Shown piece by piece: positions 1-64,000 of a DNA stretch of 64,000 nucleotides. The translations under genes were made by a program, and so were the position numbers. Under the pieces are notes generated by a model. It was given only the letters and a program-made list of their open reading frames with translations, was not told the DNA's origin and searched no databases. This stretch comes from Xylona heveae TC161 (Eukaryota; Ascomycota; Xylonomycetes; Xylonales; Xylonaceae): the NCBI RefSeq assembly GCF_001619985.1, contig NW_017264193.1:3129155-3193154 (forward strand), read 5' to 3'. Every line of letters begins with the position of its first letter. Position 1 is the stretch's first letter.

Positions 1-32
1 GAAGACACTATAGGGAGATGAGTTAGTTTTGC

Positions 33-83
<51 letters not shown>

Positions 84-1838
84 GGAGAAAAAGAGAATGA
101 GAGAAACGTACCCAAATCCACCGCCACCAGTGGCCATAAGCGTGCCAGGAATCTGGGGATGCCAGTGGCACTCCTTGACCATCTCGAGGTAGTGCACGAA
201 GAGCAGTTGCGGGGGAACGTCCTGGACGCCGGCGGTGTCGCGGCTTTCTTCGTCGTCCAGCTCGACGGCAAGATCCCACAGCGTAAGGGTGTTGTCGCCG
301 GCGGCGACGGCCACGACGCTGTCTTCTGTCGGGTGCCACTCGATGCTAGTGATTTGTTCTTTGTGGAAGTCGAATGAAGCGACGGGGGCAGGAGCAGGAG
401 CGGGGGCTGTGTTTTATGACAGATTAGTTTCGTGCAAAAGTGTAACAGAAATGATAGAAAGAAAAGGATGGGAAATAGAGAGAGACAAGCAGAATGCCAA
501 GGGAAAAAGAGGCCGACGGATGACATACCAGTTGGGGCGGAAGGTTTCCATTGGCGAAGATCCCACACGGCCCATTGACCGTCGTCCGCGCCAGTGGCCA
601 GCAGATGAGACGTGTTCCGAGACCAAGACATGACGTTGACGTCGGTGTCGCTGATCTTGAGGCTGATGGCGGGGGAGTGAGACTTGGAACGCAAGTCCCA
701 GATCCGCACTGTGCCGTCGCTGCTGGCGGAGCCGAATACGTTGCGCTCCGACGGCGACCACTGAATTTCCTCAACGCTACTCGTGTGTCCCGTGAACGGA
801 CGGGAATCTGTTGCCCATCCGCCGCCGTCGGTCCGTGTGGTGACGAAGATCTTACCGTTGTTGTCGCCGGTCAGGAGCTTGCCCTGCGGGACGAGCGGCG
901 ACCAGTCAAGCGCGTATCCTTCAGTAGATTTGTGCATGCGAAGCGTGGAAAGAGGCTTGGATTGCTGCGGCGTAAGGGTCATGCCGGGCGTGTCAAACGC
1001 AGTCAAGTGGGGCGTGATGTCGTGAATGAGGACCTCGCCGGCTTCAGTCATGGTTGCGGTCAGAGTTGTCGCAGGCTTCGACGACGAAGTGGGAGGACAC
1101 TGGTGTGCGCGGACGCGGTTCGTGGTTGAGCCAAGCGGAATCGATTTGGACTCGAGGATGGGATCAGCGTTCTCTTCGTCGCCTTCGTCATCGGATGAGT
1201 CTGAATCTTCCCGGTCTCTCTCCATCCGGCTCAGCCCGCTCAGTTTCATGACCATCAGCTCGTTTTCTCTCGCCCGCGAGTACTCGGCTTGTGTGCCTGC
1301 AACGGCGTAGATGGTCGCGGGGTACGTTGTTCGGTTGTCGCCGAGGTCGTCGCGCAGAACATCAAAGGACAGGCAGGGCCATGTTGAAGTCAGCGTATGC
1401 AGCATGTCGTAGGCCGAGGCATCGGGCGAGAGAGTCTCGCCGGTGGAAAGCTTATGTCGTCCAGGAATGAATGTTTGTTGGTCAACCTCCATTGCCTCTG
1501 TTATGAGAATCCAATTAGCGCCGCTGCTGCTTCTTTGTCTTTTGTTGTGGAAGCCATTCATCGCCTTATTGCGCCGACTGAATAAATTGTTTCACAAAAT
1601 TTTGAGTATCAAGAGATGGTTGCGCCATGATCGACTCACCCTGCTCCTCAGCTTCTCGTTCCTCATCTGGCCGGCCATCAACACCAGCCTCAATAATCTC
1701 GTCTTCACTTTCGAATTCATCTTCGTACTCGTCCTCGAATTCTCCAATTTCGGGGTTGTCTTCGGGCTTTGCAGGGCGCTCTCCGCCCTTCAGGGCGTCG
1801 AGTTCCTTGTCAGACGGTTCTGCAGCGCGCTTGCTCAT
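1..1838 (-). CDS. rrb1: Rrb1/GRWD1 ribosome-assembly WD40 protein, 3' end outside window
   Basis: Nuclear WD-repeat chaperone that in yeast binds ribosomal protein L3 and is needed for 60S subunit assembly. Exons read on the minus strand are 1838-1640, 1497-529, 406-112 and 7-1, and the gene runs off the left edge. All junctions are GT-AG and keep frame; the last join gives GGFGVF, as in homologues. The N-terminus is acidic and is followed by the MEVDQQTFIPGRHKL signature. Then come the histone-binding-like N-terminal region (STWPCLSFDVL) and WD blades ending VRIWDL, WAVWDL and LTLWDL. The start at 1838 (MSKRAAEPSD) matches the family. The intron at 8-111 contains a 45-nt T run on the coding strand. 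Identity is firm; only the last blades are missing from view. Confidence 0.95.
35..79. repeat. 45-nt poly-A tract (poly-T in an Rrb1 intron)
   Basis: An uninterrupted run of A on the plus strand. On the Rrb1 coding strand it is a T45 tract lying between the donor near 111 and the acceptor at 9-8, so it acts as an extreme polypyrimidine tract. Assembly length error is possible. Confidence 0.95.
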
Positions 1839-2720
1839 GATTGCTCTTTCTATACGAAATATCAATGAGTGTTCGATAGAAATTAAGGAGTGTTGAAAGT
1901 GGGCAGAAAGTACCTGCAAATGATGCCAGGGAGAGTTGAGAGCGATAATGATAGCAACTTTTTTGGTTTATCGACGACAAAAGTTCGAGTGGCTGATGAC
2001 GAATCGGGATTAGCGCAATGAGCGCATGTGGCTGAGAAAGATTTGTGGCTTTGCAAAATCATTGTGGCGCAGCCATTTCACATACTATTACCTGGCAACA
2101 GTTTCTCCTTTGGTAACACCTCGTAAGTTGTTGTTTCGTCTCCACCCTTGAACTCGCAGCGGGCCGATCCCTCGTCCCCATTGATCCCACACCTTTCCAG
2201 GTACTTGGATATTGAAAAACCCCACGTACAAACACAAACAACAAACTCTCAGACGAAAGACCGATATCGATCAAATCTATCGTCGCTCTTTATTTGACCT
2301 GATTTGTTTGCTTTGCATCTAGCGCATCATTGCAGTAGACACTTTGTTTTGCCATCCCTCTCTTGTTGTTTGGCTTGGCAGCGTCTACAACCACACGCTG
2401 CCTTACCCGCTCGACTTCAGGCGCGTTTGTTTCAGCTCGACACATTCCTGAGCGAGACAAAGGCTTGATTTCGAAGCTTTCTGTCAGCCCACTCCACGTG
2501 TCTTGTTGTCCGAGACTTCAGCAGGTAGCCGTTGGGTTTGGCAAGCTCCAGAGGCTGATCCAAGCTCGGCTTATCGAAAATCGTTGCTCGTGCCCCTCGC
2601 TCGTTTGGCCTTCGTACGCTAAGTCTGAGTGTCGACAACTCAGATCAGATCTTCGATAGCGCATAACAAGGGTTGTTGGTCCTTTCCGGGGATCTTCCAG
2701 TCACCCTCACCGCTCCCGCA
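1839..2720. promoter_or_regulatory. Divergent promoter region between Rrb1 (-) and Spg1 (+)
   Basis: About 880 bp between two divergent start codons. I see no conserved coding potential; short open frames here have no recognisable content. It probably contains both promoters and leaders. In the Spg1 frame an upstream ATG at 2673 would add 16 residues, but the ATG at 2721 is preferred. Confidence 0.6.
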
Positions 2721-3906
2721 ATGGATTCCGTGGAAACCAGAATACAGCAGGAGGCGGTCAGCTCGCCTCCTGAAGAACACTACACAAATGCCCGACCAGT
2801 GAGCCGACAAGACCCTGAGTTGGGCATCCCCGAAAACGTTAGCGCCAGCCCGACGAGTGCATATCACGACGGCTATGGCAACCCGCAAGCCCACCTCAGT
2901 CCTCCGATTCAATCTCCAGAATATTCTCCCTCCCGTCCCAGCATGTCGCCTGCATCTGAAGCAGATGCATCCGCCAGATATCCTTCTCCAAACATGCTCT
3001 ATCAACAACCATCGATACCGACGGTGTCCGGGAGCTCAGGATATGCATCCTCGCAAGGGGAGACACGCACGCCAACCTATCAGGAACAGACTGGACAAGG
3101 CCGGCCTTCACAGCACCAGTCACAAGCAAGCAAGAATAGTGTAGTGATCAAAGTCGGTATGGTTGGCGATGCGCAAATCGGAAAGACAAGTTTGATGGTC
3201 AAATATGTCGAGGGAAGCTGGGACGAGGACTATATCCAGACCTTAGGTACGCAAAGCGACGATCCAGGCAGTGGCTTGAAAAAGCGCTAACGCAAAGGGA
3301 TTTGCACACAGGCGTCAATTTCATGGAGAAGACCATTTCGATTCGGAATACGGAAATCACCTTTTCTATTTGGGATCTGGGTGGCCAGCGCGAGTTTGTC
3401 AATATGCTCCCTCTTGTCTGCAATGACGCCGTGGCTATCCTGTTCATGTTCGACCTTACTCGCAAGAGCACCCTCAATTCAATCAAGGAATGGTACCGAC
3501 AGGGTCGCGGATTTAACAAGACGGCGATTCCATTCTTGATCGGAACTAAATATGACCACTTTGTGAATTTCCCGAGGGACGATCAAGAGGAGATTTCGAA
3601 CCAGGTAGGCAGAGAGCTCAAAACCTCAGTCTTTTTTTATTGGAATCACTGAAATTAAATGATATGCAGGCACGTCGATTTGCAAAGGCCATGAAAGCAA
3701 GCTTGATCTTCAGCAGTACGAGCCACAGCATCAATGTGCAAAAGGTAAGAGTCCAACCCGATGGGAATATATTAGCTTGCAGCGAACTAAGGCCTGCCTC
3801 TCAGATTTTCAAAATCGTGCTCGCCAAGGCTTTCGACCTGAAATGTACTATTCCCGAGATTGAAAACGTCGGGGAGCCTCTGTTGCTCTATACACGTGAC
3901 TCATGA
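2721..3906 (+). CDS. spg1: Spg1/Tem1-family septum-promoting GTPase
   Basis: Small Ras-superfamily GTPase that sits at the top of the septation initiation/mitotic exit network at the spindle pole body. Exons are 2721-3246, 3312-3604, 3670-3744 and 3805-3906 (331 aa), all with in-frame GT-AG junctions. The G1 loop GDAQIGKT is at about residues 149-156. The G3 motif is WDLGGQ (family form of DTAGQ) and G4 is TKYD, which is typical of Tem1/Spg1 rather than NKxD. A Pro/Ser/Gln-rich extension of about 140 residues precedes the GTPase core, much longer than in yeasts. There is no C-terminal CaaX box, as expected for this family. Family assignment is firm. Confidence 0.93.
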
Positions 3907-5376
3907 TGATCTTGCGTTCAGCGGTCATGGACATTGAAGCAGACATGGGCACGCAGGCAAGTGGGAAACGTACCTGCACAAGCTGCACAACATTGAGAGC
4001 CCGACTAGATCTAGAATTGGCATTGCAGAGCGGCCATCAATGGCGTGTACGATAAGGTTGAAGCACAAGCAAATTTGCGTTGGTATCTATTGGCGGAGTT
4101 ACTGGAGGGATTTTCAGTTTATTTGCGCATTGTTTGCTTTGGGCATATTGCTTCCCCCAGGGTTCTGCCTTTTTAATACAGTGACCCGCTGTCGTTGGTC
4201 TGGCACGTGATTGCCATGATTTTATGTCGTCAAAGTCAGGTCGTTGCTCGTTTGGCGGCCGATGGCAGAGACATTCATTCTAGTGGTGCAATACGGTCAT
4301 CTGACTTGTCCGATGACCCTATGACTTGAGGGGCCGGAGCAAAGAAACTATATCACAGTGTTGGGACGCATTCTCGTTACGGAGCTTACATCCCAGGTTG
4401 GATAATCTCTAGCTATTCGTGACATGTGGCATTTGCGTCAATATTTGTTTCTGTATTGTATGCCAGCATCTATATTTTGCGAACTTGTCTCTTTCGTTGC
4501 CGCACAAAGCATTGACCAGTTGATTACTTGGCATTAGATGCAAGCATTTACTGAGAAGGAAAGAATGAAACAAACTCAGGTCATGTAGGATCGTTAATAC
4601 TAGAAGTTTTGATATTATTTGACTTTTGCCGTGGCTGTGAGAGCTACACATGACTGAAAAAGGGTTGGTGTGGGTACTGATGAGATAAGATAGAGACGAG
4701 GCTAAAAGACGATGGATGACGATGCGCTTTCCCCTTTTCTCCCAACCTTTTCTTCCCTAACTTTACCCTCGTCTCCTTGTCTTGCTGTCGATCGTCTCCT
4801 TCTCATTGGATTATTAGTTGTGGATTCGTCCCGGCAATTAATTACTCTTCCCTTTTTTTCCCTTTTTTCCCCTTTTTTTCTTTCGTGCCGGATTATCCTT
4901 AAATGACTTGCGTCGACTTCCCCGTCTCTTCTTAGATTGACGTCTGATGCCGAAATCTCCGTTCGGCCACGGGAAGATTCTTGCTCCGATTCCTCGTCGT
5001 CTTGTCTGCACCAATCAGCCCTGACGTCGCTGGTTAGAAACATAAAGGCAAAGCCGAACAAGACGGGTAAACTTATTCAACTAATTTCGATTATTACTCT
5101 ACGCACCCACCCACACACACGCACACACGAGAGACATCCTTACTCCCTCGTGCACAAAACCCCCTTTTCCTCTTCTAATTAATTTCGGGCTCTCGTAGCG
5201 CGCCACGAAACAAAAGAAAAAAAGGGACAAAACCAAAGAAATTTCTTATCAATTATTCCCCGCCCTCTACCCCTCCGTGATCTTGTGGGTGAGGAAATTT
5301 TGGGCACCTCTTATCCTCGCGTTGCCAATCACCCGGAGTATCTTTCCGATTGACATACAACAGCCAGGCGATAGAT
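3907..5376. other. Intergenic region with CT-rich promoter of the ceramide synthase gene
   Basis: About 1.5 kb without a supported gene. The part at 4715-4890 is strongly pyrimidine-rich on the plus strand, with long C/T runs as often seen upstream of well-expressed fungal genes. A short CA-rich stretch lies near 5107-5128. It probably holds the Spg1 terminator and the Lag1 promoter and leader. Confidence 0.5.
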
Positions 5377-6886
5377 ATGTCGACCGGCACTCGATCTCGA
5401 AGAAAGTCCAGTGGCCTTGGGGGTGAGCCCCGTGGTGATACGGGCGCGCCTGCGGTATCGACGCTGGACACTGCGTCAATTCCCGCCATGACGACGGCAT
5501 CGGTCAGTTGACTGCTTTGGGTCGAATCGTTTGGCAAATAATCTGCTCATGCTAACAGACACCTTCCCTGCAGCGCGCTTCCTCCTCAAGCAGAGACGCC
5601 GCCCACCGGCCACACTCGAAGCGACGAAAAGCCAAGGGTCTGCTGGGACGATGGAAGACCATCTCGCTGCGACACACTTGGCTCAATCCACTCATTCTCA
5701 TCCTCATCGTGCTGGCTGGCTACGCGGTGAACCCGACGCCTGAAAATCCTCTCCACTCCGCCATCTTCCTGTCCTACCCTCTCCCTCGCCCCGACGGAGC
5801 CGATCCGTCAACGCCGATTCAGTATGGCAAGGGCGGGCGCGATTTCGCCTTTGTGGGCTTCTACATTATCGTCTTGTCCTTTACCCGCGAATTCATCATG
5901 CAGCGTATCGTCCGACCTTGGGCTATCTGGTGCGGGATCACCAAGAAGGGCAAGCAGGCGCGCTTCATGGAACAGGTCTACACGGCCATTTATTTTGGAA
6001 TCTTTAGTCCTCTGGGCCTCTACGTGATGAAGCGCTCCCCCATTTGGTACTTCAATACGACTGCCATGTTTGAGGGCTTCCCTCATCGCTCGCACGAGCC
6101 CGTGTTCAAGGCCTACTATCTGTTGCAGGCCGCCTATTGGGCCCAGCAAGCAATTGTGCTGATTTTGATGCTTGAGAAGCCTCGCAAGGACTTTAAGGAA
6201 CTGGTCGGCCACCACATTGTCACGGTCGCCTTGATCTGGCTTAGTTATCGCTTCCATTTCACCTACATGGGACTCGCCGTGTACATTGCGCACGATATTA
6301 GTGACTTTTTCATTGCCGTAAGGATTCAAAGACATCCTTGTTCCGTTGGGCCAAACTGACTCAATTGCATAAACAGACGTCAAAGACGCTCAACTACCTC
6401 GATAGCATCATTGTCGGTCCGTACTACATCTTCTTCCTGTGCGTCTGGGTCTATCTTCGCCACTACATCAACCTGCGCATTCTGTGGGCCGTCTTGACCG
6501 AATTCCGTACCGTCGGCCCGTTTGAATTGAACTGGGAGACACAGCAGTACAAGTGCTGGATCAGTCAGATCATTACCTTTTCGCTCCTCGCCGCTCTGCA
6601 GATCATCAACCTCATTTGGTTCTTCTTGCTCATTCGAATCCTGAAGAATTATATTTTCAACAGCGTCAAGGCCGATGAGCGCAGCGACAATGAGGAGGAC
6701 GACGAGGAGACTGTTCCGCTCGAGGAAGAGGAAGACGAGCAAAAGACCAAGCCAGCACCCGAGATTCACCTCAATGGGCACGCCGTCAATGGAAGCAGCA
6801 GCAGCAACGGTGCCGCCGCCGCATCTTCGTACGAAAAAGCCAATGGCTCGGCTGATGACCTCACTAAGCGGAGGACGGCCTCATGA
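5377..6886 (+). CDS. lag1: Lag1/Lac1 ceramide synthase (TLC domain)
   Basis: Acyl-CoA-dependent sphingoid-base N-acyltransferase of the endoplasmic reticulum. Exons are 5377-5502, 5574-6317 and 6377-6886 (459 aa). The first intron starts GTCAGT and ends CCTGCAG; exon 1 is exactly 42 codons. The Lag1 motif is complete: catalytic His-His at about 255-256 ([13 protein letters not shown]) and the Asp pair at about 283/286 ([10 protein letters not shown]). The hydrophobic profile fits several membrane helices. The C-terminus is an acidic then Ser/Gly/Ala-rich cytosolic tail ([16 protein letters not shown]). Fungi usually have two paralogues (Lag1/Lac1, or BarA); which one this is cannot be told here. 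Confidence 0.94.
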
Positions 6887-7075
6887 GTTGCGATCCATGT
6901 ATCGGTTGCGAATCCGCCTGGACTACGACCACGGCATACCAAAGTCTGGACTGAATGCAATTACCGGACAAACTATTCAATTCAAATTCCCTTCTCTTCA
7001 TTAACACGAAAACTTTCGCAATTCAACCACTCACGAATCATAATAAATAATGTATAAAATTCGAATCAGCCTAGC

Positions 7076-7114
7076 ATAGGATAGGGTAGGATAGGATAGG
7101 ATAGGATAGGATAG
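7076..7114. repeat. (ATAGG)n microsatellite
   Basis: About eight tandem copies of ATAGG with one variant unit (ATAGGGTAGG), in the 3' flank of the ceramide synthase gene. Confidence 0.9.
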
Positions 7115-7892
7115 GCCAAGAAAAAACGACAAATAGGATCAGAACGCGAAAATACACTATTGTAATAAACGGTATTATTTTTATCATCTCGCACTTCATT
7201 CGCACAACCAGCATCTGTTGCGAGAGCCCAAGTCCAAAGGTCAGAGTCCAAGTCTACTTTCGTTTTACTCTTGTTTTCCAGTCTTTATTTTGATAGCGGC
7301 AGGGCCGTTGTCCTGATTGAGTCGTGGAGCATTTACATTCTATTTCTATTGAACTCCTCTTCTCGTCGTTTCCTTTGTTCCCTAGAGCAAATCATCCCTT
7401 TCTTCAGCGGGCAGTGTATACTCGCAATATCCGGTCACTGTCGGACATCACGATGAGTTGAGATCAGACAGCGAACACACGTTCGCTGCTAAACACTTGT
7501 TTTCAATTTTGAACTTGTCACACGAAACATGGAACATGAACGTATAGAACCGGATGGAACCTTTCTTTTCTCTTTCTTTCTTCCTCCCTTTCCTTTTATC
7601 CTCTTACTTTCTACCTAATTTTTTTTCATTCTTCCCCAGATCCCCTGGCCCTCAATCAACGAAGGAAAGAGATCGTTAAGGGAAGGGCATACGATAAGAC
7701 GAGACAAGACTTACATACAGCACGAAATGGATTGACCAAGTTAGCCCAATGGAGACGATCGTTCAATAGCCCCCTCATTTACTCCCAACACCCTGGATCC
7801 ACACTTGGAATTCTCGTGTGATTTTAGAGAAATGAGTTGCGTTCTATTGCAGCCAGGTGCTGTTCTTTCCTTCCTTTCTATCATCATCATCG

Positions 7893-7926
7893 TTCTTCTT
7901 CTTCTTCTTCTTCTTCTTCTTCTTCT
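7893..7926. repeat. (TTC)n microsatellite
   Basis: Eleven or so tandem TTC units, followed by T-rich and ATT-rich sequence to about 8030. Confidence 0.9.
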
Positions 7927-8710
7927 CCTTTTTATTTTTAATTTTCTTCCTCTCTATCATCATTATTATTGTTATGACTATTGTTCTTTTTATTATTATC
8001 AGTTTATCACTATTATTAGTACTATTCATGTACATAATTCCTAACCCTAATTTTAATTGATAATATTCTGAAATATCATCATCCTCCTCCTTCTCATCCT
8101 CCGCCTCATCGTCATCATCCTCGTCCTCGTCATCGTCATTGCCATCGTCATTGCCATTTTTATCTTCATTCAACATTGTAGGCTCACAGTGAATGTATGG
8201 AAACATGAAACATAAAACATAAAGAAGGAAGAGGAAGAGGAAAACCCAGAGCTACAGAGCCACGGAGGAACTGGAACAGGAACAGGAGCAAAAACAAGAC
8301 AAGGAAAACAAGAAAAAGAGCAAAACAATATTATACATATATGCATCATTGGCCATTGAGCAAGGAGCGGGCCAACAACAGTAGGTTTCATACAAGCATC
8401 ATCATGATTAGAACCCAATACACCAATACACTAGTCCAGTCACAACACGATGGCACATTAGCACATTATAGTCAATTTCTCCTCGCCCACGCATATTCAA
8501 AAGTCCCTCTTAAAAGTAGAACAAGTTACAAGTCTATTCCCCTTAAATTTTTTTATATATTCAATAAGTTATATATCTTATCTTATCTTATAGGCCACTT
8601 TTGTGTTGTCCCAACATCAGGGATCAGACACAAAGCGTCCACGGAAAAAGCTATAGAGAAAAAAAAAAAAAAAAGAAAACGCCCACCTGGAACCCCCGAG
8701 TTTGCACAAT

Positions 8711-8739
8711 GTAGCCAGTAGCCAGTAGCCAGTAGCCAT
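8711..8739. repeat. (GTAGCCA)n short tandem repeat
   Basis: Four consecutive 7-bp units GTAGCCA, in non-coding low-complexity sequence. Confidence 0.9.
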
Positions 8740-9007
8740 ACATATGGATACGGCCGGGAAGGAGAAAAAAAAAGAAAAAGATAAAGATAAAGAAAAAGCA
8801 AAAGCTTCAACTATGGCAGGAGAAGAGCTTGGCTTATAACATGACATATAGAAAAAAAAAGAAGAACGAGAAGAATATACAATTGGGTGTTTGTTGAAAA
8901 AAAAAAAGTAGAAAAAGTAAAAGGAAGAGAAAAAAGAAGAGAATATTTTCAAATCCAAAGTGCTTTTTTTTGTAAAAGGATAAAAAAAAAAGCTTGTACG
9001 ACGGTTC

Positions 9008-9035
<28 letters not shown>
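9008..9035. repeat. 28-nt poly-G tract
   Basis: Uninterrupted G28 on the plus strand, able in principle to form G-quadruplex. It lies in the shared 3' flank of two convergent genes. Its exact length may be affected by sequencing. Confidence 0.9.
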
Positions 9036-9038
<3 letters not shown>

Positions 9039-9593
9039 ACGTGTCTCCAACTTGATCATCGTCGTCGTCGTCATCATCATCATAAGTTCTCTGCGCGCTG
9101 ATTTGGCTTTGCCAGAACAAGTTGGGCCAAAAGGGTTATATAAGAAGACACCAGCCAAAACAGTGGGGGTATGTGACCGCGCAAAAGCGCAAGAGAAAAA
9201 TGAAAGAGAGGGAAATGAAAAAAAAAAAAAAAACCGGGTCCGAGGCGTGCAATGCCGAGTATGTGTGTGTGCACGCTCTATGGGGTTCACAAGATCCAAA
9301 AATGGGAAATGGGAAACGTTTTTGTACGGTAGAATATAATCGTCATCGTCAAGAAAGAAAGCTGCAGGGTTTTCGTTCCAAAGCTGTACAAGAACGATCC
9401 CATGACTGAGGTTGGGAAGGGGAGAAATAATTTTGTTAAAAAAAAAGTCGTTTCGTAATCGTCGCAAAAACGTTGTCGTTGCAAATGGGCTTGGCTTTTT
9501 CTCGTGGTAGCTGGTCGTGATCGTGGCAAAACATGATAATAGTGAGTGTGAGAGACATCAACAACATTGACGCATTGACGTCGTGGTGGATTA

Positions 9594-12500
9594 CTACTCC
9601 CGAGGAGCAACAGAGGCTTCAACTCTGGCCTTCATGTGACCGGCCTGAGTCTGTAGTGCATTGACCATCTGCCGAGTCACGGGCCATACGGGCCCCTTCT
9701 CTAGCATGTGAGCGGTGACAAGCAAAATCTTTGCACCAAAACCGCATTGGTCATTGCTGGAAAGACCAATCATTGCAGCTCTCGCAGCCATGCCATCCAT
9801 GCCGCCATGCTCGCAACTGAGTCGAATCTCCGCCCCGTTGAGCACTTCTTTGATCTTATCCAGAAGCTTGCAGTCTTCATCTTCCAAAAGCATAATGCCC
9901 GGCACTTGAGTGTAGTCAATCTCATCGCGGCCGAGAACGCCCAGGTAGCGGCCTACGCGCTCTTGGACAGTGGCCACCCATTCTGCCAAGACCTGCGCGC
10001 AGTCAAATGCGCACATGATGGACTGGATGGGAAGCTCCCGGGATGTCAGGTCGTTGAACGAGATTCCAAGTTTGTCAGACATGGACAAGGAGTCGGCAGC
10101 GTAGAATGCAGCTTTACGGAGATGGCGCTCGCGCTTAGTTGACTGTCCAGAATGATCATGATGATCTGGACCCAGCATGCTTACGCTTCTGCGGTGCTGA
10201 TGGGCGGCAGCAGTAGCAGCAGCAGGGTTTCGATCCGGCGATGACACCGTCGTGTGCGGCGAGCCGAGCGTGCCGTTGCTAGAAACAAGCTCCGATGCGT
10301 CCGACGGAGAATTGCCCGAGCTGCTCGGCGAATGCTCCATGGAGTATACAATCTGAGCACCTCTGGCCAGCTCTTCGGCCATGCCATCCCAGTTCCGTTG
10401 CCAAAAACACTCCTTGGATGGGCCCAAGTTGACAAACAAGCTCACATAGGCCAAGTCCAAAAGCGGAATGCTATCGGCAGACAGAGGACCCAACCCAAAC
10501 GGATTTGGTCGGTCAAGGCTGTGATTGGGGTTGCTCGCCCATGCGGCTTGCCATGCCTTGAGAGCAGGCTCCAAGTGAGCATGCATGGCCTCGACTTCTT
10601 GCGGAGTCCATTGCCTTCCCAGATGCCGTTGTCGCGTCTCCCAAATGTAATTGTGCAGAGCGCTAATGAGCACGAGGCATCCAAACGTGCTCGGCTTGAG
10701 GTCACTCTGCAGGATGTCCTCCATCTGGTACCCTGGGCCAAACTGTCCATGAAAAGGCTGAGGCTGAGCTTGCTGGCTCTGACGTCGTTGATTTGCTGTA
10801 AGAAGAGTGCTCAAAGCTGTTGCAAAAGGAACCGCCTTTTGCTCAACAATTGATGCGCCGCCCTTGGCTTGCCATGCCTGTGCAGTCTCCGCGTTCCACA
10901 GCTCTTCTTCGCACGGCAAATCGAGCTGAACCTCCGAGTTGGTGAGCGCCGGTTGATGATTGTAAGTCGACACAAGAAGGCTGGAGAAGACAAAGATGGC
11001 GTAAAGTGTTCGCTTCCGCTCCTCGGCAACTCTCCACTGCTGCCATTCGGCCTGTTCATCATGGCCGTCCAGATGGAATCCCAGATTCCAATAGTCAGAA
11101 TTGCCAGAGGCGTCGTGCATATCCGTGTCTTCCCCTGCCAACGGCCCGCTAAACGGATAGGTTGCGTGGTGGCGAGTAGATGGCATCGGCGGCAAAGGCC
11201 GCGCAAGCTCTGCCGCCCGAGCAAGTCGAACAAGAGCGACGCAGTGGGTACTAGCAATATCGGCCGCCGTCTTGTCTCCGCAATTGTGGCCGTAAATGAC
11301 ATTCAGCAGCATCGCCTGAATGAGCCACAGAGGCGTCTGTTCAGAGGCGAGGTCGGGACCGGCCTTGCCGCCCATTGCTGCCGACAAGCCTGATTTATGG
11401 CGCTCTTCAAGGTAAATGTGAATCATCTTCTTGGCCGCCTCAAACAGACTCTTGGATGGTCCCGCGTCGTATTCGTACAGCGCGCCAATGGCAGCCATGG
11501 CGAGAATCAAGCAGCCCCCACCGCCGGCAACACCAGAGTGGCCAAAGAGCGAGTGGGCATGACCATCGTCGACATTGTTTGCGAAAGCTGGGCTGTCAAA
11601 ATTCAACGAAGGAAGATGGAGGAATGGAAGGTGTGGGTGAAAATATTGGACGTAGGCGGTAATGTAACGTTGTAGGTCCGAGGTGCTCGGAAGGGAAATA
11701 TTTGCTGCAGCTGGGCTAGGGACGAATCCTGGAGACATTGGAGAGTTTCCAATCGAGCTAGAATATTTGCGAGGACCATGGTGGAGATCGTGTGAGAGCG
11801 ATAGACCTGCCAACAGCGCCTGACGAGTAGCCTCCGTAACACAGTCACTAGACACAGAAGTGACGGAGCTCTTGTGGGTCGTGCCACTGACAGACACAGA
11901 CGAAGTACTCGTGCAATCAGAGTTGAAGGTTGCGGGATGGAAGAAGTGACTGTGATCGGCAGAGGCCATGGGAGGACTGAGTGCTTGAAGAGCAGGAGGA
12001 GAAAGATATGGGTCATTCATGCCATTTTGGGCCTGCAAGGTCTTGGGCGACACCGTGCCGGGAGGCGCCATTTCGGAAAAGGCAGAAGGCGGGAGGTCCA
12101 TGAAGAAGCTGCCCATGCGGGCATTGGGAATCATACTATTCTGCCACAGCGCACTGGCGCGATGTGCTGGATTATTGGAGCCGTCGAGCATAATCTCACT
12201 AATACCGCTCTGGCTCGCGGTGCTCAGCACCGACGGTGAAGATCCGTCAACGGGTGGATCATTGGCATTGGTGAAGGACATGGAATGTTCAAAGCCCTTC
12301 ATCCAGTCCAGGTTTTCGTCCTCCTCCAGCATGGGAGGGCGGATTGGAAACCCAGCCGGCAGCTCATTCATGCCCATGGATTGCGGCGAATCATTGAAGT
12401 GAAGCTGAGCCGGATTGATTGTTGAGCCGGGACCAAAGAGGTTGTCAAAATCGAACTCTGAACCGGGACCACCAAAGGGCGGGGCGGTTCGTAGGCCCCC

Positions 12501-13312
12501 AGACATGTCAATATTGAGCCCATGTGTGTCCAGCTTGGAGAGGCCCTGCAGGTGCGCAGGGGCGCTGGGCAGGCCAGCGTGGAAACTGAAGCCGGTCGGC
12601 AGGTGATCGAGGCTGGGGTGATGGCTGTGGTTCACCCCCATGTCGCGACTCCGGGCGGTGGAGGCGTTCGCAGCTGCAACCATGCCGAGCGTACTGTTAT
12701 CGATGTGACTAATGGTGTTTGCTCGAGGGCGAGCCGCCGACGCGTTGTGGACCCCAGCGCTGGCGACATTACTCGTGGCAACAGAGTTCTTGCGGACACG
12801 CCCGGAACCAACGCCAGCGACAGTGTTGCTGCTCTCACGGCGGCCGTTTCGTGGTCGCGACGCGGCGGTGGCGGTCATGTGGAGCTTTTGTTGATGGCGC
12901 AAAAGCAAGTCCCTTCGAGCAAAGCATCTGGTACACTCGGGACATTCAAAGGGCTTCTCCTTTGTGTGAGATCGTTCGTGACGCTTCAAATGCTCGAGCC
13001 GTGCAAAGGAGCGTGAACAGGTCCCGCAGACGTGCGGCCTCGGCTTGTCCGCTTTGGGTGGTGGGAACGCGGCATTCCCATTTTCTGCCCCGCTCGCTGG
13101 TTTGGCAGGTGCTTGTTCTCGCGCTGTGTGTCGCGACAGGACTTTTGTCAGCACCAAGAGGTGTTGCCCGATAGATGACAGGAGATCGAAACGCCAAAAA
13201 AGGATAATCATAAAATCCCCACCAAAGGACTGATTCCGGGTTAAGTGGTTGACTTACCGGTGCCAGTTGGAGCGGAGCCGTTCGTAGTTGCGGGCTTCGC
13301 AGATGGAGGCAT
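9594..13312 (-). CDS. C2H2 zinc-finger transcription factor with fungal_trans domain
   Basis: Nuclear DNA-binding regulator. Exons on the minus strand are 13312-13258 and 13123-9594 (1194 aa). The intron (GTAAGT...ACACAG) joins an 18-residue first exon in frame. Two adjacent C2H2 fingers lie at about 51-71 (C-x2-C...H-x3-[11 protein letters not shown]) and 79-100 ([17 protein letters not shown]), with the TKEKPF-type linker. A long Ser/Pro/Asn-rich middle follows. Then comes a fungal-specific transcription factor region beginning near [19 protein letters not shown] and including [20 protein letters not shown]. Target genes are unknown; the family contains regulators of carbon use, development and stress. 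Leader sequence upstream is GC-rich and repetitive. Confidence 0.9.
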
Positions 13313-16300
13313 TGCAGGTGTTTCAAGGACAATGGTATCCGAGAGCATCTCGTTCATCCCCACAAATGGATGGGCGGTGCCCTGAGAATCTATGCGCGCC
13401 TTCCAAATCAACACCCGCACAGCTTCCGAATAAACCAGTCCAAATGAATGGTTTCGCCTACCAGTCTGTAGTGATGTTCAAAGCTTAAAAATATCCACCT
13501 TGGATATTTCGACCGTCCAATCAATTGCTTGTCGGCGAGTAATAGAAATGTTCGGAACTCGGGACTCCTTTGGGCGTTCGATTGGGAGGAAGCATAGGCC
13601 GAGCCTTGACAGACGCACCGAATTGTCAGCGTCATAAGAGATTTCCTCTCGAGTTAAACAATGACAAAAAGGTTCCTGAAATGCTTACCCTGAGGTCCAA
13701 GACTGCGGTTGACTTGAGAGCGCAATGACGTTAGGTGAGCACCACCCGGTTGCGGCAAAGTGGTCGCGAAGTCAACGCAACAGGAAAGCTCGACGCCAGT
13801 GCCAGGGTCAGACCAAGAGTCAGCCTGAGACAGAGGCGATCCACGCCCATTCAATTGCTCGAACAAGTCGCAAGTAACGACAACGAATCCACCAGGGATC
13901 GTGGACGGGGTTGGTTGAAGTTGCGAGATGTGGTTGCAAGGCCGGCCAGGACGGGAGTCTCGGGTGCCGGGTATCTCCCGATAGCGGGCTGCTAGTAAGA
14001 GCAGGAGGATATAGGGAGCGAAGCGTCAGAAGGGCAGATGAGCGAGTCAACGATCAAAGAATGTTTTTCCAGCGGGAAGAAGATCAAAACGAGGTCGACA
14101 ACGAAATCCGGTGACAATGACAATACACCGTTTCGTGGAGGCAAGTGTGTATGTGTATTGTGTGTGTGGTTGTTGGGCTGTGGGAAGGTGAGTAAAAAGG
14201 GTCAGACAAGTTCGGTGGTTGCTTGCCTGGGAGCAAGTAGTTTAGTGAGTGGTCGTGGCAGGGTGCAGGGTGCAGGGTGCTGGGTGCTGGGGGTCACTAG
14301 GGTCGAGTCCGTCGTCCGATTCGCTTGCGGCGAGACGAGTCCGTCGCTTAGAATGGGGGAGCTCGAGACGGATGAAAGCGTCGGGGACGAACCGGGGGGG
14401 AAAAAAGGTGCCCTCGGTGCTGTCTGTACGTAGTATGGGTACAGATGTACTCTGTATCCTAGTGCCCAGAGCCCTGGTAGGGGTGTGCGAGTGGTGGGCA
14501 GGTGGGTGCGTCGAATAAAGACTGGGGGAGAGGTTGGTGCTGCGTAGCAGGGGAGGAGAGGCAGCTTCAGTATATACCTGCCTTACCTTAGGTGAACGGG
14601 GTCACGGTAGAAGCCACGACATGATCACCATCCGGAAGTCATAACCGTACTAATCACCCATCATCATCATAAGGTAGGTGGTATTGCCTTCGATCGAGAG
14701 AGTGAGAGGGCAGGTGCCGCAAATCGTAGATACAAGTCTGAAGAATCTAAAAAGCTATGACCGAGAAAATTCCATGCTTCCGCCACAAGAGCACGTTGTT
14801 ACCATCCGCCATGAGAAACGGCCAGAGGTCTAGGTAGGTCTTCGCCGGGGCCCCGGGGATTTGGAGCGGCCCAAGACAACTTCATCCACAAGGGAGCTCC
14901 AAGAAGAGGCGGGAAAGATCACCCGCCGATCCCAACGCCTCGAGTTGACAGATGCGAGCCACGCGGGAACAAAGGGCACAGGAACATTCAAAGTAATTTT
15001 CCGGGGAAGCGGGCTTCAGGTGAGAAGAATGACGACGACCAGAGGAACTGGCGCAGCCCGAACGATACATCCAGTGCAGAAAAGGCGTAGAGCGTCGTTG
15101 CTTACCAGCGGGTGCCTTTTCCTGTTTCAATAGCCTCAAGAATGGATCAGAATCTACTTTAGGGGAACTGTATCGCGCTGGCGTGGTTCCATAGGGCCCA
15201 AGGAGAAGAGAGAGCCATGAATAAAGGGAAAATCAGGGAAAGCCCGGCGGGATTGCTGGGCTCATCCAAGGGGCGAGAAAGGAGCAATGATGGTCACCAG
15301 CCTCAGCAGGTTCCTCGCAGGTGGGTGTTTGCCGTCGGTCGAGCGTCCCCAAGGAGGAATGAAATGGCTACAAGTACCATGGGTACTTTGCTACGCCTAC
15401 CATGGTTCTAATGTGCGCGAGTTTTCACGGGGACGGTGAAGGGGAGCGACACGCTCTTTCCCGGCAGAAGAACAGCAGAGCTTGGGAGAGCAAATAGTAA
15501 CAAGTTGTTTTAGGCTCCATGGACAGAGTTAGTATAATAACGGGCAATTTCAAGAGCAGGCTGGGCAACCTGAAGTTGTAGGTAAGAGGCTAACGTCGAA
15601 TACGACAAGAGAGGTATCGCCTTGCTACGGCTCCACAAAGGGCCCCCCGTAGAGTTACTTTAATTCTCAAACTTCAATGATCAGCAGCTCGAGCACGGAT
15701 GCAAGAGGAATCATGGTCGGACAACTGCCCGAGGAAGTGAACCCGCTAATCAGCTCGAGGACCATACCCGCAGCGGGTGTCTGAAGTTCCGGTCACGGCA
15801 GTAGAAAGAAGAATGATGAAGGAATTGTGATGGAGCCAGTCTCATCGAATTGGCAGTGTCGGACAAAGCAGGATGGGTTGAACTGCCCAGACGTAGAGTG
15901 GTACGGGCGAGCGCAAGTATACGTACCTGAGTACAGAGGTACTTGCAAGCATTATTCTTGTGGCAGGGAAAGAAGACACAAGGGGGAGAAACAGACCATG
16001 GTCATCGCGCAAGGGACCTTCACCTACCTAACTATGAGTAGCCAAAGACCCATGGCATCATGGATCATGGCCACTAGCGGAGTGGCGCGGGATTGGCTCT
16101 GGAGACGGTCACCTCCGAGCGGATCCACCACAATATACCACCATCTTCCGAATAGAGTCGAGAAACTGCGAGAGAGTGTGTGGCCCCAATCCGACACCCC
16201 AGCGAACCCCGGAGAAAGATCGCTCAAGGTCGAGCTCTACCCGCCAAGCTAAATAGGGGACCGGAAAATCGACCGTCTTGCTTTGAAAGACCCTAGGGCC

Positions 16301-19300
16301 AAGAGCTATCCATCTAGCGACCCAAGCTCCGTTAAGAGAAGACTTGGAGCTTGCAACCCAACTTGGTCGTTCTTTTCTATGGACAGCTGTGGGCTGATTC
16401 CCGAGAGCAAATGCCCTTCCCGAAAAAAGCAAAGACGCCCTGGTATTCGCCGATTGAATTGCGACCCAGGCATTCGAGCGGATTGCACGGGTCCGACGCA
16501 CCAAGGTGGTGGGCAGGAAAAGAAGGAAGTTTTTTTTTTTTTTTCTTCGATTCCAGTATCGACCAGAATTCTATTGAATTCCTTTCCTCTTGCTAGTGTT
16601 ATTTGGCTTTTCTATGGCTGAATTTTTGCTCCCTCGCAGAGCGCTTGGAGGCGGCATGGTGCGGACTAATTTGCGAGGACGCGAGTAACCCTGCGCCATT
16701 CGTCGTTCCAGCGCCGGGCTGAAGTCCAATAGTGGTAACATCGTCCACGATAGTCCCTGGCCAGCCGGCCGCATCGTGACATGGCCGATTCGATTTGTTC
16801 CGGATTTCATTCGCTTGTCAAGGTTGGATTAGCAATCAAACACTCGGTGCCCTCGCCTTGACCTGCTTCTGCTCCACAGCCCACTGCACCAAGAAAGGCC
16901 CAACGGTTGGGCCGGGGCGAGGAAATGCCGTACTGTTCAGTCATGATAACAATCTAACTATCGTACCCCGGGTCAAGCAAAACGCCAGGACTCGGTCGAT
17001 ACAAAAGCTGATAGAGAAAGTCACTCCCTTGCCAGTGCAGTAAAGGTAAAAGTCCCAGAGCAATAGCGAAAAGACGGATTTCCTCATTTCCAACCATACC
17101 AGTGTCATAGTCATGTTTCATAACCTGGGCAAATATGCATCCATCATGCAAAGAACCCTTTCTGGAGGCTAGAAGGATATCAACAAAAAATTCCATTCAG
17201 ATGGGCGAAGATCGTTTTGTGCAAAGCATAACTTAGATGATAAATAGTGGATCATTGCGAACCAAAGAGCGGGTCCGAGTCCCAAGAGTACCAAATTGCC
17301 ACCGAAAAGCAACAAGGCGGTGAAGGACCGTGATGAAAACTTGTTGAAATTGCATACAGCCTCACGTACACGAAAAGTGCTCAGCGTGAAAAGTCTCTGA
17401 AAAAATTGGCCTTCTAATCAACCTTTTTTTCTTTTTCTCATTATCCGTTATGGCGCAACGCTTGATCTCAGAAATACGAGGAGGTTTATGATTTAGAGAC
17501 CCAAGCCTGACCAACAAGTTGCTTGCGACGAACAATTGATGAAATGATGAATGGAGCAGGAAGACGTGTATGAGATTGCAAGGACGTTGACAAAGGTGCA
17601 TAAACATCTCAGCTGCTGTGCCCTGAAGGACTAGATGATCGTCGGGCGGGCAGATCAGACCCTGCTCCGTTGAAAGGTCCAAGGCTATGGATATCTGCAG
17701 AGTCTGCCACCATGATTCGAAAACCCCTACTTTCCGCGTTGGCAGATTTTGGTGTAAGTCGTAGGGATCATTGGATGCTAATGTTGCTCCGAGCTGGACC
17801 ATTAGTGGGTCCGTGAATAAAAAGAGCATTTCAGTCACGACGAAGCATCAACCCCCTGAAACAGGACATCGTCAGCAGGGAGAATAGTATGCTGCAACAC
17901 GATGCTCGTAGTTCAACCACGACCTCCGTAGTGCAGGAGGTACGAACCCACTTCGATGTCGGTCCCAGGTCAACAAGCCCCGTCCTCAACCTTCTGACGA
18001 GGCATTCGCTTCGGTTTGACATCATACCATTCCGCGATCTCTCAGCAAGCCTCCTACGGATATCGCCACTAGGCTTGGCGGCCTGGCTTCGTAGAGCTCA
18101 CCTAGCCACAAGAATGTGTTTGACGAATCGCGAGCAGCAAAATCGGCTGTCATTGTTAATAAATTGGGGACTCGGATGACGGGTTCGCCTGCTATGCAAA
18201 TTTCTCACCATGATTTCCCACCATAGACTCTGGAGATCTAAGACCGTCGGAGACTACACATGAACTCACAGGACACCTGGCGGGACAGGCAATGATTCGC
18301 GCTGTAGTTCGAGCCAAGATTGCCGTTGTCGTGGCCGAACCTAAGTTTACCCAAGCTCTGCAACACCCTTGGGATTAAGGGCCCGGGTGTCTCGAGCATA
18401 GGGTTCCCGTTCGTTCGGTTGCCATAACCTATAGAATACAAGTAAGGCAGGAGAGGGCAAAAGTTGCTGACTTTGTCATTTTCGGTCATTCGGGGCTTTC
18501 GGGGCAAAAAGGCGCACATGGTGGTCCCTTTCCCACTAAAACATGCGGATCAAGGGCGGCGGACCGTAAGCAGCCAGTCATTATTAGTGAGTGAGCTGGC
18601 GAAAAGTGCGGCTGGGCCCCAGTTCACCATTGGCGACCCGCCTGCCTAACACTCTTTCAGTAGAATCCGGGGTCATGCGGATTGATTCGCTTCGCTTACT
18701 TCCTTTTGCGCCTGCCCACCCTCCTACCCTCTCCTGCCTCGCAACCCGTCGAGCCACTTCGCGCGTGCCCGTGTCCGAGGCAGTACCCTTCCCAAACATC
18801 CTCGTACTTGCAGGAGGAAACGAAATGTCGCCAGCAGCAGCTCGCGGAAAATGGCCCTAAAAAAAACTCACTTTGCAGCATGTAGCGCTCCAGATAGCCT
18901 CGAGGCGGCAAGTATGTTTAGAGACTGAACTATAAAGGTTAGAAGGATGTGGGAAAGGGGCGAGCGTCCATCGCGGCAAACAGCTAATCTGCTTCCCATC
19001 ATTTTTCGTTCTTCCATCTTCTTTCGTCCCTCCCTAATGACCTTTACCGTAGGTACTTACCGTGTCGCCTTGAAACCTTTCGGCGTAGCTGTCGCCGGGG
19101 CCCTTTCGCCCTGACGCAGGGTCAGCCATGGCCGCTCTTGGCCCCGACGTCGCTCATCATTCGCTCAGGGCATAAAGCAACGCAAACAAGGATATTCCCT
19201 TCTCCTCTGTGGCGCCATTTGAGGACCTTTCTTCCATCAGTACGGAATACAGTATTTTTTTCTGGTGATTCAAGTACTATTTCCCTCCGGACAGGTGACA

Positions 19301-22188
19301 ATTTCTGTATTTCTGTGGTACTCCCATCACGTGCCCCAGATATCTTGTACGTGGACTTTCCTCCTCGTCTACTCCGTAAGCAAGATGCAAGAGTTGAAAA
19401 AATGCGAACCCAAATATCTATAAGAATGAAGCAGTTGTATCATATAGATTAATGAGTGGGCGTTATAAGGTCTCTCAGAATGGATTAAACTGCATCTATA
19501 GAAACACCGGACTCGTGTTCCTTAGCATCGCGACTTGCATAAGAAATTACCTAAGGCCACGCGCCTTGGACGGGTGACGGATTGATCCGCTCTTAGGAGC
19601 TTCGGTGCATGAACGGAGACCTCCTTGCCCACTTGGCGCGCGAATCGTCAGATAGCTCTGATGTTCATTTGCTACACCTGTACGCGATCTGAGCCACGCT
19701 GATGTTGGTGCAATTGACAGCCATGCACCAGTGCCACCATTAACCTGCATGTCTCAATGACTACTGTAGGTGAATGCTATGTAGGGTGGCAGTGACCAGG
19801 ATCTTGCATGTCACAATTGCCGCAAAGGTGGTGTGTCGTTACGGAAGACATTCAGGGAGCTGGAAGCCGTCCCCATTACTCAAAATGTTGACGCAGATGG
19901 CGCTTTCAAAGATTGTTTGCGCTGGCCCGGCTCAGCAGGAAGACTAAATAGATTTCTGGGCTGATAGGTCTTTGCTCCAAAGCCTTCCGGGTCCGAGCTC
20001 GTGGTAAAGGAAAGGCGGACCTGAGAGTGGCGACCAAGCGTATTGGCGTGTACTTCGTAAGAGAGGCGGCAGTTCAGATCAACAAAGGGTTCATTGTCGG
20101 AATTGACGGTCAAAGCGGCCGGCTAATGTAGTGTGCTGTGTGTATGCCTGATGATAGGTTGGACATCGAACAAGCCTCTCTCTTCCCACTTACACTTTGA
20201 TTGTGTGAAAATCACCGAATGTATACAACAGTAAATGATATGGACACAACTTAATAGGGAAGCTTCGAGTGTAGTGAACAACAAGATACCCATGCTTGGT
20301 GGTAAAATTTGAGAGCCTGAATTTTCTTCTGGGGCGTTTAGCCTATGGAAAGTCGAGACTCTTGAAATAATTTGACCGAGGCTTTTCAAAAGCGTTTCAC
20401 GCATGTAGGGGGCTGGGATCCCTGTCAATGTGCCAAAGCCAGTCAGCTATTGGCCAAGGAGACAATAGCCGCAATGTTTTTGACCTGTCAGAACAAACTG
20501 TCGATTGATGATCGGCCCTAACACTCTGTTTGCAAGGACGTGCTTGTACGAGTAATGGCCATTCCGCTGTCAACCAATACCGCCGCAATGACGATTCGCC
20601 GCCTTGTTCCACAAAAAACATCCCACTTCGCGCGAAAAGACAACCCCACCTACCGCGATAGGAAATGTCTCAAACGAAGATGGATCTCTACCGGATGGCT
20701 TGTTGCAGGGATCTCGACGTTCGTGCAAACTGCGCTAGAGTTACACAACAGTCAAAGCCGATCCCTTCAGCCAGTTAAACTTGCTGTTATGCAGTCCCCG
20801 TGAAGTTTCTCTAAAACCACCAAGACCTCCTGATCATGACAGCATCGTGATGCATAGATATCGCGGCTCCCTGCCTCTTTTTCCATGAACGATTTTAAAA
20901 GAAGTTCGATGCCTTGTAGACATTCGAATATAATAAGGTATTTCTAGCTTCCCTTTTGATCTCATGCTCCCAAGTTCATTTGTTAAACGGCGTTTCTAGA
21001 ACGTATTTCGGCCAGGTCTATCAACTGGTTGGACTGAAGCCATCACCCCTAGTCAGTAAGATACGGGACACACTTGGAGTTGATATTGGGGAGGCTGGAG
21101 TGGGCAGCGCTAGCGTGGCTAAGCGTACGGCCTTTCTCGCGAGCCTTCTACCGATACCGGTAGTCATTGTACCTCCGTACGCAGGCTATGACAGCAGAGA
21201 TGCGGTGAGCATCAAACCACGCAATATGATCCTTCTCCATGATAAATCGCACTATGAAATTGATGGCACCGAAAACTCAATGTATCAATTTCAGATCAAA
21301 GCGACATCGGTCTCTGCCCGCTCTTCAAGAGTGGGCACGAATCATGACTCATTCGACCTTGACAACGAGAAATATCGTTGAGCTTGCAAATTATGTGCTC
21401 TCCTTCAGAGTTCAACCGACCTAGTAAAACTTTAGCGTCTTCACCCTCCAGATACTCTGACAAAAATTAGCTATAACATGTGGTCACGGTCAGATTAAAG
21501 GATGTTTCTTTTTTCTTTTTTCTTTTTTGCTTTAAAAACTGTATTTTCTGTGGACTTTGCTTACCTCAGTAAATGTTTTTACCTGCGGTTATTGAGTTGA
21601 CAAATGTATTTTCGCAGAGTCCTGGGCCCTTTGTTTGGCACAGTCCTCGATGTGATAAATAAGGTAGCTGAAATAATCTGTGAAACATCGAATTGCCCTA
21701 CAACTAATTGTAACAGTCTGGTCAAATTGATTCCTGACCGACGCCGGAATGAAATGCATGGAAAATCCTTGTGACAAAATCCAACCGTATTATTTTCATT
21801 AGTTGAGGGTTGAACTGAGCCGATACGAAACGCAGTGGTATATTTAACAATCCAAACTTCTATAATGCTGAAAAAAGCAGTTATGAATCGAGAACATACA
21901 GTCCACTCATATTTGGCTGCAGAGTATTTGTGTTGCGTTGGCATCCGTACGAACAACGTCCTCGTTCTTTGAGACGGTTTGCTTGAGGTTGTGCTCGTAG
22001 ACAGCTGCAAGTCATGTTACGGGAATATTGAAATGCGTTTCAATGAAGCCTCGTTGTAGATCTTATTAAGTGCCCCGATTCTGGTCGAAGAAGAGGCGCA
22101 GCGACTTGATTTGTATGACATCAAACCTTTTTTGAATTTTTGGGCGGTAGTAAATTGCGCTATTCTGTTGCGCACCAGGTCGATATTT
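13313..22188. other. Gene-poor stretch of nearly 9 kb
   Basis: This stretch lies between the start of the zinc-finger gene (-) and the stop of the transglutaminase-domain gene (-). I read all six frames and found no protein family, no tRNA and no transposon ends that I can support. The 13.3-14.8 kb part is likely promoter and leader of the zinc-finger gene. The rest (about 15-22 kb) has mixed composition and scattered short open frames of up to about 158 codons with no recognisable motif. It may hold long non-coding RNA, unrecognised lineage-specific genes or decayed sequence. Confidence 0.5.
14259..14292. repeat. GGGTGC(A/T) short tandem repeat
   Basis: About five imperfect 7-bp units (CAGGGTG / CTGGGTG) in the upstream region of the zinc-finger gene. 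Confidence 0.85.
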
Positions 22189-24261
22189 TCAAATCAGGTC
22201 CCAGGCGGCTATGTAAGACCATGCCATGCTCACTTTACCCTTCTTCTGCGCGAATTCTGTAATGCTGAGTCCACGGCCGTCGTTGCCATTGAATTTGGTA
22301 ATAGCAGCAATGGTTACCTTTTGACCCGGGGAGCCTAATTGACGTGTCGGAATATCCAGCCACCAGACACGACCATTTGTTTCAAAGGGGACGCGGTCGT
22401 TTTGGCGGCCATCAACTCCTTCAACTATCAATACACAAACATAAGGTTTCCCCTTACCCATGCGATCAAAGTCCCAATGTTCGCAAATAGGCATGAACTG
22501 GAACCTAGTTATTTCCGTTGACCCAAAGACCGAAATGGTCTTATAACGTGGGACAAAGCTGTCACTGCTGAAGCCATGATCGTCTTCCGGCTTCCCAAAA
22601 AGCTGTCGAAGCTCGCCTCCTTTATCCCCAATGAAGTATTCCTCCCAGGTGATTTCGCGTCCGTCGGAACGGAAGAGATGGGCGCGATCTGTCGGATAGT
22701 GCCTGAGGCCAAATTCTTCATTCGTCATGGTGAACTGTGTCGAATTGAAGGATGGAACGTATGGCATGCCCTTTCCCTGCACACTGCCGGCACCCCAGCA
22801 CGCGTCAATGAGTTTCCAAGATCCATCATCCAACTTGATCGCATTCCACGCGTGTTGAGAGTGAAAAGCAGGGATGGGAGCACCAGGTTCCAGGGCTAAA
22901 AAGCCGTACCCTTTTCCATGCCCTCCAACCACGATGCACTCGAGACCAGCTTTTGTTGCTACCGCAGCAAATAGACCTGCATAGCCTTCGCAAACAGCAA
23001 GCCCAGAGGTTAAAGTCGAGATGGGTGTGGCGGGTTTGACATTATCATTGAAGAAAGCGTCAACATCATATGCGATATTGTGATGGAGCCAGGTGAAGAT
23101 TGCACGGAACTTGTCGACGACAGATTGTAATGGGGACGTCAATTCAGAAGCCAGCCACTCGATGGACAACGAAGGTAAAGTGTCCCGAGGAAAGCGAGCG
23201 GCGTGATTATCCGGGACAGTAAAGTCCCAGCATTTCAGGCACGACAGATGCTGCGAATGAAGTTGTTGGGTAGCGTTCGCAGCCAAAGGTTTCGGTCTTG
23301 AAGCCAATGGAATTGGTGGAGGCAATCCTTGATCGTATCCTTCTAGTCCTCTTTGGGTCGGGACTTCTGTGGGCCTGGTTACGGGAACTGGCGGTGGAGT
23401 TTCGGTATTCTTATTGAGAGCAAAAGATAAAGCTGATGGTCTTGAAGAAGTTGGGTTCGTCTTTGGCATCAATTGTGCCGTTTCGGTTCGCTCCTTTGAT
23501 TTTCGAGGAGGCAACCGCGGAGGAAGGGCGGGGCGTGCACGATCACTTTTGCTTGACGGTTGGCCTGCCGCTTTTGCCTCATTATCGACGTTTTGCAGAT
23601 TCAAGCGTTTTGGATGAAGCGGGGGTGCAGCCGCAGGATCATAAGTGGGAGGCAAGGTTCGGTTTGGCTGAACATCAGACAAGCTAGATTGGGACGTGCT
23701 TGTGCGTAGAGCACCGGTTGATGTGGAGGACCTAGTTGCAATAGAAGAGAATGACTCTTTGGAACCTCTGGTTCGTAGCTGCTGCTGCTCGGAAGGACGA
23801 CGCAGGGGTAGAATAGGGGTTTGGCGCTCCGAGACCCTTTTACTAGATAGCGACTGTTCAGAAGGTCTTCGTGGCGGTAGACTCGGCGGGACCTGCTCAG
23901 AAAGTCGCCGTGGAGGGAGAGCGGGAGGTGGTTGTCGATTGGGCGCATCGGCGTGCCGCTTTGCATTCTGTGTTAGAGGTGGAGGCGAGATGATATTCTG
24001 ATCCTGGCCAATGGGCTCATTGCCCACCGTTTGTGTCGAAGAGGGGCCGTGATCTCTAAGGATGGGTACATTGACCGACTGTCCTCTTACTGTTGGTTCT
24101 GGCCGCTTGAGAGGCAGCGGAGGCCTTTCGCGATGTGAAGGCTCTTGGATGCTCGATAGCTTGACGGCAGGACTCTTGTCAGGGGCTCGGCCTACCTGCC
24201 CCAGATTCAGTGCGGCAATGCGATCTTTGATCGATAGTTGCTGCACCACAGGCTCTGCCAT
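22189..24261 (-). CDS. Cyk3-like transglutaminase-domain protein
   Basis: Single-exon gene of 690 aa. Residues 1-340 are disordered and full of proline-arginine SH3-binding-type repeats (PPALPPRR, PPSLPPRR, PALPPRLPPRK). The C-terminal half is a transglutaminase-like fold. It has a candidate catalytic Cys at about 424 (SGLAVCEGYAGLF), His at about 470 (QHAWNAI) and Asp at about 486 (KLIDACW). The domain order resembles fungal relatives of the cytokinesis protein Cyk3, although the N-terminal SH3 domain of Cyk3 is not seen. In yeast Cyk3 the domain is thought to act mainly as an activator of chitin synthase; here the triad looks complete. The poly-proline region suggests that it binds SH3 proteins at the septum (inference). 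Confidence 0.85.
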   Translation of the reverse strand: MAEPVVQQLSIKDRIAALNLGQVGRAPDKSPAVKLSSIQEPSHRERPPLPLKRPEPTVRGQSVNVPILRDHGPSSTQTVGNEPIGQDQNIISPPPLTQNAKRHADAPNRQPPPALPPRRLSEQVPPSLPPRRPSEQSLSSKRVSERQTPILPLRRPSEQQQLRTRGSKESFSSIATRSSTSTGALRTSTSQSSLSDVQPNRTLPPTYDPAAAPPLHPKRLNLQNVDNEAKAAGQPSSKSDRARPALPPRLPPRKSKERTETAQLMPKTNPTSSRPSALSFALNKNTETPPPVPVTRPTEVPTQRGLEGYDQGLPPPIPLASRPKPLAANATQQLHSQHLSCLKCWDFTVPDNHAARFPRDTLPSLSIEWLASELTSPLQSVVDKFRAIFTWLHHNIAYDVDAFFNDNVKPATPISTLTSGLAVCEGYAGLFAAVATKAGLECIVVGGHGKGYGFLALEPGAPIPAFHSQHAWNAIKLDDGSWKLIDACWGAGSVQGKGMPYVPSFNSTQFTMTNEEFGLRHYPTDRAHLFRSDGREITWEEYFIGDKGGELRQLFGKPEDDHGFSSDSFVPRYKTISVFGSTEITRFQFMPICEHWDFDRMGKGKPYVCVLIVEGVDGRQNDRVPFETNGRVWWLDIPTRQLGSPGQKVTIAAITKFNGNDGRGLSITEFAQKKGKVSMAWSYIAAWDLI

Positions 24262-24911
24262 GTCTCATAGAAAGGTGCCTTTTTTTCGTTATTCTGTTTC
24301 CACATCGGCCTGTGACCAGGAAAGTTGCTCAACAGCGATGCTCTGGGGTTTATAATTGGCGATGGGTCGGGCCATGTCTCGAGAATCCCAGAAATGATTG
24401 AAATGACAGATGCCAAGCGTTGGCAGAAACCAAGGTGGGGAAATCCTAAGTGACGGTGCGACTATGGAGTCAAACCCAACATGAATGCCTAGGACATAAG
24501 TGATCAATAACAAGAAGAGGAGGAGGATTGCTCTCCAGGAACAGAACACACGAATCACAATTACTACTGTCGGCTGTCAAAGTGGCACGCCACACATGTG
24601 AAGCTCGAAGATCGATCTCCTTCTCATATTACCGAACCAGGTAACTCATATACAGCGCACGGGGCTGACCAAGCCCCCACGCAATGTGCTCGTGAGCCGG
24701 CTACTGCTCTAGTACTCCGTACCTGAACTGTACTTACCTTAGGTAGTGCTGGGCCTGCCCTGATGCCAAACAAAAAAGGATCAGATGAAATAATAGCCTC
24801 ACAAAGGATGAAAGTTGAAAGAGTTGCTCAAGGGGTTTCATTGTTAAGAAGCCTGCTGCACTCACTCTCTCTAGCAGCTTAGATAGTTTTAAGTAGATTT
24901 GAACGTTGTCA

Positions 24912-24927
24912 ACTACCTTAAGGTAGT
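24912..24927. promoter_or_regulatory. 16-bp perfect palindrome ACTACCTTAAGGTAGT
   Basis: Self-complementary over 16 bp, in the divergent promoter. It is related to the TACCTWAGGTA-like motifs seen in other intergenic regions of this window. Its binding factor is unknown. Confidence 0.7.
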
Positions 24928-25483
24928 GGTCTTAGGTATAGCTTAAGTCCCTGTAACTGAAAGTCTGAGTTTGTTCGTGTGACACCCTTGACAACCTACA
25001 ATAGTAACCTATACCTCCGCTGTGGTATCTGGAATAGTGGCATCAAGAGTAGCGAGTACCTCGTGTTCTCTGCATGGATCACCTTCTCTCGCTCTTCCCT
25101 CCTCAATTGATCACTGTAAGACACTTTACTTAGCTGAGGTACTTTAAGAGTTCCGAATTTACTCGATAAAATTCGCTGTAATGCGGTACTCCGATAAGTT
25201 GCTTCCCTTGTTCCTTCATACCTCGGGACTTTTGGTCGCTTTGGCTCCTTTTCCCCCCCACCTCGACTTGCTCATTCTCTCTTCCTCCTTAATAATAACA
25301 AAACCACCACTTTAGGATCTACCTCTCCCCCCGACAAATACCCTTTGTCATGACTTTCTCAACTTCGCATCATCCTTTTCTCACATAGCGTTTCCGTTTT
25401 ACAGATGCCATATATGGACCAACCCCCGTATTGCCGATGAATTGGTTGCACCAGGCCCCTGCAAGGAGGCGATCGAATTCAGT

Positions 25484-25596
25484 CTTGGCCGTCGTGCGCC
25501 CCCTTCCGTGGGCAATGGGATCTGGCGTTGAGCCGGTCGTTTCTTGTCATCGCTGAGAAAGGATTGGCAAATACTTGGCACTCCATCATCGCCAAG
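25484..25596. promoter_or_regulatory. Three PacC-type GCCARG cores upstream of palH
   Basis: CTTGGC (reverse complement of GCCAAG) occurs at 25484-25489 and 25574-25579, and GCCAAG at 25591-25596. All three are within about 155 bp of the proposed start at 25637. PacC recognises GCCARG. Function is inferred from the motif only. Confidence 0.45.
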
Positions 25597-25636
25597 CTTC
25601 AACCCGCGCCCACCACCGTCCTTAGCGAGGAATACT

Positions 25637-28124
25637 ATGGAGACCTTGACTGTACGGGGTCGCAGTAGTCATGAACGGAGGCAATTGTGGCATCAAAGTT
25701 CTTCCACAAGCAGCTCAGTGTTACGGGTATGCTTGCTAGACCTCCCATGTCTCGTCAGGCGTTTATACATTTTGGCATTGCGGAGAAATGACAGCCTCGC
25801 AGCATTGTACCCCCTTTGCCCTGCCATCAAATGGCATCCTTAGCATCGACGAATCCACGACGATAACCCTCACTCGCAATGCCGTGTTTGAGCCTCGCTG
25901 CACCGGCGCCAACATGGCGACCGAACCTCCAAGCTCGTCTGATCCCTCCACCGTCGCCGACCTCCGTGATCCCTTTTATGCCTCGACATTTCCGCAAGCC
26001 TACGCCATCTCCGCTGCCACGGTTGTGAGCTGGATGCTAGTCATCGCTCTGTGCATCACACCGCGATCATTCCTCTACGGTTCCTCATCAAGCAGCCGAA
26101 GACTTCTTGGCGGTCGCGGCATCATCAGCGGAGCGTCGGGTGGCACTCCTGTCGTCGGTCTGGGCATTCGGCCGTGGTTTCAGACTGTGGCGGCCCTGAC
26201 CGTCGCCATCTCCCTGACGATTGCTTCGGCCGACTCTTTCAATGTTGCCAAAAAACAATACATTCTGGGCTTCATGGATGCCGACAGGCTGCGAGACAGA
26301 GTCGCCAATGGACTGGAAATACGCGTGGTTCGAGTCATCTCCGATTTGTTTGTCTGGCTCGCTCAAGTCCAAACGCTAATTCGGCTTTTTCCACGGCACA
26401 AGGAAAAAGTCGTCATCAAATGGACGGGAATAGCCTTGATTGTGCTCGACACCATCTTCAGCATTCTCAACAGTTTTGTCATCGAGACGGGAAGAACTCG
26501 ACCGCGAGACTTTGACGATGCTATCCCCGCCCTCAACTATCTTCTTGCGCTTGCATTGAGCTTTCTGTATGCGGCCTGCGTGGTTTATTATGCTTTGTCG
26601 AAGCGACGGTTTGCTTTTTATCATCCCCGAATGTGGAACATGCCCTTGGTGGCACTCTTGTCCATCTGCGCCATTTTTGTGCCGGTCGTCTTTTTTGTTT
26701 TGGACATCTCGAAGCCAGATCTTGGCAGCTGGGGAGACTACGTTCGCTGGGTCGGCGCCGCCGCAGCAAGCGTTATTGTTTGGGAATGGGTGGAACGTAT
26801 TGAAGCATTGGAACGGGACGAGCGAAAAGATGGTATCCTGGGACGTGAAATATTCGATGGTGATGAGATGTTGGAAATCACTCCCTCCGAGGAGGTCTCA
26901 AGACCCGGGCCGAGGCGTGGCGGCCAGGGAGGCGACCATGGAGGGATGCCGGTCCAGAGACCGGAACCTGCCAATACAAGCACGAGCAGAAGAGGAATGT
27001 CCAGTCTTGCGTTCCGTGTTGGTCGCTCTCACCAGCGGCGAGACAATCGCGAGTCCGGAGGGGAGGCCGCTGCTCGAGATAATGGAGTCGTGGCCCATGG
27101 TTCGGGCAGACACCCGGCATCATATCCACATCCCTCTCAAATACCTTCGACTAGTACCACTCCGCTCAGTGCCGTCGAAAGCCTGAGCGCTACCAGTACT
27201 GTTTATGCGGTGCATTACCATTCCGTGTCGGACTCGACACCGCCGATACCCGAGGAAACGGCCATCCACCCACGGAGCCTTGAAGATGGTAATCCCATGC
27301 TAGCCAACAGAGAGCCAAAGACTCCATCTTCAGAAGATGCCTCCTCGAGTACGACCCATGACCGCGATGATGGCGTCGACCCTTCTCGACCCGATAGAGA
27401 AGCCCGATGGCACAAGGTCATCAATCCGTTCAAACGGAAGCGCGCCTCTCCTCCGCCAGAGGTGGCGAGTGGGATGGTCGTGGACAGGCGCTTATCGGTT
27501 GGATCATCAACATCAGTCCAGGATGAAAGCACGCCGGCAGGCGGTGTATTGTCCAGATTCGGGTTTCCCACCCGAGCACAGCGGATTCGACATTCACGTA
27601 CAACAACTCCTTTACCGCTGACTATCATTCCCGCTCAGCCCCGTGGTCGACCTTGGTCCCCCGGGTCCTCGCAGGAACCAGCGCAGGTGATGCCAGATGA
27701 GGAAGCTAGCCCTGTGCAACCGCCGCAGACAGGAGTTTCTTCTCGTGCTACCCAAGGAAAGGCTGTCAATCACGAGCTGCTCAACGGGCAGAATACAAAC
27801 GGCACCTCAGCTCGATTCCTCTCTCCTCCGTCTGGTTACTCCTCTTCACGGCATCCTCCCACACCGTTTCAGATGCCGCCCTCAAGGGACCGGCCACAAA
27901 GCATTTCTTTTGTTCCACAGATACCCCCTTCGCATGAAACGCGCAGTAGAGCCTTTGATCTATCATCAGATAATTCTGAAAGTCCACCTCTTTCATCATC
28001 TCAGAGGAATACGGCTGATGCAGCACTTACTTCTTCCTCGGCAGAAGGCGCTGTACTCACAAGCGCCCCTGGCGACGGCAAGTTAACAGACACTGTACAT
28101 CCCCCTCCAGGAGGGTGCGCTTAA
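25637..28124 (+). CDS. palH: PalH/Rim21 ambient-pH sensor
   Basis: Seven-helix plasma-membrane sensor that recruits the arrestin PalF and starts PacC processing at alkaline pH. I propose exon 1 at 25637-25726 and exon 2 at 25803-28124 (803 aa). This join (GTATGC...TCGCAG) is in phase and reads straight into the conserved HCTPFALPSNG segment. The alternative is an unspliced start at 25788 (MTASQHCTPF). The core has about seven hydrophobic helices from residue 96 to about 335. It ends in the PalH hallmark WVERIEALERDERKDGILGREIFDGDEMLE. A long Ser/Pro-rich cytosolic tail follows, as in other PalH proteins. Identity is firm; the start is uncertain. Confidence 0.9.
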
Positions 28125-28857
28125 CATGTGGGTCGCTTTCGATGGCCTGGGGCTCTGACCTCCTGAAACTAGTTTTTCTGAATATACCTTGACTGTCCAA
28201 AATGTGGCAGACGCATTTGATGTTGGTTGTATGGACCAACGATTTTAAATTATGTACAGGAAGCTACAGCGCGTGTATTTGTATTATATACCCCCAAAAT
28301 GGCACAGATTTTAGAGTCGCTTTTGATGCGAAACGGCGAGGCGCTTTATTTTAATGAAAGAGAATTATTTTTATTTGTATTTTTATTTTTATTTTATCTT
28401 TATTAAGTGAGGGTCTACTATATAACTTTTGTCTTTAGTCTGTGTATTAGAAAGATGCTTTTATGAGTAGGAGCGAGGGAGGTAACATCTGATCGCTTTT
28501 CTCCCTACTTGATCACTGGCTTTTGTTTGGCGTCTGCCTTTGACTGCAAAACTGTATTACATAAGCTGACATTGCGGCGCGCCCGGCATCGGCCAAAATG
28601 CCCCGTTGACACCAGCAACCTTTAATGCACCTTGTTAATAATTTAGGCAACGCTGCCGATTTCTCGAATTCGTCGCCCGCAGGGCCGTAAGGCTAGCACC
28701 ATATATGACGGCCTGAACTTTTCATTCGCTGCTACCTTGGGTCCACTTCTACCTGTTCCAAAACAAATCTCGAGAAATCAATTGCAATAATAAATATATC
28801 GATGTGAAATTGTTCGTCGCAACTTCCATTGTCCTCTTCTTGGAAGACGACTACACA
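28125..28857. other. Intergenic spacer with AT-rich terminator-like sequence
   Basis: About 730 bp between palH and the F-box gene. The part at 28350-28405 is very T/A-rich (repeated ATTTTT units) and probably includes the palH 3' end. No gene is seen. Confidence 0.5.
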
Positions 28858-30679
28858 ATGCATTCCGCAATGAGCGGGAATATGTTTTCTTCCTCGGTGG
28901 CTGAATTGCGCAACGACAATGGCGAGCGGATGATTATTCTACCGCTAAATCTGATTGCCCTAATCGTAACGCACGTAAGTTGATCAAAGTGGGCGATACG
29001 ATAATGTCTCTAATTACGTCCACCGCTGAGAGATATAAGCATGTAGCTTGACGATCCTGCCGACCTCGCGCGAGTCTGCCGGACATGTCGGGTCCTCCAT
29101 TATATGACTGTGCCTCAACTCTACGAAAAAGTCACACTCCGGTCGTATGCACAGATTCGCTATTTCAATGGTCGAGCTGAGGGTCATGGTGGCGCAAGCC
29201 CGTTTGCAATGGGACTCAATGCACTCGTTACCAGAAACGTGGCAGGCTTGGTCCGGTCATTCAAAGTCGTGGGAGAGGTATCCGAAAATAACGTCAAGGA
29301 ATTCGCAAAATCGGGCAGGATACCTGACGGGACCATGTTCTTGAACATGTCGATTCGCGCGGCCATCGACAGGATGGAGAAACTTGAGGCGGTCAAGTTA
29401 GTTTAACTGCAATGATTCATTCCGGGTTACTATGGCTAATGACTATCACAGCTGGGAGCTTGGAACCAAACCGCTTCTAAATCTATACCAAGGATTATCC
29501 TTGCGACCAAAGCTGACTTCTTTGACTCTCAAATTCCCTACATCTCGAGTCCCTCGACCTGTCAGTGTCATCCCGCCGATCCCAAGCCTTCGCAGCCTTA
29601 AAGTCCTCAATATCGATCCACTTTGCTACCCAGACGACATATCGCTCCTTCTGCTCGGTTCGAAAAAATTGCGTGAGCTAAGACTTCATTGGAGCCCCCG
29701 AATGCGCAACGAAGCTGAACCTAGTGTTCAGCTACATTCATATTTTGGAAGATGTATAAATGCCAACTACGCTCTGCCACTCAGACACCTTTCTATAGCC
29801 AATTTATACGCGCACAATAATGGCGAATTCGACCGCGCATTTGATCCAAAACTCATGGAGTCGATAACTGCGATTAATAGCCCTGGCGCGGAGAATGGCG
29901 CGGGCAACAATCTAACCGCATTTGTTGACCAGGGATGGGGTATGAAAGATGTGATACCTGCGCTCAAATATGTACGATGCGATCAGGTCTCTCAACTTGG
30001 TGTGGACTCTTTAACTTTGGTTAAGGGTCTTCGAGAGTTTTACATCATTAGTTCAAAAGCTTCTCCTTCTTCCTCGGCCGGTGGCAGCATTGAGACATCA
30101 CCCTCCAACCTGTCATCCACCATAGGTGGCACTTCTACGCCAGATATGACCCCTCCTTCATGCTTAGAAACACCTGAACTTTCTCTCCAAACCGCCTTCC
30201 TAGATGCATTATGCCAGCACCATGGGCCAAGCGTGCGGTGTCTGCTATTGTCAAATCGCTGGATGCTCGACAAGGATGAACTGGGCCGATTAGTCCACGG
30301 CTGCCCGAATCTCGAGCAACTGGGGCTCAGTATCCGCTCTGACGTTTATGAAATTCTCCGACTCCTTTTACCTTTTTTACCGCATTTATACGCAATTCGC
30401 ATCCTTGAGGCGCCACACGGGTCTGAACTCACCAAATACGCATTGGAAACCAGCAATATACCCTTTGAAGAAAAGCTAGGCCGCGAAATGGTGAAACCCA
30501 CGTACAAGAACCTCAGGTGGGTCGGTATTGGGGACCTCCTCTTCCATTGCGGTCCGAGTGTCCAGCTCTCGGAAACCGGCCCCAGAGGCCAGCCTGTGTA
30601 CAAGCGACTGGTCCGTCGGGTCCCGCCGGAGGCAGCCAAGCACGTACAGATTTGGGGTCTGGATTCATTGGAAATATAG
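28858..30679 (+). CDS. F-box protein, probable SCF substrate adaptor
   Basis: Exons are 28858-28974, 29047-29396 and 29452-30679 (564 aa); junctions are GTAAGT...TGTAG and GTTAGT...CACAG and are in phase. The N-terminal segment LPLNLIALIVTHLDDPADLARVCRTCR, split here by the first intron, fits an F-box. It is followed by VLHYMTVPQLYEKVTLRS, the usual continuation in fungal F-box proteins. The rest has irregular leucine-rich segments (LRSLKVLNI, LRELRLHW, LEQLGLSIRS) that could form a substrate-binding repeat. It would act with Skp1 and cullin in ubiquitin ligation (family knowledge). The substrate is unknown. No symbol can be given. Confidence 0.8.
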
Positions 30680-33275
30680 AGGAAAATGTCAATTGACGAC
30701 GGTAGCTTGAGATGTCGGTTTGGCATCGGGCTACACTGTTACACACATCGCGCACTACCTCCCCGCTCTTGGTTAAAGCCTGGGAATATCTGGTTAATGG
30801 CGTTGTTGATAAGACTGGCGTGAATCATGGATGGACGGGGCTACTGCCTTGCGATACCTTTTTGCTTTTTGTAAACGTATACCGCGCAATTTTCGAACCA
30901 TTTTTTTTAGTGTCAACGGATATCTGCACTGGAGTATCGAATATCCAATTCCCATTCAGGGCAACAAAAGACTCGGGAAAAATTTCCGGGATGCATGTTC
31001 TGATACTGGACCACCTTCTCTCAATTGCCAGGATAGTGAAAGACATGCTGGCCTTTTTTGGGATTTCTGTGCTCTGTTTGATCTATCGTGGTGGGAAGAC
31101 ACGAGCACCCCGTAGTAACGCTCCTTCGTGGGGTTGGGCACGTGGGACCCAGGAATGGTATGAATCCAATGCCAGCCTATGCAAATGCAAAATGCAACAT
31201 GCAACATGCAACATGCAATGCATTCGGGACGTGGTTCCCATTATTTACATGGTAAAGGGTCCGATACCGGGGATTTGAAACCATGCGGTGATCGTAGGAG
31301 CCCAAGGGAACATTGAAAAAGTGTTGGTATGCTGCACGGGACGTCGCGACGATGGATGAACAATAGCTCAGTATTAGCTGGCATTCTGTCATGGCCTGGG
31401 CTCAAAAAATGCGGGTCACTAGAGGATTTGATATGTATGCAACAGCCCGTGTACAACAATAAAAGGATAGATGACCACGTGGTCTAGGGATTCATTGACG
31501 TGCACGGAGAGTTTGAGATTTCATATGAGGCGTTTAAATACCAGATGAAAGTTCGATGTATGCGTTTGAGGCAGAATATATTTTTGTCTTAGTCTGAGCT
31601 AGAGAACATTTCAGGTACTCTGTACTGCTGAAAGAAACAGTCAATAATCAGATAGTCGTGTATACATATCAGATGAGGATGACGGCTGATTGTGGAGTGT
31701 TGAAATGGGTCCGAAGGGTCCCTCGGTGTCGTCGGAGTTTATCGGGGGCTTGAGCATTCCCGGGACAGCCCAGGTAGTGGGAATCGCCCTTCCCATGCAG
31801 TATCACCTTGGCACTGCGGCGCAAACATGCACCGATACGCGTGTTCTGAGTTGGACTACTCCGATACAGACTCGGTTATATTACCTCTGGCCTGGACCTC
31901 CTCGCTCGTTCTCTTCCGTCGTTTTCCCACTGGTTGACGGCCTCTCTCCACAGCGACGTCATTGCCGAGAGCGACTAAAAAAATTCACATTCACGAGAAT
32001 AAACAGATCATGATAAACGATTAGGCGTGTATGCTTGCATAGTATAGATGATGACGGAAGTCATATTTGTGGTGATTTACATTTATGCCCTTCACGAGGC
32101 TCAAGGCCTTATCTAGCAATGGCCATGGACGGTCCAATTGTGCAGGATTAGTTCTTACCTTACGCATGTGGGAAAGACGATGAAGTGATGAATTGCAGCT
32201 TTGGGGCGCGCATGAAATGGAGGCTTGGCGGAGTTTTGTTAATCCTGCGCCATGTACTGGTACTAGCTTCTTATCCAAAAATCCTGCTATTTAATGTGGG
32301 GAGGGGCGATAGGGAATACGTCACCAAAAGTACCGATACTTGAGGTTGGCAGATGCAGGTTCCCCCACGACTTCTTGACTGGGGACTGAATGGAATCTGA
32401 TTGGTTCACTGGCGCTCCGTAAGCGTCGCAGCCAAGACACCAAACAGATTTCCATGGGGAAAACCCGAAGAGCAGACACGAATTGGCAAGCCTGCCCTGT
32501 ATGTGAAAGGGTGGCAGTGAACGTACGGGAATTAAGAGACCGTAGACAAACAAGAGAAAAAAAGAAACAAGGCCATAGGTGGCTTGTTCGCCGAGTTGTG
32601 AAGAAAGCCAAGACTTTTACAGTCCCGACTTTTGACACCATAATCGTCCACCCACACTCCCCAATTCCCCCCAGGCACAAGGAAACCGGCCAGCGCCGTT
32701 CTCATTTTTTTTTCTTCACCTTCTTGTTCGTCCTCCCAATCTTATAATCTTCAGAGCAGGGTACTCCATCCCTCTGTGCGATTCGATCCCCTAGAGTCCT
32801 CTCGACGTTCTTCGGTTGATCCCCTTTTCCGTACGTTCGATTAGGTCGAAGAACCTCGAGAAACCCCCACTCAGCCGGATATTCGTACCGCCTTCGTCGC
32901 TGGTTCTCCTCATTATCTCTGGAGAGATTCTCGATATTATCCTGCTATCATAAGCCGCTATAAATTTCTCAGCATCTTGGGCTCCCGGGCGTGGACGGCA
33001 TTGATGCTGCAGCTGAGTGTGGCCTGGGGCAGGATAAGAAGATCCGGAGGTGTCGTTTGCAGGCCGTGAATTGCTTGCAACGCTCGTCCATACTACTCTC
33101 CGAATAGATTTAGGTCGTCAATCAAATAGCTGGCAAGCGAACAGTGTATGCCAGGTTCCGGAGGAACAGCGAACCCGCGAGCGCGTCGACTCGCCGGCCG
33201 GTCGACTATTACAGTATTCGCCAACGTCCAGTCCTACCGCTATAAGCTGAGCGCCTTCATCACCGATTGGGAATC
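30680..33275. other. 2.6-kb intergenic region upstream of the antiporter gene
   Basis: I see no supported gene. It contains a short (CAACATG)n repeat at 31181-31221 and a T run near 32707-32716. GCCARG hexamers occur at 32431, 32607 and 33150. A long leader for the antiporter mRNA is likely, since pyrimidine-rich sequence begins near 32700. Confidence 0.5.
31181..31221. repeat. (ATGCAAC)n short tandem repeat
   Basis: Imperfect copies of GCAAATGCAAA then three units of ATGCAAC, in non-coding sequence. Confidence 0.8.
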
Positions 33276-36200
33276 ATGACTTGGAATCAGCTATCGATAA
33301 ATCGGCCTCATTTGGCCTACATCATTCTGGGCGGCTTTACTAGCCTGTTCATGCTTTGCTCCTCCTTCATCAAGGAGCGATTATACCTCGGTGAAGCCGC
33401 CGTCGCAACCATATGCGGTATAATATTTGGTCCGCATGCCGCCAATCTGTTCAATCCGGGCTCATGGGGTAACGTGGATCAGATCACGTTAGAATGCTCG
33501 CGCATCGTCTTGGTCGTGCAATGTTTTGCCGTCGGCGTCGAATTGCCGCGCGCTTACATGGAGAGGCACTGGCGTTCAGTTGTCTTCCTATTGCTTCCCG
33601 TCATGACGTTTGGCTGGCTCATGACCAGTCTTTTCATTTGGTGGATGATTCCGCCGCTGTCCTGGCTCGAAGCACTCTGCTGTGCGGCTTGTGTCACGGC
33701 TACGGATCCTGTCCTGGCATCGTCTGTCGTGGGTAAGGGTAAGTTTGCAAAACGTGTACCCAAACATTTGCGTGACGTCCTATCCGCCGAGTCCGGCTGC
33801 AACGATGGTATGGCTTTTCCTTTTATTTATTTGTCTCTCTACCTTATTCACTACCGCCCGGACGCCAACGAGGTGTCTTTTCACTGGTTCGTCTTGACAA
33901 TTCTCTACGAATGTGTCTTTGGAGCCATCTACGGCTTCATCATCGGGTACCTTGGCCGGCACGCAATCAAATGGGCTGAACAACGCGAAATGGTTGATCG
34001 AGAAAGTTTTCTCGTCTTTTACTTTGTTTTGGCGCTTTTCTGCGCCGGCTCGGGCAGCATTCTTGGCATCGACGATTTACTCGTGGGCTTCTCCGCCGGC
34101 GTGGGTTTCAGTAATGATGGATGGTTCCTGCAAAAGACCGAAGAGTCGCACGTATCCAACGTTATTGACTTGTTGCTTAACTTGGCATACTTTGTTTATT
34201 TCGGTTCCATCATCCCCTGGGAGCAGTACAATGCGCCTGCGCACGGCACCACGCCCTGGCGATTGGTTGTCATTGCCCTCTTTGTTATTTTCTTCCGGCG
34301 AATTCCTATCATGATGGCCTTGAAGCCAGTGATACCGGATATAAAAACGTGGCGAGAAGCACTCTTTGCCGGGCATTTTGGTCCTATTGGTGTCGGCGCC
34401 ATCTTTGCTGCGATCCTTGCCCGTGCAGAGCTGGAGACCGACTCGACGACGCCCTTGGCCAAGCTGCCGCCGCCGGGTTCCCCCAATTATGCACTCGAAT
34501 ATCTAATCTGGCCCATTACGACCTTTCTGGTGGTCTCATCCATTCTTGTTCATGGCTCTTCCATTGCTGTGTTCACGCTAGGCAAGCACATCAACACCCT
34601 CACCATCACCATGTCATACACGCAAGCCAACGAGGAAGGACCTTCGTGGATGAATCGACTTCCTCGTATTTCATCTCAGGCCAAGAGCTCCATGTCGATG
34701 CGCCGACCAGATGATACCGACTCGTCTGTCGAAAAGCTTTCTGAAATCCAGCCCGGTACTCTTGGTCCTATCGGCCTCCCTGGAAATTTCTTGCGGCGCC
34801 AAAAGGAAGAAGAATATCCGACTCACGACAATCGATCTTCGAGCTTACGGCCTCTGAGCCGGCGGAGGAGACGAGACGTGCCGTCCATGGGCCCCGGTGG
34901 CCCTATCAGCCAGTCAGCCATCATGCCGATGAAACGTCAGGAAAGGAGTCCATCTGATACGGCTGTCGAGAGGAGCGACGAATCAACGCCCCACGAGAGC
35001 GAGTCGCCCCAAGAGGATCGCTCTCGCCGCGGCAGTGCGCAGGAGGAGGAATTGGAGGCCTACCAAGAAGGAGACGAAATAATCATCGAGGACGAAGAAG
35101 GAAACGTGCTCAAGGAACAGGATGAGCGTGGTCGTTCGGAGCGCGAAAAGGAAGAAGACGTAAAAGAGGCCGGGGAAGAGGCTCGAAAAGAAGGCGACGT
35201 TGAGCATGGTGTATCCCGGGCAGAGCACGAAAAGCACGAGCATATTGGACCAGCACTCGAACATGCCATGGCCAAGGAAACAAACAAGGACAAGGAAGAA
35301 ATCAAACAGGAGGTGCAGCACCATGCGGAACGCGTCGGGAAACCGAATCGGAGTCTCAAGGAGAAGTGGGAAGATTGGAAGCGCTCCCGAACCGGCGATG
35401 GAGAGGCGGCCGAGCACAAGCGCAGACGTGGCCCTGCCTTGGCCTACCAGTTTGGCAATACTATCATTGTGGAAGATGAGGACGGTGAAGTCGTCAAGAA
35501 GTACAGCATACCTGGCTCGAAGCAAGCTCAGGCGGAAGCGGGCGAGGGACCGAGCCGACAAGCATTGCAGCGCATGGGGACTTGGGTGGGCATGAATAAG
35601 AAGGAGAAGGAGCCTGATCCCGAGTCTAAAAAGGAACGGAACAAGCGCCAGCAAGCTGAAGACGATGCACGCATTCGATTCACCGTTACTGCTGGTGGCG
35701 AACGGATGACCAAGGGTGATTTCATCAAGCAAATTTCGCAACTCGATCCCAAAGCACGCGCCAGAGCCCTCCAGCAGAGCGACGCACCAGAGCACTACAA
35801 GGACGCCGCCTTGAGAAAGAGCATTGGTGACGCCGGGATTGCCATTAGTGGCAGTGATATCCCTGCAATAAACGAGCCAGGCAGTAGCAGCACCGCCTCC
35901 GGCGACGGCAGTGGCGGAAGCAGCAGTCCCCATGGCGATCCGGCGCCCTCTGCACGGCGGGGATCCATTGCCAAGATTCAACAGGCTCATCCAGAAAAGG
36001 AAATCCCCAAGGGACCCGAGGGGCTCACACTCGTTGACTCTGAAGAGCGCGAAATTCCTTACCACCCCGTCTCGGAAGAGCTAGCACGACACGCCAAGAG
36101 TGGAACTGCCGCTCAACGCCGTCGCGAGGCCGCAGCCGCTACACGTCGTGTCTCTGCCGGTGTCACGCCGCCATCAGCTGCTGCTCAGCAAGGCTATGAC

Positions 36201-36665
36201 TCGGATGACGACGGCACAGAACGCGTCCCTCCTCGCCGGAGACGCGATGAAGGCACTGCAGGCGGAGAGGTTGAAACCCCATCCACTCGCGACTCTGCGG
36301 GCCGCGAACCCGAGACTGCTGCCGAGCGAAGGCGTCGTGAAGCTGCATTAGGAGTGTCGACTGCTTCGGGCGAAGAAGACTCTGAGGACGACGACACCGA
36401 GCGCGTGCCGCCGAGCAGTTATAGGGCTTCTGGACCGAGCGCCGGCAGTCGCGGAGAAGGTCCTGGCGGCAGTGGCAGTGGCAGTGGTAGCGGTAGCGGC
36501 ACACCGTCTTCCGCGCCTTCATTGACTGAACCCGAGCCCGTACATTCTCGACGTCAGACCAATATTCGCTTCGCCGACGATAGTAATAATCCTCCTTCGG
36601 CATGGTCGGCCAATGGCAACAGCTCTGGATCAAGAAGATGGGGCCCCAATCGATCAAGGAGATGA
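33276..36665 (+). CDS. nha1: Nha1-type plasma-membrane Na+(K+)/H+ antiporter
   Basis: CPA1 cation/proton antiporter that exports Na+ and K+ in exchange for protons. It is a single exon of 1129 aa. The start at 33276 (MTWNQLSINRPHLAY) fits the family; the codons upstream in frame begin with TTG. About twelve helices fill residues 1-440. The transport motifs are present: TATDPVLASSVVGKGKFAKRVPKHLRD, then ESGCNDGMAFPF with the conserved Asn-Asp. The remaining 690 residues form a charged cytosolic tail rich in Glu, Arg and Ser, with two similar blocks (EIIIEDEEGNVLKE and TIIVEDEDGEVVKK). It ends in a Gly-Ser repeat before the conserved RQTNIRFADD motif. The tail is known in yeast to tune osmotic and cell-cycle responses. 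Confidence 0.94.
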   Translation: MTWNQLSINRPHLAYIILGGFTSLFMLCSSFIKERLYLGEAAVATICGIIFGPHAANLFNPGSWGNVDQITLECSRIVLVVQCFAVGVELPRAYMERHWRSVVFLLLPVMTFGWLMTSLFIWWMIPPLSWLEALCCAACVTATDPVLASSVVGKGKFAKRVPKHLRDVLSAESGCNDGMAFPFIYLSLYLIHYRPDANEVSFHWFVLTILYECVFGAIYGFIIGYLGRHAIKWAEQREMVDRESFLVFYFVLALFCAGSGSILGIDDLLVGFSAGVGFSNDGWFLQKTEESHVSNVIDLLLNLAYFVYFGSIIPWEQYNAPAHGTTPWRLVVIALFVIFFRRIPIMMALKPVIPDIKTWREALFAGHFGPIGVGAIFAAILARAELETDSTTPLAKLPPPGSPNYALEYLIWPITTFLVVSSILVHGSSIAVFTLGKHINTLTITMSYTQANEEGPSWMNRLPRISSQAKSSMSMRRPDDTDSSVEKLSEIQPGTLGPIGLPGNFLRRQKEEEYPTHDNRSSSLRPLSRRRRRDVPSMGPGGPISQSAIMPMKRQERSPSDTAVERSDESTPHESESPQEDRSRRGSAQEEELEAYQEGDEIIIEDEEGNVLKEQDERGRSEREKEEDVKEAGEEARKEGDVEHGVSRAEHEKHEHIGPALEHAMAKETNKDKEEIKQEVQHHAERVGKPNRSLKEKWEDWKRSRTGDGEAAEHKRRRGPALAYQFGNTIIVEDEDGEVVKKYSIPGSKQAQAEAGEGPSRQALQRMGTWVGMNKKEKEPDPESKKERNKRQQAEDDARIRFTVTAGGERMTKGDFIKQISQLDPKARARALQQSDAPEHYKDAALRKSIGDAGIAISGSDIPAINEPGSSSTASGDGSGGSSSPHGDPAPSARRGSIAKIQQAHPEKEIPKGPEGLTLVDSEEREIPYHPVSEELARHAKSGTAAQRRREAAAATRRVSAGVTPPSAAAQQGYDSDDDGTERVPPRRRRDEGTAGGEVETPSTRDSAGREPETAAERRRREAALGVSTASGEEDSEDDDTERVPPSSYRASGPSAGSRGEGPGGSGSGSGSGSGTPSSAPSLTEPEPVHSRRQTNIRFADDSNNPPSAWSANGNSSGSRRWGPNRSRR

Positions 36666-37861
36666 AAAGCACCTTTCCAATCTTCTTTTAATCATTTAGA
36701 TCGGATTTCGCCATCTTCATGCTCGCGTTGCATATACTCGAAGAATATCTCGCAAACATAAACTGCCGCGGGCATAGCCGACTAATCTGTTCGGTATTGC
36801 GTGTGCGTGTGCGTCGCAATGTACTGCTTATATACCCTACCTCCTTATATGACACGTCTGGCTTGCAGCACCAACCGTGCTTCTTCCTATTTTCTTTTCT
36901 CTTTTTTTTTTTTCCTTCCCCGCATTTCAACAATTCTTCTTCTTCTTCTTCTTCTTCTTCATCATAGAGCGGCGGTCATCGCATCATTATTTTCATCGTC
37001 ATCATCATTTCATTTCGAGATTTATATTCTGCCTTGTAACATATATATTTATTTGCATATGTATATATACGGCGCTCGGCCCATGAAGTGTCAACGCATC
37101 AATTCATTGGGAACTTGGGAATTCACAAGACTATGGTGGAAAATTGCAAACATGGATGAACACAATTTCGATCAATAAAATACGTTTTCGAACATTAGAA
37201 AGTTTAGAAAGGTGCCTTTGATGTAATCAAGTAGTTTTTACACAGCAATACTACATCTTAACGTTTCCAAGGTGCAGTCGTGCTAGAGAGCTGCATGGTC
37301 GATCTGACATGGTAGATCTGGTGAACGAGTCCAGGGTTCGACTACTGTACTCCCGGGTTACCCCGCAAGTCCGCTAAAGTATCCAACCCCTCACCGGAAA
37401 TTATAATTAGCTTGAGGGTCTCTGGTTAGGAGTATCTCCAAATACAGTTAGAGTCAACCGAAATATGGGGGTTAGTGCTGTTGTCCGAGCTCTACCCCGT
37501 ACTGCAACATGAGCAGTGCAATGTACAAATCACCGATATATCGATTGAGCATCTCCAAGGTAGAATTGAGGGGAGCCTCTATCTTGTTGGAATGTTGACC
37601 TCAGATCGGAAATGGTGAGAATCCGGCCTGTTTGTCTTTTCTAAAACAATTTACAGCTGCTATTTTGATCAGGGTATTGTACTATTGCTACGTGCTTGAG
37701 GATATAGTGGACTTCATAAATCATCACCACGTGGACAAGAAGCCTTCGAGACGTTGGTCTTCCATGTCATTTTGACCTTTTTTTCCCCCTACCAAGCCTG
37801 CATTTCCTGCAACACTGTCCGGTTCACGAGACACAGGAGCAAAAGCAGACAACTTACAAGC
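36666..37861. other. Spacer between core genes and the accessory cluster
   Basis: About 1.2 kb. It starts with a (TTC)n repeat and T-rich 3' flank of the antiporter gene, then unremarkable sequence. No gene or transposon end is identified. It marks the change from conserved core genes to metabolic accessory genes. Confidence 0.5.
36934..36960. repeat. (TTC)n microsatellite
   Basis: Nine tandem TTC units in the 3' flank of the antiporter gene. Confidence 0.9.
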
Positions 37862-38653
37862 ATGGCCACCGCAAACTCTATAACCGTCACTCTCCCCCAA
37901 CTCGCCAAAATGATTGACCATTCTCTTCTTCACCCTAGCATGACCGACAGCGAGATCAAAGCGGGTCTTGCAACTGCCAGACAAAACCACGTGGCAACAG
38001 CCTGCATCAAGCCGTACTCTATTGAACTTGCCAAAGCCGAGCTCGGCGGCAGTGACGTCCTCATCTGCCCCGTCATTGGCTTCCCCCACGGCAACAGCAC
38101 CACAGCCATCAAAGTCGCCGAGGCCAGAGAGGCTGCCAAAGCAGGCGGGTCTGAAATCGACATGGTAGTCAACATTGGCAAAGTCCTCGGACAGGACTGG
38201 GATTACGTCTCCCACGAGATCCAGCTCATCAACGAGGCCGTTGCTGCGGAGGGCGCCATTTTGAAAGTCATTTTTGAAAACGACTACCTCCAGCCCGAGC
38301 ACATCATCAAGCTCTGTGGAATATGCACGGAGCTGAATGTCGCCTTTGCCAAAACGTCCACTGGATTTGGCTTCGTCAAGCAGCCCAGTGGGGAGTACAA
38401 CTATAAAGGCGCCACGCTCGAGCATCTCACACTGATGCGTCAGCATCTAGGCCCCAAGGTGCAGATAAAAGCTGCCGGCGGCGTGCGCAACCTTGATGAT
38501 TTTCTTCATATTATGAAGCTCGGCGTGACCCGCATCGGCGCGTCAGCGACGGTTGCTATCCTCGAGGAAGCCCGCAGGCGTGGCATCGGTGAGCAGCCCG
38601 TCGAGGTGACTTTCAAGCCCATGCACGATCAGGGCCAAGCGGGTGGTTATTAA
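37862..38653 (+). CDS. deoC: Deoxyribose-phosphate aldolase (DERA)
   Basis: Class I aldolase that cleaves 2-deoxyribose 5-phosphate to glyceraldehyde 3-phosphate and acetaldehyde. In reverse, the family joins acetaldehyde to many aldehydes. Single exon of 263 aa, near the usual bacterial length. The Schiff-base Lys is at about 164 (AFAKTSTGFG). The second active-site Lys is at about 203 (IKAAGGVR) and the Asp at about 100 (SEIDMVVNIG). I chose the ATG at 37862 because the domain begins at once; an in-frame ATG at 37754 would add 36 unrelated residues. It is the first gene of the accessory region and could be a housekeeping enzyme or a cluster member. Confidence 0.93.
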   Translation: MATANSITVTLPQLAKMIDHSLLHPSMTDSEIKAGLATARQNHVATACIKPYSIELAKAELGGSDVLICPVIGFPHGNSTTAIKVAEAREAAKAGGSEIDMVVNIGKVLGQDWDYVSHEIQLINEAVAAEGAILKVIFENDYLQPEHIIKLCGICTELNVAFAKTSTGFGFVKQPSGEYNYKGATLEHLTLMRQHLGPKVQIKAAGGVRNLDDFLHIMKLGVTRIGASATVAILEEARRRGIGEQPVEVTFKPMHDQGQAGGY

Positions 38654-39667
38654 TGAGAATGTGGTTGATCAGTTCGTGCTGTGTGTCTTATGTTGATCTT
38701 TTGTCTTGACTCTTATGCATTTATGGTCTTATTTTGCCAAGCTTGATGGCAGTGGCATGTTGCAATCCAATTGCCTATTGCAACGGGGATGATTTAAATT
38801 GTTATACCGAGACGTCCAAGCATATAGGACTAATTCTATCTGATGATCCACAATAAATTCAGTAATAGTACAAACCGTAGTAAAAATGTACAAGCCCTCT
38901 GACAAAACGAATTCGAGTATCTCCATGCGATAACTCACAGCTAAAATATTTTTCCTACGTCCTTTCTCGAAACGAACCTGAAACGGACCCTTCAGTCTAT
39001 TTTTAATACTAAACCTTTAAGTTACAGATTATGCATTTGAGTTTCATGGCCACAGTCCGTATAATGGTCTCCACAAATTACATGATAGTAAATCGAAACA
39101 AACTATGGCATTTAGGACGTCCGTTCGTCTGGTCTCGGAGGTCTTTTTGACTAAATCCATATATGCATTAATTTTTTATTTTTATTTTCGTTTTCATTTT
39201 TTCCGTTTACCCCTCAATATTTGGTATTTTTTCCTCTTTTCTTTTCTTTATTTAATCTTTTTTTACTTCTTTTTTTTATTAGCGGATGATTACTTTTCTA
39301 GTCCATGTTGTGGAATACTTCACAGTGCTCACCCTCAAGGAAAGGCGGTGGTTATCGATCAGTCTGGTACTCGTGTAAATGTTGCATATTTTGAGCAAAT
39401 CACCAGTGACCAGCAGCATTATTCTCAGCATAACATTTGCTGATTAATTGTTGACGTCTTTCCTAAATAGGCAATCTGAGTGGTGATCACAGACTGGTGG
39501 AGGCGGTGACTAGTCAGATCTACGTTCCTCCGTTCCTCCGTAGTCCTACCTCCAAGAATCCTATACTTGGTCCAGATTTACTGTGTAAAGTACCAAGACT
39601 ACTACACAGTGTCCATTGGTCTTATTGGTCTTAAAAGACACCTTATCCAACTAATATACTTTTAAAA
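38654..39667. other. AT-rich spacer
   Basis: About 1 kb between DERA and the acetyltransferase gene, with a strongly T-rich stretch at about 39165-39285. No gene is seen. Confidence 0.5.
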
Positions 39668-40683
39668 ATGGCAGCTCAAGAGAAAGCCCCAAGAGAACTA
39701 GAAAAAGCCAGGACCTTGGCGCATGTGCCATGGTGCGAAGACTATGAGAAGATGATTTCGGGAATGCTGTAAGTGCCGTAATTGCCCTTTACCTTGATTA
39801 TATCAAAGTTAGTTGTTCGAATCGAATACATGTTTTTGTTGTGCTTTTGTCTTGCTTTTGTCTTGCTTTTGTCTTGTTTCCCCTCTCCCCCCCCTTCTTA
39901 CTTTTCTGGCCCCGCCTTGTGTTCTTCAAAGACTCAAAGTTCAAACTTCTCCTTAAGTTGCCAACCATCGAGAATGCGGGTTCAATGATACCATTGGTCA
40001 AATAGCTCACGGAGGTTCACGCCTGTTTCAAAAGATACAATGCATTCGTGCCCGAGTTAGCTTCCGCGCGCTTCAGAGCGCGCGCCTGGGCACATAAATA
40101 CAACCACTACTTCCCCACTTCTGCCGAGGACAACAAGGCGACCACCGCCGGACAAGGAGGAGAAGGAGGGAGTGTTGCAGCAGTAGCAGCAGTAGCAGCA
40201 GCGGCAGCAGCGCTAGAACGCGCCCGACTGGGCATGCTCCGCGATCTCATGGGCGACATGAAAGGCGACGAAGTCTTCATCGAGCCCCCCTTTGCCATCG
40301 ACTACGGCTGCAACATCCGGCTGGGCGACAGATTCTATGCGAATTTCAATCTGATCATTCTCGACTGCGCGCTGGTGACGATTGGGGACCGCGTCATGTG
40401 CGGGCCCAATGTCTCGCTCCTGACCGCCACGCACGAAGTCGAGGTCCAGAGCCGCAGAGCCAATGTCGAGTTTGCGCGGCCCATTACGATTGGCAACGAC
40501 TGCTGGATCGGTGCGGGCGCGGTCATCCTGCCCGGCGTCACGATCGGAGATGGCTGCACCGTCGGCGCGGCGGCGGTGGTGACGCGCGATGTGCCTCCCT
40601 GGAGTGTGGTCGTAGGGAGCCCGGCACGGGTGGTGAAGAAGGTGACGCCGCTGGATGATGATGAGGCGCCGGCCCGGCAGTAG
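39668..40683 (+). CDS. Maltose/galactoside-type O-acetyltransferase (left-handed beta-helix)
   Basis: Acetyl-CoA-dependent acetyltransferase of the LacA/Maa/NodL group, acting on sugar or other small hydroxyl compounds. Exons are 39668-39768 and 40035-40683 (249 aa). The 266-bp intron (GTAAGT...CAAAAG) restores MISGMLYNAFVPEL, the start of the maltose-acetyltransferase (Mac) domain. Hexapeptide repeats run from about residue 125, with the likely catalytic His at about 167 (LLTATHEVE). WIGAGAVILPGVTIGDG follows. An Ala/Val-rich insert at about 81-94, coded by GCAGTA/GCAGCA repeats, interrupts the helical N-terminal domain. In this setting it may acetylate the cluster product (inference). Confidence 0.88.
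40176..40211 (+). repeat. Coding GCA/GTA trinucleotide repeat
   Basis: Repeated GCAGCAGTA units inside the acetyltransferase reading frame, giving VAAVAAVAAAAAA. Length probably varies between strains. Confidence 0.85.
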
Positions 40684-41224
40684 AGGGCGTTTTGGTGTGT
40701 CTGTGTCTAGTTAAATCATAGATTGGTACGAACATACAACAGCGGTATTTTAAATTAGAATGGGAATCGGATCATAATGGGGCTTTTTAAGTATGGGGTA
40801 TATATATATATATATATGTATATGTATTGTATATATACATATTATACTGTATTATATTATACCATACTATACCAGTAACCCTCTGCCCTCAATATTAAAA
40901 ATACTTCAAAGTCTAACTCCTCTTAAAAACATAATGTTAAACAAAAAAGCAAGCCTTGTATTAATTAACCTTGTATCAATTAATTGACTCTTGCATATAG
41001 TTCAATTATATAAGGAATCAAGATTGCCCTGGAATGCCATTTCTTTCAACACTACTGTGCTATAAACTACTATGCTATGAAAATAGGCTCAGGAGCAAGA
41101 ATCTCCGGAGCTGAGAATATTCAGACTAACCCTTCAGGCTGGCCTCTCAATGGGAACCATTCGATTGCCTGAGTAGATCAAGCGTCCAGCGCCCAGGAAT
41201 CGCACGTTCAGCTTGTTGTGTATA
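40684..41224. other. AT-rich spacer with (TA)n tract
   Basis: About 540 bp between the convergent acetyltransferase (+) and transketolase (-) genes. A (TA)n run at 40799-40817 and further TATA-like repeats to 40870 dominate. No gene is seen. Confidence 0.55.
40799..40817. repeat. (TA)n microsatellite
   Basis: Nine or so TA units in the 3' flank of the acetyltransferase gene. Confidence 0.9.
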
Positions 41225-43656
41225 TTAAATTCTAATTTGCGCAAGTTCCTGAAATTCACCCTGTACTTGTCCATTGTGCCAGTCCTCCAAGAACGCCATG
41301 ACAACTTTTACAATATTCTCCTTCTGAAATCCAAAATACGCTTGTGCCTGCCGTGGCGGCAGCGACTTTCCAAAGCTTTTCATACATACTGCAGCATCGG
41401 CATAACGTTCCCATCCATTTGAGACAAACGCTTCAATCACCACCGCCGGAATGCCTTTATTGCGTTGCAATGTTTCTCGTCGGTACTCCCGCGACTGCTG
41501 CTCAAAAAGTCTCTGACAAGGGAAGCTAACGACACGTGCAGCAATGCCTTTTGATGCTAAGCACTTGTGCGTCTGCACCGCGAACTCGAGCTCTGATCCA
41601 ACACCTATAAGTGTCACATCTGCTCGCTCATTCTGGATGATCGTGTATGCACCTTTCAGTACACTCTGGCGGTTGGTCATCCCTGGGAATTGCTCGGTAG
41701 GCTCTGAAGACAGGCTGATCATGGTTGGCATTTTGGTCGATGCGATTGCTGCCTGCCATGCTCCTTCAAGCTCTTCAACATCCGCCGGACGGATGAAGAG
41801 TAAATTTGGCATCGCTCTGTACAATGCTGCCACTTCTACAGGCTGGTGAGTAGGACCGTCCTCGCCGATCGACACGGAGTCATGAGTGGCAATGTGGATC
41901 ACCTGGAGATCTTGTAGAGCAGCCATTCGAATTGCTGGCGCAGCGTAAAGCGTGAACATGAGGAAAGTTGAAGTTATGGGAATAATGGTACCAGGATGGT
42001 AAGCTGCAATGCCGTTGGAAATAGCTGCCATGGCATGTTCCCTAGTACCAAAGTGAATATATCGTCCTGTATAGGACCCTCGGAACTCTTTTGCCACGGA
42101 TAGGTTTGGCTATTGACACATGTGAGCACGTTGACTTAGTGAGCGCTTGTACTGGTTCTTACCGATTGAAAGTCTTCTTTGCCTTCCCATGCAAGCCCCA
42201 CACTCGAGTCCAGGTCCGCAGTGCCAACCATGAAACAATCATGCCTTTTCAGATATGGTTGAATGACATAAGCAGAACCATCTCTTGTTGACAACGGAGA
42301 GTTTGACCACCCCGAGACGTTCAACGATAGATCAAACGGGCTAACTGTGTTTATAACCTCTGGAGCTTTGCCATTCATACGTTCCCGAAACCGAGTACCC
42401 AAATCCGGATAGTGTCGTTCATACTCTCCAAGCAGATCTTGCCATTTGCGGACATGTTCAGCACCTTGGATAGGAATGGAAGCAAAGAAGTCGGCGACAT
42501 CCTTTGGTACATCAAAGCTCAAATTTGTATCAAAACCAAGGCGGGACTTCAGATGGAAAGTTTCCTCCTCTCCCAACGGAGTTCCATGTGCTTTTCTTGT
42601 ATTCGAGTTCTTTGTGTAGATCCCAATGACGGTCTTCACATTGATGAAAGTCGGTTTGCCATTTCGCACCTTGGCTGAGTGAATTGCGGAGAGAATGCCA
42701 TTGACGTCCCGGGAGCCATTGTCAACATTGATAACATTCCAGCCGCACGCCTTCATTTTGAGGTTGATATCCTCGCTGTTTGTCAGTCTAACTGGTCCGT
42801 CGCTCTGTATTTGATTGTTGTCATAGATCAAAATCAAATTGTCGAGTCCCCATTGACCTGCAAGGCTTATTGCTTCAAGAGCAGGGCCTTCTTGCAGGCA
42901 AGCATCCCCAGTAAGACACCAGGTCGTATTATCAACAATGGGATACCCCGGGCGGTTGAATATGGATCCAAGGTGTTTAGCAGCCATTGCCAACCCTGTT
43001 GCATTTGCAATACCTTGACCAAGGGGTCCGGTGGATACTTCAATGCCCTGAAAGATATTAGGTTGCACCCATAGTTTGAATCTAAAGGGCGGTCTTCTTA
43101 CTGGGTTTTGAATCTCTGGATGGCCAGGGCAAAGTGAATCAAGACGGTCAGAATGGTAGCTCTTGAGCTGGTCCATAGTCATGTCTCTGTACCCTGCATA
43201 GTGCATGAAGATGTACTGGAGCAAACAACAATGCCCATTGGAAAGAACAAAGCGGTCTCGATTAAACCAGGTAGGGTCCTCAGGTGAGTAGCACATGGCA
43301 TAGCGCCATAAAGCAATCCCTATGGCTACCATGCCTATGGCACCACTATACAAGATTAGTGCCTGTCGCTCTTAACAAAAAGTTCCCAAAACAAAACCTT
43401 ACCCAGGGTGGCCACCATCAAATTGCTGGCAGAGATCCGCTATCAAGACACTGGTGGCCTTGAGAATAAGATCATGATCTCCATGGTCGGTTTCGGTAGT
43501 CTGATTTTGGGAGTCCGACTCGCTACCAGAGATGTTTGTAGGACTTTCCGGATTCGATTCCACTTCGTCGTAAAGTATTAATGCCCCTTTTTCTAGGCTT
43601 CGGCGAAAGGCAACTTGCGTGTTGAAAGTTGCAGGATTGATGGTTAAGCTCGCCAT
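41225..43656 (-). CDS. Dihydroxyacetone-synthase-like transketolase
   Basis: Thiamine-diphosphate enzyme that moves a two-carbon ketol unit to an aldehyde. Exons on the minus strand are 43656-43403, 43345-43102, 43047-42163 and 42109-41225 (755 aa), all GT-AG and in phase. Visible residues are GGHPGG (H83), SNGH (H123), GDACLQEG with NN 24 residues after it for thiamine diphosphate, STGPLGQGI, the catalytic Glu at about 485 (FGTREHAM) and H549 (EDGPTHQP). Segments such as RFVLSNGHCCLLQY, QLKSYHSDRLDSLCPGHPEI and CLTGDACLQEG resemble dihydroxyacetone synthase of methylotrophic yeasts, as I remember it, more than housekeeping transketolase. The C-terminus (AQIRI) lacks a peroxisomal PTS1 signal. 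An Asp/Ser/Thr-rich insert of about 25 residues lies near the N-terminus. Confidence 0.9.
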
Positions 43657-44820
43657 GATGAAAGAGAGTAATTCCTACTAGGATTAAAATGTATTGATAT
43701 CTAAGCCGTGTGTCGTTAGTCCAGAAACCTGATCTTGGCAGACACGGTATATATAATGTATATATAGAAAGTCCTCTTCCTTTCTAGTATACAATGAGGA
43801 TGAACAAATGCTTACCTTGTCAGAGGCTTACTTTTATGATCGGCTGCTTACTGACACAAAGTCCCAGAGCTTACCACGTATCAAGCATAATCTTTGTGTA
43901 CCTTTATTATAGCTATAATCTAATAAATGTTCATTATTCATACGCCTCTCGTGGTTTGGACTTAGTAAGAAGCGTAATTTATTTATCTACACTTGCATTA
44001 TTACCCGTAACGTAGAAATTATGCTTATGTTCCTCCCTGTGTGCTTATGTTATGGCAAGAGCTGGTTAGAATGTGCTTACGTAGGCTATTACATATTATG
44101 CTTACATTGCATGTTTTATATCCTGTTATAAGTTTTGTTCAACTTGCATAAGTTTGTGTTGTTATTAGTTAAACTACTTACAGGTCCGGAGCTGAGCTTC
44201 AATTTTACAAAATCTTGATTTGTACAGAATCCTTACTTCAAGAACAACTATAACTTGTATCTGTACTATTCTTGGATTTGATACTTAGTCTATATTTTAT
44301 TCTTCTAGTAAAGCTATTACAAACTTCTAAAACACCATAGAATCTTCCAAAAAGACTAGTGAGAAATGACATAATTCCAACTTTACCGGCCTGATAGAAA
44401 TTTTTAGTGTTTCCAGAAGTACAATCAAAACCTACTAAAGAGAATAAAATGTATGAAATTTTTAGCAGAGAGTACTGATTAAAGTATAAGCTGATGCACT
44501 TACTTTCTACCATTCAACATGGTTCAGTTCCTGTACTTGCCTTGAAGCTCTTACATGGTTAACTCAGGATGTTATGGTTGCGAGAATATCATGGCAGTCA
44601 CAAGTTAGGAAATTATGTAATTTATTTTTGATGGTTATATACATGTCATTGCCTGTATATCTGTTGAAAACACGCTGCCATTACCCTGCTGCTGGGTAAT
44701 ACTTACGGCCACGACTGCTTGTGGTAGAATTCAGAATTTGCCACTTTGCTCGCACTGAGAACCACCAGAGCTCGTCTTCTACTAGTGAATCTCCTGGAGT
44801 AAGCTGTTAGCAAAATTCAT
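43657..44820. other. AT-rich spacer with dispersed GCTTA motifs
   Basis: About 1.2 kb between the transketolase and the DHA1 transporter genes. Eight copies of GCTTA(C/T) lie between 43809 and 44105. Below 44240 there is a short open frame of 91 codons on the minus strand with no known family. No supported gene. Confidence 0.5.
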
Positions 44821-46610
44821 CTATCGAGAGGCATGGCTACTCACATTTGCAATCTTGCTTCTAGCACGAATTCGCGGCCCGTATATAAGAAGGGCCCAAG
44901 GTACAACACTAAGAATCAAGGCCTGGATCTATGAGTACGATTGTAACTTTTCTTTTGACAGTATAGCGGATGCTTACCACCCCTCCAAGAAAACTCAAGG
45001 CACCAGGAATTTTCATAGACGAAAACATAGCATCAGTTGCGAGTGGGAAAACGCCGCCCAAAATATTACGCGTCAGCGATTGTGCAGCCAGAGCTGAACT
45101 TGCATATCGATGATACGTATCGGCCGTGTAGTTGTTGACTGCAAGAAAGATGGTATAGATGCCTATCGTAGCAATAGCTATGGCGATGGACGGCACGATC
45201 CAGTGAATAGATTCTCTGCAAGTCCAAGCCCATATGAAAAGTCCTGTGGGAAACATGAAACATTCTAAACAAGCGAAATGAAGGCGAGACTCTGGAGACA
45301 TGATCGGATTTCCAAGCCGAGGTCGCAGCCTTTCCAAATAGATGTTAACTGTGGCCCCAAGAAGAGCTCCGACGGCCATTGCTGGTGAATATTAGCCATG
45401 AGTAAATCTCAATACCATTTGGGTTGAGTTACATGTAAATACTGCCCCAATTTGCTGGCTGTTAAAGCCGTAGGCGGCTTTGAATGTCAATGGAAGACCA
45501 CCAAAGGAGAGATATAATACCCCCCACGCAAAAGCGATCCACAAGCTAAACCAGAAGACTACCGGCTAGAGGCGAGCGATCAGCCGACTTCATGTCAATG
45601 CATATCGCTAGAAATGATTGCAAGTACTCACCTCAGTGACCAACAAGCCTATAAAATAAATTAGAGATGCAGCACCAACACGGGTAATAAGCTAGCTTAC
45701 GAAGAGGTCGCGAGAGGGATATACGTAGCAAGCTTGCCAGGGATACTGAATCTTCTTTGGTAGCTATACTCCACTGAACTTGTTGCAGTTGCCCATCCAC
45801 GTTCAGGCCACGCATCCCAAGTGTCTGGCATTTGGCGTACCATTGGTTCAATGCTCGAGCATTTCGAGAAAGGAGCACATTCTCGCGAGTTTCTTGGAAG
45901 AAAATGGCCGAAATCAATGTGAGGCTGCCACAGCTGATTGCTTGTACATAGAAAACCCAGCGCCATTGGAGATGAAATGCAATAATTCCGGAAACAAGCG
46001 GCCCTAGACCAGTCCCAAAGAAGGCGGCACCAGCGAAGATGGCCATAGCTGTATTCCGTTCGTCAACGCGGTATATGTCGGCAACGATGCCGCCAACCAT
46101 GGTAGAAAAGGTGGAGCTTCCAACGCCTGCAAAAAATCTGGCAATAAGAAGGCCGGAAAAAGAGTCCGTCAATGCGCAACCAAGCTGTGACAAAAAGAAG
46201 ATCAAACCAGAGAAGAGAAATACCGGTTCACGGCCCTTGATTTCCGAAAAAGGTGCAAGTATCATGGGTGCAATAGCAAATCCAATGCAGTAGGTGGTAG
46301 TGCCGAGGGTGAGGAGAGTCTGGGAGACATCCCAGGCCGCTCCCATAACGGGGCCAGGGGCATTGTTCGAGCCGGAAGCATAGCCAGAGACCACAGTCAC
46401 AGTGCACGATAGGCACGTGGTGAAGATCTTCCGCCTGCTGGTCCAGTCAAATGGGGAGATCAACTTGGGAGGAGGCGAAGGGTAAAGTGAAGATGGTGGA
46501 AATGGTTGTGGCATAGGGGTCTCGAAGGTCAACTCCGTCAGCACGGTAGTTGTTGACCCTTCGTTCCATTGTTCCGACTTTTCAGACTGCATATTCGTCG
46601 CCTGCGGCAT
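44821..46610 (-). CDS. MFS transporter, DHA1 (drug:H+ antiporter-1) type
   Basis: Twelve-helix exporter driven by protons. Exons on the minus strand are 46610-45701, 45648-45632 (only 17 nt), 45565-45433, 45381-44978 and 44928-44821 (523 aa). All junctions are GT-AG and the frame is kept throughout. After a hydrophilic N-terminus come FDWTSRRKIFTTCL and helices typical of DHA1. Motif C is GTGLGPLVSGII. The last exon reads IQALILSVVPWALLIYGPRIRARSKI, a normal DHA1 end. A GTGAGT right after IAN could splice out the last few codons, so the exact C-terminus is uncertain. It is divergent from the second transporter at 48051 and probably exports the cluster product or gives self-protection (inference). 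Confidence 0.87.
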
Positions 46611-48050
46611 GCTCTTCTGGATGGTTGAGATGGTCTACCAGAGTGATAACATGACAGAAATGGAGGCCTCTTCGCTGCACGGCAGGGGAAGATAATATAT
46701 CGAGCTCGGGCCAAAATACTCTACCCTAATTATTAGTGGACGGGCACTAGTAAAGCGTCAAAGATCATTGTTAGCGTCGGCACTCTATACAAAGCGGCGC
46801 CTTCGACTCATCTGCACCGAGTCACGCTGGCGCTGAATCGGCCAGAGGACAGTTCGTTGACCAAAGAAACTCCCCTGTAAAAAGAGCGAGAATATTTCGG
46901 ATGGATGGGGATGATGATTACGGAGGCAAACAGATGGTTGGTCTGACACCAAATACCTACCTACCTAGGTATCTAAGATACCTACCTGCTTAAGTTAGGA
47001 CGGACGGGAGAAGCATCCGAGAAAGGCCCACGTTAGGTACTAGCGCCGGGATGAAATTCAAAAGACGTTCTGTCACACTAAAGAATAAGGGCTGCATCTA
47101 GTGTTGGTGCTTACGCTCATCCTGATAACAGTGAGCAGCATGCCCACTATAATCTATCCGGACTATAAAGGTTAACCCATCAAGCAGTCATAACATAGTC
47201 CTCCTGGCCGGTCAGCCTGCTCAGCAAATCCCCTACGTCCGCTAAGCCATTAAGATTACTATACCTTAACTATAGATGATGGGATTGGTAGCAATTGTTT
47301 GGGAGTAGGAAATCCTCATAGCCAACTCAGTACCTCAACGAGCGTTATGGCATGTAAGCATCAGCTAGATTTCATGATCCGGCCGGATAAGATAAGACGA
47401 CAGTAAAAGGTGTACCTTATCAATAGCATTGCATAATATCCAGGATGCTCACCCGCCAGCCATCATCATAAGCTGCATTTCATGGCCCAAGCAGATAAGA
47501 TAAAATAGACACTGACAACATACGAGTACTTGAATGGAGACCAATGGGATAAGCAAGGGTTTTCTAGCCGCACGACTGTGAAAGAAATCAAAAGTTATTT
47601 GACCCTCTGGTAGATACTTCTATTTGCCGGCTTCATTGAGTAACTAATGAATGGGCCTACACTTAAAGTCACCATTGCTACCCACTCAAAGCCATCTGTG
47701 CCATCTTGCCGTTTCCTTATCTAAATCTACCCATGTTGTAAAAATGTATTTGACCCTTGTACATACGGTATCTGTAGATACCTAGGGTTTCCACACTTCT
47801 TTGTACTCCTGGCACGTGATCTCGGAGTATATCTTCATCACGCCTCGCTACCTAGGTAGGTAGGTAGTCATAATTCATCAGAAACCAACCTAGTTTTTGG
47901 ATTCTACACCGTATAATTATCTGTGACACCCACACGCCAACACTACATCTTCAAGCAATAATTTTTTTTTCCACCCTGCATTCACAAGTACTCCAAAATT
48001 ACTTTTTTCCAAACGTTAACCTCTTCGGTTTTGTAATCGTACGGGCTAGA
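46611..48050. promoter_or_regulatory. Divergent promoter region of the two MFS transporters
   Basis: About 1.4 kb without a gene between start codons at 46610 (-) and 48051 (+). It contains CCTACCTACCTAGGTATCT (about 46956-46974) and CTACCTAGGTAGGTAGGTAG (47848-47867), each built around the palindrome TACCTAGGTA, and ATACCTAGGG near 47779. These could serve both genes. Confidence 0.55.
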
Positions 48051-49780
48051 ATGTCACAGACCGCAGTTGAAATACAGCTTCAAGTGCCATCAAGTCAGCT
48101 GTCAAAGACGGGAGAACTGCAACGAACGAGCTCCCGCTCTCTGTCACCCTATCCAGATGATGTCTTTAATCAAATTCGAAACAATGACCAGAACGAGCTT
48201 GGCAACGTTTACCAAGTCAAGACCAAGGGCAAGACAGTCCTTATCATTACCGCTGTTACCCTGGTAACAGGTACAGCTTCAATGCTGAATGGCATGATTA
48301 CTGTCAGTCTTCCTACTTTGGCCATTGACCTTGGAATAGGCCCAGATCTGCTATTCTGGTATGATGTTTAGATCCTGCAATATCCGAATTGTGCTGATTT
48401 AAAACCAGGCCATCTTCGATTCAGGCATTGACCTGCGGTTGCACTTTGCTACTTTCTGGATCAATTGCAGATGCAATCGGCGCCAGATACATGTATCTCA
48501 TAGGAACGCTCTTGCAGACAGCCTTTGTTTTGGGATGTGGCCTCTCCCGCAACCCTCTAGAGATCATTCTTTTTCGCGGGTTGAGTGGCATTGCTGCCTC
48601 CTTTTGCCTGCCCAGCGCCGTCAGCATCATTACAAGCTCTTTCACTGGCCATCACCGCAATGTCGCCTTTGCATTTATGGGCGGCGGTCAGCCCGCTGGC
48701 TTCATTATTGGTCTCGTTCTTGGGGGGATATTGACCGACTTGGCAAACTGGAGAGTTGAATTTTACGGCTCATCTGCCGTCACGGCCGTTACTTTTGCAC
48801 TGAACCTCTGGGGCCTGTCAACCTCTACTAGTGATGACTTGGGCTCAACGTGGAAGCAAAGATGGCATCAGATTACCCATGAAATTGACTGGATTGGTGC
48901 AATCATATCAAGTACTTGCCTGGGACTTATGTCTTATGTCCTTGTGTACGCATCCCCAGCAAGATAACATGGCTTCTTGATATTGACATTGTACAGATCA
49001 GTCACCGGAAACGTGTCAAATATACAATCACCAACCAGCATTGCCCTTCTTGCTACGTCCATTGCCCTAATACCCACATTCATATTCTGGGTTGGGCGGC
49101 AGGAACGATTGGGCAAGCCAGCACTAATACCAAATTCTCTATGGCGAAACAAAGTCTTTACTGTCATTTGCATCACTGTCTTCTTCTCCTGGGGTGCCGT
49201 TGAAGCTCTTGAGACCATCCTTACATTCTACTTCCAAAACGTGCAGAACCTCAGTGCTTTGCAAACGTCGATTCGTTTCTTGCCTGCCGCTGCTACAGGC
49301 ATACTTGCGAACATTGTCGCTGGATCATTGGTCCATCGAGCCCCTGGAAATGTCATTGTAGTTGTTGGCCTTGCCATATCCTGCGTGGCACCACTGGTCA
49401 TGGCGTTTGCAAAGCCAACTTCCAGCTACTGGAGTTCTGGCTTTGTGGCAAATCTACTCAATCCCATCGGATCTGACGGCCTTTTCACGGTGGCAAATCT
49501 CCTAATCACATCAGTTTTCCCTGCCAAAACTCAGGGCTTGGCAGGCGGTGTCTTCAACACAGTCAGCCAGATTGGCAAGTCCGTAGGTCTGGTGCTTGTT
49601 GCTTTGATTGCAGGCAATATAACCTCGGAGACTCGCTTTGCCAACAAGTCGAGCCCTGATGCTTTGATGGTGGGATATCGAGCTGCTTTCTGGTTTTGCT
49701 TTGCCCTTTGCACTTCGACGCTTGCCCTGGCCTTGTGGGGTCTGCATCGAATTGGGAAAGTTGGGCACAAGAGAGAATAA
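48051..49780 (+). CDS. MFS transporter, DHA2-like (14-helix) type
   Basis: Proton-driven exporter of the aminotriazole/drug-resistance type. Exons are 48051-48358, 48409-48945 and 48997-49780 (542 aa). Both introns are about 50 bp; the first joins LLFW to PSSIQALTCG, and the second uses GTACGC...TACAG to keep VSVTGN in frame. Recognisable segments are LADAIG-type motif A (SIADAIGARYMYLIG), GFIIGLVLGGILTDLANWR (motif C region) and a late SVFPAKTQGLAGGVFNTVSQIG. These fit the DHA2 subfamily common in fungal metabolite clusters. The substrate is unknown. Confidence 0.9.
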
Positions 49781-50544
49781 GACCCATGGATCATGTTACT
49801 ACAAGGGCGCGGGGCACCAGATTCTACTGTCTGTATCCTTCACTCTTTCGGATTTGGCTTCTGAACTATTTTTCTCGATCAGCGTATCAACTTACCAAAA
49901 TATGAGTGCCAGTCTCATCCCGTTCAAAGTCGGGCTGGATATTTGCATGTTTGATGATATTCTACCCTCGGCTGACGTTTGAGCTCATATCCAATGTCTT
50001 AGCCCGCTATGCCTAGGTCTGGGCTCGATGTTGAGACAATGCTCCAGGTTGATCTATGTCCTATGCAAAACCTTCATCACATCCTTTTCTGATATTTGAT
50101 ATTGCTTCATACAACCTGACGGAACATTATTACGTCGTGTACTGCCAGAGCCTATGAATGCTTCGACGATGTCACATCGTCGCCAACGATGCCAGGGGCC
50201 ATGCACGACCTGAGAAGAGGTCCCGAGGCAGCCATTCTCGACAACTAGAAGCGTACAGAGGCTTTAATTGCTACCTCTGCAATATTAGATCGCTGACTCA
50301 GGCAAACTCCGAATTGCAAACCTGAAATTTTGCCCCAAAAGGTAAAGCAAATCTCACTCAATAAAAGCTCATGCAATCACAAGGCCATTATCAGAACGTG
50401 CGCTTGTATGGCCCATTGCGGTGGCTGTCAGAGGGAATCCCAACAGTTTCGCAATACGACTGATGTACACGACAAAGAGCAAAAATCTTTTACATATTCG
50501 TTTCTGTTGAGGTAAAATTAAATATCAAACCATCTCGAACTGAT
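49781..50544. other. Intergenic spacer
   Basis: About 760 bp between the convergent DHA2 transporter (+) and hybrid synthase (-). No gene or repeat of note is seen. Confidence 0.5.
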
Positions 50545-53500
50545 TTACGAGCACCTAACAACGGGCATACCAATTGCATTGATAGTGGATCTTTCCATGC
50601 GCGCAGCATTGATTCGGGTCACGTACTTTCGCACAGATTGCACGTCGATAAATGGCACAGGATAATCGTCAGCACCGAAAACGTGTTCGCCGACTGGTGG
50701 GCCCGTCACCATAGCATTCGCGCTTTCGTCATCATTAACACCGTCGAGGAGAGTGGTGATGCGAGCTAGTGGACTTTTCAGATTTGCAGCAGCATAGGCC
50801 AATGCCCGTTCCCGCCATCTGGGAAATGGCACAATTTCCTGGCGAGGGGTGCCGGCACACATAAGCTTGAAGAAGTGGTTGAAGCTCGGTGCGCGCGCAT
50901 TGGAAAAGTCATAATCCTGGCCAATTCGATAGATGTCCTGCGTCATTACAGCAACGATGGTCTTGCACAGGTAGTCGATGGGCAGCACCGCTGACAGGTC
51001 CGCGTCCAACAATGGAAAGGCGCCCATCTCAAGACACCCAGAAATTAGATTATGCAGAAAGTCGCCGCGGTCTTGCCGGAAGTGACCTGTGGCAGTCGAG
51101 GCAGTGACGAAAGGCAAGCGGTAGACAGATGCCCTGGCGCCACGCCAACGGGCAGCTGCCACCATTTGCTCTGCGATATATTTCGAGGTAGCATAACCAT
51201 ATTCCTGGTCCTTCTCCGTGATCTCGTAGCCCATGTACTTGGGTAGCGTGGACATTGTCGAGACGACATGAACTGCCTTGCCACGGCCATATGAGGCCAG
51301 ACGCAGAACCTCGTGAGCACTGACAACGTTGGGGCCGATATAGTCTTCCAGTGGGCGCATCCAGTCAACAAGTGCACCCGAGTGGCAGATGGCATCGACA
51401 CAGTCGGCCAAATGGTCGAACGCTTCTTGCGTCAGGCCAAAGAGGGGCTGTGCCATGTCGCCAACGACAGGATAGACCAGCGGCGCATATTCAGGCTTCC
51501 AGAGGCAGTAGCTGGTGAGTGTGACCACCAAACGCTGCAGGGCTTGATCGGCAGACTCAGCGCGTATCAAACAATGGGTGGTGATGCCTATTTCAAGCAG
51601 CTCATGCGTGATGAACGCGCCGACGAAGCCTGTGGCACCTGTGACGAACACGGATTTGGGAGGCACAGATGCCTTGGCAGCGTTGTGAAATGTGAAGCTG
51701 GGTTCCAAACAGCCCTTCATGATGGCAGTTACGTTGAGCCGAGGCATCTCCGATGCCGCGGTAGTGGGAGGAGTGGAGCTGCTGCAGGAATAATCCGACC
51801 CATCTTCCTGCAGCTCGGAGAGGAGGAACTGGCTGAGCGCCTTGAGATTCGGGTACTGGAATGCGAACCTGGCGGTCAATGTCAGGCCAGTCAGACTCGC
51901 CAGCTGGTTGCGTATCAGAATCGCGGTCAACGAGTCGATTCCGATGTCCTGCAGAGGCCGGTTTACATTCACATCATCCGGCAGCGCAAAGCCTAAGGCC
52001 TTGGCCACAGTATCTCGGACCATGCCCAGCACAATGTCAGGTTGCTGTGCAGGGCTGGCTTTGCTCAAGATCTTGCGCAGATCCCAGCCTCGGTGAACTC
52101 GCCTGTCACCCTGGTCCAGCAGCAAACGAAGTAATGGCGGTGTTCCGTCTCGCTCCTCATAATAGCCCTGAAGCCGATCTGGATCCAATGCGGCCGCCAC
52201 GGTAAGCGCTCGGCCGCTGCGCACAGCCTTCTCAAACAGTTTCAGGCCTTCTTCCGGGGTGAGCATATCAAGGCCGAGTCGATTGAGATGAGCAAGCGTC
52301 GTTCCAACAATCCTGGCCGCCATTCCCTCGCCCTCCCAGGTGCCGTATGCCACTGAAGTGGCTGGCAGGCGCTGGGCACGACGCAGGTGCGCGAGTGCAT
52401 CTAGGAAGGTGTTGGCCGCAGCGTAATTGCCGTGACCAGGCATGCCCATGATGCCGGAGATGGAAGAGAACATCACAAAAAAGTCCAAATCCATATCCCG
52501 AGTCAACTCGTGCAGATGCCAAGCGCCATCAACTTTTGGCGCAAAGACTGCGGCACATCGCTGTGGCGTCAAGGTCGAGAGGATACCATTGTCCTGCCCG
52601 CCGGCCGCATGGACCACACCGCGCAGCGGCCGGTTCTCGTTGAACAATGCCATGGTCGGCTTGATGCTATCGAGGTCGGCCATATCGCAGGCGATCACGG
52701 TAACTTTGGCGTCGAGCCCATTAAGTTCAACTACAAATTCGGTCGCACCGGGAGCTTCCATACCGCGGCGCGAGATCAGCACTAGGTCACGGATGCCGTG
52801 TGCGCTTACCAACCATCGAGCTACGCGCTGGCCGAGATCACCAAGACCACCCGTGATGAGCACCGCGCCGTCAGTTCGGAGGAGTGGTTGCTTAGTCGAT
52901 ACTGATACCAAGTTCACGCGCTGCATCCGTGGCACAAGCACCTGCTCCTGGCGCACGGCGCATTCAGGCTCGTCGCCCAGCATCAGGGCTGAGGCGAGCG
53001 TGTTGGGCGCAGGCGTCTCCTGATCCAAATCAATGAGACGTAGCCGGAGTTCCGGATGCTCGCTCCGCGCGGTACGCATCATACCCCATAACGGCCCAGC
53101 CCCCAGGCCCGTGAGCTTCTCTTCCGCGCCGGCACCCACTGCGTGGCGGGTGATCCATACCAGCGACGGCCTAAATTGAACCTGGGCTGCCATCTGCAGC
53201 TGCGTCAGCCCCTTTGCGGTCAAATCACGCGCCTGGCCTATGATATCATCCGCGTCCGAGTCCAACACGCATAGCAGACCATCCAGCCCTTCGGCATCTT
53301 CGAGATTCCTGACCTCGCGGATCTGAATGCCCGCCTGCGCCAAAGCCGTTTTCACCTCGCATGCCCGTGCGCATGCAGCATTACCGGCCAGGTACAGTAG
53401 TCCCCATGAGCCGCCGAGGGTGACATCGCCAACATTGACCCGATGCCAGCCGATTTCGAGCTGGAAGCGATCCATGTCGACATCGGCTTGGTGCTGCTGC

Positions 53501-56500
53501 GTTGCACGGCTGACGCAATTAGCATATAGGTCGCTGGCACCTGTGACCCGCAAGGGTGGAAAACTCTGTCTCTGGAAGGCATATGTGGGCAGTTCCACGC
53601 GGCGGCAGCAGCCGAAAGGCTCAAAGTAACCAGTCCAGTTAATGGACACGTGCCGCACATGCAAGTCTGCGAGGCTTCGCTGCATGACCGATGCGCCGTG
53701 CCTGCCAGGAACGAGCGACGGCATCCAGGCAATTGTTTCGTTGGTTGCTAAGCTTGCCGCACCCATGCCGGCTAAGACCGGCTGTGGTCCTAGCTCAAGG
53801 AAGATGTTGGTACCCTGTTCATATAATGTCTGAATCCCATCGGCAAAGCGAACAGCCCTGCGTGCCTGGCGGACCCAATAATCGGGTCGTTCGAGCTGGT
53901 CTTTTCCAGCCAGCTTACCCGTCAGGCTACTGACGATCGGCAGCTGTGGTGGATGGAATTGCACAGCTTCAGCCACCGCTTGAAATTCTGCCAACATACT
54001 GTCCATGTGGTGGGAGTGAAAGGCGTGCGACACATCAAGCGACTTCATCTTGCGCCCCAGGCGAGCAAAATAGACTGATATACTCTCGATAGCATCAGCG
54101 TCGCCCGATGCGACAGTCTGCTGTGGCGCGTTGTAGGCCGCGATGTCGACGTTGGAGACGAGGCCGAGTACCTCAATCGCTGTTGCTACCTCTTCCCCGC
54201 TGGCTTCTAGCGAAACCATGCGGCCCTGGGTCGAAACGGCGTGCATCAGCCGGCCGCGTGCCGCGACCAGACGACAGGCATCGGAGAGGTTCAAGACGCC
54301 GGTGACATGTGCAGCCGCGAGCTCACCCACACTATGGCCGAGAGCCAGATCCAGCTGCACGCCCCAGCTCTTCCAGAGATGCCAAAGGGCTATCTCCAAG
54401 GCGAAGATAGCGGGCTGCGCAAAATCAGTTCGCCGCAGCAGCGTGGCGGTGTCGCTACCAGGAACAGCCTGCATAACATCTAATAGCGGCATCTCTAGCT
54501 CGGTGAAGTGCGCCGTGATCTCATTCAGCGCATCGCGAAATACTGGGTAGACTTGATAAAGGTCCTTCCCCATGCCTGAGACTTGACTGCCTTGACCGGT
54601 GAAAAGCATGGCCAGGCGAGGCTCCCCAACATGGTTAGGAGCATGCAAAGCTCTCGAACTGGAGCCGAGAGTCTCCAGGAGCGTGGCCTTGTCTTTTGCC
54701 ATTAGTACAAGTCGCCGTTGGAAGTGGTTGCGAGTGGTCGCCAACGAGTAGGCCACCTCGCTGAGACGGGCATTGCTATCCTTGCTTGTGCTCTTGATGT
54801 ACCGTTGAAGCCTTTCAGCCTGCTGGTATAGGGCGGCATCGGTAATGCCCGATAATATAAACGGAATTTCTGGCGGCAATGGGGCCGACAATGTCTTGGA
54901 ATGCACAGAACGTAACAAAGGTTCCTCCACAATGGCATGCGCGTTGGTCCCGCCAATGCCAAATGCGCTAATGCCGGCCCGCCGGGGTCGACCCTCTCGG
55001 GTGAACCAGGGCTGAGGCTCCTGCACGAGCGCCATTTTGGCACTCTGCCAGTCCACTGCCGGCGTTGGCTTCTCGGCATGCAGAGTTCGAGGAATTTGGT
55101 TGTTCTGCATCGCCAAGATGACTTTGAGCATCCCCGCTAGACCCGCCGCCGCTTGTGTATGCCCGACGTTTGACTTTGCCGAGCCGATCCACAGTGGCTC
55201 CGCCTCGGCTGGCCGACTTCCGCCAAAAACTGCAGCTAGCGCCACACCTTCAATAGGATCGCCCAGCTTAGTTCCCGTGCCGTGCGCTTCGATATAGTCA
55301 ATCTCGCCCGGAGTCAACCCCGACGCGGCTAGCGCTGTGCGAACAAGCCGCTGTTGCGCCGGGCCACTTGGCACCGTCAGCCCAGCGGCAGTCCTTCCTC
55401 CGTGGTTAATCGCGGTTCCGCGAATTACTGCATGGACAATGTCACCGTCGCGGACGGCGTCGCTCAGACGCTTTAACACTACAGCTGTGCAACCCTCAGC
55501 CCAGCCTGTGCCCTGCGTGTCTGCTGCAAAAGCTCGGCACCGCCCGTCCGGGGACATACCTTTGAGCCGACTGAATTCGACATGCATTCCAGGGGTGAGC
55601 ATGAGGGTCACGCCGGCAGACAGTGCCATGTCACATTCGCCCTGACGAAGTGCATTGCACGCCAGGTGCGTCGTCACTAAGGATGAGGAGCAGGCCGTGT
55701 CCACCGTTATGGTCGGGCCCTCGAGACCGAGCACGTAGGATACGCGGCCAGACACAGTTCCTCCGGCAGAGCCTGTCACGGCGTAGCCATCGAGATCTGC
55801 AAGGGCCCGTGCGGGGGAGTGTGCTGAGATGCTGCAGACGCCAATGTAGACCCCCGTTTGGCTGCCGCGCAGGTGCTCGACTGTGTAACCCGCGCGCTCG
55901 AATGCCTCCCAGCTTGTCTCCAGCATAACGCGCTGCGCAGGGTCCATGGCACACGCCTCTCTTGGCGAGACACCAAAGAAGGATGCATCAAAGTCGTCGA
56001 CGGAGCTAAGAAATCCACCCCGCCGACAGTACGACATTCCACACGCATCTGAGTCGGCGTCGTAGAGGGTATCGGCATCCCAGCGGTCTTTTGGTACGTC
56101 CATATTGATGTCACCTCCGCGCTTGAGCAGCTCCCAGTAATCTTCCGGGGTGGTGATACCACCAGGGAGCCGGCACGCCATTGAGACGATGGCAATGTCC
56201 TCGTTGGCTGCTGCGCGACCTGGCAGAAGGACAGGTTTGGGCTTGATCTCCTCAGTGCTGCCCAGGTATGCTGCCAGTGTCTTGATGGTATAGTGCTCAA
56301 ACAGCATGGCCGGAGACAACGGCCGGCCAAGAAGCTTCTCCAGCTCTTTTTGCACTCGCACAATGCGCACAGAATCGCCACCGATCTGAAAGAAGTTATC
56401 GTGGATGCCGATGCGGTCGTGACCAAGGACGCTTGACCAGATGAGCCGGACATTCCGCTCCATCTCGGTCACCAGCTCAGCCGCGACATGGTGAATTAAC

Positions 56501-58065
56501 TCTATAGGATCCGGGAGAGCCTTACGGTCGACCTTCTTATTAAGTGTCATTGGAAAGGCCGCCAACTCGACAAAGAATGCAGGCATCATATACGCCGGCA
56601 GCCGCTCGGCCAGCCAGGGACGTAGTACACTGTCGAGCGTCGGCTTGCGCGCGTTACTGGGAGCAGGCACGACCGTATCCCGCACGCAGTACGCTATTAA
56701 CCTCTCCTCTCTGCTGATTACGACCGTCTCCGAGATATCCGCGTGGTTGGTGATGGCCGACTCAATGTCGCCCAGCTCGACCCGGTAGCCACGGATCTTG
56801 ACCTGCCCATCTGCGCGGCCCAAGACGCGCAGCCTCTCCGGAGTCTCGAAACGGGCCAGATCGCCTGTGCGGTACAGGTGGCCTTCGTGAAAGGGATTGT
56901 CGAGGAAGCGCGACCTAGTAAGCTCCGGCTTGTTGTGGTAGCCTCTAGCCAAGCCGGCGCCGCCTATATAAAGCTCGCCTTCGCACCCGAGTGGCACCGG
57001 AGAGAGGTCTTCACCAAGTACATACATCCGGTAGTTAGCTATCGGGCTGCCAACGACTACATCTCGGCCCTGGCGTACCTTCCAGATGCTCGCCCACACC
57101 GTCGCCTCGGTCGGACCGTACATGTTCCACACGGACTCCGCACACGAGAGTAGTCGCTCTGCCATCCTCCTGGGCAGCGCATCTCCGCCGCACAGAATTT
57201 TGGAGAGACGGGGCTCCCCTTTCCAGCCCGCGTCCAGTAGCATCTGCCAGGTCGCGGGCGTGCCCTGCATCACGGTGATGCCGTGCCGTTTCATAAGCCC
57301 CAATAGTGCGCCTGGGTCCTTGACCTCATGTTCCTGAGCCACAACTGCCGTCGCGCAACAGAGCAGCGGCAGGAATAGCTCCAAGGCCGCAATGTCAAAA
57401 GAGATAGTCGTTACAGCAAGCAGCCGGTCTGTTTCACTGCATCCGGGCTCCCGTCGCATCGAGCACAGTAAGTTAGCCAAAGCGCCGTGGCTAATCTCCA
57501 CGCCCTTGGGCTTGCCGGTGGAGCCGGATGTATATATCACGTATGCTAGGTCGTCTGAGTGCACGTCAACCTCGAGTCCGGAATCGCTGTCCGAGTTTGT
57601 CATTTTGTCTCGTATCTCGTCAATATCAAAGCACAATTCTCTCCAGGGCAACAACGCATTGTGTGTGCCGGCTCCAACAATGATGAGCTTTGGTCCAGCG
57701 TCGTCGATCATGTGGCGAATGCGATCTCTAGGGAAGGCTGGATCGATAGGTACATACGCGGCACCCGTTTTCAGTACGGCCAGTAGCACCACGATGAGGT
57801 CGACAGAACGGTCCAGGGCAACACCGACGAGGTCGCCCCGGCCAATGCCCTGCTTCACCAAGACGTGGGCAAGACGATTCGCGAGCGTATTGAGCTCTTC
57901 AAAGGACAGTTCCGTGTTGCCACAAATCAGGGCAGTCTTGTTTGCGTGGCTGTCCGTGGCATGCTGAAGAAGGTGATGTAGGCAATGTCCTAGCGTTGTA
58001 GTGTCGTCGGTGGCATTGAATTGATCGGTTACAGCCTGATAATCTTCAGTCGAGATGGCGATCAT
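50545..58065 (-). CDS. SwnK-type NRPS-PKS hybrid synthase, A-T-KS-AT-KR-T-R
   Basis: Megasynthase of 2506 aa in one exon. Adenylation (about 40-520): YTSGSTGKPKG 178-188, NMYGPTE 314-320, K511. Carrier: GGDS, S565. Ketosynthase (about 620-1050): C792, H928, H969. Acyltransferase: GHSVGE S1245 and HAFH 1347-1350, the malonyl type. Ketoreductase: Rossmann loop 1737-1744, S1867/1868, Y1881, N1885. Second carrier: S2045. Thioester reductase: TGATGFVGA 2142-2150, Y2291 and K2295. There is no condensation, dehydratase, enoylreductase or methyltransferase domain. This is the order of SwnK of swainsonine synthesis. It should load an amino acid, extend it with malonyl-CoA, reduce the ketone and release an aldehyde. 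Pocket residues D224, I225, L228, Q267, L291, G293, M315, V323, W324 and K511 resemble the glycine code. An in-frame extension to 58203 is probably leader; MIAISTEDYQ is preferred. Confidence 0.93.
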   Translation of the reverse strand: MIAISTEDYQAVTDQFNATDDTTTLGHCLHHLLQHATDSHANKTALICGNTELSFEELNTLANRLAHVLVKQGIGRGDLVGVALDRSVDLIVVLLAVLKTGAAYVPIDPAFPRDRIRHMIDDAGPKLIIVGAGTHNALLPWRELCFDIDEIRDKMTNSDSDSGLEVDVHSDDLAYVIYTSGSTGKPKGVEISHGALANLLCSMRREPGCSETDRLLAVTTISFDIAALELFLPLLCCATAVVAQEHEVKDPGALLGLMKRHGITVMQGTPATWQMLLDAGWKGEPRLSKILCGGDALPRRMAERLLSCAESVWNMYGPTEATVWASIWKVRQGRDVVVGSPIANYRMYVLGEDLSPVPLGCEGELYIGGAGLARGYHNKPELTRSRFLDNPFHEGHLYRTGDLARFETPERLRVLGRADGQVKIRGYRVELGDIESAITNHADISETVVISREERLIAYCVRDTVVPAPSNARKPTLDSVLRPWLAERLPAYMMPAFFVELAAFPMTLNKKVDRKALPDPIELIHHVAAELVTEMERNVRLIWSSVLGHDRIGIHDNFFQIGGDSVRIVRVQKELEKLLGRPLSPAMLFEHYTIKTLAAYLGSTEEIKPKPVLLPGRAAANEDIAIVSMACRLPGGITTPEDYWELLKRGGDINMDVPKDRWDADTLYDADSDACGMSYCRRGGFLSSVDDFDASFFGVSPREACAMDPAQRVMLETSWEAFERAGYTVEHLRGSQTGVYIGVCSISAHSPARALADLDGYAVTGSAGGTVSGRVSYVLGLEGPTITVDTACSSSLVTTHLACNALRQGECDMALSAGVTLMLTPGMHVEFSRLKGMSPDGRCRAFAADTQGTGWAEGCTAVVLKRLSDAVRDGDIVHAVIRGTAINHGGRTAAGLTVPSGPAQQRLVRTALAASGLTPGEIDYIEAHGTGTKLGDPIEGVALAAVFGGSRPAEAEPLWIGSAKSNVGHTQAAAGLAGMLKVILAMQNNQIPRTLHAEKPTPAVDWQSAKMALVQEPQPWFTREGRPRRAGISAFGIGGTNAHAIVEEPLLRSVHSKTLSAPLPPEIPFILSGITDAALYQQAERLQRYIKSTSKDSNARLSEVAYSLATTRNHFQRRLVLMAKDKATLLETLGSSSRALHAPNHVGEPRLAMLFTGQGSQVSGMGKDLYQVYPVFRDALNEITAHFTELEMPLLDVMQAVPGSDTATLLRRTDFAQPAIFALEIALWHLWKSWGVQLDLALGHSVGELAAAHVTGVLNLSDACRLVAARGRLMHAVSTQGRMVSLEASGEEVATAIEVLGLVSNVDIAAYNAPQQTVASGDADAIESISVYFARLGRKMKSLDVSHAFHSHHMDSMLAEFQAVAEAVQFHPPQLPIVSSLTGKLAGKDQLERPDYWVRQARRAVRFADGIQTLYEQGTNIFLELGPQPVLAGMGAASLATNETIAWMPSLVPGRHGASVMQRSLADLHVRHVSINWTGYFEPFGCCRRVELPTYAFQRQSFPPLRVTGASDLYANCVSRATQQHQADVDMDRFQLEIGWHRVNVGDVTLGGSWGLLYLAGNAACARACEVKTALAQAGIQIREVRNLEDAEGLDGLLCVLDSDADDIIGQARDLTAKGLTQLQMAAQVQFRPSLVWITRHAVGAGAEEKLTGLGAGPLWGMMRTARSEHPELRLRLIDLDQETPAPNTLASALMLGDEPECAVRQEQVLVPRMQRVNLVSVSTKQPLLRTDGAVLITGGLGDLGQRVARWLVSAHGIRDLVLISRRGMEAPGATEFVVELNGLDAKVTVIACDMADLDSIKPTMALFNENRPLRGVVHAAGGQDNGILSTLTPQRCAAVFAPKVDGAWHLHELTRDMDLDFFVMFSSISGIMGMPGHGNYAAANTFLDALAHLRRAQRLPATSVAYGTWEGEGMAARIVGTTLAHLNRLGLDMLTPEEGLKLFEKAVRSGRALTVAAALDPDRLQGYYEERDGTPPLLRLLLDQGDRRVHRGWDLRKILSKASPAQQPDIVLGMVRDTVAKALGFALPDDVNVNRPLQDIGIDSLTAILIRNQLASLTGLTLTARFAFQYPNLKALSQFLLSELQEDGSDYSCSSSTPPTTAASEMPRLNVTAIMKGCLEPSFTFHNAAKASVPPKSVFVTGATGFVGAFITHELLEIGITTHCLIRAESADQALQRLVVTLTSYCLWKPEYAPLVYPVVGDMAQPLFGLTQEAFDHLADCVDAICHSGALVDWMRPLEDYIGPNVVSAHEVLRLASYGRGKAVHVVSTMSTLPKYMGYEITEKDQEYGYATSKYIAEQMVAAARWRGARASVYRLPFVTASTATGHFRQDRGDFLHNLISGCLEMGAFPLLDADLSAVLPIDYLCKTIVAVMTQDIYRIGQDYDFSNARAPSFNHFFKLMCAGTPRQEIVPFPRWRERALAYAAANLKSPLARITTLLDGVNDDESANAMVTGPPVGEHVFGADDYPVPFIDVQSVRKYVTRINAARMERSTINAIGMPVVRCS

Positions 58066-58938
58066 CTTTCCTACAAGTGAGAGGTTATTTGCTTTTTGAG
58101 TGCTATATAAAGTCGGTAAGAAGTTGCTTGAATATGGTTTTTTTGACCGAAGCACAATGCCGCTCACGGTGTATGGCTTTATTTCGCTGACAATGGACAA
58201 CACCGGTTGAGGCTCACTTTTACTAGAACGAATCCTACTCTAATTTTCAGTACGGGTCAGTTCGAATACTTTTGTCCCGGCCACCCGACTTTATGATTCA
58301 ATTATTGGCAACCCTGTGTACAACATTAACGTGGATGCCAGCTTCTTTTCTGATTAAAAGCTTACAATTATTGTATAGCGTACCCTTTTCTACTTTGATG
58401 TTACTTTGTGCAGTAAAGCTGATGAATGAACATATTCTTATACTTGTTTATTGCTAGGCGTAAGTTAATCAACCTATTACTTTGTATATATTATTTGATG
58501 CATAATGTATTACAATAAATACATACTACTACCTCATTCATCTTGCTTACTTAGCTATGATGTTCTAAGCATAATGCCCTGGTAGATATTACATTTAAAA
58601 GGCAGTTTATAGGAGTGTTTCTATTGCTATTACCGTCAGCAATAGTGTCAAGGTTGATGTCAGCATTACAGTCAGCATTATTAGTGTCTAGTAAGCTTTA
58701 TTATCAGCAAGATTATCAACATCATTATAAGCATTATTATTAGCATACATGTAATGTTGGATGATACTATCCTCAATATATACATAGTATCTAACCAAAT
58801 GCTAGTTATGTCTTACAGGCTTACTATGTGTAATATCATCTATAAATTTTCATCTCCCAATAATTTAGGCAATGGCCAGCATACAATTCCTAACCGGCAG
58901 GACAACCTACAAAGCATTCAAGCCCAGCTCGATTTACA
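58066..58938. promoter_or_regulatory. Shared divergent promoter of the hybrid synthase and threonine aldolase
   Basis: 873 bp, AT-rich, between start codons at 58065 (-) and 58939 (+). It includes three direct GTCAGCA copies, a CRE-like TGATGTCA (58655-58662) and many imperfect ATTATTAGCAT-type units at 58670-58760. The single divergent spacer suggests joint control of the two genes. Confidence 0.6.
58635..58677 (+). promoter_or_regulatory. Three direct GTCAGCA motifs
   Basis: GTCAGCA at 58635-58641, 58659-58665 and 58671-58677. The middle copy overlaps TGATGTCA, a CRE-like bZIP half-site arrangement. The same 7-mer occurs as an inverted pair upstream of the cluster bZIP gene. It is a candidate regulator site; no binding data are available. 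Confidence 0.45.
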
Positions 58939-60159
58939 ATGGATGTGCAGACTTATACCTCAGAAAACCGCCCATACTTGCCTCCTCATCCTGCGGCATT
59001 GGCAGGCTCCAAGGCCGAAATCAGCCGACTTGGATCCATGGGGAGCGACACCCAGCATCAAGGTCAAGGCTTATCCAATCTGGCGTGGTCACAGAGTAAT
59101 GATGCATCAAACGACTTTCGGTCGGATTTTGTCACAAAACCGACGCTCCCCATGCTGGAAGCGATTATCACAACGTCCCTTGGAGATGGTGACATGGATG
59201 AAGACCCGACAACGAATTCCTTTCAAGACCATGTCGCCGACTTGGTCGGCCATGAAGCCGCTCTTCTCGTGGTCTCGGGCACCATGGGTAACCAGGCCGC
59301 TCTCCGAGCTGCTCTCGGAGCCCCGCCCCATTCCATCCTTGCCGACCACCGCGCGCACAATATCATCCTTGAAGGCGGTGGTGCGTCTAGCCTTTGTGGC
59401 GCCCTGATGAAAATGGTCGTTCCCGCTAACGGCCACCACCTTACCCTGGATGATGTGAAGAAACATGGCACCACGACAGAATCCATCTACGACTGCCCCA
59501 CCCGGGTGATCTGCTTGGAGAATACATTATGGGGTACGATCATGCCCCTCTCGGATATGCGTGCTATCTCCCATTGGGCGCGTGCCCAGAACCCTCCAAT
59601 CCATATGCATCTGGACGGAGCTCGACTGTGGGAAGCCGTTGCTGCCGGTGCCTGTACCCTCCGAGAGGTTGGCGGATGTTTTGACAGCATCCAGCTGTGT
59701 TTCACAAAGGGTCTTGGTGCGCCAATTGGCAGTATCATTACTGGCAGCTCGGCCTTCATCAAGCGAGCCAAATGGAGCCGCAAGCTTCTCGGCGGCAGCA
59801 CCCGTGCTTCGGGTGTGATTGCCGCACCCGCAAGGGTCGCCATCGCCGACGTATTTCTCAGCGGAAAACTGACTGCAGCCCAGGACAAGGCAAAACGTGC
59901 CTCGGCGCTTTGGGAACAGCTTGGCGGGAAACTCCAGTACCCAACAGAGACAAATATGGTCTGGCTCGACCTTGAAGCATCTGGCTTGTCTCCTGATGAG
60001 TTCTACCTCATGGCAAGAAAATTCGACTTGAAGATTGGAGAACCAATATTTGGCCGACTTGTGTTTCATTACCAGATCACCGACAATGCATTTACTCGAC
60101 TTTGCACCTTCTTCAGGGCCGTTCTCAAAAACAGTCGCTCATGTACTACTTGCAACTAG
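58939..60159 (+). CDS. L-threonine/L-allo-threonine aldolase (PLP enzyme)
   Basis: Pyridoxal-phosphate enzyme of fold type I that cleaves threonine to glycine and acetaldehyde and can run in reverse to make beta-hydroxy amino acids. Single exon of 406 aa. The family start FRSDFVTKPTLPML is at about 60-73, after a 59-residue extension. The cofactor Asp is at about 226 (HLDGARLWEA) and the Schiff-base Lys at about 257 (CFTKGLGAPIGS). The start at 58939 is the first ATG of the frame after AT-rich sequence; M34 (MGSDTQ) is an alternative. It is divergent from the hybrid synthase, whose pocket looks glycine-like, so a glycine-supplying role is attractive (inference). It could also be an ordinary GLY1 homologue. 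Confidence 0.92.
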   Translation: MDVQTYTSENRPYLPPHPAALAGSKAEISRLGSMGSDTQHQGQGLSNLAWSQSNDASNDFRSDFVTKPTLPMLEAIITTSLGDGDMDEDPTTNSFQDHVADLVGHEAALLVVSGTMGNQAALRAALGAPPHSILADHRAHNIILEGGGASSLCGALMKMVVPANGHHLTLDDVKKHGTTTESIYDCPTRVICLENTLWGTIMPLSDMRAISHWARAQNPPIHMHLDGARLWEAVAAGACTLREVGGCFDSIQLCFTKGLGAPIGSIITGSSAFIKRAKWSRKLLGGSTRASGVIAAPARVAIADVFLSGKLTAAQDKAKRASALWEQLGGKLQYPTETNMVWLDLEASGLSPDEFYLMARKFDLKIGEPIFGRLVFHYQITDNAFTRLCTFFRAVLKNSRSCTTCN

Positions 60160-60569
60160 TCCACGGAACTCACAAGCTATCTTCTATTGCCCGTACATGC
60201 AGAATATGCAATCGTGAGCGATGTTTATGAGGTACTCTGGCTAGAAAATAGAGCAAAAGGCTCAAGAATAAATCACAATAGTGAAATGGATTCTTGTTAA
60301 CATTTTTTTTAATCTAATTAATTTTATTAATACTTTTATTAAATCTAAAGAGTTTACTCGGCAAATTGCACATGGCTTGCATTAGCTATTAGTGTATATA
60401 TGCATCTGGGTAAAACAAACTTATAAATATATCTATATAAATTTCGATACTATGATCCTTGTAAAATCATAGTAAAAATAGAAAAGCTGCAACTAGGGGC
60501 CTCAAGGCTGTCTACATATATATATCAACAAGGATATAAACTACCATGTAGTGACATTGGTTTAGATTC
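60160..60569. other. AT-rich spacer
   Basis: About 410 bp between the convergent threonine aldolase (+) and bZIP (-) genes. It is strongly AT-rich (60300-60550), with no gene seen. It probably holds both terminators. Confidence 0.5.
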
Positions 60570-61731
60570 TCAAGGACAATCGAGCTTCGCTTTTGCCATC
60601 GAAAGGGCTCTGAACCTATTCTCCAAGACTATTAACAACCGGATCATGGAGGGATCGTTCGGAAAGAAGCCAATCCTGACACCAAAAATATACAAAAGCC
60701 GTAATTCCTTGGCCATTTCATCCGCCTTGAGCACAGTACTTTTATTATCGGGAATTGTTGATGTCGACACAGTCCTTTTGACGTACTGGGGACGAGTACA
60801 CATATTGTCCTTATACTGGTAATCGATCGTGCCCTATATTGTATGAGTATCTCAGCTTTCATGTTCGACGCAAAAAAGATCGTGTACTGACACTTCCTAG
60901 TTCATCCGCTAGTTTTGAACATGAGCACTGTCCTGGCGTCTGTACGTTCCAACTTTGGTCCATTAGAGAATCTTCCATGTTGCAATCTTGCAACCCGTAT
61001 CGGGAGTGGGAATTGTATCCTTGTGTGCAATTTTCAGCCATCTGCCCAGTTTCGATAGCTTTCACACGTAAAGTTGATAGGCGTCCATGCCGGGAAGATT
61101 TTCCACGTCGTTCCTGGCTCTCGATGCTATGTCGGCTGTCTCGGTCCTGGGAGCCTTCACTTTGTTTTGATTGAACCGGTGAAGCAGAAAGAGAAGGAGC
61201 AGGAGATCCAATCTCGGACTCCCTTATTTGATGCGACTGACACGACAGGGAGTCGCCATTGACCTCTTGATTTGAACCCGATGGCCATTTGCCCAGTCCA
61301 GTGAACGGGGAGGAAGCATCCTTGAACAAGGAGGTAAGAAGTTCGTTGTCGTCCATGTCATTCCAATCGCATTCGTTTGCATTCTTGTCTGATTGATTTG
61401 ACAATGTGGAGGCCTCAATGCCCGGTGGAGAGCCGGATCCGGCTGCCAAATGCGGCAAGGCTGATGTCCCGTTCTCTTTGGCTTGCACATCATGCTCCGA
61501 ATTTGGCAGATTTTCTACCAGCTCTACTATAGGAATGCTTTCGCTGTAGGACGATTTTCGTTGTCGATGCCTTTCTCCTTCACAATGGTTAGTAAAATTG
61601 AGTATAGCACCAATACAGTAATACCTCTACTGTACAGTTTTTGCCTTGTACTTACGATATCTGCGTTGAGCTTCCCGATTTTGATGACGCCTTTGCTCGG
61701 TAATGTCTGGATTTGTTGTCGCCTTTTTCAT
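60570..61731 (-). CDS. bZIP-type (Yap-like basic region) transcription factor, likely cluster regulator
   Basis: Proposed exons on the minus strand are 61731-61656, 61577-60892 and 60815-60570 (335 aa), all in phase. Intron 1 has GTAAGT, a perfect TACTAAC branch site and GTGAAG. Intron 2 (GTCAGT...TACCAG) is less certain; without it the protein ends at 60859. The first intron splits a basic region, TEQRRHQNREAQRRYR-ERHRQRK, matching the N-x2-A-Q-x2-Y-R pattern of Yap/Pap1-type bZIP proteins. No regular leucine heptads follow, so the zipper is absent or highly divergent. A polar Ser-rich middle and a CSC motif follow, then a C-terminal LRLLYIFGVRIGFFPNDPSMIRLLIVLENRFRAL segment of the kind seen in fungal cluster regulators of this type. 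It sits beside the synthase/aldolase pair and probably controls them. Confidence 0.75.
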
Positions 61732-64000
61732 TGTTTAGGACACAGCGATAATGCATACATATCAAAGGCAAGTTTTCGTCGCATTAAGCAAGGCGTAGAG
61801 ACAGGATCTCAATGACTTTTGTATGTAGAAAGTGATCAGAAATGGTTCGGAGCTCAAAAGCCCCCAGCTATGCATAGTCGAGTCAGCACCAACGGGGACA
61901 AATTGCCCGATGGTCAGTGTGACCCCGGAGTGGGTGCTGACGTCTGATCAGGTTTTCAAAAGTCTGGGTAGGTCGTAAGCCCATCGAAAAGTACCTGCAC
62001 AGATTTTGAGAAGTAGATCTAGATCTGGTCCTCGTAAGACCGGCCGAAAAGGGCTGAAGTCGGTGGCAAGGGGTGAGTGGTCCCACCAGATCCCGCTCTA
62101 TGATTCTCCTCTATTGTCAAGGCCCCGTGTGGCGATCCGTCTAGTGGAAATTGTAGCATTGCTCGTCTCGATAAATCCCAAAGGGCTCTCATAAAGGTTT
62201 CTGAATGATCTGAGGGGCATGGTAATTGACAAAGCTACCTAGTTGAGCCTTTTGATTAAATTGACCCGAGACTTCTACCTTGGTGGTAATAATCTTAGAC
62301 AGTCATCTGTCTCTTGTTCTCTCTGTCAGTAAACCGTCCGTAGTAGATTGCCATCTCAGCTGTACCTACACATAAGAGAAGCAATAAAAAACCCTTGACC
62401 ATTAACATGACAAATTAAGCCTAGACCTAAGACAAGGATAGATTGATAACGTGTCTTTTGCTCCGATGCAGCTCATGTGATCAAGCCGTCTTTAGGCATT
62501 TCCTATCGTCGACTTCGGGAGGCTCTGCAATGTCCTGGTCAGCCCAAATATGTTGAAATCATCTATATATAACCCTTGCTTAGGGTTCGAGACGGCCAGG
62601 TGGGGACCGATAACGACATCCAGAGCCTGCCATGGTAATACAAGTGTTGCAATCTCAAAATCTAGCCATGGTAGCATTGCAAGCATTATTAATATCTAAT
62701 ATGATACCTTGACGAGCAACGTCTACGACAAGGCTACAGAATATAATAAAATAATTTCTCATCACATTACATGGCCAGGTATCTTGTACCAAAATTCAGC
62801 CTCAATGTTGATAAGTGCTTACTCTACGGCCCCGTGCAATTGTGTAAACAAAGATTCCTGCCGGACAAAAACTCGCCGGCTGCATGGTGCTTACTCTACG
62901 TCGTTAGGTAACTTATCTATCAATGTTAAAGAGCCTCATTGTCACCTTTTTCTTTTTGATCCGGCTAATCATCCCGACAGACCTAAACTAGGACGGTATA
63001 TGCAATTCCGGCGCAGCAGTCATCCTGCATAAATGGTCTCATCAATGCCAGCCTGATACAGTAGCGTGGCGGCACTGTTAGAGCCTTGCCATGTGAGCTT
63101 GGATAGGCTTCTCATCGTCCTTTTGACTCCGCACCAATTCAAGTATGTTGCGAGACAGGAGGTTGGCCGGGTAGACAAGCACCTCATGAAAGTCCCAATG
63201 ACTTGCCATCCGGGTGAATTCCGAGCTTGGCATAGATGAAGTTGTCTATTTCTACCTATTTGGATCGTACTTCTGAAATGCTTTTCGGTTACTTCTTAGA
63301 AGTTTCGGAATAAAACATCTACGGGAAAAGATCCTTCTAGTACATGTAGAACTAGAACTTCCCAAGGTCAACGGTTTTTTTACTCTACGCCGTTTGATTT
63401 GTCACAGCAATGGTCGCTACCCCTAGCACACTAAGGCCTTGGGCCCCGGCTTTAACCACGGGTTAACGACCCGGGCCGAGAGCTGGTGAGCGGACCGCTT
63501 GCTGCGCCCGTCGCGATCCTGGGGTCACATATACTAGTAGATCTATTGGAAACCTTATATATTCTTATTGTTAAGAAGAGAATCATTTTAATTTTCATGA
63601 AGTTTCAATACAGTTTAAGACTATAGCCATAAATTTAGGCTTACGAGCTTTGCACCAGCAAAATTCCGAAATAGGCTATTCCCCAAAGTAGCAAAGTGAG
63701 CAAATACCAGGTAGGCCCCACGAGCAATCCCCTCTACGTCGAATACTATAACTCCACCAGGCTGTGATCACCATTCAGGTTACTTATTCGAGAAATATAT
63801 TAACAACTAATCAGCTAAATTATGACTGACAACGCTCGTAATTTGCTCGAAATATGCACATTTATTCCAGAATGGTGCATAGATGGTTTTAGTCAATAAG
63901 GTCACCCACGCCCAGTCTGGAGTTTGATCTTATCCTCGAGATCAACCCAGACAAGAGCAACGGTGACCCTAACCAACGGTAACAAGACTCAATCTCACTA
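61732..64000. other. Right-hand 2.3 kb without a supported gene
   Basis: It contains the upstream region of the bZIP gene and then AT-rich sequence. GTGCTTACTCTACG occurs twice (62814-62827 and 62887-62900). A GC-rich island at about 63425-63530 holds TTAACC-ACG-GGTTAA (63452-63466). Short open frames of up to 107 codons have no recognisable content. A decayed mobile element is possible, but I can identify no family. Confidence 0.5.
61882..61941. promoter_or_regulatory. Nested inverted repeats upstream of the bZIP gene
   Basis: Perfect 9-bp inverted repeat GTCAGCACC (61882-61890) and GGTGCTGAC (61933-61941). Inside it lies a second dyad, GGTCA-GTG-TGACC (61912-61924). The structure is about 150-210 bp upstream of the bZIP start and shares GTCAGCA with the synthase/aldolase promoter. 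It looks like an autoregulatory site (inference). Confidence 0.5.

Follow-up and report, generated by a model that had tools for sequence, protein, structure and literature searches.

A synthase gene of the rubber-tree endophyte Xylona heveae (placed in Xylonomycetes by taxonomy) raises the question of which compound is made by an enzyme that shares the domain order of SwnK, and next to which no swn-type gene is recognised. The window, by which we mean the whole stretch of 64,000 nucleotides analysed, corresponds to C1:3129155-3193154 in a genome of 24.28 Mb and 17 contigs. SwnK paralogues are widespread in fungi, swainsonine-like indolizidines have been suggested for them, and the idea that such paralogues make other products has already been proposed (PMC5473758, PMC7864672). 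Thus, this kind of synthase is already known from the literature; what is new here is the reading of its adenylation pocket as glycine type and its recurrent pairing with a threonine aldolase. Our main reading, to which we give a probability of about 0.68 from the sequence data, is that the synthase, a paralogue of SwnK that belongs to the SwnK-like/NPS7-PKS24 kind, would load glycine and would have a dedicated threonine aldolase in its pathway. Most likely, then, the X. heveae enzyme makes a compound different from swainsonine.

Architecture of the synthase

The synthase is encoded on the reverse strand by a single intron-free ORF, which can be translated from an ATG to a stop codon. The domain order A-T-KS-AT-KR-T-R and the catalytic residues, which had been read from motifs in the preliminary description, were borne out by the Pfam families and the active-site residues (Table 1), with K511 as the active-site lysine of the A domain. 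The AT motifs are those of a domain that we take to be of the malonyl type, and the DH, ER and MT families were absent among the 16 Pfam families tabulated. The same description had called the order rare, which proved to be too strong, since 155 proteins of 2370 to 3100 aa entered our alignment. No second synthase of this architecture was found among 27 matches in the X. heveae genome (19 of 60 candidates scored); at a locus on contig C4, where A and KS matches occur within a span of about 12 kb, the KS comes first.

Table 1. Coordinates of the features of the locus, numbered from the first nucleotide of the window
Feature	Position	Strand	Details	Basis
NRPS-PKS hybrid synthase	50545..58065	-	2506 aa, A-T-KS-AT-KR-T-R	intron-free ORF, Pfam and motifs
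Adenylation (A) domain	56533..57966	-	residues 34-511, code DILQLGMVWK	Pfam (34-377 plus 434-511)
Substrate-pocket stretch	57094..57396	-	residues 224-324, holds 9 of 10 code positions	alignment
First carrier (T) domain	56263..56451	-	residues 539-601, Ser565	Pfam and motif
Ketosynthase (KS)	55075..56202	-	residues 622-997, Cys792/His928/His969	Pfam and motif
Acyltransferase (AT)	53647..54606	-	residues 1154-1473, GHSVGE Ser1245 and HAFH	Pfam and motif
Ketoreductase (KR)	52333..52869	-	residues 1733-1911, Ser1868/Tyr1881/Asn1885	Pfam and motif
Second carrier domain, core motif	51928..51948	-	Ser2045	motif; second PP-binding stretch in Pfam
Terminal thioester reductase (R)	50956..51645	-	NAD_binding_4, residues 2141-2370, Tyr2291	Pfam and motif
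Intergenic region	58066..58938		873 bp, AT-rich (GC 0.355), between divergent synthase and aldolase genes; possible shared promoter	
PLP-dependent threonine aldolase (PF01212)	58939..60159	+	406 aa, Lys257	Pfam, 234.7 bits
MFS transporter	48051..49780	+	convergent neighbour; possible exporter, candidate member	predicted exons
Second MFS transporter	about 44782-47141	-		predicted exons
Transketolase-type gene	41225-43656	-		predicted exons
Hexapeptide (acyl)transferase	40234-40683			
DeoC/LacD-type aldolase	37862-38653			
Na/H antiporter	33276 on			
Cytochrome P450, 3' end	63746..64000	-	runs to about 65300, beyond the window	predicted exons
Second HMG-CoA synthase	66477-68095		beside the P450 (L018:2477-4095, C1:3195631-3197249)	

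Relation to SwnK and its relatives

Two protein searches, each limited to the 120 highest-ranking of 8000 scored candidates, yielded 209 proteins, and 158 of these, namely the 155 proteins of the above size range and 3 longer ones, were aligned. The whole-protein tree comprised the clade of the window synthase (30 members, support 1.0), the SwnK clade (73 members, support 1.0) and a third group, hereafter the middle clade (36 members, support 0.94). Phylogenies of the A and KS domains, the comparison put forward in the preliminary description, placed the synthase in the same 30-member clade apart from SwnK, both groups being monophyletic in the A tree (30/30, support 0.977; SwnK 73/73, 0.998) as well as in the KS tree (30/30 and 73/73, support 1.0 for each). 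In the R-domain tree, the two clades were not resolved.

SwnK proteins share more than 70% identity with one another, and the paralogues of Slafractonia leguminicola show 53.1 to 55.4% identity to SwnKs (PMC5473758). Since the synthase is 54.9 to 58.7% identical to seven proteins of the SwnK clade, below this published yardstick, we regard it as a SwnK paralogue. With SwnK of Metarhizium, Alternaria, Slafractonia and dermatophytes it shares the domain order and common ancestry, but it differs from SwnK in its identity of 55 to 59%, its separate clade, its pocket, the lack of any recognised swn-type gene nearby and the aldolase gene beside it. In its clade, it groups with P0002 (77%) and with the proteins of Lindgomyces (76%) and Monosporascus (76%). 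SwnK-like protein 1 of S. leguminicola (P0005) is 72.7% identical and belongs to the same clade; we found no published product for it, and its record, which carries no contig, stands outside the aldolase linkage count given below.

Furthermore, five of the seven proteins named nonribosomal peptide synthetase 7 (NPS7), together with PKS15 of Bipolaris, fall in the window clade, and the other two, from Glonium and Madurella fahalii, fall outside it. The synthase resembles the Cochliobolus NPS7/PKS24 hybrid, for which bacterial relatives are known and which has been argued to be of bacterial origin, perhaps from Burkholderiales; the abstract of that paper groups dermatophyte and Metarhizium genes with NPS7, its main text makes no mention of glycine, and for the SwnK members in Trichophyton and Microsporum no introns are reported, as in our synthase (PMC3226686). 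Two subclades, SwnK-like1 and SwnK-like2, have been described, neither with an experimentally supported member; SwnN and SwnH are reported near SwnK-like1, and SwnK-like2 is described as lacking synteny (PMC7864672). The window clade also holds a protein of Diplocarpon mali (P0028), which may be the M. coronaria PKS-NRPS3 (SwnK-like2); D. mali and D. coronariae are entered as separate species in the taxonomy. The literature searched yielded no product for a synthase of the SwnK-like/NPS7-PKS24 kind.

The adenylation pocket

The ten specificity positions of the synthase, as read from the alignment, are DILQLGMVWK, and 26 of the 30 members of its clade fit DI[LV]Q[LI]G[LMV]VWK, the exceptions to this glycine-type pocket being P0014, P0063, P0009 and P0010. 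Of the 73 SwnK-clade members, 72 present DM[LV]QxGx-YK, in which residue 331 is Tyr and position 330 is a gap (60 DMLQIGV-YK, 11 DMLQLGV-YK and 1 DMVQIGT-YK; the remaining code is incomplete). The synthase, with Ile236 and Trp331 against Met236 and Tyr331 in the SwnK clade, does not match this signature, which was derived in the present analysis and is not a published criterion. For the rows of the window and SwnK clades, these readings recurred in a further alignment, which comprised 29 A domains and in which some bacterial and middle-clade rows are incomplete. The gap at position 330, which lies in the A5 loop, could serve as a marker of the SwnK clade with respect to the window clade, and it also occurs in some rows of the middle clade.

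When solved structures were searched with the whole A-T region, linear gramicidin synthase came first, with two matched stretches, and among the single-stretch rows 5u89 and 4zxh ranked best. In linear gramicidin synthase, the second A domain loads glycine as well, yet its pocket differs from that of our synthase in the pocket alignment; hence, the glycine code is not universal. Moreover, for fungal A domains such codes are poor predictors. When the pocket subdomain served as the query, the top chain was 4zxh (AB3403), which is identical at 8 of the 9 readable code positions, the sole readable difference being Val for Met at position 322. A review table gives Gly as the substrate of 4ZXH/4ZXI (printed there as AB3404, with Gly and AMP as ligands) and of DhbF, 5U89 (PMC11253843). 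A Gly code on record is DILQLGMIWK, and L/M299, L/M322, I/V330, W331 and K517 are said to stem from Gly-activating domains (PMC12283262), while the nocamycin code DILQLGVI has been predicted to specify Gly (PMC5466765). The pocket of the synthase is therefore of the glycine type, and the A domain would probably load glycine.

This reading has to be weighed against that of a pipecolate-loading indolizidine synthase, such as a slaframine-type enzyme. The domain order equals that of SwnK, one of the two SwnK paralogues of S. leguminicola is presumed to make slaframine (PMC5473758), and a potential for analogous indolizidines has been ascribed to SwnK paralogues (PMC7864672). Yet Ile236 and Trp331 occupy the pocket where SwnK presents Met236, a gap at 330 and Tyr331, and SwnK-like protein 1 of S. 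leguminicola carries a code identical to that of the synthase, so that we consider an indolizidine synthase unlikely. If the glycine-type reading is true, the S. leguminicola protein would be a poor candidate for slaframine biosynthesis.

Search for swn-type genes

The SWN cluster is distributed across fungi, with swnK and swnH2 present in all fungi assessed (PMC9030584). In agreement with the earlier statement that no swn accessory types lie nearby, none of the SwnH, SwnN/SwnR or SwnA types was recognised in the main exons of the predicted genes between 29 and 64 kb of the window and in the 13 kb that follow on its right. In the genome-wide searches, which covered the families PhyH and NmrA, the four PhyH matches were distributed over four other contigs (C15, C2, C11 and C14), none being on C1, and of the 21 NmrA matches the only one on C1, at 1.82 Mb, is not near the synthase. 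A PhyH match (C15:197715) and an NmrA match (C15:170714) occur 26 kb apart on C15 (span C15:170714-198353), a contig with no synthase match.

It could be supposed from this pair and from the architecture that the synthase is a true SwnK that makes swainsonine, with the remaining genes elsewhere in the genome. We judge this extremely improbable, since the synthase lies outside the SwnK clade in the A and KS trees, its pocket differs, the 27 genome matches include no second copy of the architecture and the PhyH matches are scattered as described. Orthology to SwnK is rejected on the basis of these two trees, the identity values and the different pocket. The suggestion that the same assembly logic leads here to a different product is thus supported by a pocket of the glycine type, by the position apart from SwnK in the A and KS trees and by the lack of a second synthase of this architecture among the genome matches; the clades and the pocket are stronger evidence for it than the absence of swn genes.

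A recurrent threonine aldolase gene

The term orphan, used in the preliminary description, is wrong in a wider sense, since a threonine aldolase gene lies 873 bp from the synthase gene and recurs in the clade (12/28 versus 0/104 synthases). Among the NCBIfam aldolase models, all of which score below their own cut-offs for this protein, the GntG-family model is the nearest (218 bits, under a cut-off of 230), and the closest entry in the PDB is the L-allo-threonine aldolase 3wgc. The genome holds three other clear aldolase copies, 71, 51 and 43% identical to that of the window, and a weak fourth. The 71% copy, at C16:17812-18954, groups outside the cluster-linked aldolases, on a contig with no synthase match.

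Co-location was evaluated by comparing the best 120 aldolase homologues with 149 synthases, six synthases without a contig being left out, and a pair was counted when the two contigs were equal in exact size in base pairs, which on contigs above 100 kb does not prove adjacency. Among these best 120 homologues, an aldolase was co-located in 13 of 29 window-clade members including the window (12 of 28 without it, with no aldolase match for the other 16), in 0 of 35 middle-clade and 0 of 69 SwnK-clade members, and in 1 of 16 other synthases, that of Amphichorda, whose pocket is also DILQLGMVWK. For 12/28 versus 0/104 (SwnK and middle clades together), Fisher's test gives a P of 8.7e-10, a value calculated on the best 120 aldolases and on related species that are not independent. 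Six of the matching contigs span 14 to 97 kb, and the locus tags in Cercophora are adjacent (OQA88_1128/1129). The hosts of co-located aldolases span several fungal classes. Two of the four window-clade members with a non-glycine pocket, P0010 and P0014, have an aldolase on a contig of equal size. A tree of the aldolases places the 14 co-located proteins, that of the window included, together in a 51-member group, for which no support value was printed. This group is nested in a clade of 80 members (1.0), outside which lies the closest other copy of the genome, on C16; a clade of 31 members (0.927) holds 11 of the 14. The distances of synthases and aldolases correlate weakly in a mirror-tree comparison of 14 pairs (r of 0.45, with 156 of 5000 permutations as high).

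That the aldolase is a bystander gene is a view which the wide occurrence of the family in fungi and the weak mirror correlation would favour, but which we hold to be improbable given that the co-location recurs across several fungal classes, the six contigs of 14 to 97 kb included. As judged from contig co-location, the aldolase is a recurrent partner of the synthase clade. We found no prior report that pairs a threonine aldolase with NPS7, swn or a fungal hybrid NRPS-PKS in a literature search that covered subscription journals thinly, and the main text of PMC7864672 does not mention an aldolase.

Bacterial relatives and ancestry of the pocket

Actinobacterial and Achromobacter A-T-KS-AT hybrids (L020-L023 and L055) match the synthase at 52 to 63% identity in three long tblastn segments, and the hybrids P0020 and P0021 are 66% identical to it. 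Across the five bacterial loci, segments are 49 to 63% identical in Streptomyces and 39 to 59% in Achromobacter. The additional stretches that separate these segments fit the methyltransferase, DH and ER families listed among the domains of proteins of this sort. The bacterial hybrids share glycine-type pocket residues with the synthase where these could be read; different from it, they are about 3800 to 4200 aa long, bear the MT/DH/ER-type stretches, often include a formyltransferase and have no aldolase in their loci, none being found in 80 loci of bacterial relatives at an E value of 1e-3. Of 45 bacterial-type sequences, 44 present D-I-L-Q and Met or Leu-Val-Trp at the pocket positions that can be read from motifs; the reading extends to positions 299 and 301 in three sequences only, with Ser at 301.

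In a KS-AT tree with bacterial and distant outgroups, the bacterial hybrids are nested among the fungal proteins (0.848), and SwnK falls at the base of the fungal group (0.274). These data suggest that the glycine-type pocket is old, the rooting of the KS-AT tree being weak. Given the low support for the basal placement of SwnK, the change between the glycine-type and the SwnK pocket may have gone in either direction. Two proteins, P0073 (2912 aa) and P0105 (2992 aa), combine methyltransferase families with a glycine-type pocket and may be intermediates between the bacterial and the fungal forms.

Proposed pathway

What the sequences show is the domain content, the clade membership, the glycine type of the pocket and the repeated pairing of the clade with an aldolase; the loading step and the product are inferred from these. 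The A domain would load glycine on the first carrier, the KS and AT would add one malonyl unit, the KR would reduce the beta-keto group, and the R domain would release 4-amino-3-hydroxybutanal, which could close to 3-hydroxy-1-pyrroline. The released compound would thus be an amino aldehyde, where SwnK is expected to yield an indolizidine precursor derived from pipecolate.

The aldolase, if it belongs to the pathway, may either obtain glycine from threonine for loading or join glycine to the released aldehyde, in which case a beta-hydroxy-alpha-amino acid would result. An aldolase that merely supplies glycine and leaves the product untouched, a reading that overlaps with our main one, is a substantial possibility, though we would not bet on it: a glycine-type pocket adjoins a threonine aldolase gene, and the three further clear aldolase copies would leave the local one free for a dedicated supply, but the aldolase occurs on a contig of equal size in P0010 and P0014, two of the four members whose pockets are not of the glycine type. 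As the aldolase is kept in these two, we prefer the joining of glycine to the aldehyde as its role, and the addition of a glycine enolate to a pathway aldehyde has a precedent in ObiH of obafluorin biosynthesis (PMC6668435).

It is possible to hypothesize further, if only tentatively and with more doubt than confidence, that the clade represents an undescribed two-enzyme pathway, in which a co-inherited threonine aldolase would combine the amino aldehyde with a second glycine to give a beta-hydroxy-alpha-amino acid, for example 2,6-diamino-3,5-dihydroxyhexanoate, or a ring formed from it, and that the pipecolate pocket of SwnK arose later from an ancestor of the glycine type. Returning to our main reading, the type of the pocket and the repeated aldolase pairing together predict another chemistry for the clade as a whole, and the product question for NPS7/PKS24-type hybrids would be reduced to a simple enzyme assay.

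Neighbouring genes

The exons of the neighbouring genes were predicted with a codon-based gene model, in whose training set two of the eight added frames (from L015 and L016) proved to be misread. Between the aldolase and the P450 genes, there is a serine-rich ORF of 255 aa (60859-61626, reverse strand) with no Pfam match. The P450 is a possible tailoring enzyme of the pathway. On the other side of the synthase, the DeoC/LacD aldolase, the hexapeptide acyltransferase, the transketolase-type gene and the two MFS transporters (37862-49780) possibly form a separate metabolic cluster. To the right of the HMG-CoA synthase gene, a CAND1-like housekeeping sequence follows. The HMG-CoA synthase, which lies about 6 to 8 kb to the right of the aldolase and is the second of the genome, the other copy being on C12, could belong to the cluster or to a separate one.
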